From assembly GCA_030696085.1 (NCBI GenBank), contig JAUYNL010000062.1, positions 1 to 64,000 on the forward strand: a DNA stretch of 64,000 nt. Reading direction: 5' to 3'. The position numbers and the translations under genes are program-made. The notes under the pieces are model-generated. The model was not told the DNA's origin, did no database searches, and saw only the letters and a program-made list of their open reading frames with translations. Shown here piece after piece: positions 1-64,000 of the stretch. Numbering within the stretch: position 1 is the stretch's first letter; each line of letters starts with the position of its first letter. This stretch comes from Luteolibacter sp. (GTDB lineage Bacteria > Verrucomicrobiota > Verrucomicrobiia > Verrucomicrobiales > Akkermansiaceae).

Positions 1-640
1 CAGGCTGTCGCCATCCACATCGCCGCCCGTGAGCGTGATCGGCAAAGCGGCATCCTCGTCGGTGGCAAGCGACTGCGCGTTGGCGAGCGGCGCGTCGTTC
101 ACGGGATTGACCGTGATGGAAATCGTCGCTTCAACCGGAGCAGCCGTGCCGTCGCTCACCGTGAAGATGAAACTGTCACTGCCGTGGTAGTTCGCGTCCG
201 GTGTGTAGGTTAGATTTGGTGCGGTGCCGGTGAGCTGGCCATTGCCCGGGCCGCCGGTGACCACGAAGACCAGGCTGTCGCCATCCACATCGCCGCCCGT
301 GAGCGTGATCGGCAAAGCGGTGTCCTCGTCGGTGGCAAGCGACTGCGCGCTGGCGAGCGGATCGTCGTTCACGGGATTGACCGTGATGGCAACGGTGGCT
401 TGTGCGGAAGTCAAGGTGCCATCATTCACTGTGAAAGTGAAGCCATCCGGGCCATGATAGTTCGAGGCTGGCAGGTAAGTCAGATTGGGGGCGGTTCCCT
501 GCAGGATGCCGTGGGCCGGGCCAACGACGACATTAAAAGCCAGTTCAACCTCATCGTCATCACTGCCAGTCAGAGTGATGCCTAGCGGCGTATCCTCGTT
601 GGTCGCCTGCGACTGTGCATCGGCGATTGGAACGTCGTCA
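1..640 (-). repeat. Tandem 270-bp coding repeats (90-residue cadherin-like units)
   Basis: The same phrase starts at 1, 271 and, more diverged, 541, giving an exact period of 270 bp. Units one and two are nearly identical over their first 120 bases, while the 541 copy differs at many sites. Each unit encodes a block with ATDEDT, GGDVDGDSL, PNLTY and GSDSF-like motifs. Near-identity of the outer copies suggests recent duplication or gene conversion at the C-terminal end. Confidence 0.85.
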
Positions 641-2388
641 ACCTCATAGACCGCGTTCAACGCGTGATCGCTATTCATCGCGACCGTGATGGCAAGGTTG
701 GAACCCGGCATATCGGCACCATTTTTCTGCCACTTGACGAAATTTTTGCCCGGGATGGATGCGGGAGCGGTGACCGTCACAGAGCTGCCCATGGCATAGG
801 AACGGATCATTCCAGCAAGCCCGTTGCCGTTTCCGAATCGATCCACCGGGCTGAGCGTCATATTCACTCCGCCAGCCGGAGTGGAAGTCACCGCCAGGGA
901 CCGTGTGGTGGGCGGTATTCCGACTCGGACATTGTCGAGAAGCAGGTCGATGTTGTTGGTGTGATTCGAATCATCGCTGAAGCTCAAAGTGGTGGTTGCA
1001 CTATTGGCCACGAAGCTAAAATTCCTCGAAGTCCAATTGGAGGAGGCCACATAACCGCCGAGACCGTTCAGCGAGACGATACTATTCACAAGAGTCGTGG
1101 CTCCCTGAACGGACACTTCCAGCCGTTGCTGATTGGTGGTGGCGTAGGAATAAACCCCCATGTCGAAGGACAAGGTGTAGGTCTGGCCCGCGACGGTGGC
1201 GAAGTTCCGGGAAAGGATCCCGTTAGGCGTCGTGTTGCCGCCATTGAAGCTCGCGACGTTCGCTCCGTGCGTCGGAACCAGTCCCGAGCCGCCTTCTTGA
1301 TGCCACACGTTTCCTGAGCGCGTCCACCCATCCATATCCATGGGAAAGTTGTCCTCGAAGCTGCCATTGATGACGGCATTGCGCGCGAAACTGGCTTTCG
1401 ACTGGGGCGCGATCAAAGTCTGCTGGGTCGTGCGATCACGCACTCCGTCCACCGTGAGAGTGTACACCAGCCCCGGAGTCTGGGCACTGGTGGTCAGGGT
1501 GATGGTCCGCTTGGTAGCCGGGTCGAGCACGGCATTGGAAACCGTCAACCCGCCCGAGAGGCTGAAATTCGCCAGGTTCACCGCGTCGTCGGCCACGGGT
1601 TTGCTGAAGTCCACCGAAAGCTGTGTCGAACTGTGGCCGGGCACGGTCCGTGCGATGCACGGCGGGTTTGCGCTGCCTTTTGGTGAGATGACATCGGTGA
1701 TTTTCGGAAACCAGGCATTCGCCATCATATTATAGCCGCCAGTCGTCGGATGAACCGTGTCGGCGAGATCTCCCGCGTTCAGGACCGGGTGCATGTCCAC
1801 CATGGAGACATGCCGTCCCTGGGCGACGTGCTGGGCGACAAGAGCGGGGATTCCCTGGTTGAAGGTCACCTGCTTCGCCTCGATGGTGGGACTTACGGTG
1901 GAGAGAATGAGGGTGGAGACGATGATCTTGGCGAAGGGCCGCCGGGTCGCGATGTTGTTGATGAGCGAGTCCAATTCCGCAAGCACCCCCGCGGGAGTCT
2001 CGTAGGGCCATGTTTGCAGGAAATCATTGGTGCCGACGAGCAGCAGGACGACATCCGGATCTTCCACGGAGTCCAGCCAGCCGCCGACCGCCAGATCCAA
2101 CCCATCCACATGGGCCCCGCGCAAGCCTTGGTGATTCCTGTCAGGTACGGTAAAAGTGGTGTCGGAAAAGGTGCCGACAAAATCCACGTTGTAGCCCGCG
2201 TTGCTTAACAGCGAATGGAGCTGTGTGCGATAGCCACCCTCCACGTCACCTGATGTGACCCCATAGGTGATGGAATCGCCCAAGGGCATGATTCTCACCG
2301 GCGGCTCGAGTGCCAGGCAAGTGGCCAGACCGCATGCCATCGCCATGGCAGTGGCGAGGGCACGAATCATCGTGTGGAAAAAACTCAT
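1..2388 (-). CDS. Secreted SGNH/GDSL hydrolase with Ig-like and tandem cadherin-like repeats (partial, C-terminus beyond left edge)
   Basis: Reading leftward from the ATG at 2388, 796 codons stay open to the window edge, so the stop is missing. Residues 1-27 look like a signal peptide. An SGNH hydrolase domain follows: GDSIT (nucleophile Ser, about 37-41), GTND (about 119-122) and a catalytic DTVHP (about 210-214). It probably deacylates a carbohydrate or lipid ester outside the cytoplasm. After about residue 230 come an Ig-like (Big_5-type) segment, a jelly-roll-like NGSFED module near 345, an InlB-B-like segment near 560, and from about 578 repeats of 90 residues of the tandem-95/cadherin-like type. 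Those repeats usually bind calcium or mediate adhesion. No strong Shine-Dalgarno is seen. The exact substrate is unknown. Confidence 0.85.
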   Translation of the reverse strand, partial: MSFFHTMIRALATAMAMACGLATCLALEPPVRIMPLGDSITYGVTSGDVEGGYRTQLHSLLSNAGYNVDFVGTFSDTTFTVPDRNHQGLRGAHVDGLDLAVGGWLDSVEDPDVVLLLVGTNDFLQTWPYETPAGVLAELDSLINNIATRRPFAKIIVSTLILSTVSPTIEAKQVTFNQGIPALVAQHVAQGRHVSMVDMHPVLNAGDLADTVHPTTGGYNMMANAWFPKITDVISPKGSANPPCIARTVPGHSSTQLSVDFSKPVADDAVNLANFSLSGGLTVSNAVLDPATKRTITLTTSAQTPGLVYTLTVDGVRDRTTQQTLIAPQSKASFARNAVINGSFEDNFPMDMDGWTRSGNVWHQEGGSGLVPTHGANVASFNGGNTTPNGILSRNFATVAGQTYTLSFDMGVYSYATTNQQRLEVSVQGATTLVNSIVSLNGLGGYVASSNWTSRNFSFVANSATTTLSFSDDSNHTNNIDLLLDNVRVGIPPTTRSLAVTSTPAGGVNMTLSPVDRFGNGNGLAGMIRSYAMGSSVTVTAPASIPGKNFVKWQKNGADMPGSNLAITVAMNSDHALNAVYEVDDVPIADAQSQATNEDTPLGITLTGSDDDEVELAFNVVVGPAHGILQGTAPNLTYLPASNYHGPDGFTFTVNDGTLTSAQATVAITVNPVNDDPLASAQSLATDEDTALPITLTGGDVDGDSLVFVVTGGPGNGQLTGTAPNLTYTPDANYHGSDSFIFTVSDGTAAPVEATISITVNPVNDAPLANAQSLATDEDAALPITLTGGDVDGDSL

Positions 2389-2553
2389 GGGGGGTGAGGG
2401 GGACCGAGGGGGGTAACGGCCCGGCAAACTGACGCGAAAACCGCAGCACTTCAACCTGTTTTTGGTGAAGATCACATTCCCTGATCGCGTGATGCCGCAT
2501 ATTTTGACAGCGCGCACGGCGTCAATTCGCCCCCAACCCCCTCCCACCCGGCA

Positions 2554-3030
2554 TCAAACCGCAGCGCAGAGCTCCGATTCCTGCCAAGCCGCCGCGGGCT
2601 CGCAGAATGCGGGCGGTACGTGCTTGCGATGCCGCTCCAGCCAGCCCTCCGCCTGTTCCCGGCTTTGGAAAATCCGGAAACGATCGGTATTGCGGGACCA
2701 ATATCCCAGCATCCGGACCACTCCGAAGGCCGCCGAATTGTTCACAGCGAAGACCATCCATCCATGCGAGCGGTTCTGCTTCTGGCGCAGGATCAAGGCC
2801 AGCCGCAGCACGTCATTGGCGCTCAAGTCCAATTCCGCCCGGGTGAAATCCACGAGACCATGATGATCCGGCGACCACGCGGGGTCCGACGCCATCGCCG
2901 AAACGATCGCCTTCAAGTCCCCGAGCTCGACTTTGCCTTGGTATTCCTCAATCCGGATGCCCCGATCGGAGTCGATCCAGTATGAGCCCGCGATGGCGGG
3001 AAAGGCGTAGTCAGTGAGTGAAAATTTCAT
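2554..3030 (-). CDS. STAS/SpoIIAA-like domain protein
   Basis: 158 residues from the ATG at 3030; a start eight codons upstream is possible but less likely because the family-like fold begins right after the chosen Met. The protein has no signal peptide or membrane segment. Alternating beta and alpha stretches with VDFTRAEL and GWMVFAVNN resemble the small STAS-like proteins found singly in many Gram-negative genomes. Function is unknown; a role in anti-sigma or stress signalling is only a guess from fold type. It lies downstream of rho on the same strand but is separated by 160 bp with a hairpin, so it is probably transcribed on its own. Confidence 0.6.
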   Translation of the reverse strand: MKFSLTDYAFPAIAGSYWIDSDRGIRIEEYQGKVELGDLKAIVSAMASDPAWSPDHHGLVDFTRAELDLSANDVLRLALILRQKQNRSHGWMVFAVNNSAAFGVVRMLGYWSRNTDRFRIFQSREQAEGWLERHRKHVPPAFCEPAAAWQESELCAAV

Positions 3031-3155
3031 AGGGTCCCATGCATTGGGACCCAACGGGGCTCGATTCGTTCAATCATCGCGCCATTTCGCGGGGCTTGCA
3101 TCCGGTGCCAGAGGACGATTCGCAAAATATGCGGACCGCTGGCAATCCCCGGCTT

Positions 3156-3175
3156 CAGGAGCCAAATGGCTCCTG
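3156..3175 (-). terminator. Hairpin downstream of rho
   Basis: A perfect 8-bp stem (CAGGAGCC/GGCTCCTG) with a 4-nt loop sits 18 bp after the rho stop codon. There is no following T-tract, so it may be a 3'-end stabiliser or weak terminator rather than a classical intrinsic terminator. Confidence 0.45.
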
Positions 3176-3193
3176 TGAATCGAAAAACTGGAG

Positions 3194-4975
3194 TCAGCCT
3201 TTGATCTCCAGCAACATCTGCGGATTGTTGGAGAACTTCTTGAGGAAGAATAAAAGGCGTTCCATGGCCTCCACCGGGCGGTGGCCGGAAAGGCCGCGGC
3301 GAATCAGGTGGATCTTGTGGAGCATGTGGTCCGGAATGAGCAACTCCTCGCGGCGGGTGCCGGATTTGAAAATGTCCACCGCCGGGTAGATGTAGTTTTC
3401 CGCGATCTTGCGGTCCAGCACGAGCTCCATGTTGCCGGTGCCCTTGAACTCCATGAAAATCGCCTCGTCGGCGCGGGAGTTCGTCTGGATCAGGGCGGTG
3501 GCCATGATCGTGAGCGAGCCTCCGCCGCGGGTGTTGCGGGCGGCGGCGAAGAGGCGGCGCGGCACTTCGAGCGCGCCGATGGTGATGCCGCCGGAGCCGG
3601 TGCCACGGCCGCGGTTGCCCATGGTGTTGTTGTAGGCGCGGGCAAGGCGGGTGATGGAATCCATCAACAGGAAGACATCCTTACCAGCCTCGACCAGGCG
3701 CTTGGCACGCTCGATGGCGAGCTCCGCGATGCGGCAATGATTGCGGGCCTGCTCGTCATTGGAACTGGCGTAAATTTCCGCGCCGGGAAGGGCGCGGCGG
3801 AACTCGGTGACCTCCTCCGGCCGCTCATCGACGAGCAGCACCATCAGGTGGATCGCCTCGTCGTATTTCTCGCGGATGGCCTCCGCCATGTGCAGCAGCA
3901 GGGTGGTTTTCCCGGAACGGGGCGGCGAAACGATGAGTCCGCGCTGGCCACGGCCGACGGGAGACATGATGTCCACCACGCGGGTGGTGAATCGCTCGGG
4001 CGTCGTTTCGAAACTGATGCGCCGGGTCGGATTGATCGCCTTGAGTTCATCGAAGTGCGGGAGCTTGGACGCCTCCTCGGGCGGCATGCCGTTGACTGCG
4101 GAAACCTCGACGAGCTGCGGGCCGCGCGGGCCACTCTGATAGACGCCGTGGATCCACTGGCCGAGGCGCAGGTTGAATTTCCGAATAGTCTCGGGAGTGA
4201 CGAACACATCCTCGCGGACCTGCTCGAAATTCCTGCCCGGAATGCGCAGGAAGCCAAATCCCTTGGGGGCGAGCTCCAGCATGCCATCGGTCTCCATTTT
4301 CGGGCCGCTGGGCACTTGCGAGCGTTCTCCTGCTTGAAAATCGCCACCTTGTGCGGAGCGATGTGGCGGCTGCGGCGGCGGCTGATGCTGATGCTGTGGA
4401 GGACGCTCGCCACGACGCTTGCGCTTTTCCCGCCGGCGCTTGCTGCGGCTTTCACGAGGTTGGCCGTCACGTTCTTGTTGGCCGTCGCGGCCTTGAGGTT
4501 CGCGATTTTGAAAATTCCTCGCTGGTCCGTCCTGCGGCGGGCGCTCGCGGAACTCGCGTGCCGCAGGCGGCGGTGGTGGCTCGGCTGCCGGAGCTTCTCC
4601 CGACGTTTCGCGGGGAACGAGTGGCCCGCCACCGGGCACTCGACCGAAACGTCTGGCTTCCTGCGGTTCCGCGAACGGCTGCGGCGGGGTTTCCTGGCGC
4701 ACGGGTTCAGCGGCAGCGGCCGGGGTTTCATCGGATTTTTTCGCGCGGGCTGCTTTTTTCGGCGGCGCGGCTGCCGCAGGTGCCCGGGCGGCTGTCATTT
4801 CCGGGAAATCCGGGGTTTCCGCGGACTTTTTCGCGACTTTTCTCGCGGCTGCCTTTTTCGCCACGGCTTTCTTGGCCACGGCTTTTTTCGCGGCTCGCTT
4901 GCGGGCGGGCGGCGCTGCGTCATCGGCGGCCATTGGGTTTTGCTGCGGGGTTTCCTCGTTGGTGTGCTTGCTCAT
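3194..4975 (-). CDS. rho: Transcription termination factor Rho with long basic N-terminal extension
   Basis: ATP-dependent RNA helicase hexamer that ends transcription of untranslated RNA. At 593 residues it is about 170 longer than the E. coli protein. Residues 1 to about 225 are low complexity: an Ala/Lys segment of repeated AKKA (about 25-55) resembling histone H1 tails, then Pro/Arg/Gln-rich sequence. The conserved part starts near 231 with the RNA-binding domain (LAPKGFGFLR), followed by Walker A SPPRSGKTT (about 350), Walker B LLMDSITRLARAYN and the GRGTGSGG loop. The start at 4975 is supported by acidic/basic composition continuing from the first codons. yebC lies 46 bp upstream on the same strand. 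Confidence 0.97.
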   Translation of the reverse strand: MSKHTNEETPQQNPMAADDAAPPARKRAAKKAVAKKAVAKKAAARKVAKKSAETPDFPEMTAARAPAAAAPPKKAARAKKSDETPAAAAEPVRQETPPQPFAEPQEARRFGRVPGGGPLVPRETSGEAPAAEPPPPPAAREFRERPPQDGPARNFQNREPQGRDGQQERDGQPRESRSKRRREKRKRRGERPPQHQHQPPPQPPHRSAQGGDFQAGERSQVPSGPKMETDGMLELAPKGFGFLRIPGRNFEQVREDVFVTPETIRKFNLRLGQWIHGVYQSGPRGPQLVEVSAVNGMPPEEASKLPHFDELKAINPTRRISFETTPERFTTRVVDIMSPVGRGQRGLIVSPPRSGKTTLLLHMAEAIREKYDEAIHLMVLLVDERPEEVTEFRRALPGAEIYASSNDEQARNHCRIAELAIERAKRLVEAGKDVFLLMDSITRLARAYNNTMGNRGRGTGSGGITIGALEVPRRLFAAARNTRGGGSLTIMATALIQTNSRADEAIFMEFKGTGNMELVLDRKIAENYIYPAVDIFKSGTRREELLIPDHMLHKIHLIRRGLSGHRPVEAMERLLFFLKKFSNNPQMLLEIKG

Positions 4976-5021
4976 CCGGAGTGTCAGGGAAGAAAATTGG
5001 GTGCGTGGCGCGCGGCGCGGC

Positions 5022-5774
5022 TCACGAGTCGAGTTGGTCGAGGATCTCGTCCGCGACCTCGAAGTTGGTGAAGACGTTCACGGTATCGGGGTAATCGTCC
5101 AGTTGGTCGTGGAGTTTGAGAATCTGACGGGCAATGACGGGATCGGTGACGACACCCGGGTTTTGGGAAATGGAAACGTGTTTTTCAGATGTGATCGGCA
5201 ACCCTGCGGCACGCAGCACCTTGGCAACGGTGCCCAGTTCGTTGGGAGCGGTGAGGACCAGATGCTCGTCTTCGTCGCTCCGGACGTCGTCGGCACCGGC
5301 TTCAATGGCGCGTTCCATGAGTTGGTCCTCGTGAATGACATCGGCCGGGATGCGGATCTCGCCCTTTCGATCGAACTGATAGGAAACGCTGCCCTGGGTG
5401 GCCACGCTACCGCCGTTTTTGGTGAATATCGAGCGCACATCCGCTGCGGAGCGATTGAGGTTATCGGTGACCATTTCCACGATGAAGGCGATGCCGGCCG
5501 GTCCGTAGCCCTCGTAGGCGACTTCCTGAATCGCGTCGCCGCCGAGTTCGCCGGTGCCTTTTTTGATGGCGCGGTCGATGTTGTCTTTGGGCATGGAGAC
5601 GGATTTGGCATTATCGATGGCGGTGCGCAGGCGGGAGTTGGCGTCGGGATCTCCACCACCCATGCGGGCGGCGAGCGCGATTTCATGCGCACACTTGCTG
5701 AAGACCCGGCCTTTGATGGCATCGACTCTCGCCTTGATGTGTTTGACCTTGGACCACTTGTTGTGACCGGCCAT
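5022..5774 (-). CDS. yebC: YebC/PmpR family translation or transcription regulator
   Basis: 250 residues, the usual length for the family. The N-terminus MAGHNKWSKVKHIK is the family signature, followed by the conserved GGGDPDANSRLRTAIDNAK region and the GYGPAGIAFIVE motif. Members were first described as DNA-binding regulators; the human relative TACO1 and more recent bacterial work point to relief of ribosome stalling. Cytoplasmic. Located 46 bp upstream of rho on the same strand, so the two could share a transcript; the pairing is not a known functional unit. Confidence 0.95.
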   Translation of the reverse strand: MAGHNKWSKVKHIKARVDAIKGRVFSKCAHEIALAARMGGGDPDANSRLRTAIDNAKSVSMPKDNIDRAIKKGTGELGGDAIQEVAYEGYGPAGIAFIVEMVTDNLNRSAADVRSIFTKNGGSVATQGSVSYQFDRKGEIRIPADVIHEDQLMERAIEAGADDVRSDEDEHLVLTAPNELGTVAKVLRAAGLPITSEKHVSISQNPGVVTDPVIARQILKLHDQLDDYPDTVNVFTNFEVADEILDQLDS

Positions 5775-6169
5775 GAGAACTGGGTGGAATGAGGGTTAGG
5801 GTGGGACGGGAAAGGCGGACATGGGAGAGTGGACTCACCCGCATGACCACGGAACAGAGTGGGAAGCTGCGGCCCCTGCACGGCAACCGGTTGAGATATG
5901 CTCCACAGGAGCAGCAAGAACCCGGTAGGGCAGGGTGGCATCAAACATGGAGCAGGTCTCGAAATTTCTCAACGAAACACCGCCGGTCGCTCCAACACCG
6001 GCAGACTGTGGCAGCCCCTGCCACTTGGCAATCCAAAAAATTCGAGCGCAATTCCGCTGAAATTGCCGTCATTCCGATGGGGAACCGCCCTCCTGTGCGG
6101 GAATTGCTTTTTTAGCGCCATATCATGCACTTTGTGGACCCTCCCGTCTTAAAAGTGTTTAGGGGGGGC
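5775..6169. other. 395-bp intergenic region between divergent yebC and nifJ
   Basis: No convincing gene. It should hold the promoters of yebC (leftward) and nifJ (rightward). A 6-bp inverted repeat TGGCAG/CTGCCA occurs near 6016-6031. A G-rich run at 6161-6168 immediately precedes the proposed nifJ start. Short open frames here show no family resemblance. Confidence 0.6.
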
Positions 6170-9100
6170 GTGAATGCATCCAACAAACCTGCCATGGGCA
6201 CTCTTGATGCCAACGAAGCCGTCGCTTCCGTCGCCTACCGCCTGAACGAATTTTTCGCCATCTATCCGATCACCCCATCCTCGGCGATGGCGGAATTCGC
6301 CGATGAATGGTCCGCAGCCGGCCGCAAGAACCTGTGGGGCGCGGTGCCCGGCGTGGTGGAAATGCAGTCCGAAGGTGGAGCCGCCGGCGCACTGCATGGT
6401 GCGCTCCAGGCCGGATCGCTCAGCGCCTCGTTCACCGCTTCGCAGGGCTTGTTGTTGATGATCCCCAACATGTACAAGATCGCCGGGGAACTCATTCCAT
6501 TCTGTCTCCACGTCACCGCCCGCGCCCTGGCCACCCACGCACTGAGCATCTTCGGCGATCACTCGGACGTGATGGCCTGCCGCCAGACCGGATTTGCCAT
6601 GCTCTGCGGCGGATCGGTCCAGGAAGCGCAGGATACGGCGGTCATCTCACAGATGGTCACGCTCCGTTCGCGCGTGCCGTTCCTTCATTTCTTCGATGGC
6701 TTCCGCACTTCCCATGAGGTTTCTAAAATCCAACTCATGAGCGATGATGACCTGCAATCGCTCATCGATGATGCCAGCATCCTCGCCAACCGCGAGCGCG
6801 CGCTCACGCCGGACAAGCCCGTCATCCGCGGCACCGCCCAGAACCCGGATGCTTTCTTCCAGGCCCGCGAAGGCTGCAATTCATACTATCAGGAACTTCC
6901 CCGCCTCGTGAAGGAGGCGATGAACGACTTCGCCGCCCGCACGGGTCGCGCTTACAAGCCCTTCGACTACGAAGGCGCTCCGGATGCCGAGCGCGTGATC
7001 GTCATCATGGGTTCCGGTGGCGAGGCCGCCGCCGAAACCGTCGGCTGGCTCAATGAAAACGGCCAGAAAACCGGCGTCGTCAAGGTCCGCCTCTATCGCC
7101 CGTTCTCGGTCGAGGACTTCGCCGCCGTGCTGCCGAAAACCGTCAAATCCATCGCCGTGCTGGATCGCACCAAGGAGCCCGGCGCTCTCGGCGAACCACT
7201 CTACCTCGATGTCGTCGGAGCGCTCCGCCAGGCGGAAACCGCAGGCTGGCTCAAGGACTCCCACCTGATCCGCGTGATCGGCGGCCGCTATGGTCTCGGC
7301 TCCAAGGAATTCACCCCCGCCATGATCAAGGCGATCTATGACGAACTGGCGAAACCCTCGCCCAAGCAGGTCTTCACCGTCGGCATCAACGACGACGCCA
7401 CCGGCCTCTCCCTCGATTACGATCCGGAGTTCGAAGTCGTGCCCGCCGGCATGAAACAGGCCGTCTTCTTCGGTCTCGGATCGGACGGAACGGTCGGTGC
7501 CAACAAAAACAGCATCAAGATCATCGGTGAGGGCACTGATAACTTCGCACAGGGCTACTTCGTCTATGATTCGAAGAAAGCCGGCGCGATGACGGTTTCC
7601 CACCTGCGCTTCGGCCCCACTCCCATCCGCTCGACTTATCTGATCCGCCAGGCCGAGTTCGTGGCCTGCCACCGCTTCGACCTGCTCCACCAGATCAATG
7701 TGCTCGACTATGTGAAACCCGGCGGGATTTTCCTGCTCAACTCACCCGGCGATCCCAGCGACACCTGGAAAAACCTGCCGCGCGAGATCCAGGAACAAAT
7801 CATCCTGAAAAACCTCGATTTCTACGCCATCGACGCCAGCACCGTCGCCCGCAACGTCGGCATGGCGGGCCGCATCAACACGATCATGCAGACGTGTTAT
7901 TTCGCCATCTCCGGCGTTCTGCCCAAGGATGAGGCGATCGCCGCCATCAAATACGCGATCAAGAAAACCTACGGCAAACGCGGCGATGCCGTCGTCCAGA
8001 AAAACTACGAGGCGGTGGACGGCACTTTGGCCAACCTGATCAAGGTCGAGTATCCCGACGCGCCGAATTCCACCCATCATCTCCACCCGATCGTCCCGGA
8101 AAACGCCCCGGATTTCGTCCAGCGTGTCACCGCGCTGATGCTCGGCGGCAAGGGCGACCTCCTCCCCGTCAGCGCCTTCCCCGTCGATGGAGTCTGGCCC
8201 ACCGGCACCACCCAGTGGGAGAAACGCAACATCGCCGAGGAGATCCCGGTTTGGGAAACGGACCTCTGCATCCAGTGCAACAAATGCGCCATCGTCTGCC
8301 CGCACGCCGCCATCCGTCCGAAGGTTTACACCCCGGAGCATCTAGCAGGCGCGCCGTCCGGCTTCAAGTCCACCGAGTTCAAGGCCCGCGACTACCCCGG
8401 CATGCTCTACACCTTGCAGGTCGCCGCGGAGGACTGCACCGGCTGCCAGCTCTGCGTGCAGGTCTGCCCCGCCAAGGACAAGAGCAACCCGAGCCGCAAG
8501 GCGCTCAACATGGTGCCGCAACTCCCGCTGCGCGATACCGAACGCGAGAACTTCGACTTCTTCCTCAAACTGCCCGATCCCGACCGCGCGATGCTCAAGG
8601 ACGACGTGAAGACCACGCAGTTCATGCGCCCATTGTTCGAGTTCTCCGGTGCCTGCGCCGGCTGCGGGGAAACGCCTTATCTCAAGCTGCTCACCCAGCT
8701 TTTCGGTGACCGCCTGCTCATCGCCAACGCCACCGGCTGCTCCTCGATCTATGGCGGCAACCTGCCCACCACGCCCTACACCAAGGACGCCTGCGGACGC
8801 GGCCCGGCCTGGGCGAACTCGCTCTTCGAAGACAACGCGGAGTTCGGCCTCGGTTTCCGCGCCAGTCTCGATCAATCGAAGGTCTTCGCCGAAATCCTGC
8901 TGCGCGGCCAGGCCGGAGTGTTAGGTGACGATCTTGTCAGCTCCATCCTCGATGCCGATCAATCCACCGATGCCGGCATCAACGCCCAGCGCGAGCGGGT
9001 CGTCGCCCTGCGCTCGAAAATCACCGGCCTCGCCACCCACGAAGCCCGCACGCTCAACCAGATCGCAGACTACCTCGTCGATAAGAGCGTCTGGATCGTC

Positions 9101-9745
9101 GGCGGGGACGGCTGGGCCTATGACATCGGCTTCGGCGGACTCGATCACGTCATCGCTTCCGGTAGAAACGTCAACATCCTCGTGCTCGACACCGAGGTTT
9201 ACTCAAACACCGGTGGCCAGCAATCGAAGTCCACACCGCTCGGTGCCGTCGCGAAATTCAGCATGGCCGGCAAGGCGCTGCCGAAAAAGGACCTCGGCCT
9301 CATCGCCACCACCTACGGTTCGGTGTATGTCGCCCGGATCGCGCTCGGCGCGAAGGACGGCCACGCCGTCTCGGTCTTCCGCGAGGCGGAAAGTTATCCG
9401 GGGCCCTCGCTGATCATCGCCTACAGCCACTGCGTCGCCCACGGCTACAGCCTGTCGCAGGGACTCGAACAACAGAAGAAGGCCGTCGCCTGCGGATACT
9501 GGCCGCTGTTCCGCTTCGATCCGCGCCGCGCCGAAAAGGGCGAGAACCCGATGAAACTCGACTCCGCCGCCCCTAAAGGCAGCCTGCGCGACTTCACCGC
9601 CAATGAAACCCGCTTCCAGATGCTGGAGCGCATCAACCCGGAACGCTCCGCCATGCTCCAGGAAATGGCCGCCATCTCCGTCCGGGAACGCTTCGCCCAT
9701 TATCAACAAATGGCCGCCGGCAAGGAACCGGAAAAAAGCGAATAA
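6170..9745 (+). CDS. nifJ: Pyruvate:ferredoxin (flavodoxin) oxidoreductase
   Basis: Single-chain PFOR converting pyruvate and CoA to acetyl-CoA and CO2 while reducing ferredoxin or flavodoxin. About 1190 residues, normal for the family. Domains: N-terminal pyrimidine-binding part with YPITPSS and FGDHSDVM; two [4Fe-4S] ferredoxin motifs CIQCNKCAIVCP (about 700) and CTGCQLCVQVCP (about 757); C-terminal TPP part with CAGCGETPY and GGDGWAYDIG. Start: GTG at 6170 follows AGGGGGGG closely; ATG at 6194 aligns with the start of E. coli YdbK and is the alternative. It heads a row with a DHOD-like gene, an Rrf2 regulator and nuoA. Oxygen-sensitive chemistry suggests use under low oxygen. Confidence 0.96.
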   Translation: MNASNKPAMGTLDANEAVASVAYRLNEFFAIYPITPSSAMAEFADEWSAAGRKNLWGAVPGVVEMQSEGGAAGALHGALQAGSLSASFTASQGLLLMIPNMYKIAGELIPFCLHVTARALATHALSIFGDHSDVMACRQTGFAMLCGGSVQEAQDTAVISQMVTLRSRVPFLHFFDGFRTSHEVSKIQLMSDDDLQSLIDDASILANRERALTPDKPVIRGTAQNPDAFFQAREGCNSYYQELPRLVKEAMNDFAARTGRAYKPFDYEGAPDAERVIVIMGSGGEAAAETVGWLNENGQKTGVVKVRLYRPFSVEDFAAVLPKTVKSIAVLDRTKEPGALGEPLYLDVVGALRQAETAGWLKDSHLIRVIGGRYGLGSKEFTPAMIKAIYDELAKPSPKQVFTVGINDDATGLSLDYDPEFEVVPAGMKQAVFFGLGSDGTVGANKNSIKIIGEGTDNFAQGYFVYDSKKAGAMTVSHLRFGPTPIRSTYLIRQAEFVACHRFDLLHQINVLDYVKPGGIFLLNSPGDPSDTWKNLPREIQEQIILKNLDFYAIDASTVARNVGMAGRINTIMQTCYFAISGVLPKDEAIAAIKYAIKKTYGKRGDAVVQKNYEAVDGTLANLIKVEYPDAPNSTHHLHPIVPENAPDFVQRVTALMLGGKGDLLPVSAFPVDGVWPTGTTQWEKRNIAEEIPVWETDLCIQCNKCAIVCPHAAIRPKVYTPEHLAGAPSGFKSTEFKARDYPGMLYTLQVAAEDCTGCQLCVQVCPAKDKSNPSRKALNMVPQLPLRDTERENFDFFLKLPDPDRAMLKDDVKTTQFMRPLFEFSGACAGCGETPYLKLLTQLFGDRLLIANATGCSSIYGGNLPTTPYTKDACGRGPAWANSLFEDNAEFGLGFRASLDQSKVFAEILLRGQAGVLGDDLVSSILDADQSTDAGINAQRERVVALRSKITGLATHEARTLNQIADYLVDKSVWIVGGDGWAYDIGFGGLDHVIASGRNVNILVLDTEVYSNTGGQQSKSTPLGAVAKFSMAGKALPKKDLGLIATTYGSVYVARIALGAKDGHAVSVFREAESYPGPSLIIAYSHCVAHGYSLSQGLEQQKKAVACGYWPLFRFDPRRAEKGENPMKLDSAAPKGSLRDFTANETRFQMLERINPERSAMLQEMAAISVRERFAHYQQMAAGKEPEKSE

Positions 9746-9766
9746 TCACTCATCCCATCCACCACC

Positions 9767-10759
9767 ATGCAACTCGCCACCACCTATCTCGGCCTGCCGC
9801 TCAAAAACCCGGTCATGCCAGGAGCATCGCCGCTGGTTGACCAACTCGACAACGTCCGCCGCCTCGAAGACTCCGGCGCGGCGGCCATCGTCATGCACTC
9901 GCTCTTCGAGGAGCAGATCACCAGGGACCAGCTCGCCGAGTTCGCCCACACCGAGAACCCTTCGGAATCATTCTCGGAGGCCACCTCGTATTTCCCCAAC
10001 ATGGAGGATTACGCGCTCGGGCCGGACCGCTACCTGACGCAGATTTCCAAGATCAAGGAAATGTGCGACATCCCGGTAATCGGATCGCTCAACGGCGTGA
10101 GCCTCGGCGGCTGGACCGACCACGCCCGCCTCATCGAACAGGCCGGGGCCGACGCGCTCGAACTCAACGTCTATTACGTCGCCACCGATCCCGATGAACC
10201 CGGCCTCGCCGTCGAAGCCCGCACGATCGACATCCTGCAGGCAGTCAAGGAAAGCGTCACCATCCCCATCGCGGTGAAACTCTCGCCGTTCTTCTCCTCG
10301 CCCGGCCATTTCGCCAAACAACTCGACGCCATGGGCGCCGCCGGCATCATCCTCTTCAACCGCTTCTATCAGCCGGACATCGATATCGAGGAACTCGAAG
10401 CCACCCACCGCCTCGATCTGTCCAACTCCACCGAGCTGCGCCTCCGCCTGCGCTGGGCCGCCATCCTGCACGGCCACCTGAAAGGCGATATCGCCGTGAG
10501 CGGCGGCATCCACACCGTGGAGGACATCATCAAGGCCATCATGTGCGGCGGCACCGCCGTGCAGGTGGTTTCCAGCCTGTTGAAATACGGCCCATCCCAC
10601 ATCGGCGGGCTGATCAACGGCCTGCGCCACTGGCTCGAAGACCACGAATACGAATCCATCGATCAAATGCGCGGCAGCATGAGCCTCCGCCATTGCCCGG
10701 ATCCCAGCGTGTTCGAACGCGCCAACTACCTGCGCGTCCTCCAGCTCTGGAAAGTCTGA
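9767..10759 (+). CDS. Dihydroorotate dehydrogenase-like flavoprotein linked to PFOR
   Basis: 330 residues, TIM-barrel of the class 1 DHOD family, starting 21 bp after nifJ. N-terminal LGLPLKNPVMPGASP and the C-terminal phosphate-binding VSGGIHTVEDI / CGGTAVQVVSSLL support FMN binding. The segment that carries the catalytic Cys or Ser in true DHODs reads LELNVYYVATD here and has neither residue at the usual position, so dihydroorotate oxidation is doubtful. Relatives are commonly annotated as DHOD-like proteins beside nifJ; their reaction is unknown. An electron-transfer or PFOR-support role is inferred from the linkage only. Confidence 0.85.
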   Translation: MQLATTYLGLPLKNPVMPGASPLVDQLDNVRRLEDSGAAAIVMHSLFEEQITRDQLAEFAHTENPSESFSEATSYFPNMEDYALGPDRYLTQISKIKEMCDIPVIGSLNGVSLGGWTDHARLIEQAGADALELNVYYVATDPDEPGLAVEARTIDILQAVKESVTIPIAVKLSPFFSSPGHFAKQLDAMGAAGIILFNRFYQPDIDIEELEATHRLDLSNSTELRLRLRWAAILHGHLKGDIAVSGGIHTVEDIIKAIMCGGTAVQVVSSLLKYGPSHIGGLINGLRHWLEDHEYESIDQMRGSMSLRHCPDPSVFERANYLRVLQLWKV

Positions 10760-10770
10760 ACCCGCATGCC

Positions 10771-11157
10771 GTGACCACCTACTCGCAGACCACAGGATAT
10801 GCCATCGAGGCCCTGGCATGCCTTGCCAGGCACGGTCCGCATTCGATGCTTGTGCGGGAGATCGCCGGACTCACGGAAATCCCCCTCCCCTACCTGTCGA
10901 AAATCGTCCAGCGCCTCTCGGAGGCCGGCGTGGTCGAGTCCAAGCGCGGCTACAAGGGCGGCGTGAAGCTCACCTGCCCGCCCGAAAAGATCACCCTGCT
11001 CCAGATCAACGCCGCCGTCGAAAGCGGCAGGACCGGCGAGACCAGCGAAGAATCTCCTCGACCCGATACCTTCTGGCAGGCATTCCAACAGTCATACCGT
11101 GATCGACTCGCCGCAATGACGCTCTCCGATGTGCTCGATTACGAAATGCACGCCTGA
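10771..11157 (+). CDS. Rrf2 family transcriptional regulator
   Basis: 128 residues from GTG at 10771, 11 bp after the DHOD-like gene. It has the Rrf2 winged helix: TTGYAIEALACLA, then VREIAGLTEIPLPYLSKIVQ, then KRGYKGGVKL. The three clustered cysteines that hold an Fe-S cluster in IscR/NsrR are absent, so if it senses redox it does so another way. It is slightly shorter than typical 140-150-residue members. Because it sits inside the PFOR row it probably regulates that operon. Confidence 0.85.
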   Translation: MTTYSQTTGYAIEALACLARHGPHSMLVREIAGLTEIPLPYLSKIVQRLSEAGVVESKRGYKGGVKLTCPPEKITLLQINAAVESGRTGETSEESPRPDTFWQAFQQSYRDRLAAMTLSDVLDYEMHA

Positions 11158-11169
11158 CCCGGAAACCCG

Positions 11170-11559
11170 ATGCACCACCCCTATCTTCCGATTCTGGCAT
11201 TCTTCGCCGTGGCGCTCGCCGTGCCCATCGGCGCACTGGTGCTGGCCCGGCTGTGGATGACCTTTTTTACCCCAATCAAGCGCGGCACCGATAAGAACGC
11301 GCTCTACGAATGCGGCGTGAACCCTCTCGCCGGGCGCCAGACCCGCTTCCACTCGCAATACTATCTCTTCGGCCTGCTCTTCCTGCTCTTTGACGTGGAA
11401 ACCATCTTCCTGCTGCCCTTCGCCGTCGCCTTCCTCAAGCTCTCCACCGGCTCCTTCCTCGTCGCCATGCTCTTCCTGCTGCTGCTCGCCGAGGGTCTGC
11501 TCTGGGCCTGGAGCAAGGGCCTGCTCAACTGGCACGCCACCGGCCGGGCACACGGATAG
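11170..11559 (+). CDS. nuoA: NADH-quinone oxidoreductase subunit A, detached from the main nuo operon
   Basis: 129-residue inner-membrane subunit of complex I with three predicted membrane helices (about 6-30, 62-85, 90-112). Diagnostic motifs are YECGVNP and the YYLFGLLFLLFDVETIFLLP stretch, including the acidic FDVE helix near the quinone channel. It starts 12 bp after the Rrf2 gene and therefore belongs to the PFOR row. The main nuo operon at 50.4-62.0 kb starts with nuoB and has no nuoA, so this gene most likely supplies the missing subunit. Confidence 0.93.
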   Translation: MHHPYLPILAFFAVALAVPIGALVLARLWMTFFTPIKRGTDKNALYECGVNPLAGRQTRFHSQYYLFGLLFLLFDVETIFLLPFAVAFLKLSTGSFLVAMLFLLLLAEGLLWAWSKGLLNWHATGRAHG

Positions 11560-11615
11560 AGGGGGGATCATGCCATTGACACGGGCATCTCGATCACTCC
11601 ACCCTTTCGCAACTT

Positions 11616-12479
11616 ATGTTCGTTTGGTCAAAACTCTCGGGAGCACAGTGGATGGACGCGTGGGAGGAACGCTTCGCCGGAAATCCGAATCTGGTCATCG
11701 AATACCTCAAGGGCGGAAAATCGATCCGCCTGCGCTTGTTCTGCAACGATGAGAAGGAGGCGAAAGCCGTCCGCGCGCGCTTTGGCGGCACCTACCGCAA
11801 GGTGGCCGGCGAGGAGTGGAACAAGCCGGTGACTCCCCCGCGACCACTCAAGGTGCGGGATGTGTTCCTGCTCACGCCCGAGGCCCGCCCGAAGGAACTC
11901 GCCGCCCTGCAAAAGGCGCACCCGAAGCGCCAAATCATCACGATCCCGCCGGAAATGGCTTTCGGCACAGGCGATCACGCCACCACCTCAACCTGCCTGC
12001 GCCTGCTGGTGGACGTCGCCCGCGAACGCAAGGCCGCCACCTGGACGGTGGCGGATCTCGGCACCGGCACCGGAGTGCTGGCCATCGCCGCGCGCAAACT
12101 CGGGGCCGGGGAAACGTTTGCCTGCGATTTCGATCCCTTCGCGGTGGCCGCCGCCACCCGCAACACACTGCGCAACCACACGCCGGAAATTTCCACCAGG
12201 GAACAAGATGTCCTGAAATGGAAACCGCGCAAAAAAGGCTATGATGTGGTGCTGGCCAACTTATTTTCCACCGTGTTGATCGAGGCCTGGCCGGTGATCG
12301 CGAAGGCACTCGCTCCCGGCGGCGATCTCATCGTTTCCGGTATCCTCGCCAGCCAGGCGTGGGACGTCTTCACCGCCGCAGCCGCCAACGGCATCGGCTT
12401 CAGGAAAGTGATCAGGAAAGGCAAGTGGGTCACCGCCCGCGGCGGCCACCTCGCGGACCTCATCGCCGCGGAAGCCTGA
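11616..12479 (+). CDS. prmA: Ribosomal protein L11 methyltransferase
   Basis: SAM-dependent methyltransferase of 287 residues, normal length. The N-terminal third is the substrate-recognition domain. Signature residues: IPPEMAFGTGDHATT (about 110-124), SAM-binding DLGTGTGVLAIAARKLGA (about 148-165) and VVLANLFS, equivalent to the NxxA/L motif IV. It methylates lysines and the N-terminus of ribosomal protein L11. It begins 56 bp after nuoA; coupling to the upstream genes is uncertain. Confidence 0.93.
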   Translation: MFVWSKLSGAQWMDAWEERFAGNPNLVIEYLKGGKSIRLRLFCNDEKEAKAVRARFGGTYRKVAGEEWNKPVTPPRPLKVRDVFLLTPEARPKELAALQKAHPKRQIITIPPEMAFGTGDHATTSTCLRLLVDVARERKAATWTVADLGTGTGVLAIAARKLGAGETFACDFDPFAVAAATRNTLRNHTPEISTREQDVLKWKPRKKGYDVVLANLFSTVLIEAWPVIAKALAPGGDLIVSGILASQAWDVFTAAAANGIGFRKVIRKGKWVTARGGHLADLIAAEA

Positions 12480-12582
12480 CCGCATCATCACGCGCGCCGG
12501 CGGGCACACGGGGCGGCGGTTCCATGCCCGGACGCGGGCGCAACGCGGCCCTTCTTCCATGAGGGGACGTGCAAGACCTTGA

Positions 12583-12605
12583 CTCCCGTGGGATGGACAC
12601 GGGAG
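12583..12605. promoter_or_regulatory. Inverted repeat upstream of ccoG
   Basis: Perfect 8-bp arms CTCCCGTG/CACGGGAG with a 7-nt spacer, 121 bp before ccoG within the 247-bp gap after prmA. A TTGACT sequence resembling a -35 box overlaps its left edge. It could be an operator for ccoG or the terminator of prmA; no T-tract follows. Confidence 0.35.
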
Positions 12606-12726
12606 AATGCCACCGGCTCCCGCGTGATGCCCGGAACTGCGCATATCCCGCCACAGGCACTGCGTGGTTTTGCGCAGCCCATGCGCAGCAAGATCACCCG
12701 CATGCTGAGAAATTCCCCAAGCACCC

Positions 12727-14136
12727 ATGGCTAGCCCCAAACAACCGAATCTCGATTCCGTCACGACCATCAATGACGACGGATCGAGATATTTCCTACA
12801 TCCATCCGATGTGCGGGGGCTATGGAATGTGACCCGCCGCCTGGCGGGCGTGCTTCTCATCGCCATCTACATGCTGCTACCGTGGATCCCGATCAATGGC
12901 AGCCCGGCGGTATTTCTCGATGTGGAAAACAGGATGTTCCATCTGTTCGGGCTGACGCTGGTGCCTCAGGACCTGTGGGTGATGTTTTTCGCCATCAGCG
13001 GGCTGGGCTTCGGGCTGTTCTTCATCACATCGCTGTTAGGCAGGATCTGGTGCGGCTGGGCCTGCCCCTACACCGTGTTTCTGGATCATGTCTATCGCAG
13101 GATCGAACGCTGGATCGAGGGCGATGCGCCGGCCCGCCGGGCGCTCGATGCGGCGCCATGGTCCGCGGGCAAGCTCTTCAAGCGCGTGTTCAAGCACCTG
13201 CTCTATGTGATCGTCGCCGCACTCATCGCGCATGTCTTCCTGTCCTATTTCGTCTCGTTGCATCGGCTCTACGGATTCATGCATGAGGGCCCTCTCCAGC
13301 ACGCCACCGCCTTCGGCATCGTCGCCTTCCTCACGCTGGTGCTTTGGTTCTGCTTCGGATATTTCCGCGAGCAGTTCTGCATCATCATGTGCCCCTACGG
13401 CCGCCTTCAGAGCGCCCTGACCGATGACGACACGATCAACGTCGGCTACGACGCGAAACGTGGCGAACCGCGCGGAGCCAAAGGCAAGGCGCAGGGCGAT
13501 TGCATCGACTGCCGCCGCTGCGTGCAGGTCTGCCCGACCGGCATCGACATCCGCAACGGCCTGCAACTCGAATGCATCGGCTGCACCGCCTGCATCGACG
13601 CCTGCGACGATGTGATGACCAGGGTTCAGCGGCCGAAAGGCCTGATCCGCTATGATTCGTTCAATGGCTTCGCCGGAAGAACCCGTCGATTCCTGCGCCC
13701 GCGGGTCTATGCCTACTGCGCCCTCGCCATGCTGGGACTCGGCGCGCTGACTCTCGTCGCCTCGAAAAAGGCCCGCCCCTTCAACGCCACCGTCTCGCGC
13801 GTGGGCGGAAGCGGATTTTTCAGCGACGCCTCGTCGGTGCGAAACATCTACAAGGTGCGCGTCATGAACAAACGCAACCAAACGGCTACGATCACCATTC
13901 GGCTTGGCAAGGAAACACCGGCCGGATATCAACTGAGCGGCTCCGAGCAAACCTTCACCGTGGACGCTCTTGATGAAATGTCACGCACCTGCGTGGTGCT
14001 CGCGCCCGCCGCCGCCTACACCGGAGCCTCGGATGTCGTGCTCGAAATCCACGCGGATCCGGGTGACGTGACCCTGAAGAAAACCGTCCGCTTTCTCGGC
14101 CCCAATCCACACTCGCTCAAAACACCAAACCCCTGA
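12727..14136 (+). CDS. ccoG: Cytochrome c oxidase accessory protein CcoG (FixG/RdxA family)
   Basis: Membrane-bound iron-sulfur protein of 469 residues involved in copper delivery or reduction during cbb3 oxidase assembly. Membrane helices near 40-60, 80-105, 160-182, 195-215 and 340-358. Motifs: WCGWACPYTVF, CIIMCPYGRLQ, and the double ferredoxin motif CIDCRRCVQVCP / CIGCTACIDACD (about 258-295). The C-terminal 100 residues form the periplasmic Ig-like domain typical of FixG. A 46-residue membrane peptide and a SafE-type protein follow directly, a usual cco accessory context, but no ccoNOP operon or copper ATPase is in the window. Confidence 0.94.
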   Translation: MASPKQPNLDSVTTINDDGSRYFLHPSDVRGLWNVTRRLAGVLLIAIYMLLPWIPINGSPAVFLDVENRMFHLFGLTLVPQDLWVMFFAISGLGFGLFFITSLLGRIWCGWACPYTVFLDHVYRRIERWIEGDAPARRALDAAPWSAGKLFKRVFKHLLYVIVAALIAHVFLSYFVSLHRLYGFMHEGPLQHATAFGIVAFLTLVLWFCFGYFREQFCIIMCPYGRLQSALTDDDTINVGYDAKRGEPRGAKGKAQGDCIDCRRCVQVCPTGIDIRNGLQLECIGCTACIDACDDVMTRVQRPKGLIRYDSFNGFAGRTRRFLRPRVYAYCALAMLGLGALTLVASKKARPFNATVSRVGGSGFFSDASSVRNIYKVRVMNKRNQTATITIRLGKETPAGYQLSGSEQTFTVDALDEMSRTCVVLAPAAAYTGASDVVLEIHADPGDVTLKKTVRFLGPNPHSLKTPNP

Positions 14137-14141
14137 ATCCC

Positions 14142-14282
14142 ATGAAAACCCTCGCCGAATTCCTTTCCCGGCATCCATGGCTCTATGTCGTGCTCGCCTT
14201 CGTGCTCCTGATCGGTGCCTGGTCCACCCTGATCTCCATCGCCGCCAAACACAGCCCGCAGGTGATCGAGGTGCGGAAATGA
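14142..14282 (+). CDS. Small single-pass membrane protein in the ccoG row
   Basis: 46 codons starting 5 bp after the ccoG stop. The peptide has a short basic N-terminus, one membrane helix (about 14-32) and a basic tail ending EVRK. Its position between ccoG and the SafE-type gene recalls the tiny membrane subunits (CcoH/CcoQ/CcoS class) of cbb3 clusters, but the sequence shows none of their signature residues. Called on reading frame, spacing and hydrophobicity only. Confidence 0.55.
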   Translation: MKTLAEFLSRHPWLYVVLAFVLLIGAWSTLISIAAKHSPQVIEVRK

Positions 14283-14316
14283 ACTGCCCGCCTCAAGCTC
14301 TTCGCTCTCGGATCCA

Positions 14317-15021
14317 ATGACCACCGCCGCCGCACTTGTCGCCGGACTTGCCACCAGCCTGCATTGCGCGGGCATGTGTGGGCCGATCGCCTGCGGCCTA
14401 GGCACGCTGGCGAAGAACGAGGGCGAGCGCCTGACCGCCGCCTCGCTCTATCACGGCACACGGTTGCTTTCCTATGGCATCATCGGTGCCGCCTGCGGTG
14501 CGCTCGGCCGCCAGCCGCTCACCTGGTTTTTCGATTCCCCGGCGGTGCTGCTGCCATGGGTGATGGTGCTGGTGCTGTTACTGATGGCCTTCGGCCTGGA
14601 CAAGAAAGTGCCGCGTCCGGCGATCTTCATGCGCCTCACCACCCGCGCCCGTTTCAAGACCAGCAGGCTCTCCGCCTATGGCAGCGCCTCGGCGATGGGC
14701 CTGCTCACTCCGCTGCTGCCCTGCGGCCCACTCTATCTGGTGTTCGGCGCCGCCTTGCTGGCCGGCTCCGCAGCACAGGGCGCGGAGTTCACCCTCGCCT
14801 TCGGACTCGGCACCGTGCCGCTCTTATGGCTGGCCCAGCACCAGTTCCACCGCATCCGCGCGATGCTCACGCCCCTCGCCATGGGGCGGCTGCGCCGCGG
14901 GCTCGCTCTGGTCACCGCCCTGATGCTCGCATGGCGGCTGCACGGCACGATTCCGCCACGGTTTTACGGCGGGCAGCCGGAGCTGCCGGCGGCGGAAGAG
15001 CTCCCGTCCTGCTGCCACTGA
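14317..15021 (+). CDS. SafE/UreH-type sulfite exporter-like membrane protein
   Basis: 234 residues with about six membrane helices. The first helix carries SLHCAGMCGPIACGLG and a later one LLTPLLPCGPLYLVFGA, the Cys-containing paired motifs of the DsbD-like/TauE-SafE family next to cbb3 assembly genes. Such proteins are thought to move reducing power or metal across the membrane during cytochrome oxidase or c-type cytochrome assembly. The tail ends ELPSCCH, a possible metal-binding end. The link to ccoG supports the assembly role. Confidence 0.8.
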   Translation: MTTAAALVAGLATSLHCAGMCGPIACGLGTLAKNEGERLTAASLYHGTRLLSYGIIGAACGALGRQPLTWFFDSPAVLLPWVMVLVLLLMAFGLDKKVPRPAIFMRLTTRARFKTSRLSAYGSASAMGLLTPLLPCGPLYLVFGAALLAGSAAQGAEFTLAFGLGTVPLLWLAQHQFHRIRAMLTPLAMGRLRRGLALVTALMLAWRLHGTIPPRFYGGQPELPAAEELPSCCH

Positions 15022-15082
15022 CATTCCGGGATCGCCGCACCCGCGTCTTGCGTGGTGCCGCTCCGGCTGAGACACTGCGGCC

Positions 15083-15436
15083 ATGCCCACCGTTTACGTT
15101 TACCTGAAATGCAGCACCTGCCGGGATGCGCTCAAGTGGCTCAATGACCATGGCATCGCCCACCAGGTGAAGGCGATCCGCGAAACACCGCCCAGCCCCG
15201 CGGAGCTGAAAAGCGCCCTCCATCTGCTCGGTGGCGACATCCGGAAACTCTTCAACAGCTCCGGCATCGACTACCGCGCGCTCGGCATGAAGGACAAGCT
15301 CCCGGCTATGAGCGAGGCCGATGCTTTCGAACTTCTATCAAAAAACGGCAATCTCGTGAAGCGACCCTTCCTGCTGGGGAATGGCGTGGCGCTCGTCGGC
15401 TTCAAGCCGGAAATCTGGATGAACAGCCTGCTCTGA
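15083..15436 (+). CDS. ArsC/Spx family protein (arsenate reductase-like)
   Basis: 117 residues with the thioredoxin-like ArsC fold. The active-site motif is KCSTCRDALKWL (Cys at about 9 and 12), followed by the conserved RETPPSP and KRPFLLGNG segments. These fit the YffB/ArsC-like group rather than the true glutaredoxin-coupled arsenate reductases. No ars genes are near, so arsenate resistance is not supported by context. Cytoplasmic thiol chemistry of unknown target. Confidence 0.8.
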   Translation: MPTVYVYLKCSTCRDALKWLNDHGIAHQVKAIRETPPSPAELKSALHLLGGDIRKLFNSSGIDYRALGMKDKLPAMSEADAFELLSKNGNLVKRPFLLGNGVALVGFKPEIWMNSLL

Positions 15437-15448
15437 AATCCTGCGCGA

Positions 15449-16039
15449 ATGGATTTCATCCAATACATCCGCTGGCGCCCGACGATTGGCGATCCATCGT
15501 TCATGGGCTGGCTCACCGTGGCCGCCTATGCGCTGGTGGCCGCCATCGCATTCGCCACCGCACGCCGCGCAACCGGCCTCGCCGGCGGCAACCGCCTGAT
15601 CTGGCATGCCATCGCGGCGCTGATGGTCCTGCTCTGCCTGAACAAACAACTCGACCTCCAATCACTCTTCACCGACATCGGGCGCGTCTTCGCCTGGAAA
15701 CAAGGATGGTATCAGGAGCGGCGCGAGTTTCAAAAATGGCTTGTGCTCGGCATCCTCGCCGCGTCCTCCCTCGGCACCCTGTTTCTAATCGTCAGATTCC
15801 GCTGGTTTTGGAAACAACACTTTCTGCTAGCCTCGGGTCTGGTGTTCCTGCTCGCCTTCATCGTCGTGCGCGCGGTGTCGTTCCATCATGTCGATGTCTT
15901 CCTCGGCTCCCGCCTGGCGGGTGTGAAAATAAACTGGCTTCTGGAACTCGGCGGCATCTCCCTCATCGGCCTGGCCGCCATCCTCGATTACCGCAAGTCC
16001 CGGCGCTCCCCGAAGCCACCCTGGAAACCCGCCGCCTGA
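15449..16039 (+). CDS. Hypothetical multi-pass membrane protein
   Basis: 196 residues, not recognised. About five membrane helices (about 17-37, 50-66, 98-117, 127-146, 166-182) and a basic Pro-rich tail RRSPKPPWKPAA. It starts 12 bp after the ArsC-like gene on the same strand, so the two are probably cotranscribed. No enzyme motif is visible. Confidence 0.7.
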   Translation: MDFIQYIRWRPTIGDPSFMGWLTVAAYALVAAIAFATARRATGLAGGNRLIWHAIAALMVLLCLNKQLDLQSLFTDIGRVFAWKQGWYQERREFQKWLVLGILAASSLGTLFLIVRFRWFWKQHFLLASGLVFLLAFIVVRAVSFHHVDVFLGSRLAGVKINWLLELGGISLIGLAAILDYRKSRRSPKPPWKPAA

Positions 16040-16112
16040 CAAGGCATCCGCTTTCCACCCAAAAACACTATTTTCATTTTCCATCCGGAATCCCACGGCA
16101 TAAAACCGCCGC

Positions 16113-17942
16113 ATGCCTTCGCTGAATAGCAACACCACCACCATGGGCCGGCTGATGTCCGGTGCCCGGAGCCTCTGGCGCGCCAACGGAATGCGCGAGG
16201 AGCAATTCGGCAAGCCGATCATCGCCGTCGTCAATTCATTCACCCAGTTCGTCCCCGGCCACACCCACCTGCATGATGTCGGCCAATTCGTCAAAGGCCT
16301 GATCGAAGCGCGCGGGTGTTTCGCCGCGGAGTTCAACACCATCGCCATCGATGATGGCATCGCCATGGGCCACGACGGCATGCTCTATTCGCTGCCCTCG
16401 CGCGAGGTCATCGCCGATAGCGTGGAATACATGGTCAACGCCCACAAGGCGGACGCCATGATCTGCATCAGCAACTGCGACAAGATCACCCCAGGCATGC
16501 TGATGGCCGCGATGCGCCTCAACATCCCGGCGATTTTCGTTTCCGGCGGACCGATGGAAGCCGGCGTGGTCGGCGACCGGAAATACGACCTCGTCGATGC
16601 GATGGTCATGGGCGGCGATCCGGCGGTGGCGGATGATCTGTTAGAGAGTGTCGAGAAAAACGCCTGCCCTACCTGCGGTTGTTGCTCGGGCATGTTCACC
16701 GCGAATTCGATGAACTGCCTCAACGAGGCGTTAGGCCTCGCTCTGCCCGGCAACGGCACCATCGTCGCCACCCACGCCAATCGCCGGAAACTTTTCGAAC
16801 AAGCCGCGGGCCGCATCGTGGACATGGCTTATGCATTTTACCGCGATGGCGATAGCTCCGTGCTGCCGCGCTCGATCGCCACGCGCGGCGCGTTTCAGAA
16901 CGCCATGGCGCTGGATGTGGCGATGGGCGGTTCCACCAATACCGTGCTGCACATTCTCGCGATCGCGCATGAGGCGGGAGTCGAGTTCGGCATGGCGGAC
17001 ATCGATGCGATCTCGCGCAAGGTGCCCTGCATCTGCAAGGTCGCCCCGAGCTCGGACTATCACGTCCAGGATGTGAACCGCGCTGGCGGCATCCTGCGCA
17101 TCCTCGGCGAACTGCAAGCCGCCGGCCTGGTGGATGGCACGGTGAAACGCGCCGACGGCATGACTCTGGCGGAAGCCATCACGCGTTTCGACATCACCGC
17201 CCCGGAACCGGCTACGGAAGCGCGCGAGATCTATCAGAGCGCTCCCGGCGGCGGCCGCAATCTGGTGTTCGCCTCCCAATCCGCCGCCTTCAAGGAACTC
17301 GATGCCGACAAGGCCGCGGGCTGCATCCGCGATGTGGCCCACGCCTACTATCCCGATGGCGGACTCGCCGTTCTAACGGGCAACATCGCCAGCGCCGGAT
17401 GCATCGTCAAAACCGCCGGTGTCGATCCCGCATCGTTCCATTTCAAGGGGCCGGCGCGGGTTTTCGAGTCACAGGACGCCACCTGCGAAGCCATCCTCAA
17501 GGGCCGGATCCAGGCCGGCGACGTGGTGGTGATCCGCTACGAAGGACCGCGCGGCGGACCCGGCATGCAGGAAATGCTTTATCCCACATCCTATCTGAAA
17601 TCCATGGGTCTCGGCAAAGCCTGCGCCCTCATCACCGACGGCCGTTTTTCCGGCGGCACCTCGGGGCTTTCCATCGGCCACGTCTCGCCGGAGGCCGCCG
17701 CGGGCGGGGCCATCGCGCTTGTCAGGGATGGCGACACCATCGAGATCGACATTCCCGGCCGCACGATCCAAGTGCTCGTCAGCGATGAGGAACTCGCCGC
17801 ACGTGCCCAAGCGGAAATAGCAAAGGGCAAGGATGCCTACCGCCCCGTCGGCCGCGAGCGCAAGGTTTCCAACGCGCTCAAGATCTACGCCCGCCATGTG
17901 ACCTCGGCGGACAAGGGCGCCGTGCGCGAGGTGCTTGATTGA
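16113..17942 (+). CDS. ilvD: Dihydroxy-acid dehydratase
   Basis: Dehydrates 2,3-dihydroxy-acids to 2-oxo acids in valine, leucine and isoleucine synthesis; cytoplasmic Fe-S enzyme. 609 residues, close to the 616 of E. coli. Cluster ligands appear in [12 protein letters not shown] and in the [18 protein letters not shown] segment (about 187-204), the latter of the long E. coli-like type. GGSTNTVLH and [20 protein letters not shown] are also present. No other ilv gene is nearby and no leader attenuator is evident in the 73-bp upstream gap. Confidence 0.96.
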
Positions 17943-17995
17943 GCGTGGTTTTCGGATCCGATTCAGATTCCAAACTAGCTCAGAAAACGATGCGG

Positions 17996-19369
17996 TCACA
18001 GGTTGGCAAGCCCGGCATCCGGGGAGAGCGGCAGGCGGAACGCGAACTCGACCCAGTCTGATCCGGTGTCGTTCAGAGTCAGATCGCCGCCGTGAACCCT
18101 CACGAGTTCGCGTGCGATGTTCAGGCCCAGACCGTGACCGGCGACATTTCCGCCAACCGATGCTCCCCGGCGAAAGCGGTCGAAAATGCGCACGCGTTCC
18201 TCATGGGAGATCGCCTCGCCGGAGTTGCCGATTTTGACAAAAACGCCTTGTCGGTCACGGCCTGCTCTCACCCGGATCAAGCCGCCTTCGGGGGTGTATT
18301 TGGCCGCGTTTTCGACGAGATTCTGCAAAACCATCGCTATCAGCCGGCGATCCGCCCGGACCCGCAGGGCAGCCGGAATGTCCGCTTCCTGGCGGACGTT
18401 CCTGTCGGCGCAGAGCACCTCCAGATCATCCAGTGCGCCACGGAGCAGTACAGCCAGGTCAATCACCTCGGCATCCGGCACCATCCGGCCCGCATCGGCC
18501 TGGGCGAGCAGCAAAAGATCATCGATGAGCGAGGTGAGCCTCCGGGTCTGCTGGCGCAAGGTGGCGACTTCGACAGCCTGTGATTCAGTGAGCTCCGTCG
18601 CCCGGGAAAGATGATCGAGTCCCGCACGGAGGATGGCCAGGGGTGTCTTGAGCTGGTGCGAGGCATCCGCGGAGAAACGGGCGGCCACCTGATAGGAACC
18701 CCTCAAGCGGTCGAAACTGCGGTTGAGCACTTCAGTGAGTTTGGCGATTTCATCACGGGCCTCCGGCATCGGAAGGCGTTCGTCCGGGTTGCCGACGTTG
18801 ATGCGCTCCGCCGTCTCACTCAGCTCGGCGAGCGGAGCCGTGGTGCGTCTTGCGAGCCACACGCCGCCGAAGAAGACGACAAGACCGACCGCCGGCAGCG
18901 ATGTTAGAAACCCGACTCCAAGATGCTTCATGAAGCGATGGATCATGTCCACACGCGCGCCGATGCGCACGAGGTAGGAGCCCTCCCGCCACGTTCCTAC
19001 CCGGCAGCGCTTGCCGTGGATCCGTTCGGTGCGCGGTTTCCCGATCGCGGCATCGAGGAGCACTCCCCGCAGATTCCGCGAGCGATACACCACATGCCCC
19101 CCGGGACCTTCGACGATGAGGTAATGTTCGCGGAGCGGAACCGGTATGTGCTCGTGATCCAGCGCCTGCAGTGGATCGGCGGGCGCGTCGCGAAATTTAC
19201 CAAGGTCCCAGACGAGCTCTTCGGCATCCTCCGCCAACTCCTCGTCAAGTTCGGCGATCTGATGGAAATAAAGCGTCACCATCATGACCGCCGCACCCGC
19301 GATGAGCGCCGCCATCGTCAGCAGCGCGGAGTAGATGCCCACCTTGACCTTGAAGGACCAGCGTTTCAT
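17996..19369 (-). CDS. Two-component sensor histidine kinase
   Basis: 457 residues. Helix one (about 8-32), a periplasmic loop to about 150, helix two (about 155-175), then HAMP, HisKA with phospho-acceptor His in SADASHQLKTPLAI (about 241), and HATPase_c with NLVENAAKYTPEGG, GNSGEAI and GHGLGLNIAR. The architecture matches QseC/PmrB-like sensors. The start overlaps the response regulator stop by 4 bp, so the pair is translationally coupled. No stimulus can be deduced. Confidence 0.93.
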   Translation of the reverse strand: MKRWSFKVKVGIYSALLTMAALIAGAAVMMVTLYFHQIAELDEELAEDAEELVWDLGKFRDAPADPLQALDHEHIPVPLREHYLIVEGPGGHVVYRSRNLRGVLLDAAIGKPRTERIHGKRCRVGTWREGSYLVRIGARVDMIHRFMKHLGVGFLTSLPAVGLVVFFGGVWLARRTTAPLAELSETAERINVGNPDERLPMPEARDEIAKLTEVLNRSFDRLRGSYQVAARFSADASHQLKTPLAILRAGLDHLSRATELTESQAVEVATLRQQTRRLTSLIDDLLLLAQADAGRMVPDAEVIDLAVLLRGALDDLEVLCADRNVRQEADIPAALRVRADRRLIAMVLQNLVENAAKYTPEGGLIRVRAGRDRQGVFVKIGNSGEAISHEERVRIFDRFRRGASVGGNVAGHGLGLNIARELVRVHGGDLTLNDTGSDWVEFAFRLPLSPDAGLANL

Positions 19370-20043
19370 GGGGCGGGATTCATGACATAGCCCACGCTGC
19401 GGATGGTGCGGATCACCGAGTCCCCGCCGGGCTGGTCGAGTTTCCGGCGCAGCCGCATGACGAAGATTTCAATGGTGCGCGTGTCATATTCGTGTTCCCT
19501 CTCCCAGATCCGCTCACAGATTTCATCCCGCGAAAAAGTGCGTCCCGGTTCCTTCATGAAAACCTCCAGCACCTCGAACTCGCGTGGCGAAAGCTCGATG
19601 CGCTTGCCACTGCGGCTGACCCGCCGCTTGCCGCTGTCCATGACCAGATCGCCGATTTGAAGAATGTGGTCGGGCACCGCCATCGCGCTACGCCGCCCGA
19701 GCACCTCGACGCGTGCCAGCAACTCCTCCATGGCGAAGGGCTTGGTGAGGTAATCATCCGCACCCGCCTTCAATCCCGCCACGCGGTCACCGACTTCCGA
19801 ACGCGCGGTGAGTATCAGCACGCGCACCGGCAGAGCGCCTTCGCGGATCCGCTGGAGGACCTCCAAGCCGTCGAAACCCGGCAGGTTCACATCCAGCACG
19901 AGCAGATCGCAGTGGCCGGCCGTCACCTCCCGCAGCGCGGACGGCCCGTCTGCCGCGAGTTTCACGCCATGGCCCGCAATCGACAAGGAACGCGCCACCC
20001 GCTCGGCGAGCAACGGTTCATCCTCGGCAAGAACAATATCCAT
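19366..20043 (-). CDS. OmpR/PhoB family response regulator
   Basis: 225 residues. N-terminal receiver domain with acidic pair DE (about 7-8), phospho-acceptor Asp in LLVLDVNLPGFDGLE (about 51) and Lys in LTKPFAMEEL. C-terminal winged helix with ELSPREFEVLEVFMKEPGR and EYDTRTIEIFVMRLRRKL. Acts as a DNA-binding transcription factor paired with the kinase encoded immediately downstream. The divergent neighbour at 20156 (MBL-fold hydrolase) shares its 112-bp promoter region and is a candidate target. Confidence 0.95.
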   Translation of the reverse strand: MDIVLAEDEPLLAERVARSLSIAGHGVKLAADGPSALREVTAGHCDLLVLDVNLPGFDGLEVLQRIREGALPVRVLILTARSEVGDRVAGLKAGADDYLTKPFAMEELLARVEVLGRRSAMAVPDHILQIGDLVMDSGKRRVSRSGKRIELSPREFEVLEVFMKEPGRTFSRDEICERIWEREHEYDTRTIEIFVMRLRRKLDQPGGDSVIRTIRSVGYVMNPAP

Positions 20044-20155
20044 GACACGGATAAGTTTTCACGAATCCCCGGCGCATCAAGCCAATTCGCCGTGGAATCC
20101 CCCGCTTGCAAATAGTGCGCGGCCACCGCTTGATCGCCGCATCCGAGGTCGCCCG

Positions 20156-21121
20156 ATGAATCCGCGTTTCACCAATCCATGGCCCCACCCGCAACACCGG
20201 GTGTTGGATATCCTGCGCTGGAAACTCGGACTCGGCCCCGGCGAGCGGAGCCACCTGCCGGACGCGCCCGATCTTCCCGCCTCGTGGATCGCTCTTGCGC
20301 CGGAACGCATCGCGCTTCCACCGCCGGCCGGCTGGCGCGCGGTGTGGCTCGGGCATGCCTCGTTCCTGTTGCAGGGCTGCGGCGTCTCCCTGCTGATCGA
20401 TCCCGTGTTTTCCGATTTCTGTGCGCCTCTTCCGTTTCCATCGCTCCGGCGGAAAGTGCCGCCGCCCTGCGATCTAACGGATCTGCCGCCGATCGACGCG
20501 GTGCTGCTCACCCATTCCCACTACGACCACCTCGACCTGCCGACCTTGCGGATACTCGGCCCATCCACCCGCCTGTGGGTGCCGGAGGGCCATGCGGCAT
20601 GGCTTCGAAAAAAAGGATTCACCGCAGTGGAGGAAGTGCGTTGGAACGAATCGTTCACGCTTCACCCCCACCTCCGGATCACCGCCACTCCGGCGCAGCA
20701 CTTCACGGCGCGTTCGCTCCATGACCGTGATCGGGCGCACTGGTGCGGCTGGCGCATCGACAGCCCGCAGGGCTCGCTCTGGCACGCCGGCGACAGCGGT
20801 TACTGCCCCGCGTTCCGCGAAATCGGCGAGCGCCATGGCCCGGTGGATCTCGGCATGATCCCGATCGGAGCCTATCAGCCGCGACACATCATGCAGGCGA
20901 TGCACCTGAACCCGGAGGAGGCCGTGCGGGTGTTTCTGGAAACCCGCTGCCGGCACGCGATCGCCATCCACTGGGGCACTTTCCGTCTCACGGACGAGGC
21001 GCTGGGAGAACCGCCGCTGTGGCTGGAAATGGCGCTGCGCGAAAAAAATCTCCCGGCCGGTATTTTCACCGCCGGGAGCGTCGGGGCGGTCCACGAGTTT
21101 GTCGGCGCTTCGACTACTTGA
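20156..21121 (+). CDS. MBL-fold hydrolase (UlaG/NAPE-PLD-like)
   Basis: 321 residues from the ATG at 20156. Metal motif HSHYDH (about 118-123) with further ligands in TPAQHFTAR and HAGDSGYCPAF. The GHASFLLQ and LLIDPVFSDF segments resemble the NAPE-PLD/RomA branch of metallo-beta-lactamase-fold hydrolases, suggesting a phosphodiester or lipid-like substrate; no biochemical assignment is possible. Its 3' end overlaps the convergent gene at 21114 by 8 bp. Cytoplasmic, no signal peptide. Confidence 0.88.
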   Translation: MNPRFTNPWPHPQHRVLDILRWKLGLGPGERSHLPDAPDLPASWIALAPERIALPPPAGWRAVWLGHASFLLQGCGVSLLIDPVFSDFCAPLPFPSLRRKVPPPCDLTDLPPIDAVLLTHSHYDHLDLPTLRILGPSTRLWVPEGHAAWLRKKGFTAVEEVRWNESFTLHPHLRITATPAQHFTARSLHDRDRAHWCGWRIDSPQGSLWHAGDSGYCPAFREIGERHGPVDLGMIPIGAYQPRHIMQAMHLNPEEAVRVFLETRCRHAIAIHWGTFRLTDEALGEPPLWLEMALREKNLPAGIFTAGSVGAVHEFVGASTT

Positions 21122-21608
21122 GGAAATTATCGAGAGATTCATCCCCCGGTTTCCAGAATTGCACGGAGACCACCTTGCCTTCTTCAAGCGCCAGCACCGT
21201 GACCTTGCCGCGCTCCTCCGGAAAACGAGCGATCAGCTTGGCGTCATCGCCGAGGATGATCGTATGGGAGTATTTTTTCATCTTCGGCAGGGCGAACATG
21301 CGGCCGACGCCGGGCATCCCGTGGATATTGGCGAGATAGACAGCCTTCTTCCGGGAGAGGTTTTCCCTTCCCACCCTGGTCAGTACCGCGTTGGCCTTCT
21401 TGCCGGTCTCCATATCATGGCTGATGAGCAGATAGCGGGTTTCCGCAGGTTTGAAGGTGTATGCCTGCTCATGTTGGGTCTTGGATTGGAAGGACTCCAC
21501 GCGGTCGCCCTTCTGATAAGGGGCGGCAAATGCGGAGCCTGCGGTGGCGATAACCGCCGCAAGGGCGATCACGGTACGGGAAACGAGTGTGTGGGTCATG
21601 TTCGTCAT
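21114..21608 (-). CDS. Small secreted protein, YtfJ-like
   Basis: 164 residues with a signal peptide ending near GSAFA (about 28). The mature part carries YLLISHDMETGKKAN, ANIHGMPGVGRMFALPKM and VTVLALEEGKVVSV, a thioredoxin-like layout without a CxxC, resembling periplasmic YtfJ-like proteins. Function unknown. It diverges from the YceI gene across a 92-bp promoter region and converges on the MBL gene. Confidence 0.7.
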   Translation of the reverse strand: MTNMTHTLVSRTVIALAAVIATAGSAFAAPYQKGDRVESFQSKTQHEQAYTFKPAETRYLLISHDMETGKKANAVLTRVGRENLSRKKAVYLANIHGMPGVGRMFALPKMKKYSHTIILGDDAKLIARFPEERGKVTVLALEEGKVVSVQFWKPGDESLDNFLK

Positions 21609-21700
21609 AACCTTACAAACCGTTACACAACTCTCAAGCGAAAGATTCGGCGAAAGGTTGCGGGGCGGCGCTATCGGGGTTAACTTCCCAGCACAACCTC

Positions 21701-22249
21701 ATGAAGAACAAACTATTTATCCTGTCCGGGCTGGGGCTCCTGCTCGCCTGCTCCGCGCGTTCCGCCACCTTGGAAGTCGATCAAGGCCGCAGCCGCATCC
21801 AGGTGGACGCCAAGGCCACCGGCCACGCATTCACCGGCACCCTGCGAAAATTCACCGCGTCCGTCTCCGGAGACCCCGGCTCGCTCGCCCCCACGGCATT
21901 CGGCCTCGGCTGGAACTTCAAGGATCTCGATACCGACGATGAAAAGCGCGACAAGGAGATGATCAAGTGGCTCGGCGGCGGCGATCCGAAGGGATCATTC
22001 AAATTCTTCAAATCCTGGACCGATGCCAAGGGCGGCCACCATGCGCAGGGAGCCCTCACCATCAACGGCGTTTCCAAAACGATCAGCTTTCCCTACACCG
22101 CCAAACAGGACGGCGAATGGATCACGATCAGCGGCACGGCCAAACTCGACTATCAGAATTTCAAACTGCCGATCATCCGCTCGATGGCGGTGATGACCGT
22201 GGATCCCGCACTCGCCGTGCGTTTTCACGTCGTCGGAAAGCTCAAGTAA
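21701..22249 (+). CDS. YceI family polyisoprenoid-binding periplasmic protein
   Basis: 182 residues, signal peptide to about residue 22 (LLACSARSA). The mature protein shows the YceI lipocalin-like barrel pattern: HAFTGTLRKFTA, SFKFFKSWTDAKGG, GALTINGVSKTISFPY and a final VDPALAVRFHVVGKLK. YceI proteins bind long isoprenoids or amphiphiles in the periplasm. It is the first of seven close-set genes; the next makes a polyprenyl diphosphate, consistent with an isoprenoid theme. Confidence 0.88.
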   Translation: MKNKLFILSGLGLLLACSARSATLEVDQGRSRIQVDAKATGHAFTGTLRKFTASVSGDPGSLAPTAFGLGWNFKDLDTDDEKRDKEMIKWLGGGDPKGSFKFFKSWTDAKGGHHAQGALTINGVSKTISFPYTAKQDGEWITISGTAKLDYQNFKLPIIRSMAVMTVDPALAVRFHVVGKLK

Positions 22250-22270
22250 GCCCCCCTTCCCTATCAAAAA

Positions 22271-23197
22271 ATGACACCGGATGCATGGTGGCGGCGCCGC
22301 AGCCGCTGCGCCCACGCCCTCATGGCGGGCAGTTTCTCCCACGGCATGGGCGCGATGGAGCGGGTGGAACCGCGCCTCGCCACCGCGCTTCGCGATGTGC
22401 TCGCCCACCCCGGATCACTCGTCAGGGCCGTGGCCGCGTACCTCGTGGGCATCGAAATGGGCATGACCGAACAAGCGGCGCGCGCCGTCGGCTGCGGCAT
22501 CGAGTATCTCCACACCGCGTCGCTCGTTTTCGACGACCTTCCCGCAATGGACGACGCGCGGACACGCCGCGGAGCGGCCTGCGCCCATGTGATCCACGGC
22601 GAGTCGGTGGCCATGCTCGCCGCGCTCGCCCTGATCAACCGAGGCTACGCCCTGCTCTGGCAGGGCATCCGCAATGCCTCGCCCGCAAACCGCGGGATGG
22701 CGGGCGAATGGGTGGACGCCCGGCTCGGAATCCATGGCGTGATCGGCGGCCAGTCGTATGATCTGAGCGGCTGGCGCAGCGGCCAGAGCGCCGCGGAGGT
22801 GAGCGAAGTGGCGGCACGGAAAACAGCCGACCTGCTCCGTCTCACATTGGTGCTTCCCGCCATCATCGGCCGCGGCACGCCCCGCGAGATTACTTTGCTG
22901 GATCGTCTGGCGGTCTTCCGCGGGCTGGCCTATCAGGCGGCGGACGACATCAAGGACGTGATCGGATCCGGGCTGGAATCCGGCAAGACCTCCGGGAGGG
23001 ACGAGGAGCTCGGACGGCCAAACATCGTCGCCGCCGAGGGACTGCCCGCGGCGATGCACCGTCTCCGCCGCCTCAACGACGCCGCGGAGCGCGTGAAAGC
23101 GGCGCTTCCGGGCGATCCGGAGCGTTGGGGAATGCTGGAGTTGCTCAAGGTGCCCGTCCCGTGCTACGCCGCGCTCCATGAGCCGGCCGCCGTCTGA
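22271..23197 (+). CDS. Polyprenyl diphosphate synthase (FPP/GGPP synthase type)
   Basis: 308 residues, trans-isoprenyl diphosphate synthase. First Asp-rich motif DDLPAMDD (about 92-99) preceded by LHTASLVF, second Asp-rich motif ADDIKD (about 222-227). The DDxxxxD first motif (two-residue insertion) is typical of bacterial FPP/GGPP synthases making C15-C20 chains. The enzyme condenses IPP with allylic diphosphates in the cytoplasm. It lies 21 bp after the YceI gene and 32 bp before an ABC permease, an unusual setting for such a gene. Chain length cannot be told by eye. Confidence 0.9.
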   Translation: MTPDAWWRRRSRCAHALMAGSFSHGMGAMERVEPRLATALRDVLAHPGSLVRAVAAYLVGIEMGMTEQAARAVGCGIEYLHTASLVFDDLPAMDDARTRRGAACAHVIHGESVAMLAALALINRGYALLWQGIRNASPANRGMAGEWVDARLGIHGVIGGQSYDLSGWRSGQSAAEVSEVAARKTADLLRLTLVLPAIIGRGTPREITLLDRLAVFRGLAYQAADDIKDVIGSGLESGKTSGRDEELGRPNIVAAEGLPAAMHRLRRLNDAAERVKAALPGDPERWGMLELLKVPVPCYAALHEPAAV

Positions 23198-23229
23198 GCC
23201 GGACATCAACCTTCATCCCGGAATACCCC

Positions 23230-24342
23230 ATGAGCTTGTGGCGTTTGATTTTCACCAACCTGCGGCGGCACCGCGTGCGCACGGCGGTAGGGGCCACCGG
23301 CATCGCCCTGGGAGTGGCCACCATGTTGAGCGTGGTCGGGCTGTTAGGCGGAGCGGTGAAGATGTTCGAGAGGATCCTGCGCAGCGATGCGGAGATGGTG
23401 GTGTTTGAAAAAAACGTCTCGGACCTGTTTTTCAGCAATGTGGATGTGGCCGTGGCGGAGGAACTGGAAAAACAGCCCTTCGTCAGGGAGGCGCAGCCGG
23501 TGCTTTTCACCATCATCGCCGCGCCCGACCGCCCGGTGGTCACTTGCTTCGGCATCCGCGCCTCGGACGGACGCCTGAAGAAAGGCGAGTGGCTCCAGGG
23601 CTCCGCCGCGGGTTTCACCGACGACGGGCGCAGCCTGGTGCTCGGCGAGCGCTCCGCGGAGTTTCTCAATGCGAAACCCGGCGACACCATCGAGCTCGGC
23701 CAGGGAACCTATCCCGTGGCCGGCGTGGTGCGCATGGAAAACGGCTTTGAAAACGGTGGCGTGTTCATGCCGCTGGCCGCCTGCCAGAAGGCTTTTCACA
23801 AGGATGGCGTCTGCTCGGTGATCACCGTGGCACTGGCGGAGGGCCACGAGTCGTCCGAGGCCAAACAATGGATCGCCGGCAGGCACAAACGGCTCACCGC
23901 CCTGGAGAACGAGGAGTTCAGCCGCAGCTACTCGCAGTTCAAGATCATGAAAACCACCGCCTGGGTCGTCGGCGGATGCGCGTTTTTGTTAGGCGGGCTG
24001 AGCGTGACCAACACGATGATCCTTTCGGTTTTCAGCCGCATCAAGGAGCTGGCCATCGCCAGGGTCTGCGGCTTCTCGCGCAGCCAGGTGGCGCGGATGA
24101 TTTTCGGCGAATCGCTGGTGGTATCCGCCATCGGCACCCTGGCCGGCTGGGGGCTGAGCTCCGGCGGCCTCTGGCTGCTGGCGAAAGTCCCGATGCTGCA
24201 AGGCTACGTCGAGCCGCGCATCGGCTGGCAGGAAGTGGCCGGGGCGATGAGCCTCGCCGCCTTCACCGCCCTGGTCGGCGCTCTCTATCCGGCATGGTAT
24301 GCCGCAAAACTCAAACCTGCGGAGGCACTCCGCTTTGAATGA
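23230..24342 (+). CDS. FtsX/MacB-type ABC transporter permease
   Basis: 370 residues. Helix one near 20-42, a large periplasmic domain (about 45-255), then three C-terminal helices (about 260-285, 305-330, 340-360): the MacB/LolC/FtsX layout. The conserved end ALYPAWYAAKLKPAEALRFE is diagnostic. Members act mechanically on periplasmic or membrane partners or extrude lipoproteins. Stop overlaps the ATPase start by 4 bp. The partner substrate is unknown; neighbours suggest a lipid or isoprenoid. Confidence 0.9.
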   Translation: MSLWRLIFTNLRRHRVRTAVGATGIALGVATMLSVVGLLGGAVKMFERILRSDAEMVVFEKNVSDLFFSNVDVAVAEELEKQPFVREAQPVLFTIIAAPDRPVVTCFGIRASDGRLKKGEWLQGSAAGFTDDGRSLVLGERSAEFLNAKPGDTIELGQGTYPVAGVVRMENGFENGGVFMPLAACQKAFHKDGVCSVITVALAEGHESSEAKQWIAGRHKRLTALENEEFSRSYSQFKIMKTTAWVVGGCAFLLGGLSVTNTMILSVFSRIKELAIARVCGFSRSQVARMIFGESLVVSAIGTLAGWGLSSGGLWLLAKVPMLQGYVEPRIGWQEVAGAMSLAAFTALVGALYPAWYAAKLKPAEALRFE

Positions 24343-25028
24343 TGAAAGGGAATTCCATGGAACAGCAAGTATGGGTGGAAAACGTCTGGAAAAGCTTCGA
24401 CCGAGGACGCATCGAGGTGCTCAAGGGCGTGAGCCTCGGCGTCACCAAGGGCGAGATCATCGCGCTTTGCGGCACCTCGGGATGCGGGAAATCGACGCTG
24501 CTCAATGTGATTTCCGGCCTCGAGGAGGTGGATCGCGGAGACGTGAGGGTTTCCGGATACAATGTGGTCACCGAATCGACGCGCATCGATCTGCTGAGGC
24601 ATCACATCGGTTACGTGTTCCAGTTCCATCACCTGATGTCGGACCTGACGCTCGCCGAGAACTGCCTGGTGCCGCTGATCGCGAGCGGCGGACGCCGTAG
24701 TGATGGCATGGTGCGATTGCACGAACTAGCCGCCGCCACCGGTGTGGAACATCGCCTTGACCGCCGCGTGCGCGAACTTTCCGGCGGCGAACGCCAGCGC
24801 GGCGCGATTGTCCGCTCGTTGATGAACGATCCGGAACTGCTGCTTTGCGATGAACCCACCGGCGCGCTTGACGAACGCAACCGCGAGAAGGTTTTCGATC
24901 TGCTGCTGGACCTCGTCCGCGCGCGCGGACGCACGCTGGTGCTGGCCACCCATGATCCGGATCTGGCGAGTCGCTGCGATCGCACGGTGCGGATGCGCGA
25001 CGGCAGGATTGAAGGAGATTCCAATTGA
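24339..25028 (+). CDS. ABC transporter ATP-binding protein (LolD/MacB type)
   Basis: 229 residues. Walker A CGTSGCGKSTLLN, Q-loop FQFHHLMSDLTLAEN, signature LSGGERQRGAIVRSL, Walker B LLLCDEPTGALD and H-loop ATHDP. The LTLAEN-type Q-loop and absence of other domains place it with the LolD/FtsE/MacB-type ATPases that pair with FtsX-like permeases. Encoded with 4-bp overlap to the permease and a 1-base stop/start overlap with the next gene. Confidence 0.93.
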   Translation: MMKGNSMEQQVWVENVWKSFDRGRIEVLKGVSLGVTKGEIIALCGTSGCGKSTLLNVISGLEEVDRGDVRVSGYNVVTESTRIDLLRHHIGYVFQFHHLMSDLTLAENCLVPLIASGGRRSDGMVRLHELAAATGVEHRLDRRVRELSGGERQRGAIVRSLMNDPELLLCDEPTGALDERNREKVFDLLLDLVRARGRTLVLATHDPDLASRCDRTVRMRDGRIEGDSN

Positions 25029-26260
25029 TGGCGGAAGATTCGACCATGACCGGAACCCCGGCCCTCGCGGTGAGGCATTCACTGGGATGGCTGGTTTTCG
25101 GCAATACCGTGGGGCTCTACCTCGCGCTGCTTTTGATAGAGCCCGGCTTGCAGGCCGGGGCCTGGACATACGGACGATGGATGCCCGTGCATCTGAACGT
25201 GCAGCTCTACGGGTGGACCTCGCTGCCGCTGGTGGCATGGCTGCTCACGATCTATCAGGTGGACCAAAGCCGGCGCTCCGCGTGGGGGGCCGCCGCCGTC
25301 TGGGCGTGGACTGCGGCGCTGGCGGTGGGGGTGTTGCACTGGCTCGGCGGCACCAGCTCCGGAAAACTGTTTCTGGATTGGAAAAGCGGCTCTCTCCAGG
25401 CTTTCGTAGCCGCTCTGGTCATCCTGTGGTGCGTGCTCGCCGCCGCATGGATCGACCGCCGGTCCGTTTGGAGCAGGACGCGCTCCATGGCATCACTCGC
25501 CGGGTTGTTAGGACTGGCGCTGGTTCCCGTCTCGCTGGTGTTCGCCTCCTCGCCCGCGGTGTATCCGCCGATCGACCGGACGACTGGCGGCCCCACGGGA
25601 TCCAGCCTGCAGGGCTCGGCGCTGCTGGTCATCGGCCTGATGCTGCTGCTGCCGCGAATCATCACCGGGCACCCGCGGCATGGCCGCAATCCGGCGGTGT
25701 GGATTTTTTTCGCGGTGTCGTGGCTGGTCTTCGGCGTGACCGAAGCGATGGGTGGCACGCACCGGGACCCGCACCAGATCCTGGCCGTGCTTTTCCTTCT
25801 GCCCTGGGTGTGGCTGTTGCCGCGGGATTGGAAGGGCTTCGACTGGCCTCAGGGTGCCGCCGCCTGGCGCTACGCGATGTTCGGCTGGTGGGGAATGCTG
25901 GTGGTGAGCAGCCTGCTCATGTACCAGGATGGCATCCTCGACCGGATCAAGTTCACCCAGGCGCTGGTGGCTCATTCGCACATGGCGATGGCCGGTTTCA
26001 CCACCTCGTTTTGCGCGCTCCTCATCGTGCTGCTGACGCGGCACCCCATCGGCGGAAAGCTGTCGGTGCCCGCCTGGCACGCATCCGCCCTGATGATGAT
26101 CGCCACGCTTGCGGCGGCTGGCTGGCTGGAGGGAGCGGGGCCGCACTGGATGGCCGATCCGCCCGCGTGGCGGGTCGCGGGATTCGCGCTCCGGGCCGTG
26201 TGCGGCGCGATCATGCTCGCGGCATCGGCGCACTGGCTTTGGAAACATAGATTACCATGA
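25028..26260 (+). CDS. Heme-copper-oxidase subunit I-like (CcoN/NorB-like) membrane protein without an evident Cu-B site
   Basis: 410 residues, about 12 membrane helices. Helix two has HLNVQLYGW (His about 55) and a late helix AHSHMAMAGF (His about 316 and 318), matching the low-spin heme His and the HxH heme pair of CcoN/NorB. The His on helix six and the adjacent His-His pair on helix seven that bind Cu-B or Fe-B are not seen; the only intermediate His (about 215, 218, 245, 249) sit in loop-like segments. The protein is also shorter than CcoN. It may therefore be a di-heme b electron carrier rather than an oxygen reductase. Stop overlaps the next start by 4 bp. Confidence 0.7.
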   Translation: MAEDSTMTGTPALAVRHSLGWLVFGNTVGLYLALLLIEPGLQAGAWTYGRWMPVHLNVQLYGWTSLPLVAWLLTIYQVDQSRRSAWGAAAVWAWTAALAVGVLHWLGGTSSGKLFLDWKSGSLQAFVAALVILWCVLAAAWIDRRSVWSRTRSMASLAGLLGLALVPVSLVFASSPAVYPPIDRTTGGPTGSSLQGSALLVIGLMLLLPRIITGHPRHGRNPAVWIFFAVSWLVFGVTEAMGGTHRDPHQILAVLFLLPWVWLLPRDWKGFDWPQGAAAWRYAMFGWWGMLVVSSLLMYQDGILDRIKFTQALVAHSHMAMAGFTTSFCALLIVLLTRHPIGGKLSVPAWHASALMMIATLAAAGWLEGAGPHWMADPPAWRVAGFALRAVCGAIMLAASAHWLWKHRLP

Positions 26261-26655
26261 ACAAGACCAATATCCTGAAACTCTGGAGCGCGGCCGTCGG
26301 ATCGATGGATGCGGTCACCGGGCTGCTGCTGGTGTTTTCCCCGCTGCTGGCGCTGCGTTTGTTAGGGATCAGCGCTCCGTCCGGGGAGGCGGTGGTTTTC
26401 CTGAGCTGGATCGGCGTGTTCGTGCTTGCGGTGGGGCTGAGTTATGGATTTGCCATGGGCCGTCGCAGCCGTGGTGAAACCGTGTGGATGTTCACTTCGA
26501 TGGCCCGCTTGCTGGTGGCGGCCTTCCTGACGTTCCGGATTCTCGATGGTTCGCTCGCAAAGGCCTGGATGGTGGTGGCGGTCTCGGATGCTTCCGTGGC
26601 GGTGGTGCAGTTGCTAATCCTGCGTGCCGGATGGTGGGAGGAGGTGCCACGTTGA
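26257..26655 (+). CDS. Hypothetical four-helix membrane protein
   Basis: 132 residues, not recognised. Four predicted helices (about 10-32, 45-66, 75-93, 103-122) separated by short basic loops, no Cys or His cluster. It overlaps the genes on both sides by 4 bases (ATGA and TTGA), which ties it to the HCO-like protein and the cytochrome c fusion; it may be a small structural subunit of that complex. Confidence 0.7.
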   Translation: MNKTNILKLWSAAVGSMDAVTGLLLVFSPLLALRLLGISAPSGEAVVFLSWIGVFVLAVGLSYGFAMGRRSRGETVWMFTSMARLLVAAFLTFRILDGSLAKAWMVVAVSDASVAVVQLLILRAGWWEEVPR

Positions 26656-28448
26656 ATGTGCGAGGGGTGCGCGCGTCCGCCACGGTGGCGGCGGTCTATG
26701 GATTCTTCCTGCTCTTCGCGCAATTTGCGTTTGTGGAGTTGATCCGCGCCGCCGGACGCGGGCACACCGAGGAAAAAGTCCTGCTGGGTGTGATGGCGCT
26801 GGCGGGAGTGGCGGCCGGTTTTATCACCGCGTGGCGCGGTGCGCATCCGTCGATGATCCGCAGGGCATTGGTGGCCGCCGCCTTGTCTTCCGCGCTCGCG
26901 CCGATTTCGGGAAACATGCCCGGCGCGCTCGCGGTGGCCGCCCTGACAGGATCGGCGCTCGGGGTTTCCACCGTTGCTCTGGCAGCCCTGCTGCCGGGTT
27001 GGTGCGGGTTGCCATGGGTCGGTCTTGGGACCGGCATCGGCTATGCGGTTTGCAATCTGCCGTTCGTCTTCCAGCAATCTCCTGCCCACCAGTCGTGGAT
27101 CGCGGCAGGTTTGGCAATCATCGGGGCGCTGGTCATGCCGGAATCGGCTGCATGGAAACAGCAGGGAGAAAAACCAAACACTCTCCCCTTCCCTGCCGCA
27201 GTGCTGCTTTTCACGGCGCTGGTCTGGATGGATTCCGCGGCGTTTTTCATCATCCAGCATGCCGCCGACCTCAAATCCGCCACCTGGGGAGCGGGACATC
27301 TTTGGAGGAACGCGGCGCTTCACCTGGTCTTCGCAGTGATTTCCGGACTTTGCCTGCATCGGGGAGCCCGGCGGCTCGTCCCTCTTGCCGCATGGGGCCT
27401 GTTAGCCGTAGCCTCGCTGTGCGTGAACTCGGCGTCCACGCGCGACATCGCCGGCCTTTTCTACCCGGCTGGTGTTTCACTTTACTCGGTGGCGCTGGTG
27501 GCCTGGCCGGGATGGTTGTCCGGTGCGCCGGACTCCAAGTCCGCGGCGTGGAGGGCCGCCTGGCTTTTTGCCGTTGCCGGTTGGTTCGGCTCCGCAAACG
27601 GCATCGGCATGGCGCAGACGCTCCAGCGCGTGCCAGCCGGGTTCATCGCCATTGCAGGCGTGGTCTTGCTGCTTGCCTTGCTCCGATTCAATCGGAGCCA
27701 CATGCGTCCGGCCCTGGCTGTGGCGGCGGTCACGGCCTGCGGCTTGCCGGCCACCAAACAAGCCTCGCCATCACAGGCCACGGCCGCCCAGCGCGGGCGG
27801 ATCATCTATCAGTCCGAAGGATGCATCCACTGCCACTCCCGCTATTCAAGGCCCGGATCGCCTGACGAGTCCATCTGGGGGCCGGCGCCGGACCCGAAGA
27901 CGGTGCTTGCGGAACAACCCGTACTGATCGGCAACCGGCGGCAGGGACCCGACCTCACCAACATCGGTGCGAGGCGTTCCGAAGCCTGGTTGAAGGCTCA
28001 TTTCCTCAATCCAAGCGCTCTCTATCAGGGAAGCGTCATGCCTTCCTACGCGCATCTTTTCGCCGATGGCCGAGGAGATGATCTGGTCCGCTTTCTCAAG
28101 GAATCCGGCATTGAAAGCACCGCACAACTGATGGGAAGCCAGTCCATTTGGAACCCCATCGGTTCCGCTCTGGAATACGACGCCAAGGCGCTGTTTGCAC
28201 GCCACTGCGCCGCCTGCCACGGCGTGGACGGCATGGGCAAAGGGCCGCTAGCCAACCAGTTTCTCATCCCCCCGGCCAATCTGCGGGATGGTCCGTTCAT
28301 CCGAACCCAAGCGGCCGATGATCTGGAAACCGCCATAGCCCGTGTGATCAAATTCGGCGTGATCGGATCGGATATGCCCGGTCACGAAACGCTAACGGAT
28401 GGCGAAATCCTCGCGCTGGCCAGGATGCTGCGCGAATGGCGGCACTGA
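26652..28448 (+). CDS. MFS-like membrane domain fused to CcoO-like and CcoP-like cytochrome c domains
   Basis: 598 residues from TTG at 26652, chosen because GGAGGAGG at 26637-26644 lies 7 nt upstream and the start overlaps the previous stop; GTG at 26658 is an alternative. Residues 1 to about 365 form 10-12 helices resembling a degenerate major-facilitator protein. Then a CcoO-like domain: CIHCHSRY (about 391), QGPDLTNIG and axial Met in MPSYAHLF (about 463). A second heme c domain has CAACHG (about 519) and MPGHETL (about 574). The two c hemes should face the periplasm and could exchange electrons with the HCO-like protein encoded just upstream. The fusion of these parts is unusual. Confidence 0.78.
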   Translation: MNVRGVRASATVAAVYGFFLLFAQFAFVELIRAAGRGHTEEKVLLGVMALAGVAAGFITAWRGAHPSMIRRALVAAALSSALAPISGNMPGALAVAALTGSALGVSTVALAALLPGWCGLPWVGLGTGIGYAVCNLPFVFQQSPAHQSWIAAGLAIIGALVMPESAAWKQQGEKPNTLPFPAAVLLFTALVWMDSAAFFIIQHAADLKSATWGAGHLWRNAALHLVFAVISGLCLHRGARRLVPLAAWGLLAVASLCVNSASTRDIAGLFYPAGVSLYSVALVAWPGWLSGAPDSKSAAWRAAWLFAVAGWFGSANGIGMAQTLQRVPAGFIAIAGVVLLLALLRFNRSHMRPALAVAAVTACGLPATKQASPSQATAAQRGRIIYQSEGCIHCHSRYSRPGSPDESIWGPAPDPKTVLAEQPVLIGNRRQGPDLTNIGARRSEAWLKAHFLNPSALYQGSVMPSYAHLFADGRGDDLVRFLKESGIESTAQLMGSQSIWNPIGSALEYDAKALFARHCAACHGVDGMGKGPLANQFLIPPANLRDGPFIRTQAADDLETAIARVIKFGVIGSDMPGHETLTDGEILALARMLREWRH

Positions 28449-28614
28449 TGCAACGAGCGACATTCACCGTGGTTCCCATACATCGGGCACTCCCGGATCG
28501 GTGAGGCTCCCTCTTCCAGGCCTAAGGGCAATGTCAGGGAGCTCCGCAAAAAAACGGGCGCTCCTCATGCTTGCAATCCTTGCGGCTCCACCATCATCAT
28601 TGGCTCCGGCAACA

Positions 28615-28638
28615 AGGTTTCCGACGAATCGGAAACCT
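28615..28638. promoter_or_regulatory. Perfect inverted repeat upstream of the sugar kinase gene
   Basis: Arms AGGTTTCCGA/TCGGAAACCT of 10 bp with a 4-nt loop, 64 bp before the kinase start, in a 254-bp gap that otherwise shows no gene. It could be an operator for the kinase-aldolase pair or a terminator for the upstream operon; no T-tract follows. Confidence 0.5.
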
Positions 28639-28702
28639 AGATGAATTCCGTAGCCCCCGCGGCTGAAACCGTCCTTTAATTCATTTCATTCCATCACCAC
28701 GC

Positions 28703-30178
28703 ATGGCACAAAAATCATATCTCGCAATGGACCTCGGCGCCGAAAGCGGGCGCGTCATCCTTGGCACGCTCGAAGGCGGACGGCTGACGCTTGAGGAGAT
28801 TCATCGCTTCCCAACCGGAGCCTCACGCATCGGCGGATCGTTGCGATGGAATTTGCTGCGTATTTTCGAGGAGCTGAAGGCGGGACTGAGGAAAGTCGCG
28901 GCTCTGAAAGTGCCTGTTGAAAGCCTGAGCGTCGATTCGTGGGGCGTGGACTATGTGCTCTTCAACACCCGCCAACCGATGCTCTCGCTGCCTTACCACT
29001 ACCGCGACGAGCGCACCGGGCGCACTTTCCCCGCAGCGCTGGAGAAAGCCGGCCGGGAAAAGATCTTTGGCGAGACAGGCATCCAGTTCATGGCCATCAA
29101 TACCCTCTACCACCTCATTGCGGACGTGGAGGAAAACCCGGATGTTCTGGATATCGCCGATCAGTTCCTCAATATCGCGGACTACCTGAACTACCTCTTC
29201 AGCGGTGTCGCCCGCAACGAAGTCAGCACCGCCAGCACGACCCAGATGTACAACCCCGTCACGGGTGGGTGGTCGAAAGCACTCATCGAAACATTCGGTC
29301 TTCCCTCAAGACTATTCCCGAAAATCGTCCCCTCCGGCACACGACTCGGGCCTCTCCAGCCCGAGCTTTGCGCGGAGACAGGGCTTGCCGGAGTGGAGGT
29401 GGTGGCGTCCTGTTCGCACGACACCGGCGCAGCCGTCGCGGCCGTGCCTGCGGATAGCGGCGACGACTGGGCCTATCTTAGTTCCGGAACCTGGTCATTG
29501 ATCGGAGTAGAGCTACCCTCGCCGATCATCCATGCCTCGGCGCGCGAGCTGAATTTCACCAACGAGGCCGGCTACGGCGGGACGACCCGCTTCCTCAAGA
29601 ACATCGTCGGGCTTTGGCTGCTTCAGGAATCCAGAAGGGCATGGGCGTTTGCAGGACGAACGCTCGAATATGCCGAAATCATGGCACTTGCGGAACAAGC
29701 GGAGCCGTTCCGTTCCATCATTGATCCTAACGACGAGCGCTTTGTCCGCCCCGAACACATGCCTGCCGCCATCGCAGGCTATTGTCGCGGGACGGGACAA
29801 CCCGAACCGGAGACTCCCGGTCAGTTCGCACGCTGTATTCTGGAAAGCCTCGCACTGCAGTATCGCCACACACTCACGGATCTTGAGCAGCTCACCGGAC
29901 GTCGCATCACCCGCCTGCACATCGTCGGCGGCGGCAGCCAGAGCGCCTTGCTCAACCAGTTCGCGGCGGATGCCACAGGCCGCACCGTGCTCGCCGGTCC
30001 CGTCGAGGCCACCGCGACAGGCAATGTGCTGATCCAGTCAATCGCGCTCGGCCACTTGCACTCGCTCGCCGAATTGCGCGCAGTCACGAAAAATTCCTTC
30101 ACCATCCAGCAGTTCGAACCGAAGCCAGGCGACGGATGGGAAAATGCCATTGTCCGCTTCGAAACCCTGATTTCATGA
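28703..30178 (+). CDS. rhaB: FGGY sugar kinase, rhamnulokinase-like
   Basis: 491 residues. N-terminal ATPase motif MDLGAESGRVILG, then SVDSWGVDYVLFN and the C-terminal ATP site HIVGGGSQSALLNQFAADATG. The pattern fits L-rhamnulokinase, which phosphorylates L-rhamnulose at O-1. No rhamnose isomerase is present but L-fucose isomerase is, and rhamnulokinases can act on L-fuculose, so the physiological substrate here may be fuculose. The stop overlaps the two-domain aldolase start. Confidence 0.85.
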   Translation: MAQKSYLAMDLGAESGRVILGTLEGGRLTLEEIHRFPTGASRIGGSLRWNLLRIFEELKAGLRKVAALKVPVESLSVDSWGVDYVLFNTRQPMLSLPYHYRDERTGRTFPAALEKAGREKIFGETGIQFMAINTLYHLIADVEENPDVLDIADQFLNIADYLNYLFSGVARNEVSTASTTQMYNPVTGGWSKALIETFGLPSRLFPKIVPSGTRLGPLQPELCAETGLAGVEVVASCSHDTGAAVAAVPADSGDDWAYLSSGTWSLIGVELPSPIIHASARELNFTNEAGYGGTTRFLKNIVGLWLLQESRRAWAFAGRTLEYAEIMALAEQAEPFRSIIDPNDERFVRPEHMPAAIAGYCRGTGQPEPETPGQFARCILESLALQYRHTLTDLEQLTGRRITRLHIVGGGSQSALLNQFAADATGRTVLAGPVEATATGNVLIQSIALGHLHSLAELRAVTKNSFTIQQFEPKPGDGWENAIVRFETLIS

Positions 30179-31467
30179 ACTTCGACCTGCTGCATCCGCG
30201 CGATCAAATCGTCGCGACCATGGAACGAATCTATGGCCATGACATGACCACCACTTCTGGTGGAAATATTTCAGTTCGAGACGAAAACGGCGATGTGTGG
30301 ATCACACCGGCTCGCGTGGACAAGGGAGCCCTTCGCGCCGGTGATATTGTGCGGATCGGCAGGGACGGAACCCGCGATGGCATTCATCCGCCCTCGTCCG
30401 AAGGGCCTTTTCACCTCAGCATCTACAGAGCACGGCCGGATGTGAAGGCCATCATTCATGCGCATCCCGGCGCGCTGGTGAGCTTCAGCATCTGCGGTCA
30501 GGTGCCCGACACACGGCTTTTCCCACAAGCATGGAAGATCTGCGGGGGAGTTGCTTTCGCTCCGTATGCGCTGCCCGGCAGCACCAAGCTCGGTGAGAAC
30601 ATCGCGGAGCAATTTGCAGCAAAGGCAAAGCCAAACTGCGTGCTGATGGAAAACCATGGCATTGTGGTGGGCGGAGGGGATCTCTCCATGGCGTTCGCGC
30701 GGTTCGAGACTCTGGAGTTCACCGCCCAAACCATCCTCGCCGCCAGCCAACTCGGCGAAGTGCGCTACCTCGATGATGCCCAACTCGCACTCGCACCAGT
30801 CACTTCCATCCCGCTTCTCCCGGCGGATCCGCAGGTGCCGACCAGCCGTGAAAAGGAACTGCGCAAGGAAATCTGCGATTTCGTGCACCGCGCCTATGCG
30901 CACCGCCTGATGACGAGCACCTGGGGAAGTTTCTCCGCACGCCTTGAAGCCGATAGCTTCGTGGTCACCCCGACCGATAAGGACCGCAGCACGCTGGGTG
31001 TTGAGGATCTTGTGGTGGTCCGTGATGGCAGATGTGTTCAGGGCCAGCTCCCAAGCCGGGTGGTGGGGCTGCACCGGGCCATCTATCAGGCACATCCCGG
31101 GATCAACGCAGTGGTCAACGCGCTTCCCATCCATGCCACCGCTTTCAGCGTCAGCGCCGCCGCACTCGATACGCGCACCATTCCCGAGAGCTATCTGTTT
31201 TTGAAGGATGTCCCAAAGTTCCCATTTGAAATGCTAATCAACGATGTTCCGGGCATCGCTGCGGCAGTCGGCCCCAAGTCGCCGGTCGCCCTTCTTGGGC
31301 ACAATGGCGCGCTTGTAGCCGGTCGCACGGTGCTTGACGCGTTCGACCGGCTGGAAGTGCTGGAAGCGACCGCCACCGCAATCATCCGGGGACTTTTGCT
31401 CGGGCCGATCACTCCGATGTCCGACGCAATCATCGAGGAGCTTCTGGCCGCTTTCCCATCGGTTTGA
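30175..31467 (+). CDS. Tandem class II aldolase/adducin protein with a degenerate second domain
   Basis: 430 residues from ATG at 30175, overlapping the kinase stop. Domain one (about 1-210) has the family's catalytic Glu in PSSEGPFHL, the Zn ligands HAHP and the third His in MENHGIVVGG. Domain two (about 222-430) repeats the fold but reads SRVVGLH, NALP and LGHNGALVAG at the same places, so the Glu and the His ligands are gone. Domain one could cleave fuculose- or rhamnulose-1-phosphate to DHAP and L-lactaldehyde; domain two may be structural or regulatory. No encapsulation peptide is obvious, so it may act in the cytosol. Confidence 0.85.
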   Translation: MNFDLLHPRDQIVATMERIYGHDMTTTSGGNISVRDENGDVWITPARVDKGALRAGDIVRIGRDGTRDGIHPPSSEGPFHLSIYRARPDVKAIIHAHPGALVSFSICGQVPDTRLFPQAWKICGGVAFAPYALPGSTKLGENIAEQFAAKAKPNCVLMENHGIVVGGGDLSMAFARFETLEFTAQTILAASQLGEVRYLDDAQLALAPVTSIPLLPADPQVPTSREKELRKEICDFVHRAYAHRLMTSTWGSFSARLEADSFVVTPTDKDRSTLGVEDLVVVRDGRCVQGQLPSRVVGLHRAIYQAHPGINAVVNALPIHATAFSVSAAALDTRTIPESYLFLKDVPKFPFEMLINDVPGIAAAVGPKSPVALLGHNGALVAGRTVLDAFDRLEVLEATATAIIRGLLLGPITPMSDAIIEELLAAFPSV

Positions 31468-31504
31468 TATTTCCTCAACCCGCTTGTCCAATTGAAAGAG
31501 CCAC

Positions 31505-32494
31505 TCAGGCGGGAATGAGGTGTTTGACCGCATCGCGCTCTTCCTTGAGCTCCTTGATGGTCAAATCAATTTTTTCCTGACTGAAGGTGTCGATTGGAAG
31601 TCCCTGGACCACTTCCCAATTTCCATCCGAAAGAGTGCGGATGGGCATGGAGGCGATCAGACCTTTTTCAATGCCGTAGGAACCATCGGAACAAACGGCC
31701 ACGGAATGCCAATCCCCGGTGGGAGTCGGAGTGATGAGACTTTTCATGGAATCGAGAGCGGCATTCGCGGCGGATGCGGCGGAGGATGCTCCACGGGCCT
31801 TGATGATGGCGGCACCGCGCTGTTGCACGGTGCTGATGAAGTCTCCCTTGAGCCATGCGACATGGGAAATCACATCACCGACGGGGCGTCCGTTGATCTT
31901 GGCGTTGGTGAAATCCGGATACTGGGTGGCGGAGTGATTGCCCCAGATGCAAAGATTAGTGACCTTGGACGGATGCACGCTGGCTTTCCTGGCGAGTTGG
32001 CTTTTGGCACGATTCTCGTCAAGCCGGGTCATCGCGAAAAAGCGATCCTTCGGGATCCCCTCGGCATTGTTCATCGCGATCAGGGCATTGGTGTTGCAAG
32101 GATTGCCTACGACCAACACGCGGACGTCGCGCGCGGCGTTGCGCGCGATGGCCTTGCCCTGACCAGTGAAAATCTTGCCGTTGATACCGAGCAGGTCGGC
32201 GCGTTCCATTCCGGCCTTGCGTGGCACGGAGCCAACGAGCAGCGCCCAGTTCGCCCCCTTGAACCCTTCATTCAGATCCGCCGTGCCGGTGACTTCGTTG
32301 AGCAGTGGAAACGCACAGTCATCAAGTTCCATCATCACGCCTTGCAGGGCGGCCATGCCCGGCTCGATTTCAATCAGGCGGAGATTGACCGGTTGGTCCG
32401 GACCGAAGACGAAGCCGGACGCGATGCGGAAAAGGAGGGCATAACCGATCTGGCCGGCCGCGCCGGTGATGGAGACGGTGATTGGAGTTTTCAT
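31505..32494 (-). CDS. mdh: Malate dehydrogenase, last gene of the BMC operon
   Basis: 329 residues, NAD-dependent malate dehydrogenase of the cytosolic/Thermus type. NAD site [18 protein letters not shown], substrate loop [14 protein letters not shown] with both malate-binding Arg, catalytic [10 protein letters not shown]-like and [12 protein letters not shown] His. The specificity loop argues for malate/oxaloacetate rather than lactate. It lies 48 bp after the BMC aldolase on the same strand. Whether it recycles NAD for the aldehyde dehydrogenase or is a housekeeping enzyme carried in the operon is open; no encapsulation tail is visible. Confidence 0.92.
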
Positions 32495-32542
32495 GGATGG
32501 AAAATGCGAAACAAGTTGGAACGGCTGGCCTATCAGGAAGGG

Positions 32543-33628
32543 TCACTTGACAGCCGCCAGGATCTGTTCAGTGAGCAATTGCACGAGCTTCTCGGCTTCC
32601 GGATCGAGCTTGGTGCCGGAGCTTGAAACCGCCTTGTCCGGAATCTGGCAGACGGTGCCTGGATTGAATTCCGCGTTGTCGCAGAGTTGGCATTCCGTCC
32701 AGTTGGCGCGCTTGTCCTCCATGCCGAGCACCTTGCGCAGGGCGATGAGTTCCTTGGCCTGGCCGCCGGTGATGGTGAGCAGCTTGCCGCCATTGAGTTG
32801 CGAGGCGACCCAGATGGTTTTGCAGTAGGACTCCACGTTCTCCATTTTCCAATAGGAATCCTCGATGTCCTTGCCCCAGGTGATGACACCATGGTTGACC
32901 ATCAGCACGGCCATGTGTTCGACGGCGGCGTCACCCACGGCTACGGCGTTCGCGGGAGTGCCTGGAGTTTCATATTTGGATAGTCCGATCTGCCCCAGAA
33001 AGACTTCGGCCTCGGGAATCATGCACGTCGGCGGCTGGACACCGGCGACGGCGAAGGCGGTGCCGTGCGGCGGGTGGGCGTGGCAGCAGGCCTTGGCCTT
33101 TGGCTGGCGCTTCATGATGGCGAGGTGGGTCATGCACTCGGAGGTGCGCTTGTATTTCCCGGCGAGCTGCACGCCTTCCATATCGACCAGACACATTTGC
33201 TCCAGCGTCATGAATCCTTTGGAAACAAGGGTCGGGGTGCAGAGCACCAGGTTATCACCGACGCGGATGGTTAGATTGCCCCCGTTGCCATCGGTGTATT
33301 CCCTGGCCCACATGCGCTTGCCGATATCGACCATGCGCTGCTTGAGCTCGACGATGGCGGGAGAATGGAAGAACGCCTGGATTTCCGCCGGTGTCTTCGG
33401 ATCGTTGCCGGGAGTCCACTTGAACTCGTAGTCGGGGAAGATCGGATCGGCATAGGCGGCGGGCGCGGCGAAATTTGATCCGCCGCCCGCGCGCACCGGA
33501 CCGATGCCATCACGGAGCACGTCCCTGGCCGACGGTGTCAGGACGGCACCCTTCGGAAGATCAGCGGCGGTTTTCCCCGATTTCAAGTGGGCTTCGATAT
33601 CAGCGGCGGTGAAAACTTTGTGGCTCAT
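32543..33628 (-). CDS. BMC-associated class II aldolase (fuculose/rhamnulose-1-phosphate type)
   Basis: 361 residues. An N-terminal extension of about 70 residues carries FTAADIEAHLKSGKTAADL and LTPSARDVLRD, a motif shared by several BMC cargo proteins. The aldolase core has GNGGNLTIRV, TSECMTHLAIM, HAHPPHGTAF and MVNHGVITWG, with all Zn ligands intact. The tail LDPEAEKLVQLLTEQILAAV forms an amphipathic helix that looks like an encapsulation peptide. It should release L-lactaldehyde inside or at the shell. It precedes mdh and follows three shell or cargo genes. Confidence 0.92.
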   Translation of the reverse strand: MSHKVFTAADIEAHLKSGKTAADLPKGAVLTPSARDVLRDGIGPVRAGGGSNFAAPAAYADPIFPDYEFKWTPGNDPKTPAEIQAFFHSPAIVELKQRMVDIGKRMWAREYTDGNGGNLTIRVGDNLVLCTPTLVSKGFMTLEQMCLVDMEGVQLAGKYKRTSECMTHLAIMKRQPKAKACCHAHPPHGTAFAVAGVQPPTCMIPEAEVFLGQIGLSKYETPGTPANAVAVGDAAVEHMAVLMVNHGVITWGKDIEDSYWKMENVESYCKTIWVASQLNGGKLLTITGGQAKELIALRKVLGMEDKRANWTECQLCDNAEFNPGTVCQIPDKAVSSSGTKLDPEAEKLVQLLTEQILAAVK

Positions 33629-33640
33629 GTGGTTCGGCGG

Positions 33641-33952
33641 TTAGGAATCGGAAAGGGGTGGTTGGTATGAGAGTGAGTCGAAAATCGCAACGGTGATGGC
33701 GTCGATGGGAATTGGAAAGTCAAACGGCGCGGTGGCCTCCGCACCCTCGACGATGCCGATGATGTCGCCGTCTCCAGCGCCAATGTTGTCGTAAACCACG
33801 AACGACGACTGGGCGGAGAGCACCGGTGACTTGAGGCAGGCATCGTTGAACTGCACGGCGTCCAGCGGATTGACCATGAGCCAGCGCCCGCCTTTGAAAG
33901 AAGGATCCTGGACGCTCAGGGTCACTCGACCGATGACTTGGGCTACGCGCAT
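33641..33952 (-). CDS. BMC vertex protein, EutN/CcmL family (BMC-P), copy 1
   Basis: 103 residues. Begins MRVAQVIGRVTLSVQDPSFKG and contains FVVYDNIGAGDGDIIGIVEGAEA, the EutN/CcmL core that forms pentamers capping the icosahedral shell corners. It lies 12 bp upstream of the aldolase and 8 bp downstream of the next BMC-P gene. The C-terminal SYQPPLSDS extends slightly past the usual end. One of three non-identical vertex proteins in this operon. Confidence 0.93.
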   Translation of the reverse strand: MRVAQVIGRVTLSVQDPSFKGGRWLMVNPLDAVQFNDACLKSPVLSAQSSFVVYDNIGAGDGDIIGIVEGAEATAPFDFPIPIDAITVAIFDSLSYQPPLSDS

Positions 33953-33960
33953 TGGATTGG

Positions 33961-34215
33961 TTAGTCGATGACGCCTTGGATGAAATTGCGGATCGGGGAC
34001 TTGTCGTCGTGGACGAGGTGGCGGGCCCCGAGGCCGTCGGTGGAAACGAAGACCTTGGAATGAAGACCGGCTCCGAAGAGATCGATGGCCACCATCGGCG
34101 CGCCGGTGAGTCCGTGCTCGGGGTCGAGAGCCTGGCAGAGCAGCATCCTGAATCCCTTGAGTGAGGGATGGGAATGACTGCTGACCGCATGGCCGACGAC
34201 TTGGGCGAGGAACAT
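33961..34215 (-). CDS. BMC vertex protein, EutN/CcmL family (BMC-P), copy 2
   Basis: 84 residues from ATG at 34215. Core MFLAQVVGHAVSSHSHPSLKG, then LVAI-type strand PMVAIDLFGAGLHSKVFVSTDG. The usual G-x-G-D/E turn after the central strand is changed to FGAGLHS. It starts only 4 bp beyond the aldehyde dehydrogenase stop. Shorter than the other two vertex proteins, close to the EutN minimum. Confidence 0.9.
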   Translation of the reverse strand: MFLAQVVGHAVSSHSHPSLKGFRMLLCQALDPEHGLTGAPMVAIDLFGAGLHSKVFVSTDGLGARHLVHDDKSPIRNFIQGVID

Positions 34216-34219
34216 GAAG

Positions 34220-35698
34220 TTAGATGATGCGGAGGTTTTCGACGAGCACGCAGCGGCGGACGCGGGTGAAGGTCTTGGGAGTGGTGATTCCCTCTCCGGT
34301 CGTGGTGGCGATGGAGTAGGAAAGGTAACCCTCGCCACCGAGGCCGAGGCCTGCGACGGACGCGCCGTTTTTCACGAAGATGGTGGTGTCCATTTCCTTG
34401 GCCATGTAGGTCATGTGATCGACATCCTTGGTGTGGATGATGGCGGAATGGCGGTAGTTGTGCTCGGCGCGTTTCGCCTCGCGCACACCGGTTTCGAAGT
34501 CGGGAACTGAGACAATCGGCATCATCGGCATCATCTGTTCCTCCTGGACGAAGGGATGGTCGGCATCCGTCTCCGCGAAGAGAAGCTGGGTGCCGGACGG
34601 GATGGACGCACCGGCGTGTTTGGCAAGCACGCCCGGATCGGCTCCGACCAGCGCGCGGTTCACGGAAGCATGCGAGCATCCGCCACCCTCGCCGGGCTTG
34701 AAGGTGAAGGCCGCGGCGGTGAGCCGCTCAAGCTCCTGCGGGTTGATGCGGGCGGCACCGGCCTTGGTGAGTTCCTCGCAGAAGCGGTTGAAAACGGAAC
34801 CGACGACGAAAACGACCTTCTCACCGATGCATAGCAGGTTGTTATCAAACGCGCCGCCTTCGATGACGCTGCGGGCGGCACGCGCGAGATCGGCGGTTTC
34901 ATCGACGACGACGACGGGATTTCCCGGGCCGGCGCAGATGGCACGCTTGCCGGATTTCATCGCCGCATTGACGACCGCCGGACCGCCGGTGATGGCGAGC
35001 AGGGCGACGTTCGGGTTCTTACAGAGCTGATCGAAGGACTCAAGGCTCGGCGACTCGATGGTGGTGATGAGGTTCTCGATGCCGATTTCGCGTTTGATGG
35101 CTTCATTGTATGCGCTCACCGCCATGGCGGCGCTACGGGCACCGCCGGGATGGGGATTGAAGACGACGGAATTTCCGGCGGCGACCATGTTGATGACGTT
35201 GCCGGTTAGAGTCGGCACCGAGTGGGTGACCGGAAGGATCGCGCCGATGACGCCGAAAGGGGCATACTCCTCCAGCGTGATGCCACCGTCTCCGCTCATC
35301 GCGTATGGCTGGAGCCATTCGGTGCCGGGAACATTCTTGGTGATGAGCAGCTTGCCAATCTTGTGATCAAGACGGCCGATTTTGGTCTCTTCCATTTCGA
35401 AACGGCCCCAGGGCTCGGCATTCGCGACCGCAAGGCCCTTGACGATTTCTATCACCCTGGCGCGGCCGGCGACTCCCAGCTTTTTCAAATGGAGATGCGC
35501 GTCCTGGGCGGCCGCGGAAGCCTTGTCAACGCAGGTGAAAACCCCGTGTTTTTCGGAAGAGCCCGGGCTGCCACAGCCGCAGGATGACTTGGCGGGAGGG
35601 GCGACCGGTGCGGGTGCCGGCTGTCCCTGCGACGATGCAAGACGGGAAACGACGGATTCAACGACAGCGCGGAGGGTATCTGGATCGAGAGTTTTCAT
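34220..35698 (-). CDS. CoA-acylating aldehyde dehydrogenase of the BMC (PduP/EutE-like)
   Basis: 492 residues from ATG at 35698 (a start 7 codons upstream is less likely). N-terminal MKTLDPDTLRAVVESVV is an amphipathic encapsulation-type helix followed by a Pro/Ala linker and a Cys-rich SSCGCGSPG. The enzyme core has AITGGPAVVNAAMKSGKRA for NAD binding and the catalytic Cys in NNLLCIGEKV. It should oxidise L-lactaldehyde with NAD and CoA to lactyl-CoA within the shell. Flanked by vertex-protein genes on both sides. Confidence 0.94.
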   Translation of the reverse strand: MKTLDPDTLRAVVESVVSRLASSQGQPAPAPVAPPAKSSCGCGSPGSSEKHGVFTCVDKASAAAQDAHLHLKKLGVAGRARVIEIVKGLAVANAEPWGRFEMEETKIGRLDHKIGKLLITKNVPGTEWLQPYAMSGDGGITLEEYAPFGVIGAILPVTHSVPTLTGNVINMVAAGNSVVFNPHPGGARSAAMAVSAYNEAIKREIGIENLITTIESPSLESFDQLCKNPNVALLAITGGPAVVNAAMKSGKRAICAGPGNPVVVVDETADLARAARSVIEGGAFDNNLLCIGEKVVFVVGSVFNRFCEELTKAGAARINPQELERLTAAAFTFKPGEGGGCSHASVNRALVGADPGVLAKHAGASIPSGTQLLFAETDADHPFVQEEQMMPMMPIVSVPDFETGVREAKRAEHNYRHSAIIHTKDVDHMTYMAKEMDTTIFVKNGASVAGLGLGGEGYLSYSIATTTGEGITTPKTFTRVRRCVLVENLRII

Positions 35699-35733
35699 TT
35701 TGAAAAATGGAGATGGCAATGAGGCGGGAAAAT

Positions 35734-36042
35734 CTATCCACCCTTGTAGAGCGTCCTGCCCTGGACTTCCACGCGGTCGATGATGGCCACGATCGCGGCA
35801 TCGACGGGAATCAGCTTGAGTCCCTGCGCGGCACGGGCCGAGCTGCCCTGGCAGAAAAGCACCAGCTCACCTTCGCCAGCACCTACCGTATCGATGGCAA
35901 CGATGGTGTTCTGGCCGTCCTTGAACTTGGACGGATCCTTGTCGTCGATGAGCTTGGGACGGAGAAGGAGCAGTTTTCTTCCGACCATCAGCTCGTCTTT
36001 TTTCGTGGAGACGACTTGCCCTATGACTTCTGCGAGGAACAT
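35734..36042 (-). CDS. BMC vertex protein, EutN/CcmL family (BMC-P), copy 3
   Basis: 102 residues from ATG at 36042, chosen because MFLAEVIGQVVSTKKDE is the family start. Central IVAIDTVGAGEGELVLFCQGSSA is the classic EutN motif. It follows the long inverted repeat at 36062-36126 and precedes the aldehyde dehydrogenase gene. Forms pentamers at the shell vertices. Confidence 0.94.
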   Translation of the reverse strand: MFLAEVIGQVVSTKKDELMVGRKLLLLRPKLIDDKDPSKFKDGQNTIVAIDTVGAGEGELVLFCQGSSARAAQGLKLIPVDAAIVAIIDRVEVQGRTLYKGG

Positions 36043-36061
36043 GGATGTGGTGGATGATGAG

Positions 36062-36126
36062 GCACGGGTCATGAGCCATGAGTGCCCGGGATGGCACTAC
36101 CCATGACCCGCTGACTCATGACCCGT
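36062..36126. repeat. Nested inverted repeat in the BMC operon between hexamer and pentamer genes
   Basis: Outer arms at 36062-36074 and 36114-36126 are a perfect 13-bp inverted repeat (CACGGGTCATGAG/CTCATGACCCGTG). Inside are a second 6-bp stem (AGTGCC/GGCACT) and an extra copy of CATGACCCG. It fills most of the 95-bp gap between a BMC-H gene and a BMC-P gene. It could protect or process the mRNA and so set shell-protein ratios, or be a REP-like genomic repeat. Confidence 0.85.
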
Positions 36127-36137
36127 GACCTTGACTC

Positions 36138-36446
36138 TTACTTGCGTGCGGCGCGGGCGGCGGCACCGGCATCCTTGGGAAGAACACCTTCGATGGCGTC
36201 GTCCGGACGGGCGATGACGTGGGCGCTGATGACCTCTCCGGATTCGGAGGCGGCGGCGGCGCCGGCGTCGAGCGCGGCTTTGACTGCGGCGACATCGCCG
36301 GAGACGACTGCGTTGCACATTGCGTTTCCGATTTGCTTCATCGGTCCGACGAGTTCGACGTTTGCGGATTTGAGCATCGCGTCAACGCCGACGACGAGAC
36401 AGGCGAGGCCACGGGTTTCGAGGAGTCCAACTGCTTGTTTGGCCAT
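36138..36446 (-). CDS. BMC-H shell hexamer protein, copy A (102 aa)
   Basis: 102 residues, single Pfam00936-type domain: MAKQAVGLLETRGLACLVVG start, then KSANVELVG. The pore-loop position reads KQIGNAMCNAVVSGD, unlike the GSG of PduA-type hexamers, and places a Met/Cys near the pore. The C-terminal tail LPKDAGAAARAARK adds about ten basic residues. Forms hexagonal facets of the shell. Confidence 0.94.
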   Translation of the reverse strand: MAKQAVGLLETRGLACLVVGVDAMLKSANVELVGPMKQIGNAMCNAVVSGDVAAVKAALDAGAAAASESGEVISAHVIARPDDAIEGVLPKDAGAAARAARK

Positions 36447-36494
36447 GGTAGTATTTGTTTGGTGTGAGTTGTGAGAGATTGGAATGCTGGGCGC

Positions 36495-37670
36495 TTAGGA
36501 AAGTTTGCGATAAATCTCGCGGGCAAGAACGAGCTCCTCGTTCGCCGGGATGACGATGATTTTCACGGCTGAGTCGTCGCGGCTAATGACCGCTTCGGTG
36601 GCATGGCAGGCGGTGTTTTTAGCGGGATCCAAGTGGACGCCAAACGCCTCCAGGTCTTTGCAGACCGCAGCACGGGTCGCCGCGCGATTTTCGCCGATGC
36701 CAGCGGTGAAAACCAGGGAGTCAAGGCCGCCGAGTTCGATCAGAAAGGCACCGATCCAGTGACGGATCGAATGGATGAAGGCGTCGATGGCGAGCAGGGC
36801 GTCTGGATTTCCAGCGGCAGCAGCAGCGTCGATGTCGCGGATATCGTTGGAGACTCCGGAGAGGCCCAGCAGGCCGGACTCCTTCGTCAACTGTCGCTCG
36901 GCTTCTTCCAGTGTGATTCCCAGGGCTCGCATCGCATAAGGAATGGCACCGGCGTCGAGATCGCCAACGCGGTTGTTCTGCGGAAGCCCGCTTTGCGGTG
37001 AGAATCCCATGCTGGAACCGATGGCAACTCCGTTGCGGATGCCGGTCACGGAACTTGATCCGCCGAGATGGCAGGAAACGACGCGGAGCGGTTTTCCGTC
37101 AACCTGCAGCGGTCCGTCCTGATAGAGGCGGCGGGCGATCTTGGCCACGTCTTCGCGTCCGCAGAGTTCGGCGGAACGCTCGGCGATGAACTTGTGACTC
37201 GCACCGTGGAATCCATGGCGGCGGATGCCAATCTCACGCCAGGCTTTCGGGATGGCGTAGTGAGCCGATGCGGCGCTGGTCCATTGATAGAACGCAGTCT
37301 CGAACAGGGCGACGAGACGGGCATCAGGCAGGGATTTTTCAAACTGCCGGATGCCTGCCGCATACGGCGGATTGTGCGCCGGAGCGACGGCGGTGAAACC
37401 TTCGAGCGCGGCGATGACCTGCTGGCCGGCGATCACGCAGCCGCTGAGATCCTTGCCGAGCACTGTCTTGAATCCCACCGCTTCGATTTCGTCAGGGCTG
37501 GCAATGATGCCGTCCCTCTGAAGCGCGGATAGAGCATCATCAATCACCGCGGCGTAATCGGTCACTCGCTCGTAGCCGCCCTTGGCAATGACCTCGCCGC
37601 CGTTCCCATCCATGCGGAAGAGACGGTATTTGAACGAGGTGGAACCCAGGTTGGCGACGAGAATGAGCAT
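36495..37670 (-). CDS. ackA: BMC-associated acyl (acetate/propionate-type) kinase
   Basis: 391 residues, ASKHA-fold acetate kinase family; transfers phosphate from an acyl-phosphate to ADP. Conserved: Asn in NLGSTSFKYRLF, AHNPPYAAGI, His in RRHGFHGASH, NRVGDLDAGAI, GIGENRAATRAAV and Glu in ANEELVLARE. Odd: the usual HRVVHGG segment reads FKTVLGKD, removing the acyl-binding Arg, and the FDTAF Asp is Glu (FETAF). These changes suggest a different acyl group, probably lactyl-phosphate made by the PduL enzyme of this operon. No encapsulation peptide is evident. Confidence 0.88.
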   Translation of the reverse strand: MLILVANLGSTSFKYRLFRMDGNGGEVIAKGGYERVTDYAAVIDDALSALQRDGIIASPDEIEAVGFKTVLGKDLSGCVIAGQQVIAALEGFTAVAPAHNPPYAAGIRQFEKSLPDARLVALFETAFYQWTSAASAHYAIPKAWREIGIRRHGFHGASHKFIAERSAELCGREDVAKIARRLYQDGPLQVDGKPLRVVSCHLGGSSSVTGIRNGVAIGSSMGFSPQSGLPQNNRVGDLDAGAIPYAMRALGITLEEAERQLTKESGLLGLSGVSNDIRDIDAAAAAGNPDALLAIDAFIHSIRHWIGAFLIELGGLDSLVFTAGIGENRAATRAAVCKDLEAFGVHLDPAKNTACHATEAVISRDDSAVKIIVIPANEELVLAREIYRKLS

Positions 37671-37699
37671 TCTTCAAATATGAAATTTGAAATTCCAGA

Positions 37700-37978
37700 T
37701 CAGCCGATCCAGCCGCCGAGCTTCGACAGGTCGTCGTGCGGGCGCGGGATGACCTGCACGGAACTGACGGTGCCAAGCTTGGACGCGGCGGCGGCGGCGG
37801 CGTCCAGGCCGGCTTTCACTGCGGCGACATCACCAGTGAAGAAGCCGGTGACGAGGCCGGAGCCAATTTTTTCCCAGCCTGTCATTTTGATGTCTGCGGA
37901 TTTGAGAGCCGCGTCGGAGGCTTCAACCAAGGAGATGAAGCCCTTGGTTTCGATGATGCCGATTGCTTGTTTGGCCAT
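37700..37978 (-). CDS. BMC-H shell hexamer protein, copy B (92 aa)
   Basis: 92 residues from ATG at 37978. MAKQAIGIIETKGFISLVEA, KSADIKMTGWEKIGSGLVTGFFTGD: the GSG pore loop is of canonical PduA/EutM type, which passes small polar metabolites. Ends PHDDLSKLGGWIG. Lies 29 bp upstream of the acyl kinase gene. Confidence 0.95.
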   Translation of the reverse strand: MAKQAIGIIETKGFISLVEASDAALKSADIKMTGWEKIGSGLVTGFFTGDVAAVKAGLDAAAAAASKLGTVSSVQVIPRPHDDLSKLGGWIG

Positions 37979-38013
37979 GATGTTAGTGAGTTGTGAGTTG
38001 ATTGGATTGTAAA

Positions 38014-38286
38014 TCATGCGATGCCGAACTGGCTGAGGAGTTCCGGGTGCGGTCGGGCGATGACATGGGCGGCAACGAGCTCGCCGACGCGGCCGGCGGC
38101 TTCGGCCCCGGCATCAACAGCGGCTTTCACGCTACCGACGTCGCCTTTGACGAGAACGGTGAGGAAGGCCCCGCCGATCTGGATTTGGTTGATGATTTGG
38201 ACGTTGGCGGCTTTGGCCATTGCGTCAGTGGCTTCGACGCTGCCGACGTAGCCTTTGGTTTCGATCATGCCGAGTGCGGTGCTCAT
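38014..38286 (-). CDS. BMC-H shell hexamer protein, copy C (90 aa)
   Basis: 90 residues. MSTALGMIETKGYVGSVEAT, then KAANVQIINQIQIGGAFLTVLVKGD. The pore loop reads IGGAF, smaller and less polar than the GSG of copy B. Ends VIARPHPELLSQFGIA. Second gene of the operon, 33 bp after pduL. Confidence 0.95.
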   Translation of the reverse strand: MSTALGMIETKGYVGSVEATDAMAKAANVQIINQIQIGGAFLTVLVKGDVGSVKAAVDAGAEAAGRVGELVAAHVIARPHPELLSQFGIA

Positions 38287-38319
38287 GGTATTGGTTGGTG
38301 GTGTGGGATTGGATTGAGA

Positions 38320-39000
38320 TTATTTGATCAATTCGCAGAAAGTGTCGGGTTTGAGGCCGCAGGCATTGCCCTCGTCGGTGTCGATATGGACTTCGAGCTT
38401 GAACGACGGATCCACGCGGACGACGAGATTGTCGAAAGTCATGCCGAGCGGGCCATTGACCTTCAACTTCATGGTATCGAGATGTTTCACACCGTAGTAG
38501 GCGGCGTCATTTGGATGCATGTGGGCATGCGGCTGGGCGCGAATCACACCTTCCTCGAGCTGGAAATAACCGTTCGGGCCCATGAGCATGCATCCGGGGG
38601 TGCCGGCGATGTCCCCGGACATGCGGACAGGAATATCGAATCCGAGGGCAATCGCGTCGGTATAGGCGAGCTCGACCTGATTGAGACTCCGGCAAGGACC
38701 GAGGATACGGAGGTTGGAAATAATCCTGCTGCGTGGGCCGATCAACGTGATGGACTCTTTCGCGGCGTATTGACCATCCTGATAGAGACCTTTCATCGGT
38801 GTGAGCTGGTGCCCGGGCCCGAAAAGCGCCTCCACAGCGGCCTGCGTGAGGTGGCAGTGGCGGGCCGATATATTGACCAGCAAAGCATTGGGTGCTTTCG
38901 ACGCAGCGGGCTGCGGCAAATTGAGTCTGGCGTAAACCTGCTCGCGGACGAGGTGTTCAACGACTGCGCGCGGTGTGGGTTGGAGAATCGGTGCGGCCAT
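38320..39000 (-). CDS. pduL: Phosphate acyltransferase of the BMC (PduL family)
   Basis: 226 residues from ATG at 39000, first gene of the operon. The N-terminal PTPRAVVEHLVREQVYARL is an amphipathic encapsulation-type helix. Two PduL domains follow with Zn ligands RHCHLT and QPHAHMHPNDA, plus LEVHIDTDEGNACG. The enzyme swaps CoA for phosphate on lactyl-CoA (or propionyl-CoA), recycling CoA inside the shell. An upstream in-frame extension lies in AT-rich promoter sequence and is rejected. Confidence 0.94.
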   Translation of the reverse strand: MAAPILQPTPRAVVEHLVREQVYARLNLPQPAASKAPNALLVNISARHCHLTQAAVEALFGPGHQLTPMKGLYQDGQYAAKESITLIGPRSRIISNLRILGPCRSLNQVELAYTDAIALGFDIPVRMSGDIAGTPGCMLMGPNGYFQLEEGVIRAQPHAHMHPNDAAYYGVKHLDTMKLKVNGPLGMTFDNLVVRVDPSFKLEVHIDTDEGNACGLKPDTFCELIK

Positions 39001-39084
39001 CTGTGCAGGTCTTTTCAGCGGATAGGGTTGACAAGTCAAACAAAAATCAAGAAATATCCAAAAAAACAAAGAAAAACACAAACC
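39001..39084. promoter_or_regulatory. Divergent promoter/operator region between pduL and the DeoR gene
   Basis: 84-bp AT-rich spacer. TTGAC-AA-GTCAA at 39028-39039 is an inverted repeat that also contains a -35-like TTGACA for the rightward DeoR gene, with A/T-rich sequence (AAATAT at 39052-39057) at -10 distance. The repeat is a good candidate operator through which the DeoR protein could control itself and the BMC operon. Confidence 0.5.
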
Positions 39085-39846
39085 GTGCTCGCCATTGATC
39101 GACAACGCAGAATCATTGAGCTACTCCGCAAAGCCGGTTCGCTGCGGACCATGGACACTGCCGCCGAGCTCGGTGTCACGGATGAAACGGTGCGCAAGGA
39201 TTTCGAGTTGCTCGAAAAACGCGGTGAGTTGATCAGGACCCACGGCGGCGCGAGTGGTCCGCAGAGAATTCGTGAAGATCTGCCATTCATCGAACGGCAG
39301 GCGATCCGCCGCAATGAAAAGCAGGCCATCGCCCGTCTGGCGGCAGGCCGGATCCAAGCAAACGAAACCATCTTCCTGGATGCGAGTTCGACAGCCCTGA
39401 CGCTTGCCGGTTTTTTACCTGACCTGCCACTCACGATCCTAACCAACGCGCTGAACGTCTTCACCGCTCTGTCAGACCGTCCGAATCTCGATCTGATTTG
39501 CACTGGCGGCTTGTTCGACCCCAAATCCAAATCGTTCGTCGGCCTGACTGCGGAAAAATCACTGCAACGCTACAACATCCACCGCATGTTTTTCTCAGGA
39601 AACGGAATCCATCTCGAACGCGGAATCAGCGAAAGCAATGCCCGGCAGGCAGCCTTCAAGGAGAGAGTGGTGGCCAACTCCGAAGATGTGGTCTTTCTGG
39701 CGGATCACTCCAAGCTCGGGCAAAAAGCCGCCTTCTTTTTCGCCCAGATTGCGGACCTCGGGTGTCTCATCACCGACAGGGGAGCTGATCCCGAATTCAT
39801 TGAAACGCTGCAGGGGCGCGGTGTCGAGGTATTGCAGGGGGGCTGA
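39085..39846 (+). CDS. DeoR family transcriptional regulator of the BMC locus
   Basis: 253 residues from GTG at 39085, which sits at the family start (VLAIDRQRRIIELLRKAG). Winged helix with MDTAAELGVTDETVRKDFELLEKRGELIRTHGGA, then the sugar-phosphate-sensing DeoRC domain with IFLDASSTALTLAGFL and LADHSKLGQKAAF. Probably a repressor relieved by a fucose- or rhamnose-derived sugar phosphate. Divergent from pduL. Confidence 0.93.
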   Translation: MLAIDRQRRIIELLRKAGSLRTMDTAAELGVTDETVRKDFELLEKRGELIRTHGGASGPQRIREDLPFIERQAIRRNEKQAIARLAAGRIQANETIFLDASSTALTLAGFLPDLPLTILTNALNVFTALSDRPNLDLICTGGLFDPKSKSFVGLTAEKSLQRYNIHRMFFSGNGIHLERGISESNARQAAFKERVVANSEDVVFLADHSKLGQKAAFFFAQIADLGCLITDRGADPEFIETLQGRGVEVLQGG

Positions 39847-39873
39847 TCCAGGGGCTTGCGCTTGTATGGAGAA

Positions 39874-39902
39874 TCAATGCCCCCCGGATCGAGGGGCATT
39901 GA
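39874..39902. terminator. Hairpin between the convergent DeoR and fucI genes
   Basis: 10-bp perfect stem (TCAATGCCCC/GGGGCATTGA) with a 9-nt loop, 27 bp after the DeoR stop. No T-tract on the plus strand; about 60 bp further on a short GATTTT/AAAATC palindrome marks the fucI stop. Likely a two-way terminator of these convergent genes. Confidence 0.55.
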
Positions 39903-39976
39903 AAGGGGCTGAGACCGCGGTGAACGTCAGGGTCGCAGCTATGGCGGGCGGACTCACCCGTTGGATTTTTGAAAAA

Positions 39977-41761
39977 TCAGATTTTCCCATACAACGGGCC
40001 GTAATTCGCACATGCCCGGAAATCAGCACCTTCCAAATCCGCAGTCCCGAACGCACTCCACGCGCTCGGACGGAAGACGCGGTCCTCGTCGATGTTGTGC
40101 ATGTAAACAGGAATGCGCAACATCGAGGCGAGCGTCAGGTAAAGATGACCGACGTGACCGCAGGTCATCACGCAGTGGTTCGCACCCCAATGGTTCATCA
40201 CTTCGTAGGCGCTGGTGAAGGCTCCCTTGCCGGTGAGAATCGGCGCGAACCAGGTGGTGGGCCAGGTCGGGTTCGTCCGTTGGTCGAGCGCGTCATGCAC
40301 GTCTTCCGGCAGATCCACGGTGTGGCCTTCCGCCACTTGCAGGACGGGGCCGATGCCACCGACGAGATTGAGCCGGATCATTGTGGCCGGCATGCCGCCG
40401 CGGGTGCGGTAACGGGTGCTGAGTCCGCCGCCGGGGAAATATTCGGTAATGGACGGATGCCATGTCGTCGCTTTGAGGCATTTATCAACTTCGTCTTCCG
40501 GGATTTCCCAGAAGGGTTTCATCGTGGCCGAGCCATCTTCGCTTTGTTGCTCGCCTGTGCCGTCGAGCGCCGCAGGGCCGGAGTTGATCAGGTGGAGGAT
40601 CCCGTCGCTGACAAGAGGGTGGCTGACTTTCCTGCCACTGGCCTTTTCAATGGCTTCGAGGCTCCAGTAGGTGCGGAGGTCGGCAAAGATTTGAGCGGTA
40701 TTTGTCAAAAGATGACCGAAGAGCATGCCCGCGCCGTTGAGCGAGTCGTTTTCGGTGGCGACGATGTACGGAGCACGCCTGCCATTCCAATCGAAGGAGG
40801 AATTCAGGATCGCTTCCAGGAAATCGCCGTTAGGAAAATGGTCGGTCCACTGGCGTTGGCCTTGGAACCCGGAGGCGATGGCGTTGTGGCCGTGAGCTTG
40901 TTCGCCGAGTCCCATTTCAGCCAGTTTGGGATTGCCGACCATCAGATCGCGGGCGATCAGCGCCATTTTCACGCTATCTTCCCATTCCCGGTCGATCTGT
41001 GCGCGACTTCGTGCGGTGGATGGCGAGTTGTAATCTTTCCCTTCCGGACAGTTTTTCTTCACCCATGCGAGGGCTTTCTTGTATTCCTCCGCGTCGTATT
41101 GACCCTTGCGCATGCGGCCGACGAACTCGGTCATGTCGATGGCTTCGACACGCATGCCCAACCATTTCTCCCACAATGCGGGATCCACGACCGAGCCGGC
41201 GATGCCCATCGAGGTGCCGCCCATCGAGAGGTAGCTCTTGCCACGCATCAAGGCGACGGCGAGTCCGCAACGGACAAATGTCAGGAGTTTGCCACGAACG
41301 TCGGGCGGAATTTCGGTGTCAGTGGCGGCTTGCACGTCTTTGCCGTAAATTCCGAAGGCGGGCAGGCCTTTTTGCGTATGCCCGGCCAATGCAGCGGCGA
41401 GATAGACCGCACCGGGGCGCTCGGTGCCGTTGAATCCCCAGATGGCTTTCGGCAAATGCGGATCCATATCCATCGTCTCGGAACCGTAGCACCAACACGG
41501 AGTGACGGTTAATGAGACGCCTACATTGGATAACCTGAACTTATCAGCGCAATCGGCGGCCTCTTTCACACCGCCGATGCAGGTGTCCGCGATGATACAC
41601 TCCACAGGCGAACCGTCCGGGTAGCACAGCTCGGCCGCGATCAATTCCGCGACCGCGAGGGCCTGCTGCATGGTCCGTTCTTCAAGTGACTCGCGAACGC
41701 CTCCAAGTCGGCCGTCAATGGCCGGCCGAATGCCGATTTTTGGATACGATGATGGTTTCAT
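39977..41761 (-). CDS. fucI: L-fucose isomerase
   Basis: 594 residues (E. coli 591). Converts L-fucose to L-fuculose with Mn. Metal ligands match E. coli: Glu in [10 protein letters not shown], Asp in FADLRTYWS, His in [10 protein letters not shown]-terminal [11 protein letters not shown] and [12 protein letters not shown] fit. Cytoplasmic. Its presence, with no rhamnose isomerase here, points to L-fucose as the main substrate of the BMC pathway. Divergent from the AraC-type regulator. Confidence 0.96.
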
Positions 41762-41899
41762 ATGAATGGCTAAATCGGATCGAGATATGGCAGCTTTGGC
41801 GGATTTGTCAGCTTGTTTATTCAGATATTATCGAAATCAATGGCACCACCGGCCCTGGCAATTCGGATTAGGCCGGCTGCATGATGATTCTATTCATCA
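41762..41899. promoter_or_regulatory. Divergent promoter region between fucI and the AraC-type gene
   Basis: 138-bp AT-rich spacer with the related phrases GCAGCTTTGG and TCAGCTTGTT about 20 bp apart, a possible AraC direct-repeat site. No clear palindrome. The AraC protein probably acts here. Confidence 0.4.
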
Positions 41900-42829
41900 A
41901 TGCATATTATTGTCTTGTCCCCGCATGTTGATTTGTGCTCAATCGCCGCCATGGAGCAAGTGCTGCCGGCCACCTCTTTCATCTCGCACGAGGTCGAATC
42001 GTCACGATTGTTTTTTCTCGATCCGATTGAGGATGAGAACTTCGCGGTGGTTTTCGGGGGATTTGAAAGATGCTCGGCGGACTACCGCATCGACCGCCGC
42101 GACTTTCCGTGGTATTCGCTGGAGTTCGTGAGTCACGGCACGGGTAGGCTCAGTTTGGGGGAAACCGACCAGAACTTGGTACCGGGCAGTTTTTACATTT
42201 ATGGGCCGTCCATTCCCCCTACGATAGAGACTTCGCCGGACAATCCGCTGGGAAAATTTTTTGTCGGATTCACAGGAAACGAGGTCGAATCGTTTCTTGA
42301 GCGCTATGACATGCGGCCCGGGTACTTTTCCCGCTGCGCCAAGGGCGAGCCGATCCGGCGCGCCTTCGACGCACTGATCGACCGTGGCAGCCGCAAATCC
42401 AAGCTCGCACGTCCACTGTGCGCCACCATCACCCGCCAACTGCTGCTCATGTGCCGCGACGATGCCGCGGATCCCGTCAGCACGGATACTCCCGCCTACG
42501 CAACCTACGCACGCTGCCGGGAGTTCATTGAGCGGAATTTCCTCACCAACTCCACGCTGGAAGCCATCGCCAAAGCCTGCGAAGTGGATGCCCCCTACTT
42601 CTGCCGTCTTTTCGCCCGCTTTCACGACGAGAGCCCCTATCAATTTCTAACCCGCCTGCGGATGGAGCACGCCTCGCGAATCCTCCTGGAATGCGACGCA
42701 TCCGTGAAATCCGTTGCCGCCTCGCTCGGGTTCAAGGACGCCTTCCATTTTTCCCGCGTTTTCAAATCGGTTCATCATGTCCCGCCGTCCCGTTTCCGTC
42801 AGTCCATGCATCCGCAGTGGCCAACTTGA
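41900..42829 (+). CDS. AraC family transcriptional regulator
   Basis: 309 residues. N-terminal cupin-like sensing domain (GTGRLSLGETDQNLVPGSFY, FFVGFTGNEVESFL), C-terminal double HTH: LEAIAKACEVDAPYFCRLFARFHDESP and VAASLGFKDAFHFSRVFKSVHHVPPSRFR. Probably an activator of fucI and of the mutarotase-fucosidase genes on fucose. A start at 41951 would trim 17 residues and cannot be excluded. Confidence 0.92.
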   Translation: MHIIVLSPHVDLCSIAAMEQVLPATSFISHEVESSRLFFLDPIEDENFAVVFGGFERCSADYRIDRRDFPWYSLEFVSHGTGRLSLGETDQNLVPGSFYIYGPSIPPTIETSPDNPLGKFFVGFTGNEVESFLERYDMRPGYFSRCAKGEPIRRAFDALIDRGSRKSKLARPLCATITRQLLLMCRDDAADPVSTDTPAYATYARCREFIERNFLTNSTLEAIAKACEVDAPYFCRLFARFHDESPYQFLTRLRMEHASRILLECDASVKSVAASLGFKDAFHFSRVFKSVHHVPPSRFRQSMHPQWPT

Positions 42830-42894
42830 ATGCGGATTGACGAACCCCGTTGCGACAGGATGATCACCACCAATATCCAAACCAATCCCACGCC

Positions 42895-43284
42895 ATGTTA
42901 AACACCGGTATCCTCAATCCACACATCCTCCATCTCATCGCACGCATCCGCCACACCAACACATTGGTGATTTCGGATTGGGCATTCCCCTTCTGGCCGG
43001 AAATCGAGACTGTAGATATCTCCCTCACACACGGGATTCCAACGGTGCCCGACGTGCTGGACCTGCTGACCCCCGTGTTCAAAATTGGCCGCATCTGGCA
43101 GGCCGACGAATTCGTGGCATCCAATACTCCGGAAACAATCGCGCGCTTTGCCGAATCCTTCGGACAAATCCCGCTCACCCGTGAGGCTCATGTCGAATTC
43201 AAAAAGCGCGTGCCGCATGCGATCGGCTTGATCCGAACCGGCGATCCCACTCCTTACGGGAATGTGATCATCGAGTCGGCTTGA
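42895..43284 (+). CDS. fucU: L-fucose mutarotase (RbsD/FucU family)
   Basis: 129 residues from ATG at 42895. RbsD/FucU fold with NPHILHLIARIRHTNTLVISD, HGIPTVPDVLDLL and a C-terminal RTGDPTPYGNVIIESA containing the Tyr-Gly-Asn of the family. It interconverts sugar anomers so that FucI receives alpha-L-fucose. Lies 65 bp after the AraC gene and 153 bp before the fucosidase. Confidence 0.9.
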   Translation: MLNTGILNPHILHLIARIRHTNTLVISDWAFPFWPEIETVDISLTHGIPTVPDVLDLLTPVFKIGRIWQADEFVASNTPETIARFAESFGQIPLTREAHVEFKKRVPHAIGLIRTGDPTPYGNVIIESA

Positions 43285-43390
43285 TCCGAAACGAGGTTCA
43301 GCCCATAGGGCCGTTGGCTGTCAACTGAGCGCGGCGTCACGATCTTGCATCGGTGGCGGATGATGCAACCCGCAGGATTCCGGGGGTGGC

Positions 43391-43409
43391 TTGACTTCCA
43401 TACTTGGAA
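43391..43409 (+). promoter_or_regulatory. Candidate promoter/operator of the fucosidase gene
   Basis: TTGACT (43391-43396) resembles a -35 box and merges with the inverted repeat TTCCA-TACT-TGGAA (43396-43409), 28 bp before the fucosidase start. An overlapping operator is plausible; the -10 box is not clear. Confidence 0.35.
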
Positions 43410-43437
43410 TCCGATGATTCCCGCAGAAATCGAATCC

Positions 43438-44493
43438 ATGAGATCCCTGCCGATTCCAACCGCCATGCTGCTCTGCCTCGCCCTTCATGCCGCTGCGGAG
43501 CCGCCCGCAAAACGACTGCTGCCAGATGCAAAGGAAACACCCAGAATCCAGGCGTGGAGGAACCTCCATTACGGCATGTTCCTGCATTTCGGAATGACCA
43601 CCTTCACCGGCATCGAGCGCGATCCCGGCAACCAGCCATCCACCACCTACGCGCCGGAAAACCCGGATCCCGACCAATGGGTCCGTGTCGCCAGGGACGC
43701 GGGAATGAAATACGCCGTGCTGACTTCCAAACACGTCTCCGGTCACTGCCTGTGGGACAGCAAGGTCACCTTCCGCGGCAAGGAATTCGACTACGATGTC
43801 GCCACCAGTTCCAACAAGACCGATGTGATCCGCGCCTTCGCCGACGCCTGCGGAAAACATGGCGTCCTCCCCGGGCTTTACTATTGCCTCATCGACTACC
43901 GGAACAACCCGTTGCCCGATGACAAACAGCAGGCCAACGGCCTCCTGCCCGACGACTTCTTCCATCTGGCCAAGGACCAGCTGACCGAGTTAAGCGTCAA
44001 GTATCCGGAGATCCGCTACTACTGGCTGGACATTCCCAGCGCCGCCAGCGCCGAACAGCGCGCGGAGTTATATGACATGTTGCGGCGGCGCGATCCCGGC
44101 CTCGTCGTGTTGTTCAACTACGGCATGGCGGATCAACGGAAACCCGACGGGCTCACGGTTGAGACTTCCAAAGGCGCGTCATGGCCCACGGACATCCTCA
44201 ACTCCGAGCGGGAGACCCTCCACAAACCCTTCAACCCGGAGCAATCATGGCAAGGCTCGCCATATTTCCTAGGCTACGAACACTGCGACGTCATTGGCGA
44301 ACACTGGTTCTGGACCTCCAATGACAAGGCCCGCTCCACCGACAAGCTCTTCGAACTTTACGATGAGACAGTCAACAAGGCGGGCGGCAATCTCCTGCTT
44401 GATGTCGGCCCCGGCCGCGATGGCAAGCTGCATGACTGGCAAATCGAAGCCCTCATGAAACTCAAGGCGATGATCAAAGCTGAAATTCAATGA
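43438..44493 (+). CDS. Secreted alpha-L-fucosidase, GH29 family (divergent)
   Basis: 351 residues from ATG at 43438, which begins a signal peptide (MRSLPIPTAMLLCLALHAAA, cut near AEP). GH29 barrel: HYGMFLHFGMTTF, CxxW-type SGHCLWDSK, nucleophile segment YYWLDIPSA (Asp about 198), and C-terminal NLLLDVGPGRDGKL. The usual fucose-binding KHHDGF reads KHVSGH here, so substrate preference may differ from classical fucosidases. Periplasmic or outer-surface hydrolysis would supply L-fucose to the pathway. Confidence 0.88.
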   Translation: MRSLPIPTAMLLCLALHAAAEPPAKRLLPDAKETPRIQAWRNLHYGMFLHFGMTTFTGIERDPGNQPSTTYAPENPDPDQWVRVARDAGMKYAVLTSKHVSGHCLWDSKVTFRGKEFDYDVATSSNKTDVIRAFADACGKHGVLPGLYYCLIDYRNNPLPDDKQQANGLLPDDFFHLAKDQLTELSVKYPEIRYYWLDIPSAASAEQRAELYDMLRRRDPGLVVLFNYGMADQRKPDGLTVETSKGASWPTDILNSERETLHKPFNPEQSWQGSPYFLGYEHCDVIGEHWFWTSNDKARSTDKLFELYDETVNKAGGNLLLDVGPGRDGKLHDWQIEALMKLKAMIKAEIQ

Positions 44494-44528
44494 TAACTAT
44501 CAGTCAGTGAATCAATGCCCTCAATTCG

Positions 44529-44577
44529 GCTTGCAATAGACGCAAGCTGACTGCTTCAACCTCAGGCTTGAGCCTGA
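44529..44577 (+). terminator. Two hairpins after the fucosidase gene
   Basis: GCTTGC/GCAAGC (44529-44547) and TCAGGCT/AGCCTGA (44562-44577) lie between the fucosidase stop and the insertion sequence. Neither has a strong T-tract; together they may end the fucosidase transcript. Confidence 0.35.
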
Positions 44578-44591
44578 ATCTGTCTTACCCA

Positions 44592-44609
44592 GCGTAAATA
44601 AATAAACTT
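44592..44609. repeat. Terminal inverted repeat of the IS (left as drawn)
   Basis: 18 bases identical to the reverse complement of 45860-45877; contains an AAATAAATAAA run. Confidence 0.85.
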
Positions 44610-44624
44610 TACAATGCGCGGCAT

Positions 44625-45824
44625 TTAGCGTGGTATGATTTTATAGTTCCATTCACCATGAAACTTGTTGAGTTCAAGGTGTATGCTTTTCATTTCTTCC
44701 TTTGAGGCTTTGCGTCCTATTGGATATTTCCTCCGGTCCAATCGACAGACGACTTTGAGTCCTTTTGCAGTAGTCGTGTGAGCTATAAGTTGCACCACTG
44801 TCTCGTGGTCTTGCAGTGGTTGCCCCTTCCAATTTGAGGAAATGAAGGAGAATAGCCGATGCTCTATCTTGTTCCACTTGCTTGTGCCCGGGGGGAAATG
44901 GCACACGCTGATTGTGATGCCGGTCTCATCGGCCAGTTTTTGCAACTCCAGTTTCCACATCCACAGGCGCGCACCATTGCTGCCTCCAGAATCCGCCGTG
45001 ATTAGCAATGCGTTCGACTTCGGATAGAGTTTTCGTCCTTCGTGTTTCCACCAGCCCCTTATGGACGCCACTGCAAATGCTGATGTGTCATGATCGGTTC
45101 CCACATTTACGAATCCCGTGTTCTTTCCAATATCATAGATCCCGTAGGGATACGCACGTGGCACGTCAGGTCCTGGAAAATCATGCCCTTGAACCGGCCG
45201 GGGTTGCTTGACGGGGCGCCATTCCTGGCCGCTGTTCTTGTAGTTTCCCAGAATTTCCTTCTTTTTCGTGTCCACGGATATGACCGGCAAGTCTGAGTCC
45301 AGGAATTTCTTCACCGACGTGTTGATGTGTCGGAATTGTGCATCGCGGTCTTCGTGATCCGCACCTTCTTCGGTTTTCCTGTTGCCCTGAAGACTGTAGT
45401 TTTGTTTGTGCAGGAACTGCGCGATTTTGGTATGACTGATTGGATGTTTCTTCTTTGTCAGTTCGGCGGCAATGGTCCGGGTGCTTTTGGTGACCCACTT
45501 CAAAGGCGATTCGGGATCTCCACGGGTTCCGGAATCGATCATCCGCTCCATAGCCTCGATGATCTTGGGATCATGGAATTCGGCTGGCTTTCGTCCAGCT
45601 CCGGTGTTGCGGACACGCCCCGGGAAAAGAACCCGATGCTCCTGTATCTCCCGGATGCCGTTGGCTATTGTCGGGCGGGACAGCCCACAAGCACGTTGAA
45701 CCGCCGAAATCCCACCGCGACCGATTGCAATGGCTTCGGCTGCGGCGGTGATCCGTCTGCCACGCTCGTCTAAATGCGGCCAAATCGATTGAAATTTTCG
45801 CATAAGGACATCGCTTTCTTTCAC
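44625..45824 (-). CDS. ISAzo13 family transposase
   Basis: 399 residues, full length. N-terminal HTH (GISAVQRACGLSRPTIANGI), then a DDE core: first Asp in LPVISVDTKKKEI, second in ALLITADSGGSNG, Glu in TSKWNKIEHRLFSFIS. These match the ISAzo13 group. The gene fills most of the element, start 53 bp and stop 33 bp from the repeats. It looks intact and lower in GC than its neighbours, as expected for a recent arrival. Confidence 0.92.
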   Translation of the reverse strand: MKESDVLMRKFQSIWPHLDERGRRITAAAEAIAIGRGGISAVQRACGLSRPTIANGIREIQEHRVLFPGRVRNTGAGRKPAEFHDPKIIEAMERMIDSGTRGDPESPLKWVTKSTRTIAAELTKKKHPISHTKIAQFLHKQNYSLQGNRKTEEGADHEDRDAQFRHINTSVKKFLDSDLPVISVDTKKKEILGNYKNSGQEWRPVKQPRPVQGHDFPGPDVPRAYPYGIYDIGKNTGFVNVGTDHDTSAFAVASIRGWWKHEGRKLYPKSNALLITADSGGSNGARLWMWKLELQKLADETGITISVCHFPPGTSKWNKIEHRLFSFISSNWKGQPLQDHETVVQLIAHTTTAKGLKVVCRLDRRKYPIGRKASKEEMKSIHLELNKFHGEWNYKIIPR

Positions 45825-45859
45825 GGAAAGAACACTTAATGAATCTTAAGCGATTTGGC

Positions 45860-45877
45860 AAGTTTATTTATTTACGC
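45860..45877. repeat. Terminal inverted repeat of the IS (right as drawn)
   Basis: 18 bases complementary to 44592-44609, upstream of the transposase start. Confidence 0.85.
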
Positions 45878-46274
45878 CGCCGAAACAGAGGCGACTTTGA
45901 ATAGAAAAGGATCGAAATTTTGTGAGAAATGCGGCGAAGACTGCAAAGAGCTTACCTTGCAGCAAATACCCATCCTTGCCCTTCGTGGTCCGCCACCAAT
46001 GAATGCCCCCATCTAAGGTGCCTGAAATACGGAAGCGAGCCATGGGGGGGGTAAAGAACCGCCGGCCTGCGGTTCGCAGAGCCGGTGAACCCCCAATATG
46101 ATCGCAAAGCGTGTGATTCCGATCATGCCGCGATTTTCGGAGAAGATCCATTCTCGCAAAGTTTTCCCGCTGCACCAAGGACATCGCAGGAACGATGGAA
46201 ACCCGTCTCGTCCAAAAAATGCCTGCGAAATGCCAGCGGAGCGATTTTCAATTAGAACGGAAAATCAGCGAAAA
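45878..46274. other. 397-bp gap between the IS and tRNA-Tyr
   Basis: No recognisable gene on either strand. Open frames up to about 100 codons occur but have no family features, and one runs into the IS terminal repeat. A G-run (eight G at about 46045-46052) and AT/GC patchiness suggest remnant sequence beside the tRNA. Confidence 0.6.
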
Positions 46275-46302
46275 TCCCTCATAACTTACTGGTTATGAGG
46301 GA
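46275..46302 (-). terminator. Intrinsic terminator of tRNA-Tyr
   Basis: 11-bp perfect stem (TCCCTCATAAC/GTTATGAGGGA) with 6-nt loop starting right after the encoded CCA, followed on the minus strand by a T-run (ATTTTCGC). A standard Rho-independent terminator. Confidence 0.85.
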
Positions 46303-46388
46303 TGGTGGGTAGAGATGGATTCGAACCAACGTAAGCTTTCGCTAGCAGATTTACAGTCTGCCCCCTTTAGCCACTCGGGCATCTACCC
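46303..46388 (-). tRNA. tRNA-Tyr (anticodon GTA)
   Basis: 86 nt including an encoded CCA. Acceptor stem GGGTAGA/TCTACCC, D-arm with GAGTGGCTAAAGGGG, anticodon loop CTGTAAA giving GTA, long class II variable arm (TAGCGAAAGCTTAC) and T-loop TTCGAAT. One U-U mismatch in the T-stem. Followed directly by its terminator. Confidence 0.96.
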
Positions 46389-46560
46389 TTACACCATCCC
46401 GCTTGCGCGGAGCGGCTTTCTGACGAGCTGCCAGTGTTTTGACAAGGGGAAAATCGCGCAAAAAAACCAGTCGCACCGATTCCGCCGTGGTGTGGGAACA
46501 TGGATCAGGGTTGAGACTTGCGAATGTTTGAAATTTTTGCTGGTGGGCGGAGTTTGAATT

Positions 46561-48348
46561 GTGACGATTTCGCCACAGATGTTTTGCGCCGCTATTTCCA
46601 CTTGGTCTGTGATCGGGACGACCCTGCAGATCCTAGGTTCGCTGGGGGTTTTCCTCTACGGAATGAAGGTCATGTCGGAAGGCGTGCAGAAGGTCTCGGG
46701 CGACCGGATGCGCGCCGCGCTTTCCGGCATGACGGGCAACCGTTTCAGCGGCGTGCTGACCGGATTGTTCACGACGACCCTGGTGCAATCGTCCTCCGCC
46801 ACGACGGTTCTGGTGGTCTCGTTCGTAAATGCCGGGCTGCTGACGCTGATTCAGGCGATCGGAGTGATCATGGGGGCGAATCTAGGGACCACTACCACGG
46901 CCTGGATCGTGGCGCTGATCGGAAAATTCGAGGTCGCGAAGGTGGCGCTGCCACTGATTGGAATCGGGCTGCCCTTCTTTTTCATCGGCAAGGAGCGCGG
47001 CAAGAACTGGGGCGAGACCCTGATCGGATTCGGTCTGGTGTTTTTCGGCCTTGGGCTGCTGAAGGACTCGGTTCCGGACCTGCGGACGATGATCGCCACG
47101 GAACCTGAAACGGCGCGCCTGGTGGAGTCCATCGTGACGATGATCAACGGCCACGGATTTGCGACGGTGGGCATGTTTCTCGCGCTGGGAGTGGGACTCA
47201 CGCTGACGGTGCAGTCCTCATCCGCCGCGATGGCGATCACGATCACCTGTGCCCTGAACGGCTGGCTCGGAGATCTGGACACCAATCCAATCGGAGTTTT
47301 CCAAAACTCGGCGGCGATCGTGCTGGGAGAGAACATCGGCACAACGGTGACGGCCTGGCTGGCGGCGCTGGGTGCGAATACCGCGGCAAAACGGGCGGCA
47401 CGCGCTCATTTCGCCTTCAATGTGATCGGAGTGATCTGGTGCCTGATCCTTTTCTATCCGTTTTCGGAACTGGTGTGGAAGGTGACCCAGTACCTGCCCG
47501 AGGTGCTGCGAAGCGCCAATGAAAACCTGGCGAAATCCGAAATCGCCTTCGCCACGGCGATTTTCCACTCATCATTCAATTTCTTCAACATCTGCATCCT
47601 GGTCCGGTTCGTGCCGCAGATCGCCCGCCTGGTGACATGGTGGGTGAAGGACAGGGAGGAGGTTCTCGGATACGGAAAACTCAGATACATCGGCAGTTCG
47701 CTGGTCGATATCGGAGAACTCAGCATCGCGGAGGTGGACGGAGCGATCAAGCGCATGGCTCACCTCACGTCCGACATGTTTGACGGACTGGTGGATGTGA
47801 TGGGACGACCGACGGAGGATCTCTCACAGCGCGTGACTGAGTTGAAACAGATGGAGGACACCAGCGACGAGATGCTGCATGACATCACGACCTATCTGAT
47901 CCAGTGCTCGACCCATGAGATCGGGACTGGGAACGCAGCGCGCATCACCGCCATGCTGCGGGTGGTTGCCGAGTTCGAGGAGGCGACGGACAGGATCTAC
48001 CGCCTGGTGAAAATCGTGGAGCGGAAATACAAGAAGGGGCGGGATTTCGGCGAGATCCAGACCAAGGATCTGGCAGCGGTGACAATGCAGGTGCGGGCCT
48101 TGCTGGATGTGGCGTGCAATTCACTCTCCGAGGTGACTGCGGAGGTGCTGGAAAAGGCGCAAGCCATCGAAGACCGCGTGGACTCGCTGCGCAAACGCAA
48201 CAACAAGGCGGCGGCCCTGCGCATGCAGGGAGGCGCGGTCGTGCAAACCGAGATGATTTTCATCGATATTAACAACCACCTCGAAGCGGTGGCGAACCAT
48301 GCGCTCAACGTGGTGCGGACCGGGCGTCGCGAACCGGCGCTGGTTTGA
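46561..48348 (+). CDS. Na/Pi cotransporter family protein with PhoU-like C-terminus
   Basis: 595 residues from GTG at 46561. About nine membrane helices (about 20-330) with the duplicated QSSSATTVLVVSFVNAG and QSSSAAMAITITCALNG motifs of the NptA/YjbB family. Residues about 380-590 are helical and PhoU-like. Probably couples Na+ to phosphate movement across the inner membrane, uptake or export. Stands alone; no pst or pho genes are near. Confidence 0.93.
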   Translation: MTISPQMFCAAISTWSVIGTTLQILGSLGVFLYGMKVMSEGVQKVSGDRMRAALSGMTGNRFSGVLTGLFTTTLVQSSSATTVLVVSFVNAGLLTLIQAIGVIMGANLGTTTTAWIVALIGKFEVAKVALPLIGIGLPFFFIGKERGKNWGETLIGFGLVFFGLGLLKDSVPDLRTMIATEPETARLVESIVTMINGHGFATVGMFLALGVGLTLTVQSSSAAMAITITCALNGWLGDLDTNPIGVFQNSAAIVLGENIGTTVTAWLAALGANTAAKRAARAHFAFNVIGVIWCLILFYPFSELVWKVTQYLPEVLRSANENLAKSEIAFATAIFHSSFNFFNICILVRFVPQIARLVTWWVKDREEVLGYGKLRYIGSSLVDIGELSIAEVDGAIKRMAHLTSDMFDGLVDVMGRPTEDLSQRVTELKQMEDTSDEMLHDITTYLIQCSTHEIGTGNAARITAMLRVVAEFEEATDRIYRLVKIVERKYKKGRDFGEIQTKDLAAVTMQVRALLDVACNSLSEVTAEVLEKAQAIEDRVDSLRKRNNKAAALRMQGGAVVQTEMIFIDINNHLEAVANHALNVVRTGRREPALV

Positions 48349-48357
48349 CCCGCCACA

Positions 48358-49125
48358 TCACCAGAGCCCGTATTTCCCGGTGGCCATGATGTAGAGACCC
48401 ATGATGAGATTGGCGGTGCCATGCATGACCACGCAGGCCCCCAGGCTCCTGCTCCAGACGCACAAAAGATACGTGAGACTGCCATAGGCAAATGCACCGG
48501 CGTAATCGACGGGCGCGTGGGCCAGCATGAAGAGGCCGGTGACGATCAGATAGGACTTCCATGTGGCGCGGCCGAAGGGCTGGCGCCAGTAGTCCCCTTC
48601 CCAATCGCAGACAAAACGCATGAGAAATCCGCGCCAGAAGATTTCCTCAACGAGAGCCACCACCACCACCGCCCGCAGGAAACGGAAAACCACCGCAGCC
48701 CACCATGCGGCGGGATTGTCGAAAACCCCGGGATCGAAGCCATCCGTGCGGGCCTCAACTCCTAACAAGTTGAGGATTCCCGTGCTTTTCCCGGTGAATC
48801 CCAGTTGATCGTGGAGAAACGTGGGAAGCAGCCACAGGGCGATGCCAACAACCCCGAAGGGAATGGCGGGCAGGCACCACTTCCACGACCAGCGGAAGGC
48901 GAGGAGCTTCCAATAATAAACAAGGAACGCCAATGTCACCAGCGTCTGGATCGGATAGATGAAATGCGCCGGATCCTGGCGCCACCACGGCGCGTCCGGA
49001 TGCTTCCAGGAGATGCCTGCCGAAACCACCTGTAGAACGATCATGAAGCCCATGAACACCGCGAACGGCACCACATGAGCGCGGGTGAGCCGCGCGGGAT
49101 CCTTGGCGGGATGCGGCTCGCTCAT
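48358..49125 (-). CDS. CPBP family intramembrane metalloprotease (CAAX-related)
   Basis: 255 residues from ATG at 49125, about seven helices. CPBP motifs: VVALVEEIFWRGFLMR (EExxxR), LFMLAHAPVDYAGAFAY (FxxxH) and VMHGTANLIMG (HxxxN). The layout resembles the CAAX-protease-related proteins found with exosortase systems, though no exosortase is in the window. Membrane protease of unknown substrate. Starts 5 bp beyond the aminotransferase stop, so they form a two-gene unit. Confidence 0.88.
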   Translation of the reverse strand: MSEPHPAKDPARLTRAHVVPFAVFMGFMIVLQVVSAGISWKHPDAPWWRQDPAHFIYPIQTLVTLAFLVYYWKLLAFRWSWKWCLPAIPFGVVGIALWLLPTFLHDQLGFTGKSTGILNLLGVEARTDGFDPGVFDNPAAWWAAVVFRFLRAVVVVALVEEIFWRGFLMRFVCDWEGDYWRQPFGRATWKSYLIVTGLFMLAHAPVDYAGAFAYGSLTYLLCVWSRSLGACVVMHGTANLIMGLYIMATGKYGLW

Positions 49126-49130
49126 GCCCG

Positions 49131-50297
49131 TTAGAGTCTGCCCACGAAGCGCTCGATCCGATCCGTGGCGGCGCGGATGTCCTCGAAGGCCGTGGCGTAA
49201 CAGCAACGCAGGAAACCCTCTCCAGATGGGCCGAAGGCACCTCCCGGGACGCAGGCGACATTTTCCTGCTCCAGCAGTTTCATCGCGAATTCCTTGCTCG
49301 AAAGCCCGGTGCCGCGGATGTCGGGAAATACATAAAAAGCGCCGCCGGGCATGTGGCAGTCCAAGCCGATCTCGTTGAGCCTGCGGACCAGAAAATCGCG
49401 CCGCTGATGATAGCTGGCACGCATTTCGAGCATGGCGGAGTGGCCGTTTTCGAGCGCCTCGATGGCGGCGTTCTGGCTCATGATGGGCGCGCACAGCATC
49501 GCGTATTGATGGATTTTCATCATTGCCTCGATGATCGGCTGCGGTGCGCAGGCATAACCAAGGCGGAAGCCGGTCATTGCGAAAGCCTTGGAAAAGCCGT
49601 GCAGCAGGATCGTGCGCTCCCGCATGCCCGGCAGCGCGGCGATCGACAGGTGCGGCTCATCATCATAGCGCAACTCGCTGTAAATCTCGTCGGTCATGAC
49701 AATCAGGTCGTGTTCGATCGCGAGTTTGGCGATCCCCTCCAAATCCTCGCGAGTGGCGCAGGCCCCGGTCGGGTTGGTGGGAAAATTGAGCATGATCAGC
49801 CGCGTTTTCGACGTGATGACGGCGGCTACATTTCCCGGCTTGAGCGAGAATCCGTCCTCCTTGGTCGTGACCACCGGCACGGCGACGCCGTGCGCCATGA
49901 CGATGCTCGGGCTGTAGGATACATAGCAGGGCTCGTGATAAATCACCTCGTCACCGGGATTGAGCAGGGCGCGCAGGGCGATGTCGATGGCCTCGGACAC
50001 GCCGACAGTGACCAGCACCTCGCCGGCGGGATCATAGGGGACTCCGAAAAATCCATCGACGTAGCGCGCGATGGATTTGCGTAGCGAGAGCAGGCCGAGA
50101 TTGGATGTGTAGCTCGTCTGGCCTTTTTCGAGTGAGTAAATCGCGGCCTCGCGGATGTTCCAAGGCGTGACGAAGTCAGGCTCGCCCACGCCGAGCGAGA
50201 TCACATCGTCTCGGCCTTGCACGAGTTCAAAGAAGTCGCGGATTCCCGATCGCGGGATCGATGCGACATTGCGGGCGATTTTCGCTTGATAGTCCAT
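49131..50297 (-). CDS. Class I/II aminotransferase (PLP-dependent)
   Basis: 388 residues from ATG at 50297. Fold type I: SLGVGEPDFVTP, YTSNLGLLSLRKSIA, MLNFPTNPTGA, DEIYSELRYDD, PLP-binding Lys in LLHGFSKAFAMTGFRLGY (about 231) and CCYATAFEDI near the end. The sequence is of the AspC/PatA-like family using aspartate, alanine or aromatic amino acids; substrate cannot be set by eye. A GC-rich hairpin lies in its leader. Confidence 0.92.
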   Translation of the reverse strand: MDYQAKIARNVASIPRSGIRDFFELVQGRDDVISLGVGEPDFVTPWNIREAAIYSLEKGQTSYTSNLGLLSLRKSIARYVDGFFGVPYDPAGEVLVTVGVSEAIDIALRALLNPGDEVIYHEPCYVSYSPSIVMAHGVAVPVVTTKEDGFSLKPGNVAAVITSKTRLIMLNFPTNPTGACATREDLEGIAKLAIEHDLIVMTDEIYSELRYDDEPHLSIAALPGMRERTILLHGFSKAFAMTGFRLGYACAPQPIIEAMMKIHQYAMLCAPIMSQNAAIEALENGHSAMLEMRASYHQRRDFLVRRLNEIGLDCHMPGGAFYVFPDIRGTGLSSKEFAMKLLEQENVACVPGGAFGPSGEGFLRCCYATAFEDIRAATDRIERFVGRL

Positions 50298-50311
50298 GAA
50301 GAAGCCGCCAT

Positions 50312-50350
50312 GCGGGCGGGTGGGGAATCTCACCCGGTCAGGCCGCCCGC
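50312..50350. promoter_or_regulatory. GC-rich hairpin in the aminotransferase leader
   Basis: 8-bp arms GCGGGCGG/CCGCCCGC (50312-50319, 50343-50350), closing a loop that holds a second short stem (GGGTG/CACCC-like). It ends 14 bases before the start codon. May end the nuo transcript or control the aminotransferase. No T-tract. Confidence 0.35.
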
Positions 50351-50440
50351 GTCAATACCGGGATTGGGGCACTCCAGATCAGGCCTGGGGCCTCTCCACT
50401 CGCGGCCATTGCATCCATCTCTCGATCTTAACCAATGGTT

Positions 50441-51934
50441 TCAGCGGAGCGACTCCATGAGCGCCCGGGTGATCGGCGCGAGCAGCAACGAAGGGAACAA
50501 GCCGAGAATCACCAGCAGAGCGGCGGGCAGCAGGACGCAAAGCACATGGCTCGGCCCAAGGCCGTGCGCTTCGGAAAGCTCATCCGGCGCGGACGTCACG
50601 AAGGCCTGCTTCAGCACGGATAGATAATAATAAAGCGAGACCGCGCTCAGGATCACGCCAAGGCCGACGAGCCAGACGAGTCCCGGATTGCCGCCAGCGG
50701 CGGATTCCCCCATGGCATTGCTGAAGAGTGCGAACTTGCCGAAGAAACCGGCCAGCGGCGGTATGCCCGCCAGCGAAGTCAGAAAGACCAGCAGGCACAC
50801 GGCCTGGAAGGGCGAGCGGTGGATCAGTCCGGCGAATGAGGAAACCCGATCGTCGCCGCGGTCCCGTTCGACGGCGGCTGTGACGGCCAGCGCGCCGAGT
50901 GTGGCGAGGCCATAGACGACGACATAAAACAGCGCGGAGGCGGCGGCCTTCGGGCCGTTGGCGGACAAGGCGACGAGCAGGTAGCCGGTGTTGGCGACGG
51001 CGGAATAGGCGAGCAGGCGGCGCACGCTGGTTTGCGCGAGCGCGAGCAGGTTGCCGAAAATCATCGATACGGCGGCGAGCACGGCGAGCCACAAGGACCA
51101 TCCGGCGGTCATTTCCCCCCACGCGGCGGAGCCGGCGACGTTGGGAAAGCCGATTTGCAGGATGCGCACCAGCACCACCAGCCCGACGGCTTTCGATGCG
51201 GCGGAAACGATGGCCACCGTGGTCGCGGGCGCGCCCTGATAGACATCGGGAGCCCAGTAATGGAATGGCACCGCCGCGAGCTTGAAGCCGAGACCCACCA
51301 GCAGCATCGCCAGCCCGGTCATGGCGAGAACCGACGGCTGGCTCGCCTCCAGCACCTGCGCGATGCCGCTGAGCGTGGCGCTGTGGGAAACGCCATAGAG
51401 CAGGCTGATGCCAAACAACATGAACGCTGCGGACACGCCGCCAAAGAGGAAGTATTTCAGCGAGGCCTCCGCCGCGCGCGGGGTGCGCGGAAAACCGGCT
51501 AACAGATAAAGCGAAAGACTCGCCAACTCCAATGCGACGAACAGGAACAGCAGATGGTTGCTGCCGACGGCGAGCAACAGCCCGGTGAGCGCAAAGAGCA
51601 CCAGCGCATAATATTCGCCGAGGTTCCCGATTTCCCGCCGCACGGGCGGCAGCCACACGGCCAGCAGCCCGAGCCCGAGCACCACCGCCTTGAAGATCCG
51701 CGCGAGGGGATCGTTTTCCAGCAAGGACGTGCTCGTCGCCCCGTCCTGTGGCACGAAGAACATGGCCGCCGCAGCGAGCAGGATGCCGAAGGTGGCGATG
51801 CTGACGCCCACGCCGGAGGAAAACACCCGGCCCGGCTTTTTCCCGGTGGCCACGGCGGCTCCGAGCATCACCAGCGCGGCGAGCACAAGCACGGCTTCGG
51901 GCAGGAGTTGGAGGAATAACGCGGAATAATTCAC
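50441..51934 (-). CDS. nuoN: NADH-quinone oxidoreductase subunit N
   Basis: 497 residues, about 14 helices, last gene of the nuo operon. Antiporter-like proton-pumping subunit with FVALELASLSLYLLAGF (Glu on helix five), GFKLAAVPFHYWAPDVYQGAP (Lys on helix seven) and AGIPPLAGFFGKF (Lys on helix twelve). Start overlaps the preceding nuoM stop by 4 bp. Confidence 0.95.
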   Translation of the reverse strand: MNYSALFLQLLPEAVLVLAALVMLGAAVATGKKPGRVFSSGVGVSIATFGILLAAAAMFFVPQDGATSTSLLENDPLARIFKAVVLGLGLLAVWLPPVRREIGNLGEYYALVLFALTGLLLAVGSNHLLFLFVALELASLSLYLLAGFPRTPRAAEASLKYFLFGGVSAAFMLFGISLLYGVSHSATLSGIAQVLEASQPSVLAMTGLAMLLVGLGFKLAAVPFHYWAPDVYQGAPATTVAIVSAASKAVGLVVLVRILQIGFPNVAGSAAWGEMTAGWSLWLAVLAAVSMIFGNLLALAQTSVRRLLAYSAVANTGYLLVALSANGPKAAASALFYVVVYGLATLGALAVTAAVERDRGDDRVSSFAGLIHRSPFQAVCLLVFLTSLAGIPPLAGFFGKFALFSNAMGESAAGGNPGLVWLVGLGVILSAVSLYYYLSVLKQAFVTSAPDELSEAHGLGPSHVLCVLLPAALLVILGLFPSLLLAPITRALMESLR

Positions 51935-53412
51935 GGCAGCGGGAGGATCGATTGGAATAGAGGCGAGCGGAGGCCGTCATCGATCAGCACGACCCACGGT
52001 TTCGGATAGATGCCGATCGCCAGCGAAACGGCGAGCAGCAGGCCGATGGCGGAGATTTCCGGCCAGGTGAGCGGCGGAAGTGGCGGAGCGGCGGCGGCGT
52101 TTGCGGTCCGCGCCGGGAAAAACGCGCGGTGCAGCGCGCGCAGCGAGAACGCGCCGGTGATGATGATGCCGAATGCCACGGCGATCGTGAGCCAGGGATA
52201 GGACTGCCACAGCCCGATGATCACCGAGATTTCCGCGACGAATCCGCTGAAGCCCGGCAGACCCATCGAGGCGGCGGTGGCCAGGGTGAAGGCGATCGCC
52301 GCGCCGGGCAGGGATTTCCAGAGATCGAATTTCTGAAGCTCGGCGAGGTCGCGGGTGTGGGTGCGTTCATAGACCACGCGCCCGGCGATGCCGAAGAGCA
52401 ATCCGGCGATGATGCCGTGGGAAATCATCTGCAGGACAGCACCGCGCAGACCCCAGTGGTTTGCGGCGGCGAGCCCTAACAACACAAATCCCATGTGGCT
52501 GACGCTCGAATAACCGATCACGAATTTCAGGTCTCTCTGCGTCAGCGCGGTGAGCGCGCCATAGACGATGCCGACGACCGCCAGTCCGGCGATGAGCGGT
52601 CTCCATAATTCGAAACCCTGCGGAAACAAGGGCATCGCCACGCAAAGCGCGCCGAAGGCACCGAGTTTCATCACTACTCCGGCCAGCAGCATCGAGGCGG
52701 CGGTGGGCGCGGCGACGTGGCCGGTGGGAGCCCAGGTGTGGAAGGGCCACATACCCGCGAGGATCGCGAAGCCGAGGAAAAGCACGGGGAAGGCCCAGGC
52801 CTGCATCGCCGGCGGATAGGTGGTGCTTGCCAAATGCAGAAGGTCGAAACTAGTCGCTCCGGCCGCAGCATAGGCGGCCACCAGACCGATCAGGATCAGC
52901 GCGCTGGCGGCTATGGAATACATCGTGAGTTTCATCGCGCCGTATTCCTTGTTGGTCGATCCCCAGATGGCGATGAGCAGGTATTTCGGCAGGATCACGA
53001 TTTCATAACAAACAAACAGCAGGAAGGCATCGCGGCTGAGGAACACACCGTAAACGCCACCGATGATGGTGAGGAACCATGCGAAAAACGCGCGCGGGCG
53101 TTTTTCCACATTCCAGGAAAACAGGACTCCAGCCACCGCGACGACACCGGTGAGAAGCAGAAGCGTCAGGGAAATCCCGTCGGCGGCGAGGTGAAAGCGG
53201 ATGCCGAGGTTTTCCACCCATGGTTTGTCATAACTCCACGGGGTGGCATCCGGCGTGTTCAGGCGGGCGAGGCAGGAAAGCGCGGCGGCGGCCATGCCGA
53301 CAATGGACGCCACAAGCGCGATGATCCGGGCGCTCCCGGCGGCGCGGGCCGGCAGCAGGAGCACCAATAGCGCCCCGGCGAAAGCGGATATGAGTGTCCA
53401 GGCGGGAGTCAT
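51931..53412 (-). CDS. nuoM: NADH-quinone oxidoreductase subunit M, second tandem copy
   Basis: 493 residues, about 14 helices. Helix five Glu is kept (CYEIVILPKYLLIAIWG) and the helix eight Lys in LAGVVMKLGAFG. At helix seven the usual AIKVPxFPxHTW reads FAILAGMWPFHTWAP, so the pump Lys is Leu. Overlaps nuoN and the other nuoM by 4 bp each. Whether it pumps like a standard NuoM is open. Confidence 0.93.
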   Translation of the reverse strand: MTPAWTLISAFAGALLVLLLPARAAGSARIIALVASIVGMAAAALSCLARLNTPDATPWSYDKPWVENLGIRFHLAADGISLTLLLLTGVVAVAGVLFSWNVEKRPRAFFAWFLTIIGGVYGVFLSRDAFLLFVCYEIVILPKYLLIAIWGSTNKEYGAMKLTMYSIAASALILIGLVAAYAAAGATSFDLLHLASTTYPPAMQAWAFPVLFLGFAILAGMWPFHTWAPTGHVAAPTAASMLLAGVVMKLGAFGALCVAMPLFPQGFELWRPLIAGLAVVGIVYGALTALTQRDLKFVIGYSSVSHMGFVLLGLAAANHWGLRGAVLQMISHGIIAGLLFGIAGRVVYERTHTRDLAELQKFDLWKSLPGAAIAFTLATAASMGLPGFSGFVAEISVIIGLWQSYPWLTIAVAFGIIITGAFSLRALHRAFFPARTANAAAAPPLPPLTWPEISAIGLLLAVSLAIGIYPKPWVVLIDDGLRSPLFQSILPLP

Positions 53413-54917
53413 GGGATCGGGCGGAGGAGGTCGAGCAGTTCAACGATGCCGGGATTGGCGAAACGCAGCAGCGCCTGCGGGAACAAACCGGGAATCACGA
53501 TCAGTGCGGTGGCCAGGCCGAACAACAGGCGCTCGCCATTTGATAGATCCGGCCATTTCGCCAGCGCCGGCTTGAACGGGCCGTGGAAAACTTTCCGCAT
53601 CATGCGCAGCAGGAAGACGGCGGTGAACAGCAGGCCGAGCACCGAGAGCACCGCCACTCCGGGCGTGAGCGCGAAGACACCGTTGAAGATGAGGAACTCG
53701 CCGACGAAACCGCTCAGTCCCGGCAGACCCAGCGATGCGAACACCGCGAGGCCGAAAAGACCGCAGAAAACCGGAGTTTGCGCGCGCAGGCCGCCGAAAT
53801 CGTTCAGGCCCCGCAGGCCGCCGCCGCGTTGCTCCATGATGCCGATGCCGAAGAACAAGGTGGAGGCGATGATCCCGTGGTTGAAGGCCTGAAGGACCGT
53901 GCCGGAAAGCGCGGCTGCAAGCGCGTTGCGGTCGCCCTGCATGGAGGCTGCGGCGGCGATGGCCAGCGCGCAGTAGCCGAGGTGATTCACCGAGGAATAG
54001 GCGAGCAGGCGTTTCAGATCCGTCTGGGCGAGCGCCGCCAGCGCGCCTAACAAAACAGTGGCCGCCGCCAGCCATGAGAGCAGCGGGGCAAGCGACGGCA
54101 GCACCTCGGGAAACACCGGCAGGAAAATCACCAGCAAGCCGTAAACCGCCATCTTCGACAGCAGGCCAGTTAGAAGCATCGTCACCGGTGTGGGGGCCTC
54201 GGCATAGGCAGCAGGAAGCCAGGCGTGGAAGGGAACGACCGGCAGTTTCACCGCGAAGCCGAGGAACACCGCCAGCGCGACGACGGTCAGCAGCGTGTGG
54301 CCGCTGAGGCCGGATGCGACGAAGGTTCTTGCCAGAGCGACGGTGAGCTGTTGGTTTGCGGCGAGTTTCGCGAGTTCGGAAAAGTCCATCGTGCCCGCCG
54401 AGAGCTGGAGCGCTAGAAATCCGACGAGCAGGAAGGCGCTGCCGCCGAGCGTCATGATGAAAAAACGCAGCGCGGCTCGCGGTGCGCCGCCGCCACCCCA
54501 GAGGCGGATGAGCAGATAGGACGGAATGAGCGTCATTTCCCAGCACAGGAACCACGGGATGAAATGCCGCGCGGTGAAGACGCCGAAGAGCGCCGACTGC
54601 ATCACCAGAATCAGTGCGTAGTATCCCCTGCCCGCGCGTTCGTTGCGCGGCGAGGCGGCGATCGCGAAAGAAACCACCAGGCCCGTTAGAACGAGGAACA
54701 ACCACGAGATGCCGTTCACGCGGAAGCTGAGATTCATCCCCGCATCGGGCATCCATGGCAGCAGCCATTGCGCGCCGTGGCTGCCGCAGGCCAGTGCGAG
54801 GGCGAGCAGCGAGCAGGCGAGCGCGAAGGTGCCCGCGCCCTTGCGCGACATGCCGGGCCGGACCCCGAGCCAGACGGCTCCGAGCAGCGGAAACAGAATC
54901 GTGTAAAGCAGATGCAT
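53409..54917 (-). CDS. nuoM: NADH-quinone oxidoreductase subunit M, first tandem copy
   Basis: 502 residues, about 14 helices. Has all standard ionisable residues: Glu in LCWEMTLIPSYLLI, Lys in GFAVKLPVVPFHAWLP, Lys in TGLLSKMAVYG, His in AFNHGIIAS and Glu in GFVGEFLIF. Only about a third of positions look shared with the second copy, so the pair is not a recent duplication. Starts 4 bp after nuoL stop. Confidence 0.93.
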   Translation of the reverse strand: MHLLYTILFPLLGAVWLGVRPGMSRKGAGTFALACSLLALALACGSHGAQWLLPWMPDAGMNLSFRVNGISWLFLVLTGLVVSFAIAASPRNERAGRGYYALILVMQSALFGVFTARHFIPWFLCWEMTLIPSYLLIRLWGGGGAPRAALRFFIMTLGGSAFLLVGFLALQLSAGTMDFSELAKLAANQQLTVALARTFVASGLSGHTLLTVVALAVFLGFAVKLPVVPFHAWLPAAYAEAPTPVTMLLTGLLSKMAVYGLLVIFLPVFPEVLPSLAPLLSWLAAATVLLGALAALAQTDLKRLLAYSSVNHLGYCALAIAAAASMQGDRNALAAALSGTVLQAFNHGIIASTLFFGIGIMEQRGGGLRGLNDFGGLRAQTPVFCGLFGLAVFASLGLPGLSGFVGEFLIFNGVFALTPGVAVLSVLGLLFTAVFLLRMMRKVFHGPFKPALAKWPDLSNGERLLFGLATALIVIPGLFPQALLRFANPGIVELLDLLRPIP

Positions 54918-54920
54918 CGG

Positions 54921-56948
54921 TCAGGATCGTTGGCTGAGCCAGAAATAGAGGACGAGGAGCAGCGTCATGCCGAGGCCGATGGAGCGGAGGTATCCTTGCG
55001 GACGGCCGGTCTGGGATTGCGAACTGGAATCCGCGCTGCGTTGCAGGCCGGAGCAAACACCATCGAATCCGCCGTTGATCGCCTGTTCGTCGGTGGCGCG
55101 GGTGACGATGCCGCAGCGTTTCAACAGGCTTTCGGCGAGCCCCATCAGCGGAACGAAGACCTGTTTTTCCAAGGCATCGATGCCACCGGCAACGAACGCG
55201 AGCGGCGCGATGACCGCCTTTTCATAAAGCGCGTCGAAGCCCATGCCGGTGCCGAGGAACTTCCAAAGACCGCCGAGTTTTGCTTCGAGCGGGTCGGGCG
55301 CGTTGCTCTCGTCCGGTGGGTTCCGATAGATCATATAGGAAAGCCCCACGCCCAGCGTGACGATCACCAGCGAGAGCCCGATGAGCATGAGTGTGGCGGG
55401 TTTGGCGAAGGCCGCGAAATTCACTCCGGTGGATCCCCCATCGATCCACTTTTCAAACCAGGGCCAGGCGGGGGTGCCGACCAGCGAGAGCAGCACCGCG
55501 CCGGCGGCCAGCACCATGAGCGGCACCAGCATCACGGCCGGGCTTTCATGCGGATGGTGCACACCGGGTTTGCGGGGCGCGCCGAAAAACACCAGCAAGG
55601 CCTGGCGGGTCATGTAAAAAGCAGTTAGGAGCGCGGCGGTCGCGGCGATGGCAAAGGGCCCCTTGCCACCAGGCCAGTATTCCGCGCTGTGAAGGATCGC
55701 CTCCTTGCTCCAGAAACCGGAGAAAACGAAGGGGAAACCCGCGAGCGCCATCATGCCGATGGCATAAGTGAGGAATGTTTTCGGCATCGCCGCGCGCAAG
55801 CCGCCCATCTTCCGGATGTCCTGCTCGCCATGGCAGCCGTGAATCACCGAGCCCGCGGAAAGGAAGAGCAGCGCTTTGAAGAACGCGTGGGCGATCAGGT
55901 GGAACATCGCCGCCGCCACACCGCCGGTGCCGAGCGCGATCATCATGAAGCCGAGCTGGGAGACGGTCGAGTAAGCGAGGATGCGTTTGATGTCGGTCTG
56001 CGCCAGCGCGACGAGCGCCGCATAAAGCGCGGTGATCGATCCGACCCATGCGGTGGCGGTGAGGGAGATGCCGGTATCGCCCCCGAGCGCGAAGATCGGA
56101 TGCGTGCGGGCGACGAGGAACACACCGGCGGCCACCATCGTCGCGGCATGGATGAGCGCGGAAACCGGCGTGGGGCCTTCCATCGCATCGGGAAGCCAGG
56201 TGTGCAGCGGAACCTGGCCGGATTTGCCCATCGCGCCGACTAACAGCAGCAGCGAGGCCGCGGCGGAAACCGTGAGCCCGCCGATGGTGGTGGCGCCTGC
56301 AAGCGAGGAAAGCGCGCCGGATTCCAACAAGCCGTTTCCCCCATCGTAGAAAAGCAAAGTGCCGCTGTGGCCATAGAGCCAGATCATGCCGAGGAAAAAG
56401 GCCATGTCGCCGATGCGCGTGGTGATGAAGGCCTTCTGCGCGGCTGCGGCCGCCGAGGGTTTTTCATAATAGAACCCGATCAGCATATAGGATGCGAGAC
56501 CCACCAGTTCCCATGCCATGAAGAGCAGCAGCAGGCTGTTGGACAGCACCACCATCAGCATCGCGCCGCAGAACAAGGAGAGGAACCCGAAGAATCGACC
56601 GAAACGTTTCTCATCATGCATGTAACCGAGGCTGTAGATGAAAATCCACAAGGCCACGAAGGTGACCATCGCCGCCATCGCCGCGCTCATCGGATCGAGC
56701 AGCAGGCCGATTTTCAGTTCCACATCGCCGAAGCTGAACCAGGTGAGCGGCGCTGGGATCCGTTCATTTCCCGGAGCCAGCACGCAGACCAGCGCGCCCA
56801 AGGCCAGCAGGCAGGAAACGAACAATGCGGCGATCGCCAGCTTCGAAGCGATCCGGCCGCGCGTGTCAGGCAGGAAGGCGATGATGCCGCCCGCCAGCAG
56901 CGGGAGCAGCGGCACGCACCAGAGCAGGAGATGGAAATTTTCAGCCAT
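54921..56948 (-). CDS. nuoL: NADH-quinone oxidoreductase subunit L with extended C-terminal lateral helix
   Basis: 675 residues, longer than the 613 of E. coli. Helix five WELVGLASYMLIGFYY and helix seven GAMGKSGQVPLHTWLPDAM keep the pump Glu and Lys. After the helix ending near GLSYMIYR the lateral-helix region runs about 110 residues before the last anchor (YLRSIGLGMTLLLVLYFWL), roughly 30 longer than I expect. Such an extension would fit a second NuoM in the membrane arm. Start overlaps nuoK by 8 bp. Confidence 0.94.
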   Translation of the reverse strand: MAENFHLLLWCVPLLPLLAGGIIAFLPDTRGRIASKLAIAALFVSCLLALGALVCVLAPGNERIPAPLTWFSFGDVELKIGLLLDPMSAAMAAMVTFVALWIFIYSLGYMHDEKRFGRFFGFLSLFCGAMLMVVLSNSLLLLFMAWELVGLASYMLIGFYYEKPSAAAAAQKAFITTRIGDMAFFLGMIWLYGHSGTLLFYDGGNGLLESGALSSLAGATTIGGLTVSAAASLLLLVGAMGKSGQVPLHTWLPDAMEGPTPVSALIHAATMVAAGVFLVARTHPIFALGGDTGISLTATAWVGSITALYAALVALAQTDIKRILAYSTVSQLGFMMIALGTGGVAAAMFHLIAHAFFKALLFLSAGSVIHGCHGEQDIRKMGGLRAAMPKTFLTYAIGMMALAGFPFVFSGFWSKEAILHSAEYWPGGKGPFAIAATAALLTAFYMTRQALLVFFGAPRKPGVHHPHESPAVMLVPLMVLAAGAVLLSLVGTPAWPWFEKWIDGGSTGVNFAAFAKPATLMLIGLSLVIVTLGVGLSYMIYRNPPDESNAPDPLEAKLGGLWKFLGTGMGFDALYEKAVIAPLAFVAGGIDALEKQVFVPLMGLAESLLKRCGIVTRATDEQAINGGFDGVCSGLQRSADSSSQSQTGRPQGYLRSIGLGMTLLLVLYFWLSQRS

Positions 56949-57270
56949 GGAGCGAATCCAGTTTGTTGAGATCGGTCGAGCGGGTGTGGCGGAAGACCAT
57001 CAGGATGATGGCCAGTCCCACCGCGGCTTCCGCGGCGGCGATGGCGATGGAGAACATCACGAACATCGGGCCTGATAGAACGGGCTCGGCGGCATTGTGT
57101 GCGCCCGGTGAATCGAAGGCCCAGAAGGCGATGAAATTGAGGTTCGCGGCGTTGAGCATGAGTTCGATGCCCACCAGCACGAGGATCGCATTGCGGCGGG
57201 TGAGCACGGCGAGCAGTCCCAGCGCGAAGAGCACCGAGGAGAGCGTGAGCATCATGGCGAGCGGAGTCAT
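56941..57270 (-). CDS. nuoK: NADH-quinone oxidoreductase subunit K
   Basis: 109 residues, three helices. LVGIELMLNAANLNFIAF holds the conserved membrane Glu of helix two, and the third helix AAAEAAVGLAIILMVFR the second Glu. Overlaps nuoJ and nuoL by 4 and 8 bp. Confidence 0.95.
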   Translation of the reverse strand: MTPLAMMLTLSSVLFALGLLAVLTRRNAILVLVGIELMLNAANLNFIAFWAFDSPGAHNAAEPVLSGPMFVMFSIAIAAAEAAVGLAIILMVFRHTRSTDLNKLDSLHG

Positions 57271-57779
57271 TTCTCGGAGGAATCGTCTTGGGTTTTATCC
57301 GGCTCGCGGGCGAACAGCGCGGCACCGATCAACACGGCGGTGAGCAGCACGGCCAGCGCGAGCACGGCGGGTGCATGACTGGTGAAAAGCACCTCGCCGA
57401 GTTCCGCGATGGACAACTTCGGCTGCCAGGGGATGAGTTTGATATTGCTGCCGGAAGCCGCGGTGTAGGCGAGCACCGCCATGACCGGCAGCGTGCAAAG
57501 CAGCCCGGTGACGAGCGAGCGCGGCCGGCGTTCGATTTCCTCCGCCTCATCACCGGGGCGCGTGATGAGCAGCGAGAACACAATCAGCACCGCCACCGCG
57601 CCGACATAGACGGCGAACTGCACCAGCCCGATGAACTCCGCGCCCAACGCCAGATAGAGCACGGCGACGAGCGCCAGCGTGAGCGCCAGCATCAGCGCCG
57701 CATGCACCGGCCGCGCCATCCACACCGCCCCGATGGCGGCGAGCAGGATCAGGGGTGATAGAATGAGGAGCGGGATCAT
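57267..57779 (-). CDS. nuoJ: NADH-quinone oxidoreductase subunit J
   Basis: 170 residues from ATG at 57779, five helices. Helix three FIGLVQFAVYVGAVAVLIVF is the conserved segment whose pi-bulge links the quinone site to the pumps. Tail FAREPDKTQDDSSEK. Overlaps nuoH by 4 bp. Confidence 0.95.
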   Translation of the reverse strand: MIPLLILSPLILLAAIGAVWMARPVHAALMLALTLALVAVLYLALGAEFIGLVQFAVYVGAVAVLIVFSLLITRPGDEAEEIERRPRSLVTGLLCTLPVMAVLAYTAASGSNIKLIPWQPKLSIAELGEVLFTSHAPAVLALAVLLTAVLIGAALFAREPDKTQDDSSEK

Positions 57780-59011
57780 TCGGCGAAACGATAGGTGCGG
57801 TTGGCGGATGCGAGACGGCGGTTGAAGATGACGGTGACGATGACGCAGGGGATGAGCAGCAACGGCACGGTGATCGCCCAGGCGAGGAACCCATGACCGT
57901 CCCGATTCAAGATCGTCCAAATGCCGGCGGCAGGAAGTGTTAGCAGAGCCATGGGGATCATGCAGAGCCAGGCGAAGCGCATGAGCTGGTCGATGCGGAC
58001 GCGCGGATAGGTTCCGCGGATCCAAAGGAACATGAAAATGACGATGGCGAGTTTCCCGAAAAACCAGATCCACGAGGGCAGGAAACCGAGGCCCGGCAGC
58101 GGAGCCTGCCAACCGCCAAGGAAGAGCGTGATGCCGAGCGCCGAGATCGCGAAGAGCCCGAGATACTCGCCCATGAAGAACAGCGCGTATTTGAAACCCG
58201 AGTATTCCGTCATGTGGCCGGCGACGATTTCCGACTCGCCTTCCGGCAGGTCGAAGGGGCAGCGGTTGGCCTCGGCGATGCTGCAGATGAAGAACAGAAT
58301 CCCGGCGAAAAATCCCCAGGGAGTGAACAGGTTCCATGCCGGGATGAAACCCAGATGGAAACCGCCCTGCTGCTCGACGATGAGAGGCAGTGAGAGCGTT
58401 CCGGAAACCATGACGACGCCCAGCGCGGAAATGATCAGCGGGAGCTCGTAACTCACCATCTGCGAGATGGCGCGCATCGCGCCGAGCATCGGGAATTTCG
58501 ATCCGCTCGCCCAACCGGCGATGAACACCGAAAGCTCGGTCAGCGAGCCCACCGCGAAGAAGAACAAGAGGCCGAGTTCCAGCGAAACCGGCGTCCACTC
58601 GCGGCCGTAGGGGATCACGCCCAGTGCGAGGATGGCGGGCACCACGATGAGGATGGGCGCTAGCAGATGCAGGAATTTCTCGGCCTTGGCGGGCACGATG
58701 TCCTCCTTGGTGAGCATCTTGATGCCATCGGCCACCGGTTGCAGGATGCCGAACCATCCAGCCCTGTTAGGACCAATGCGGTTCTGGATGCGGGCGAGGG
58801 TTTTGCGTTCGATGAGCGAGAGCAATGCGAAGCCGCCGAGAAACACGCCGACCACGGTGCCGGCGGCGACGAGGAATCCGGCGATGGAGACGAGCCATTC
58901 GGGAGCGCCGAGAAAACCTAACAACATCTCCACCAGCCGCTGCGGCAGGCGCGGAAGCCACTCGGGCGACCAGAGCGCGGGTTCGGTGGAAATCGCGGCG
59001 AACAGATTCAT
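57776..59011 (-). CDS. nuoH: NADH-quinone oxidoreductase subunit H
   Basis: 411 residues, about eight to nine helices, longer than the 325 of E. coli with an extra N-terminal segment (about 1-45) and helix. Conserved: ERKTLARIQNRIGPNRAGW, GSLTELSVFIAGWASGSK and the acidic quinone-chamber loop AEANRCPFDLPEGESEIVAG. Forms the quinone tunnel with NuoB and NuoD. Overlaps nuoI by 4 bp. Confidence 0.95.
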   Translation of the reverse strand: MNLFAAISTEPALWSPEWLPRLPQRLVEMLLGFLGAPEWLVSIAGFLVAAGTVVGVFLGGFALLSLIERKTLARIQNRIGPNRAGWFGILQPVADGIKMLTKEDIVPAKAEKFLHLLAPILIVVPAILALGVIPYGREWTPVSLELGLLFFFAVGSLTELSVFIAGWASGSKFPMLGAMRAISQMVSYELPLIISALGVVMVSGTLSLPLIVEQQGGFHLGFIPAWNLFTPWGFFAGILFFICSIAEANRCPFDLPEGESEIVAGHMTEYSGFKYALFFMGEYLGLFAISALGITLFLGGWQAPLPGLGFLPSWIWFFGKLAIVIFMFLWIRGTYPRVRIDQLMRFAWLCMIPMALLTLPAAGIWTILNRDGHGFLAWAITVPLLLIPCVIVTVIFNRRLASANRTYRFAE

Positions 59012-59652
59012 GCATCTTCTCCTTTCCCTTCAGCCGCCTTGGCCTCGGCTTCGGCTTTTTTCGCCTCTGCATCCGCCTTCGCCTTGGCGAGTTTCGCGGC
59101 TGCGGCGGCGGCTTTTTTCTCCTCATCGGCCTTGCGGCGGGCCATCACTTCGGATGCCTGTTCGGGCCGGAGTTTCATGTGGTATTCGGCGGATTTCGAA
59201 AGCCGGTCCAGGCCGAAGAGCAAGCCGCCGAAGCGGTCGTCGGTGCTCAGCTCGTATTCGCCATCCATGTAGATCGAATCGAAAGGGCAGACTTCCGAGC
59301 AGATGCCGCAGTTCATGCAAACGGATAGATCGATATCAAACACCTTCGGCCGCTTGAGGGATTTGCCGTTTTCATCGCGGTCCAGCACGATGTAGATACA
59401 CTGCGGCGGGCATTCCTTCTCGCAGATCGAGCAGGCGGTGCAGCGAAGACCGGCCTTGGGATCCTTGTCATAAACGAGGAAGGGAAAATTGCGGAAATTC
59501 GGGCTGATCGGCGCGCGTTCCTCCGGATACTGCACCGTGGTCATGCGCTCCTTCTTGTAGAAGCTCTGCACCATGTTCTTGCCGGTCACGGCAAGCCCTT
59601 GGAACAAGCCCAGACCGGGCAGCACCCAGCGTGTTGGTTTTCCGGTTTTCAT
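59008..59652 (-). CDS. nuoI: NADH-quinone oxidoreductase subunit I
   Basis: 214 residues from ATG at 59652. Two [4Fe-4S] motifs: [15 protein letters not shown] and [14 protein letters not shown], carrying clusters N6a and N6b. The C-terminal 50 residues are an Ala/Lys/Glu-rich helix ([20 protein letters not shown]) with no counterpart in standard NuoI, perhaps a coiled-coil tail. Overlaps nuoD by 4 bp. Confidence 0.94.
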
Positions 59653-60806
59653 CGGTCCACCTCCCCTAACACAATATCGATGCTGCCGAGGATAATGACG
59701 ACGTCGGCGAGGTCGAGGCCGAGGCACATGTCTTCGAGCAGGGTGAGATTGATGAAACTCGGCGGGCGGACGCGGTAGCGGTACGGGTTCACCGTGCCGT
59801 CGCTGATGAGGTGGAAGCCGAGTTCGCCCTTGGGCCCCTCGATGCGGGCGTAGGCTTCTCCGACGGGCGGTTTGAATCCGCGGATCTTCGCCTTCGGATT
59901 CACGTATTCGCCCTCCGGAAGCTGATCGAGCGCCTGGCGGAGGATCTTGAGTGACTCGCGCATTTCCAGGAAACGGATCATAATGCGGTCGTAACAATCC
60001 CCCTTGTCGCCGAGCGGGATACGGAAACTGAAGCGCTCGTAAATGCCGTAGGGCTCGGCCTTGCGGATGTCGTAGTTCACCCCGGCGGCGCGCAGCATGG
60101 GACCGGTGATGCCGCCGTTGATCAGGGTTTCCTTGGGCAGCTGGCCGACGTCCTGGCAGCGGGCTAACAAAATTTCGTTTCCGACGAGGAACTTCTCCAT
60201 CTCATCCAGAAAGGGGCCGTAATCATCGACGAGGACGCTGCATTTCTCCGCCCATCCGGCGGGCAGGTCGTTGCGGCAGCCGCCGAAGCGCATGAAGTTC
60301 GCCATCATCCGTGCTCCGGTGAGGTCCTCGAAAAGATCGAGGATCAGCTCCCGCTCGCGGAAGGCATACATCAGCGCGGAACCCCAAGCTCCCATGTCGC
60401 CGAGGATGAAGCCCATGAATGCGGTGTGATTGATCAGGCGCGTGAGTTCGGCAAGGATGACACGCATGTATTCGGCGCGCTCGGGCACCTCGATGCCGGC
60501 TAGTTTTTCCACCGCATGGGCGTAGGCCCAGTTGTTGGAGAGCGGGCAGATGTAGTCGAGCCGGTCGGTGTAAGGCATCGAGCTGAGATAAGTCACGCCC
60601 TCCGCGATCTTCTCGTGGTTGCGGTGGAGGTAGCCGAAAACCGGTTTCAGACTGACCACCGTTTCGCCGTCGAGCACGACGTTCATCCGGAACACCCCGT
60701 GCGTGGACGGGTGCTGCGGGCCTAACGAAACATGCAGCAACTGGTCATCGTCCGCCCCGGGAGCGAGGGTGGGCGCGGAGTAGGGCATGGAGGAATCTGA
60801 AATCAT
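59649..60806 (-). CDS. nuoD: NADH-quinone oxidoreductase subunit D
   Basis: 385 residues (NiFe-hydrogenase large-subunit relative). [16 protein letters not shown] carries the quinone-binding His, with [39 protein letters not shown]-like and the C-terminal [13 protein letters not shown]. Separate from nuoC, as in most bacteria outside the enterics. Overlaps nuoC by 4 bp. Confidence 0.96.
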
Positions 60807-61402
60807 GACTCTGCGGGATAATGCCTTTTCGCCTTCACAAGAACATCATCGTGCGGGGTGGGTTCGTATTCGTAGTCGTCGGGCGCGACGTAGTCCTTGC
60901 GCATCGGATGATCGACGAACTCGTCCCACATCAGGATGCGGCGGAGGTCGGGATGACCGGTGAAGATGACGCCGTAGAGGTCGAAGATCTCGCGCTCCTG
61001 GAATTCGGCGCTGCGGAACACGGAAACCACGGAAGGGACGCACGCGTTTTCCCCGCGGTCGGCGCTGCGGGCGCGGAGCACCAGCGGACCCACCCTGCGG
61101 CTGGTGGAGTAAAGATGATAGACAACTTCCAGAAAGCCGTGTTCACGCGCGGTTTCCTCCCCTTCCCCGAACACGGCGACGGCGTCGGCCTTCGCGGGAT
61201 CCGGCCAATCGACACCCGAGACATTGGAAAGCAGGTCGAAATCGAGATGATCACGCAGGAAACGGAGCACATCGACGAGCGATTCGTTTCCGACCAGCAG
61301 CGAATGCTGGTTGGATGGGCCCGGATTCGTCCGCATCGCCACCTTGGCGGCGGGCAGGGCCGCATGGATGCCTTGAAGGGCCGCTCCGATATCCACGCTC
61401 AC
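60803..61402 (-). CDS. nuoC: NADH-quinone oxidoreductase subunit C
   Basis: 199 residues from GTG at 61402, which overlaps the nuoB stop (GTGA). The 30-kDa subunit signature appears as [20 protein letters not shown], then [19 protein letters not shown]. Ends AKRHYPAES. Part of the hydrophilic arm with NuoD. Confidence 0.93.
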
Positions 61403-62028
61403 GCCTCGCCTCCTTCCCGGGTGATCGCCGGCGGATTCCAGATGTCGCGGTTTACGGCGGGTTCGAGATCGTGTGCGCCATATTCTGGCACTGGGAATGA
61501 GGCCGCGCCATTGGGATCGGCGTGGCGGACGCGGTGTTTTCCCATGAGTTTTTCTTTCGCGATCTTGTCGCGCAAGGTCATCAGCCCCTCCAGCAGGGCC
61601 TCCGGACGCGGCGGGCAGCCGGGAATGACGACATCCACGGGGATGAAGCGGTCGATCCCCTTGAGCACGTTGTAACCGTCCTTGAAGGGGCCGCCGGAAA
61701 TCGCGCAGGCCCCCATGGCGATGACGTATTTCGGTTCGGCCATCTGGTTGTAGAGGCGCACCACCTGCGGGGCCATTTTCTTGGTGACGGTGCCGGCGAC
61801 GATCATCAGGTCCGCCTGGCGGGGCGACGGGCGGAAAACCTCGGCACCGAAACGGGCCATGTCGTATTTCGCCATGGTGGCGGCGATCATTTCGATGGCG
61901 CAGCAGGCGAGACCGAACTGCAAGGGCCACAACGAACTGGAGCGGCCCCAGTTGATGAGCTGCTCGAAAGACGTGACATGCACGCCCTGGGATTTCAGGT
62001 CAGCCGCCAGTTGGGGATCGATCGCCAT
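61399..62028 (-). CDS. nuoB: NADH-quinone oxidoreductase subunit B
   Basis: 209 residues from ATG at 62028, first gene of the operon; longer upstream starts add a basic stretch without family similarity. Cluster N2 ligands: [22 protein letters not shown] and [15 protein letters not shown]. Upstream is a decayed toxin-antitoxin gene pair, not nuoA. Confidence 0.96.
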
Positions 62029-62167
62029 GCAGGGTGAATATTGATTTCGCGGAAAAACCGTGGCCGTCAGGATGCGGATGCTCTTGCGAAACGGAAGCAG
62101 AAAGAACACTTTGGGCGGCAAACAGCAAGAAACGGCGTGAAACCCTCAAAATCCACAGGCCGTTCGA

Positions 62168-62245
62168 TCACAGGTTCACAGAACACCCGCACCACAACCG
62201 GGAAGCGGCCAAGGCCAGCAGCGCGTTCACATCAGGAAGAAAGCG
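62168..62245 (-). pseudogene. VapC PIN-domain toxin remnant
   Basis: Overlapping the end of the antitoxin gene in another frame, a 25-residue segment begins RFLPDVNALLALA, the start of a VapC PIN domain with its first catalytic Asp, then runs into unrelated residues and a stop. The other PIN acidic residues are absent. A toxin truncated to its first strand and helix. Confidence 0.7.
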
Positions 62246-62397
62246 TCTGCCATTACGCTTCTTGGCGCGGCGTCCGGTGTTTCCACCGTGCGCCGCAGCA
62301 ATCCGGAAACCACCTCTCCCAGCGGCTTGCGTTGTCGCGCGGCCAGAGCCTTGGCGGTCTCCAACACGTCGGCGTCTAAATTCAAAGTCGTTCTCAT
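62227..62397 (-). CDS. VapB-type ribbon-helix-helix antitoxin (orphan)
   Basis: 56 residues from ATG at 62397. MRTTLNLDADVLETAKALA and QRKPLGEVVSGLLRR are a ribbon-helix-helix antitoxin N-terminus. Its partner toxin is truncated (overlapping remnant at 62168-62245), so it is probably a relic, though it may still be expressed. Lies between nuoB and der. Confidence 0.75.
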   Translation of the reverse strand: MRTTLNLDADVLETAKALAARQRKPLGEVVSGLLRRTVETPDAAPRSVMADAFFLM

Positions 62398-62730
62398 GCG
62401 GCACGCATCACGCATCATGAGTCAAGGCTGGGGAAACCTCACGGCGGATCAACGATGGAGGGGCGACACTCTTCTCGCACCCTTCCTCTTGTGTGGTGCG
62501 TTCTTTTGGAAAAAAGAAAAGGGCAAAGAGCCAGAGGACAAGGTGCAACGCTCTCTAAAGGGTAAAACCCCGTTGGATCGATTTTGTGACAGCAGTGATG
62601 GGAGATTTTTGCCAAAAAATCCTCAAGAGGTTGTGGCTACACATCCCGTGTTGCAAAACCGTTGGCAAACGAACAAGCGCCCATCCCTGCGCTCTTGCGC
62701 TTCCGGGATTTAGGCCGTTTGATCTCCCGC
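62398..62730. other. 333-bp region upstream of der
   Basis: No recognisable gene. An open frame on the plus strand reads a Lys/Glu-rich stretch without family features. Presumably holds the promoter of der and debris of the toxin-antitoxin region. Confidence 0.55.
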
Positions 62731-64000
62731 ATGCCCACTGTCGCCATCGTCGGACGCCCTAACGTCGGGAAATCCGCGCTCTTCAACCGCCTTGCCGGGC
62801 GGAAAATCGCCATCGTCCATGACCAACCGGGCGTCACCCGCGACCGCATTTCCGCGCCCTCCAAGGCCACGCAGGTCGCCTGCACGCTGGTGGATACCGG
62901 CGGCATCGGCGGCAATATCGATGATGGCTTCGACGCCCAGGTCACCATCGAGGCGGACATCGCCATGGACACCGCGGATCTGATCCTGTTCGTGGTGGAC
63001 GCCCATGACGGCCTCACCGCCACCGATCAGGCGCTCGCCCAGAAGCTCCGCAAGGCCAAGCCACCCGTGCTGCTGGTCCTCAACAAGGTGGACGATCCCA
63101 AGCACGAAGCCGCTTTTTCCGATTTCGCGCGTCTCGGCTTCAAATCCAGCGTCTTCGTTTCCGCCGAGCACGGCAGGAATTTCGGCCGCCTTTGCGATCA
63201 GATCGACGCCGTGATCGCCCCGCTCGTCTCGGAAATCGAAGCCGTCGCCGAAGTCGCGGAGACCATCGGCATCAAGCTCGCCATCGTCGGCAAGCCCAAC
63301 GCCGGCAAGTCCTCGCTGGTCAACGCCATCCTCAAGGACGAGCGCACCATCGTCTCGGAAATCGCCGGCACCACCCGCGATGCGGTCGATCTCCCCTACT
63401 CGTTCCAAGGCGAGAAATTCACCCTCATCGACACCGCCGGCCTGCGCCCGCGGGCCAAGCGCGACAACTCGGTGGAAGTCTTCTCCGCGATGCGCACCGA
63501 GAAAGCCATCCGCCGCTCGGATCTCTGCGTGCTCGTCATCGATCTCGCCGCGGGCATCACCTCGATGGACCGCAAGATCGCCCAGACGATCGTGGAGGAG
63601 AAAAAACCCTGCCTCATCGTGTTGAACAAATTCGATCTCTATCATCCGGGAGCCAACCGCACCGCGCGGTTAGAGGAGGCGACCGCCCACGTCCGCAAGG
63701 AATTGTTTTTCCTGCACTACGCACCCTTTGTCGCCTGCTCGGCGAAAACCGGTGGTTCGGTCGATCACGTGCTCAAGGAGGCCCTTAAAATCCGCAAGGG
63801 CGCGCAGAACATCCCCGGCACCGGGCTGCTCAACCGCATCCTGCAAACCGCCTTCGAGGACACTCCGCCGCCGATCGACGGCAAGCTCAAGAAGCGCCTC
63901 AAGCTTTATTACGCCACCGCCGCGACCAACGAGAAATACAGCGTCATCCCGGTGCCCACCATCGTGCTTTTCGTCAACGACAAGCGCCTGATGGCCACCA
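62731..64000 (+). CDS. der: GTPase Der (EngA), partial at the right edge
   Basis: 423 codons from ATG at 62731 to the edge; the full protein is usually 440-490 residues. Two tandem GTPase domains: first P-loop GRPNVGKSALFNRL (about 8-21) with DTGG and NKVD, second GKPNAGKSSLVNAIL (about 188-202) with DTAGLRPRAK and NKFD, then the KH-like domain with the basic KLKKRLKLYYATAA. Needed for 50S ribosome assembly. No stop inside the window. Confidence 0.96.
   Translation, partial: MPTVAIVGRPNVGKSALFNRLAGRKIAIVHDQPGVTRDRISAPSKATQVACTLVDTGGIGGNIDDGFDAQVTIEADIAMDTADLILFVVDAHDGLTATDQALAQKLRKAKPPVLLVLNKVDDPKHEAAFSDFARLGFKSSVFVSAEHGRNFGRLCDQIDAVIAPLVSEIEAVAEVAETIGIKLAIVGKPNAGKSSLVNAILKDERTIVSEIAGTTRDAVDLPYSFQGEKFTLIDTAGLRPRAKRDNSVEVFSAMRTEKAIRRSDLCVLVIDLAAGITSMDRKIAQTIVEEKKPCLIVLNKFDLYHPGANRTARLEEATAHVRKELFFLHYAPFVACSAKTGGSVDHVLKEALKIRKGAQNIPGTGLLNRILQTAFEDTPPPIDGKLKKRLKLYYATAATNEKYSVIPVPTIVLFVNDKRLMAT

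Follow-up and report, generated by a model that had tools for sequence, protein, structure and literature searches.

The window analysed here, the 64,000 nucleotides from position 1 of contig JAUYNL010000062.1 (Luteolibacter sp., assembly GCA_030696085.1), raises the question of what is served by a gene set that places a YceI-family lipocalin and a prenyl synthase beside an ABC pair and cytochrome genes. Seven genes at 21701–28448, all on the plus strand, form a predicted operon in the order yceI, PPS (polyprenyl diphosphate synthase), ftsX, lolD, HCO (a CcoN-fold membrane protein), a small gene and a fusion gene. The gaps are 21 bp (yceI–PPS) and 32 bp (PPS–ftsX). At each of the four remaining junctions the genes overlap. 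For ftsX/lolD this is at 24339, provided that lolD begins at its first ATG (an alternative start is at 24357); the others are at 25028 for lolD/HCO, at 26257 for HCO/small gene and at a TTG at 26652 for small gene/fusion. These starts were read from the sequence. Gene calls were made with a home-made script, and the family identity of the seven genes was checked by HMM or tblastn. Coordinates and family matches thus bear out the initial annotation, which had described seven rightward genes with gaps of at most 32 bp and four overlaps. No sigma-70-like promoter was found at the operon (0.8 expected by chance), terminator-like sites were no commoner than chance (7 found vs 6.1 in shuffles, SD 2.4), and an Rfam search of 17900–28750 gave no match.

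The seven genes are a real set, beyond a chance neighbourhood. The initial annotation had named an order limited to close relatives as evidence against it; instead, the order is kept at 40–50% protein identity between different flanks. The comparison covered relatives within the window's phylum, and a scan of named genome contigs gave one locus. Of 37 loci, the window's and 36 in other genomes, 25 showed the full gene order; they fall into two families within the taxonomic order to which the window belongs and one family in a different order. L020 and L069 are one locus and were counted once, and contig ends truncate L024, L032 and L038. Among the 25 loci counted as complete, L034 has its fusion gene truncated at the end of the contig, ftsX of L036 (G023) contains one stop codon, and the fusion of L082 matches positions 3–482 of the 588 in the profile. 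The PPS of G028 contains one stop codon, and ftsX lies in pieces at contig ends in G012 and G028. In the 19 genomes with HCO (of 59, the window's included), orthologues of YceI, PPS and FtsX were found in 18, 18 and 19, respectively, compared with 5, 3 and 1 of the 40 genomes without HCO, counts that are uncorrected for kinship. Tree distances of six operon genes correlate at 0.88–0.97 across 26 loci. Order, co-occurrence and distance correlation agree on a co-inherited set, and the seven genes very probably form one functional module.

The operon is broken in G269, G226 and G238, and parts of it are retained elsewhere in each genome. G269 carries the set on three contigs, as a metallo-beta-lactamase-fold gene, the gene of a secreted-type protein, yceI and PPS; as ftsX–lolD; and as HCO, the small gene and the fusion. 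In G226 and G238 the MFS part of the fusion is free-standing elsewhere, upstream of genes for a sulfatase, a protein without known family and a PAP2 protein; the same trio or pair precedes yceI in four other loci of family f9.

The first gene (21701..22249) encodes a YceI-family lipocalin (Pfam YceI, 47.2 bits against a cut-off of 23.7, 3.8e-12) with an N-terminus that looks by eye like a secretion signal. The best PDB match of its profile is a distant one, 5ixh (2.4e-15), identified as BcnA in the available text of PMC9113575, which also describes YceI barrels with several isoprenoids, and with antibiotics, bound. A conserved direct-repeat half-site before yceI was considered and discarded, as the pattern matched one of 32 upstream stretches (L037), among which some script-set starts may be off. 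The second gene (22271..23197) encodes a short-chain (FPP/GGPP-type) polyprenyl diphosphate synthase (polyprenyl_synt, 107.8 bits) in which both Asp-rich motifs can be read; of the 29 cluster copies at other loci, 28 gave both motifs by script, and in L081 the first was not found. The prenyl synthase of the initial annotation is thereby upheld, as an extra, diverged paralogue. A housekeeping role was rejected: all 18 genomes with a cluster copy (the split copy of G269 included) have at least one other synthase at E 1e-10, and 16 of the 18 have at least two others.

The FtsX/LolC/MacB-type permease (23230..24342; MacB_PCD 9.1e-17, FtsX 9e-16) and the LolD-type ATPase (24339..25028, start at 24339 or 24357; ABC_tran) form a LolC/D-type pair. 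As in LolCDE and MacB systems, an FtsX-type permease is joined to a LolD-type ATPase. In contrast to these systems, there is one permease gene rather than LolC plus LolE, the pair scores below the model cut-offs (LolCE, 75.5 bits against 362.45; LolD, 207.2 against 307.75), and no LolA- or MacA-like gene is among the seven, the YceI lipocalin gene being part of the set instead. The pair proposed in the initial annotation is thus present; its label as an exporter is provisional because the cluster holds no adaptor gene.

The fifth gene (25028..26260) encodes a membrane protein that the initial annotation called HCO-like. Its predicted structure resembles CcoN (9g6b_A; VIA Z 29.1, 378 residues aligned, RMSD 3.9), and Foldseek matched it to 9g83_t at 7.4e-10. 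The Pfam COX1 match of the window protein is weak (18.9 bits, gathering cut-off 34.8); 13 of 19 alignment members matched COX1 at E up to 10, the best at 4e-8. With hhalign, 96 columns aligned to three CcoN sequences and 351 columns to seven "degenerate" CcoN-like proteins. The alignment profile gave no PDB chain up to E 10, so the evidence for a CcoN fold comes from the structure model. Ligands were counted in 36 sequences aligned to three CcoN proteins (L038 left out), with residues numbered from 25046. His49 in TM2 (25190..25192) and His310 and His312 in the AHSH motif of TM10 (25973..25981) are each kept in 36/36; we take His49 and His312 to be low-spin heme ligands and His310 the high-spin heme ligand. 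His239 in TM7 (25760..25762), the first of the two CuB histidines of CcoN there, is also kept in 36/36. The second position is His in 17/36 and Phe, Arg, Trp, Tyr or Ser in 19/36 (Arg in the window), and acidic residues lie near the TM7 histidines in most rows. The TM6 CuB histidine is absent from all 36 sequences, and the protein is therefore no ordinary oxidase. By fold and heme ligands, the HCO-like label is refined to a CcoN homologue that lacks the TM6 CuB ligand.

The sixth gene (26257..26655) encodes a small membrane protein without a Pfam or NCBIfam match (alignment A3). The seventh (26652..28448) joins an MFS-fold domain (about residues 1–351) to a CcoO-like heme c domain and a CcoP-like cytochrome c (FixO and Cytochrom_C matches). 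The MFS fold was identified from the predicted structure (Z 28.5, 334 residues aligned); in Pfam the window fusion matched no MFS family, and a free-standing relative of this part matched MFS_1 at 2e-7, below the cut-off. The FixO (CcoO) domain scored 76.2 bits against a cut-off of 29.6, with a CcoO chain matching at 7.6e-27. Two heme c motifs can be read in the window sequence, CIHCH (27822..27836) and CAACH (28206..28220); their ligand residues Cys391, Cys394 and His395, and Cys519, Cys522 and His523, are invariant in the 19 rows of alignment A2. These data agree with the MFS/di-heme cytochrome c fusion of the initial annotation. Compared with cbb3 oxidase, the CcoN fold, the low-spin and high-spin heme ligands and the CcoO- and CcoP-like heme c domains are shared; the differences are the missing TM6 CuB histidine, the second TM7 histidine absent in 19/36, the fusion of the CcoO-/CcoP-like parts to an MFS fold, and the extra small membrane protein. 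Keyword searches of the open-access literature, at the level of listings, found no publication on the gene set or the MFS–cytochrome c fusion.

The system seems to be wider than the seven genes. The genes of a NAPE-PLD homologue, of a secreted-type protein and of a two-component system lie beside them and are classed as associated rather than core. The NAPE-PLD homologue (20156..21121, plus strand, start by gene caller) is a metallo-beta-lactamase-fold hydrolase (Lactamase_B_2, 4e-47) that matches NAPE-PLD chain 4qn9_A at 1.3e-65 over residues 3–302 of 321 and carries the HxHxDH motif as HSHYDH in the window protein. It occurs at 14 of the 36 other loci (the split G269 copy L096 counted), and at 54% identity or more in 16 of the 19 genomes with HCO vs 4 of the 40 without (uncorrected for kinship). 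The secreted-type protein (21114..21608, minus strand, divergent from yceI; alignment A4) has a start that resembles a secretion signal by eye, and belongs to no known family (no Pfam match, no PDB match under E 0.4). Among the 36 other loci, 16 hold a homologue of it, with L096 and a truncated copy included in the count. A sensor histidine kinase of the heavy-metal (CopS/CzcS) type (17996..19369, minus strand, below the NCBIfam cut-off) and an OmpR/PhoB-type response regulator (19366..20043, minus strand) have homologues beside the operon in L070, with 59% and 68% identity, respectively.

The YceI/cytochrome b561 precedent invoked in the initial annotation has been published: in the available text of PMC9113575, LcoA-BcnA of Burkholderia cenocepacia is a cytochrome b561 and YceI lipocalin system for lipid-peroxyl detoxification, with a link between bcnA and cytochrome b561 and with increased lipid peroxidation in mutants. 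Its authors proposed the membrane heme protein as a possible recharger of the lipocalin's quinone, and that text leaves the redox partner of YceI lipocalins for further study. As in the part of that system described there, a YceI lipocalin shares an operon with a membrane heme protein in an envelope setting. However, the redox partner here pairs a CcoN-fold protein, devoid of the TM6 CuB ligand, with an MFS–cytochrome c fusion, an extra prenyl synthase and a LolC/D-type ABC pair are present, and no cytochrome b561 domain was found among the operon genes and scanned neighbours. According to the available text of PMC12214272, NAPE-PLD cleaves phosphatidylethanolamine modified by peroxidation aldehydes. 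The proposed link to lipid peroxides draws on analogy with these two papers.

By analogy, our preferred reading, with a probability of roughly 0.4, is a redox module of the envelope, akin to LcoA-BcnA, that acts on an isoprenoid-type lipid and has a CuB-less cbb3 derivative replacing cytochrome b561. The extra synthase, whose motifs are present, would supply a short prenyl chain. Judging from their families, the adaptor-less FtsX-LolD pair could extract the completed product, a prenyl lipid or quinone, out of the inner membrane, and the YceI lipocalin could ferry it across the periplasm. The CcoN-fold protein and the CcoO/CcoP-like hemes of the fusion may then pass electrons to or from this lipid, recharging it instead of reducing O2, as the ligands and the CuB loss read from the sequence would allow. 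By adjacency, the NAPE-PLD homologue might clear damaged N-modified phosphatidylethanolamine, and two-component systems might tune the set. The isoprenoid–redox idea of the initial annotation is partly supported by the synthase paralogue, the CcoN fold and the CcoO/CcoP-like cytochromes, with its isoprenoid or quinone substrate still presumptive. If the preferred reading holds, an O2-reducing scaffold has shed its copper centre and found a new use on a lipid, with a transporter–cytochrome fusion, and YceI lipocalins gain FtsX-LolD as a candidate loader, with a candidate for recharging in the same operon. A bolder and rather doubtful proposal is a new CuB-less heme-copper class, with a high-spin heme and an MFS–cytochrome c fusion, that acts on a lipid and not on O2 or NO, for example by reducing lipid hydroperoxides or recharging a YceI-held isoprenoid. 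In that event, the scaffold of a respiratory oxidase would have become a machine for membrane repair, equipped with an isoprenoid synthase and a Lol-like pump of its own.

Several observations count against the preferred reading. PPS is missing from clusters L075, L084 and L086, whose genomes have two prenyl synthases each. In genus g53 (L078, L079) the genomes gave no ftsX homologue at E 1e-15 and the clusters also lack lolD, with YceI, PPS, HCO and cytochrome c kept. YceI occurs without HCO in G010 and G034, and the small gene is absent from several f9 loci. NAPE-PLD-like genes are widespread in the order, with some match at 1e-5 in 54 of 59 genomes and one of at least 54% identity in 20, and close homologues of the two-component pair lie by the operon in L070 only.

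The same data bear on other explanations. It is unlikely that the high-spin heme is itself catalytic, in a new CuB-less heme-copper enzyme by which lipid hydroperoxides, or some other small oxidant, would be reduced inside the membrane. His310 persists in spite of the TM6 loss, although the low-spin pair would suffice for electron conduction alone, and the TM7 histidines, nearby acidic residues and lipid-related neighbourhood also fit; yet His310 could be structural, and the replacement of the second TM7 histidine in 19/36 means that the metal site is not conserved. An ordinary cbb3 oxidase is ruled out by the absent TM6 ligand, and a divergent terminal oxidase or NO reductase using another metal, to which the CcoN/NorB fold and the partly retained TM7 histidines would be suited, is highly improbable given the same absence in 36/36 and the other COX1 proteins of the genome (two strong matches elsewhere). 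Lol-like export, by which a quinone or prenyl lipid would reach the outer membrane or the exterior and serve electron transfer outside the cell or in the periplasm, not defence, is quite unlikely. The FtsX-LolD type, the YceI carrier and the cytochromes c agree with it, as do YceI-like domains with ubiquinone-8 that, in the available text of PMC10154616, occur with cytochrome domains in proposed LPMO electron donors of polysaccharide-degrading bacteria. These YceI/X158–cytochrome proteins share both domain types with the operon but are described there as multidomain secretome proteins, as opposed to the separate genes, membrane complex and ABC pair found here; moreover, no core gene resembles an outer-membrane cytochrome or porin, and the g53 clusters dispense with the ABC pair.

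A regulon that remodels the envelope as protection from cationic peptides or metals, with the redox genes secondary, is rather improbable. Sulfatase-family and PAP2 genes adjoin yceI in the four f9 loci and the moved MFS part in two more; the sulfatase comes nearest to the NCBIfam models for LtaS and for phosphoglycerol transferase, though far under their cut-offs, and PAP2 best matches a lipid A phosphatase model, also below its cut-off. The CopS/CzcS-type kinases would also be in keeping, and one contig of G036 holds the sulfatase, PAP2, a kinase–regulator pair, a NAPE-PLD-like gene and YceI. However, the sulfatase (at least 56% identity) is present in 6 of 18 genomes of the window's genus with HCO vs 6 of 19 without, which does not support it as a co-occurring part there; the stable part is HCO, the fusion and YceI-PPS. 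A fortuitous gene order without joint function would account for genomes that retain only YceI or YceI-PPS, but it has a minute chance in view of the order kept over different flanks, the parts retained after break-up and the co-occurrence.

Two further features were set aside. Open frames of 1123–1377 codons in L070, L071 and L073, which suggested an HCO/MFS–cytochrome fusion, are an artefact of a wrong-frame read across the small gene. A type III polyketide synthase and a reductase upstream of HCO, considered as a quinone pathway, were noted in L020, the split copy, and by gene clustering in no other locus.

The seven genes that the initial annotation placed in an operon at 21701–28448 were confirmed there. 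Every one is read rightward; two junctions are gaps (21 and 32 bp) and the other four overlap. Pfam and NCBIfam families were assigned to the first four as YceI, a polyprenyl synthase (PPS), an FtsX/MacB permease and a LolD-like ATPase. The fifth gene (HCO), encoding a CcoN-like protein, gave a weak COX1 match, no family was found in either database for the small sixth gene, and the last gene, a fusion, matched FixO and cytochrome c.

The gene set is real and conserved. The CcoN-like protein was found in 19 of 59 genomes, including that of the window (G000, an assembly of 110 contigs): 18/37 within the genus and 1/22 elsewhere in the order. Across the phylum (387 genomes), a profile matched 26 genomes at 0.001; 20 matches, own genome included, were strong, and the remaining six reflect weak, partial similarity to other COX1-like proteins. 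The surroundings were read at 36 loci from other genomes and in the window, and a check for co-occurrence of the seven families found the set complete and in the same order at 25 of these 37 loci. Three of the 25 carry a caveat: the fusion is truncated at the contig end in L034 and matches just profile positions 3–482 of 588 in L082, and ftsX of L036 contains one stop codon. One locus counted as complete (L031) has a 1270-residue gene call on the opposite strand between PPS and ftsX, at about 2180–5990. Three loci (L024, L032 and L038) run off the end of their contig, and what they contain follows the order. The other nine deviate: L076 and L085 are devoid of the small gene; L075, L084 and L086 of PPS, with the small gene also absent from the latter two and YceI from L086; L078 and L079 retain YceI, PPS, HCO and a cytochrome without the MFS part; L081, from another class, is without ftsX-lolD, and its YceI match is weak; and in L020, which by its gene content seems to be a contig of G269, the set is split.

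Broken copies of the gene set retain their parts elsewhere in the genome. The genome with the split set (G269) carries the metallo-β-lactamase-fold protein, secreted-type protein, YceI and PPS genes on one contig, FtsX-LolD on a second and HCO, the small gene and the fusion on a third. In G226 and G238, HCO is followed by the cytochrome alone; their MFS homologue stands by itself at a distance of over 300 kb, preceding a sulfatase, a protein with no family assignment and a PAP2 phosphatase. The MFS of G179 likewise stands alone, roughly 16 kb from HCO. Across the 59 genomes, with kinship ignored, orthologues in genomes with HCO vs those without numbered 18/19 vs 5/40 for YceI, 18/19 vs 3/40 for PPS (at least 45% identity), 19/19 vs 1/40 for FtsX (at least 51%, including G012 and G028, where ftsX is in pieces) and 16/19 vs 4/40 for a neighbouring NAPE-PLD-like gene (at least 54%). 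The sole HCO genome without YceI and PPS orthologues (G024) is 57% complete. Among the YceI carriers without HCO, three (G007, G011 and G036) reach a contig edge where the other genes are expected, and two (G010 and G034) have none of the remaining operon genes at the YceI site. FtsX is present in G018 just as a 47-residue fragment; at about 5975–6341 of its contig C358 (L098), an FtsX fragment of 47–56 residues (64–70% identical) adjoins a fragment resembling the NAPE-PLD-like gene, perhaps a relic of the operon in a genome without it. Tree distances for six genes from 26 loci correlated at 0.88–0.97, and each pair of gene trees shared 10–14 of 23 splits; part of this agreement is shared species history.

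The AlphaFold2 model of the CcoN-like protein (pLDDT 87.8, pTM 0.88) best matched the cbb3 subunit CcoN (Foldseek 7.4e-10; VIA Z 29.1, 378 residues aligned, rmsd 3.9, 15% identity), followed by NO reductases. Ligand residues were counted in 36 sequences, including that of the window, aligned with three CcoN proteins from the phylum; the role of each histidine is presumed from CcoN. The low-spin histidine of TM2 and the high-spin and low-spin histidines of TM10 were each present in 36/36. The first CuB histidine of TM7 was also found in 36/36 and the second in 17/36 (R in the window), while that of TM6 was found in 0/36; in all 36, the GGxxG motif and the next 24 residues were histidine-free up to the final, post-helix part. 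With the heme histidines invariant and the TM6 CuB histidine missing, the protein appears to have lost CuB while retaining the two heme sites. The earlier "HCO-like" label is corrected to a CcoN homologue that lacks the TM6 CuB ligand. Strictly, a cbb3 oxidase was rejected because the three CuB histidines are not all present. COX1 matches elsewhere in the window genome number three, two of them strong and one degenerate, so that the CcoN-like protein is not its sole candidate oxidase. A second kind of CcoN-like protein occurs at G000:C69:28106–29287 (L068) and at L060–L063, L066 and L067. The copy in G000 is above the COX1 cut-off, with a strong COX1 match ~2 kb away. L066 and L067, the sequences read whole, have neither the H-x-H motif of TM10 nor the HH motif of TM7.

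Residues 1–351 of the fusion protein model (pLDDT 77.8, pTM 0.60) adopt an MFS fold (VIA Z 28.5, 334 aligned). Profile positions 372–466 match CcoO chains (best 7.6e-27), and matches at the end are to other cytochromes c and CcoP. A 19-row alignment shows no variation in either heme c motif. On the isoprenoid side, PF00348 was present in 30/30 genomes tested. The PPS of the cluster is an extra paralogue: the 18 genomes carrying it all have at least one additional copy, and 16 at least two, while the three tested genomes whose cluster lacks PPS have only two PF00348 copies. It is the cluster copy that has diverged (107–132 bits vs 190–253 for most others and 130–145 for a few); its sequence is nearest to FPP and GGPP synthases, and 28/29 copies from other loci retain both Asp-rich motifs. 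The best solved relative of the YceI profile is 5ixh (2.4e-15), which is BcnA (PMC9113575).

B. cenocepacia is reported to counter lipid peroxyl radicals with the YceI lipocalin BcnA and the cytochrome b561 LcoA, and the authors of that study proposed that a BcnA-held quinone could be re-reduced by LcoA (PMC9113575). Phosphatidylethanolamine modified by peroxidation aldehydes is described as a substrate cleaved by NAPE-PLD (PMC12214272). From these precedents and the matching parts in the window, we infer an isoprenoid redox shuttle that would serve the envelope, comprising the YceI lipocalin, the NAPE-PLD homologue, the extra prenyl synthase, a Lol-like pump and a CuB-less cbb3 derivative in place of b561; the substrate, the direction of electron flow, transport and the physiological role belong to this inference. 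By analogy with LcoA-BcnA, the system may work as a YceI/heme-protein redox pair, whereas its heme protein would be the CuB-less cbb3 derivative rather than b561. Membership of the LcoA-BcnA system was rejected, since no linked cytochrome b561 was found among the operon genes and scanned neighbours. Keyword literature searches gave no description of the gene set.

Flanking genes are mostly unlike from locus to locus, and some neighbours recur. The metallo-β-lactamase-fold protein at 20156–21121 matches NAPE-PLD (chain 4qn9_A, 1.3e-65); its homologues adjoin the operon in 14/36 other loci and those of the divergent secreted-type protein (21114–21608) in 16/36, both with the G269 split copies counted. 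In L081 and L082 the latter homologue is at another place in the stretch. For the two-component pair at 17996–20043, only L070 has a close homologue beside the operon; in L102 the ORFs show a kinase-regulator pair that resembles it in placement. In f9, a family of relatives, another two-component pair is directly downstream of the operon in 7/12 loci, and a sulfatase and PAP2 are directly upstream of yceI in 4/12. In the genus of the window, the sulfatase shows no link to HCO (6/18 genomes with HCO, 6/19 without). Upstream of the split-off HCO-small-fusion group, L020:5504–8277 holds a type III polyketide synthase-like gene, an FAD oxidoreductase with a weak geranylgeranyl-reductase superfamily match, and one more gene, which Pfam does not match. 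In two genomes the operon is directly followed by genes for a DXP reductoisomerase and a CdsA-type cytidylyltransferase (L029:1250–3255; same families in L030), an isoprenoid-pathway neighbourhood that may be coincidental. Downstream of the operon in the window (28703–31467) lie a rhamnulokinase-like gene and one in which class II aldolase is matched by two stretches.
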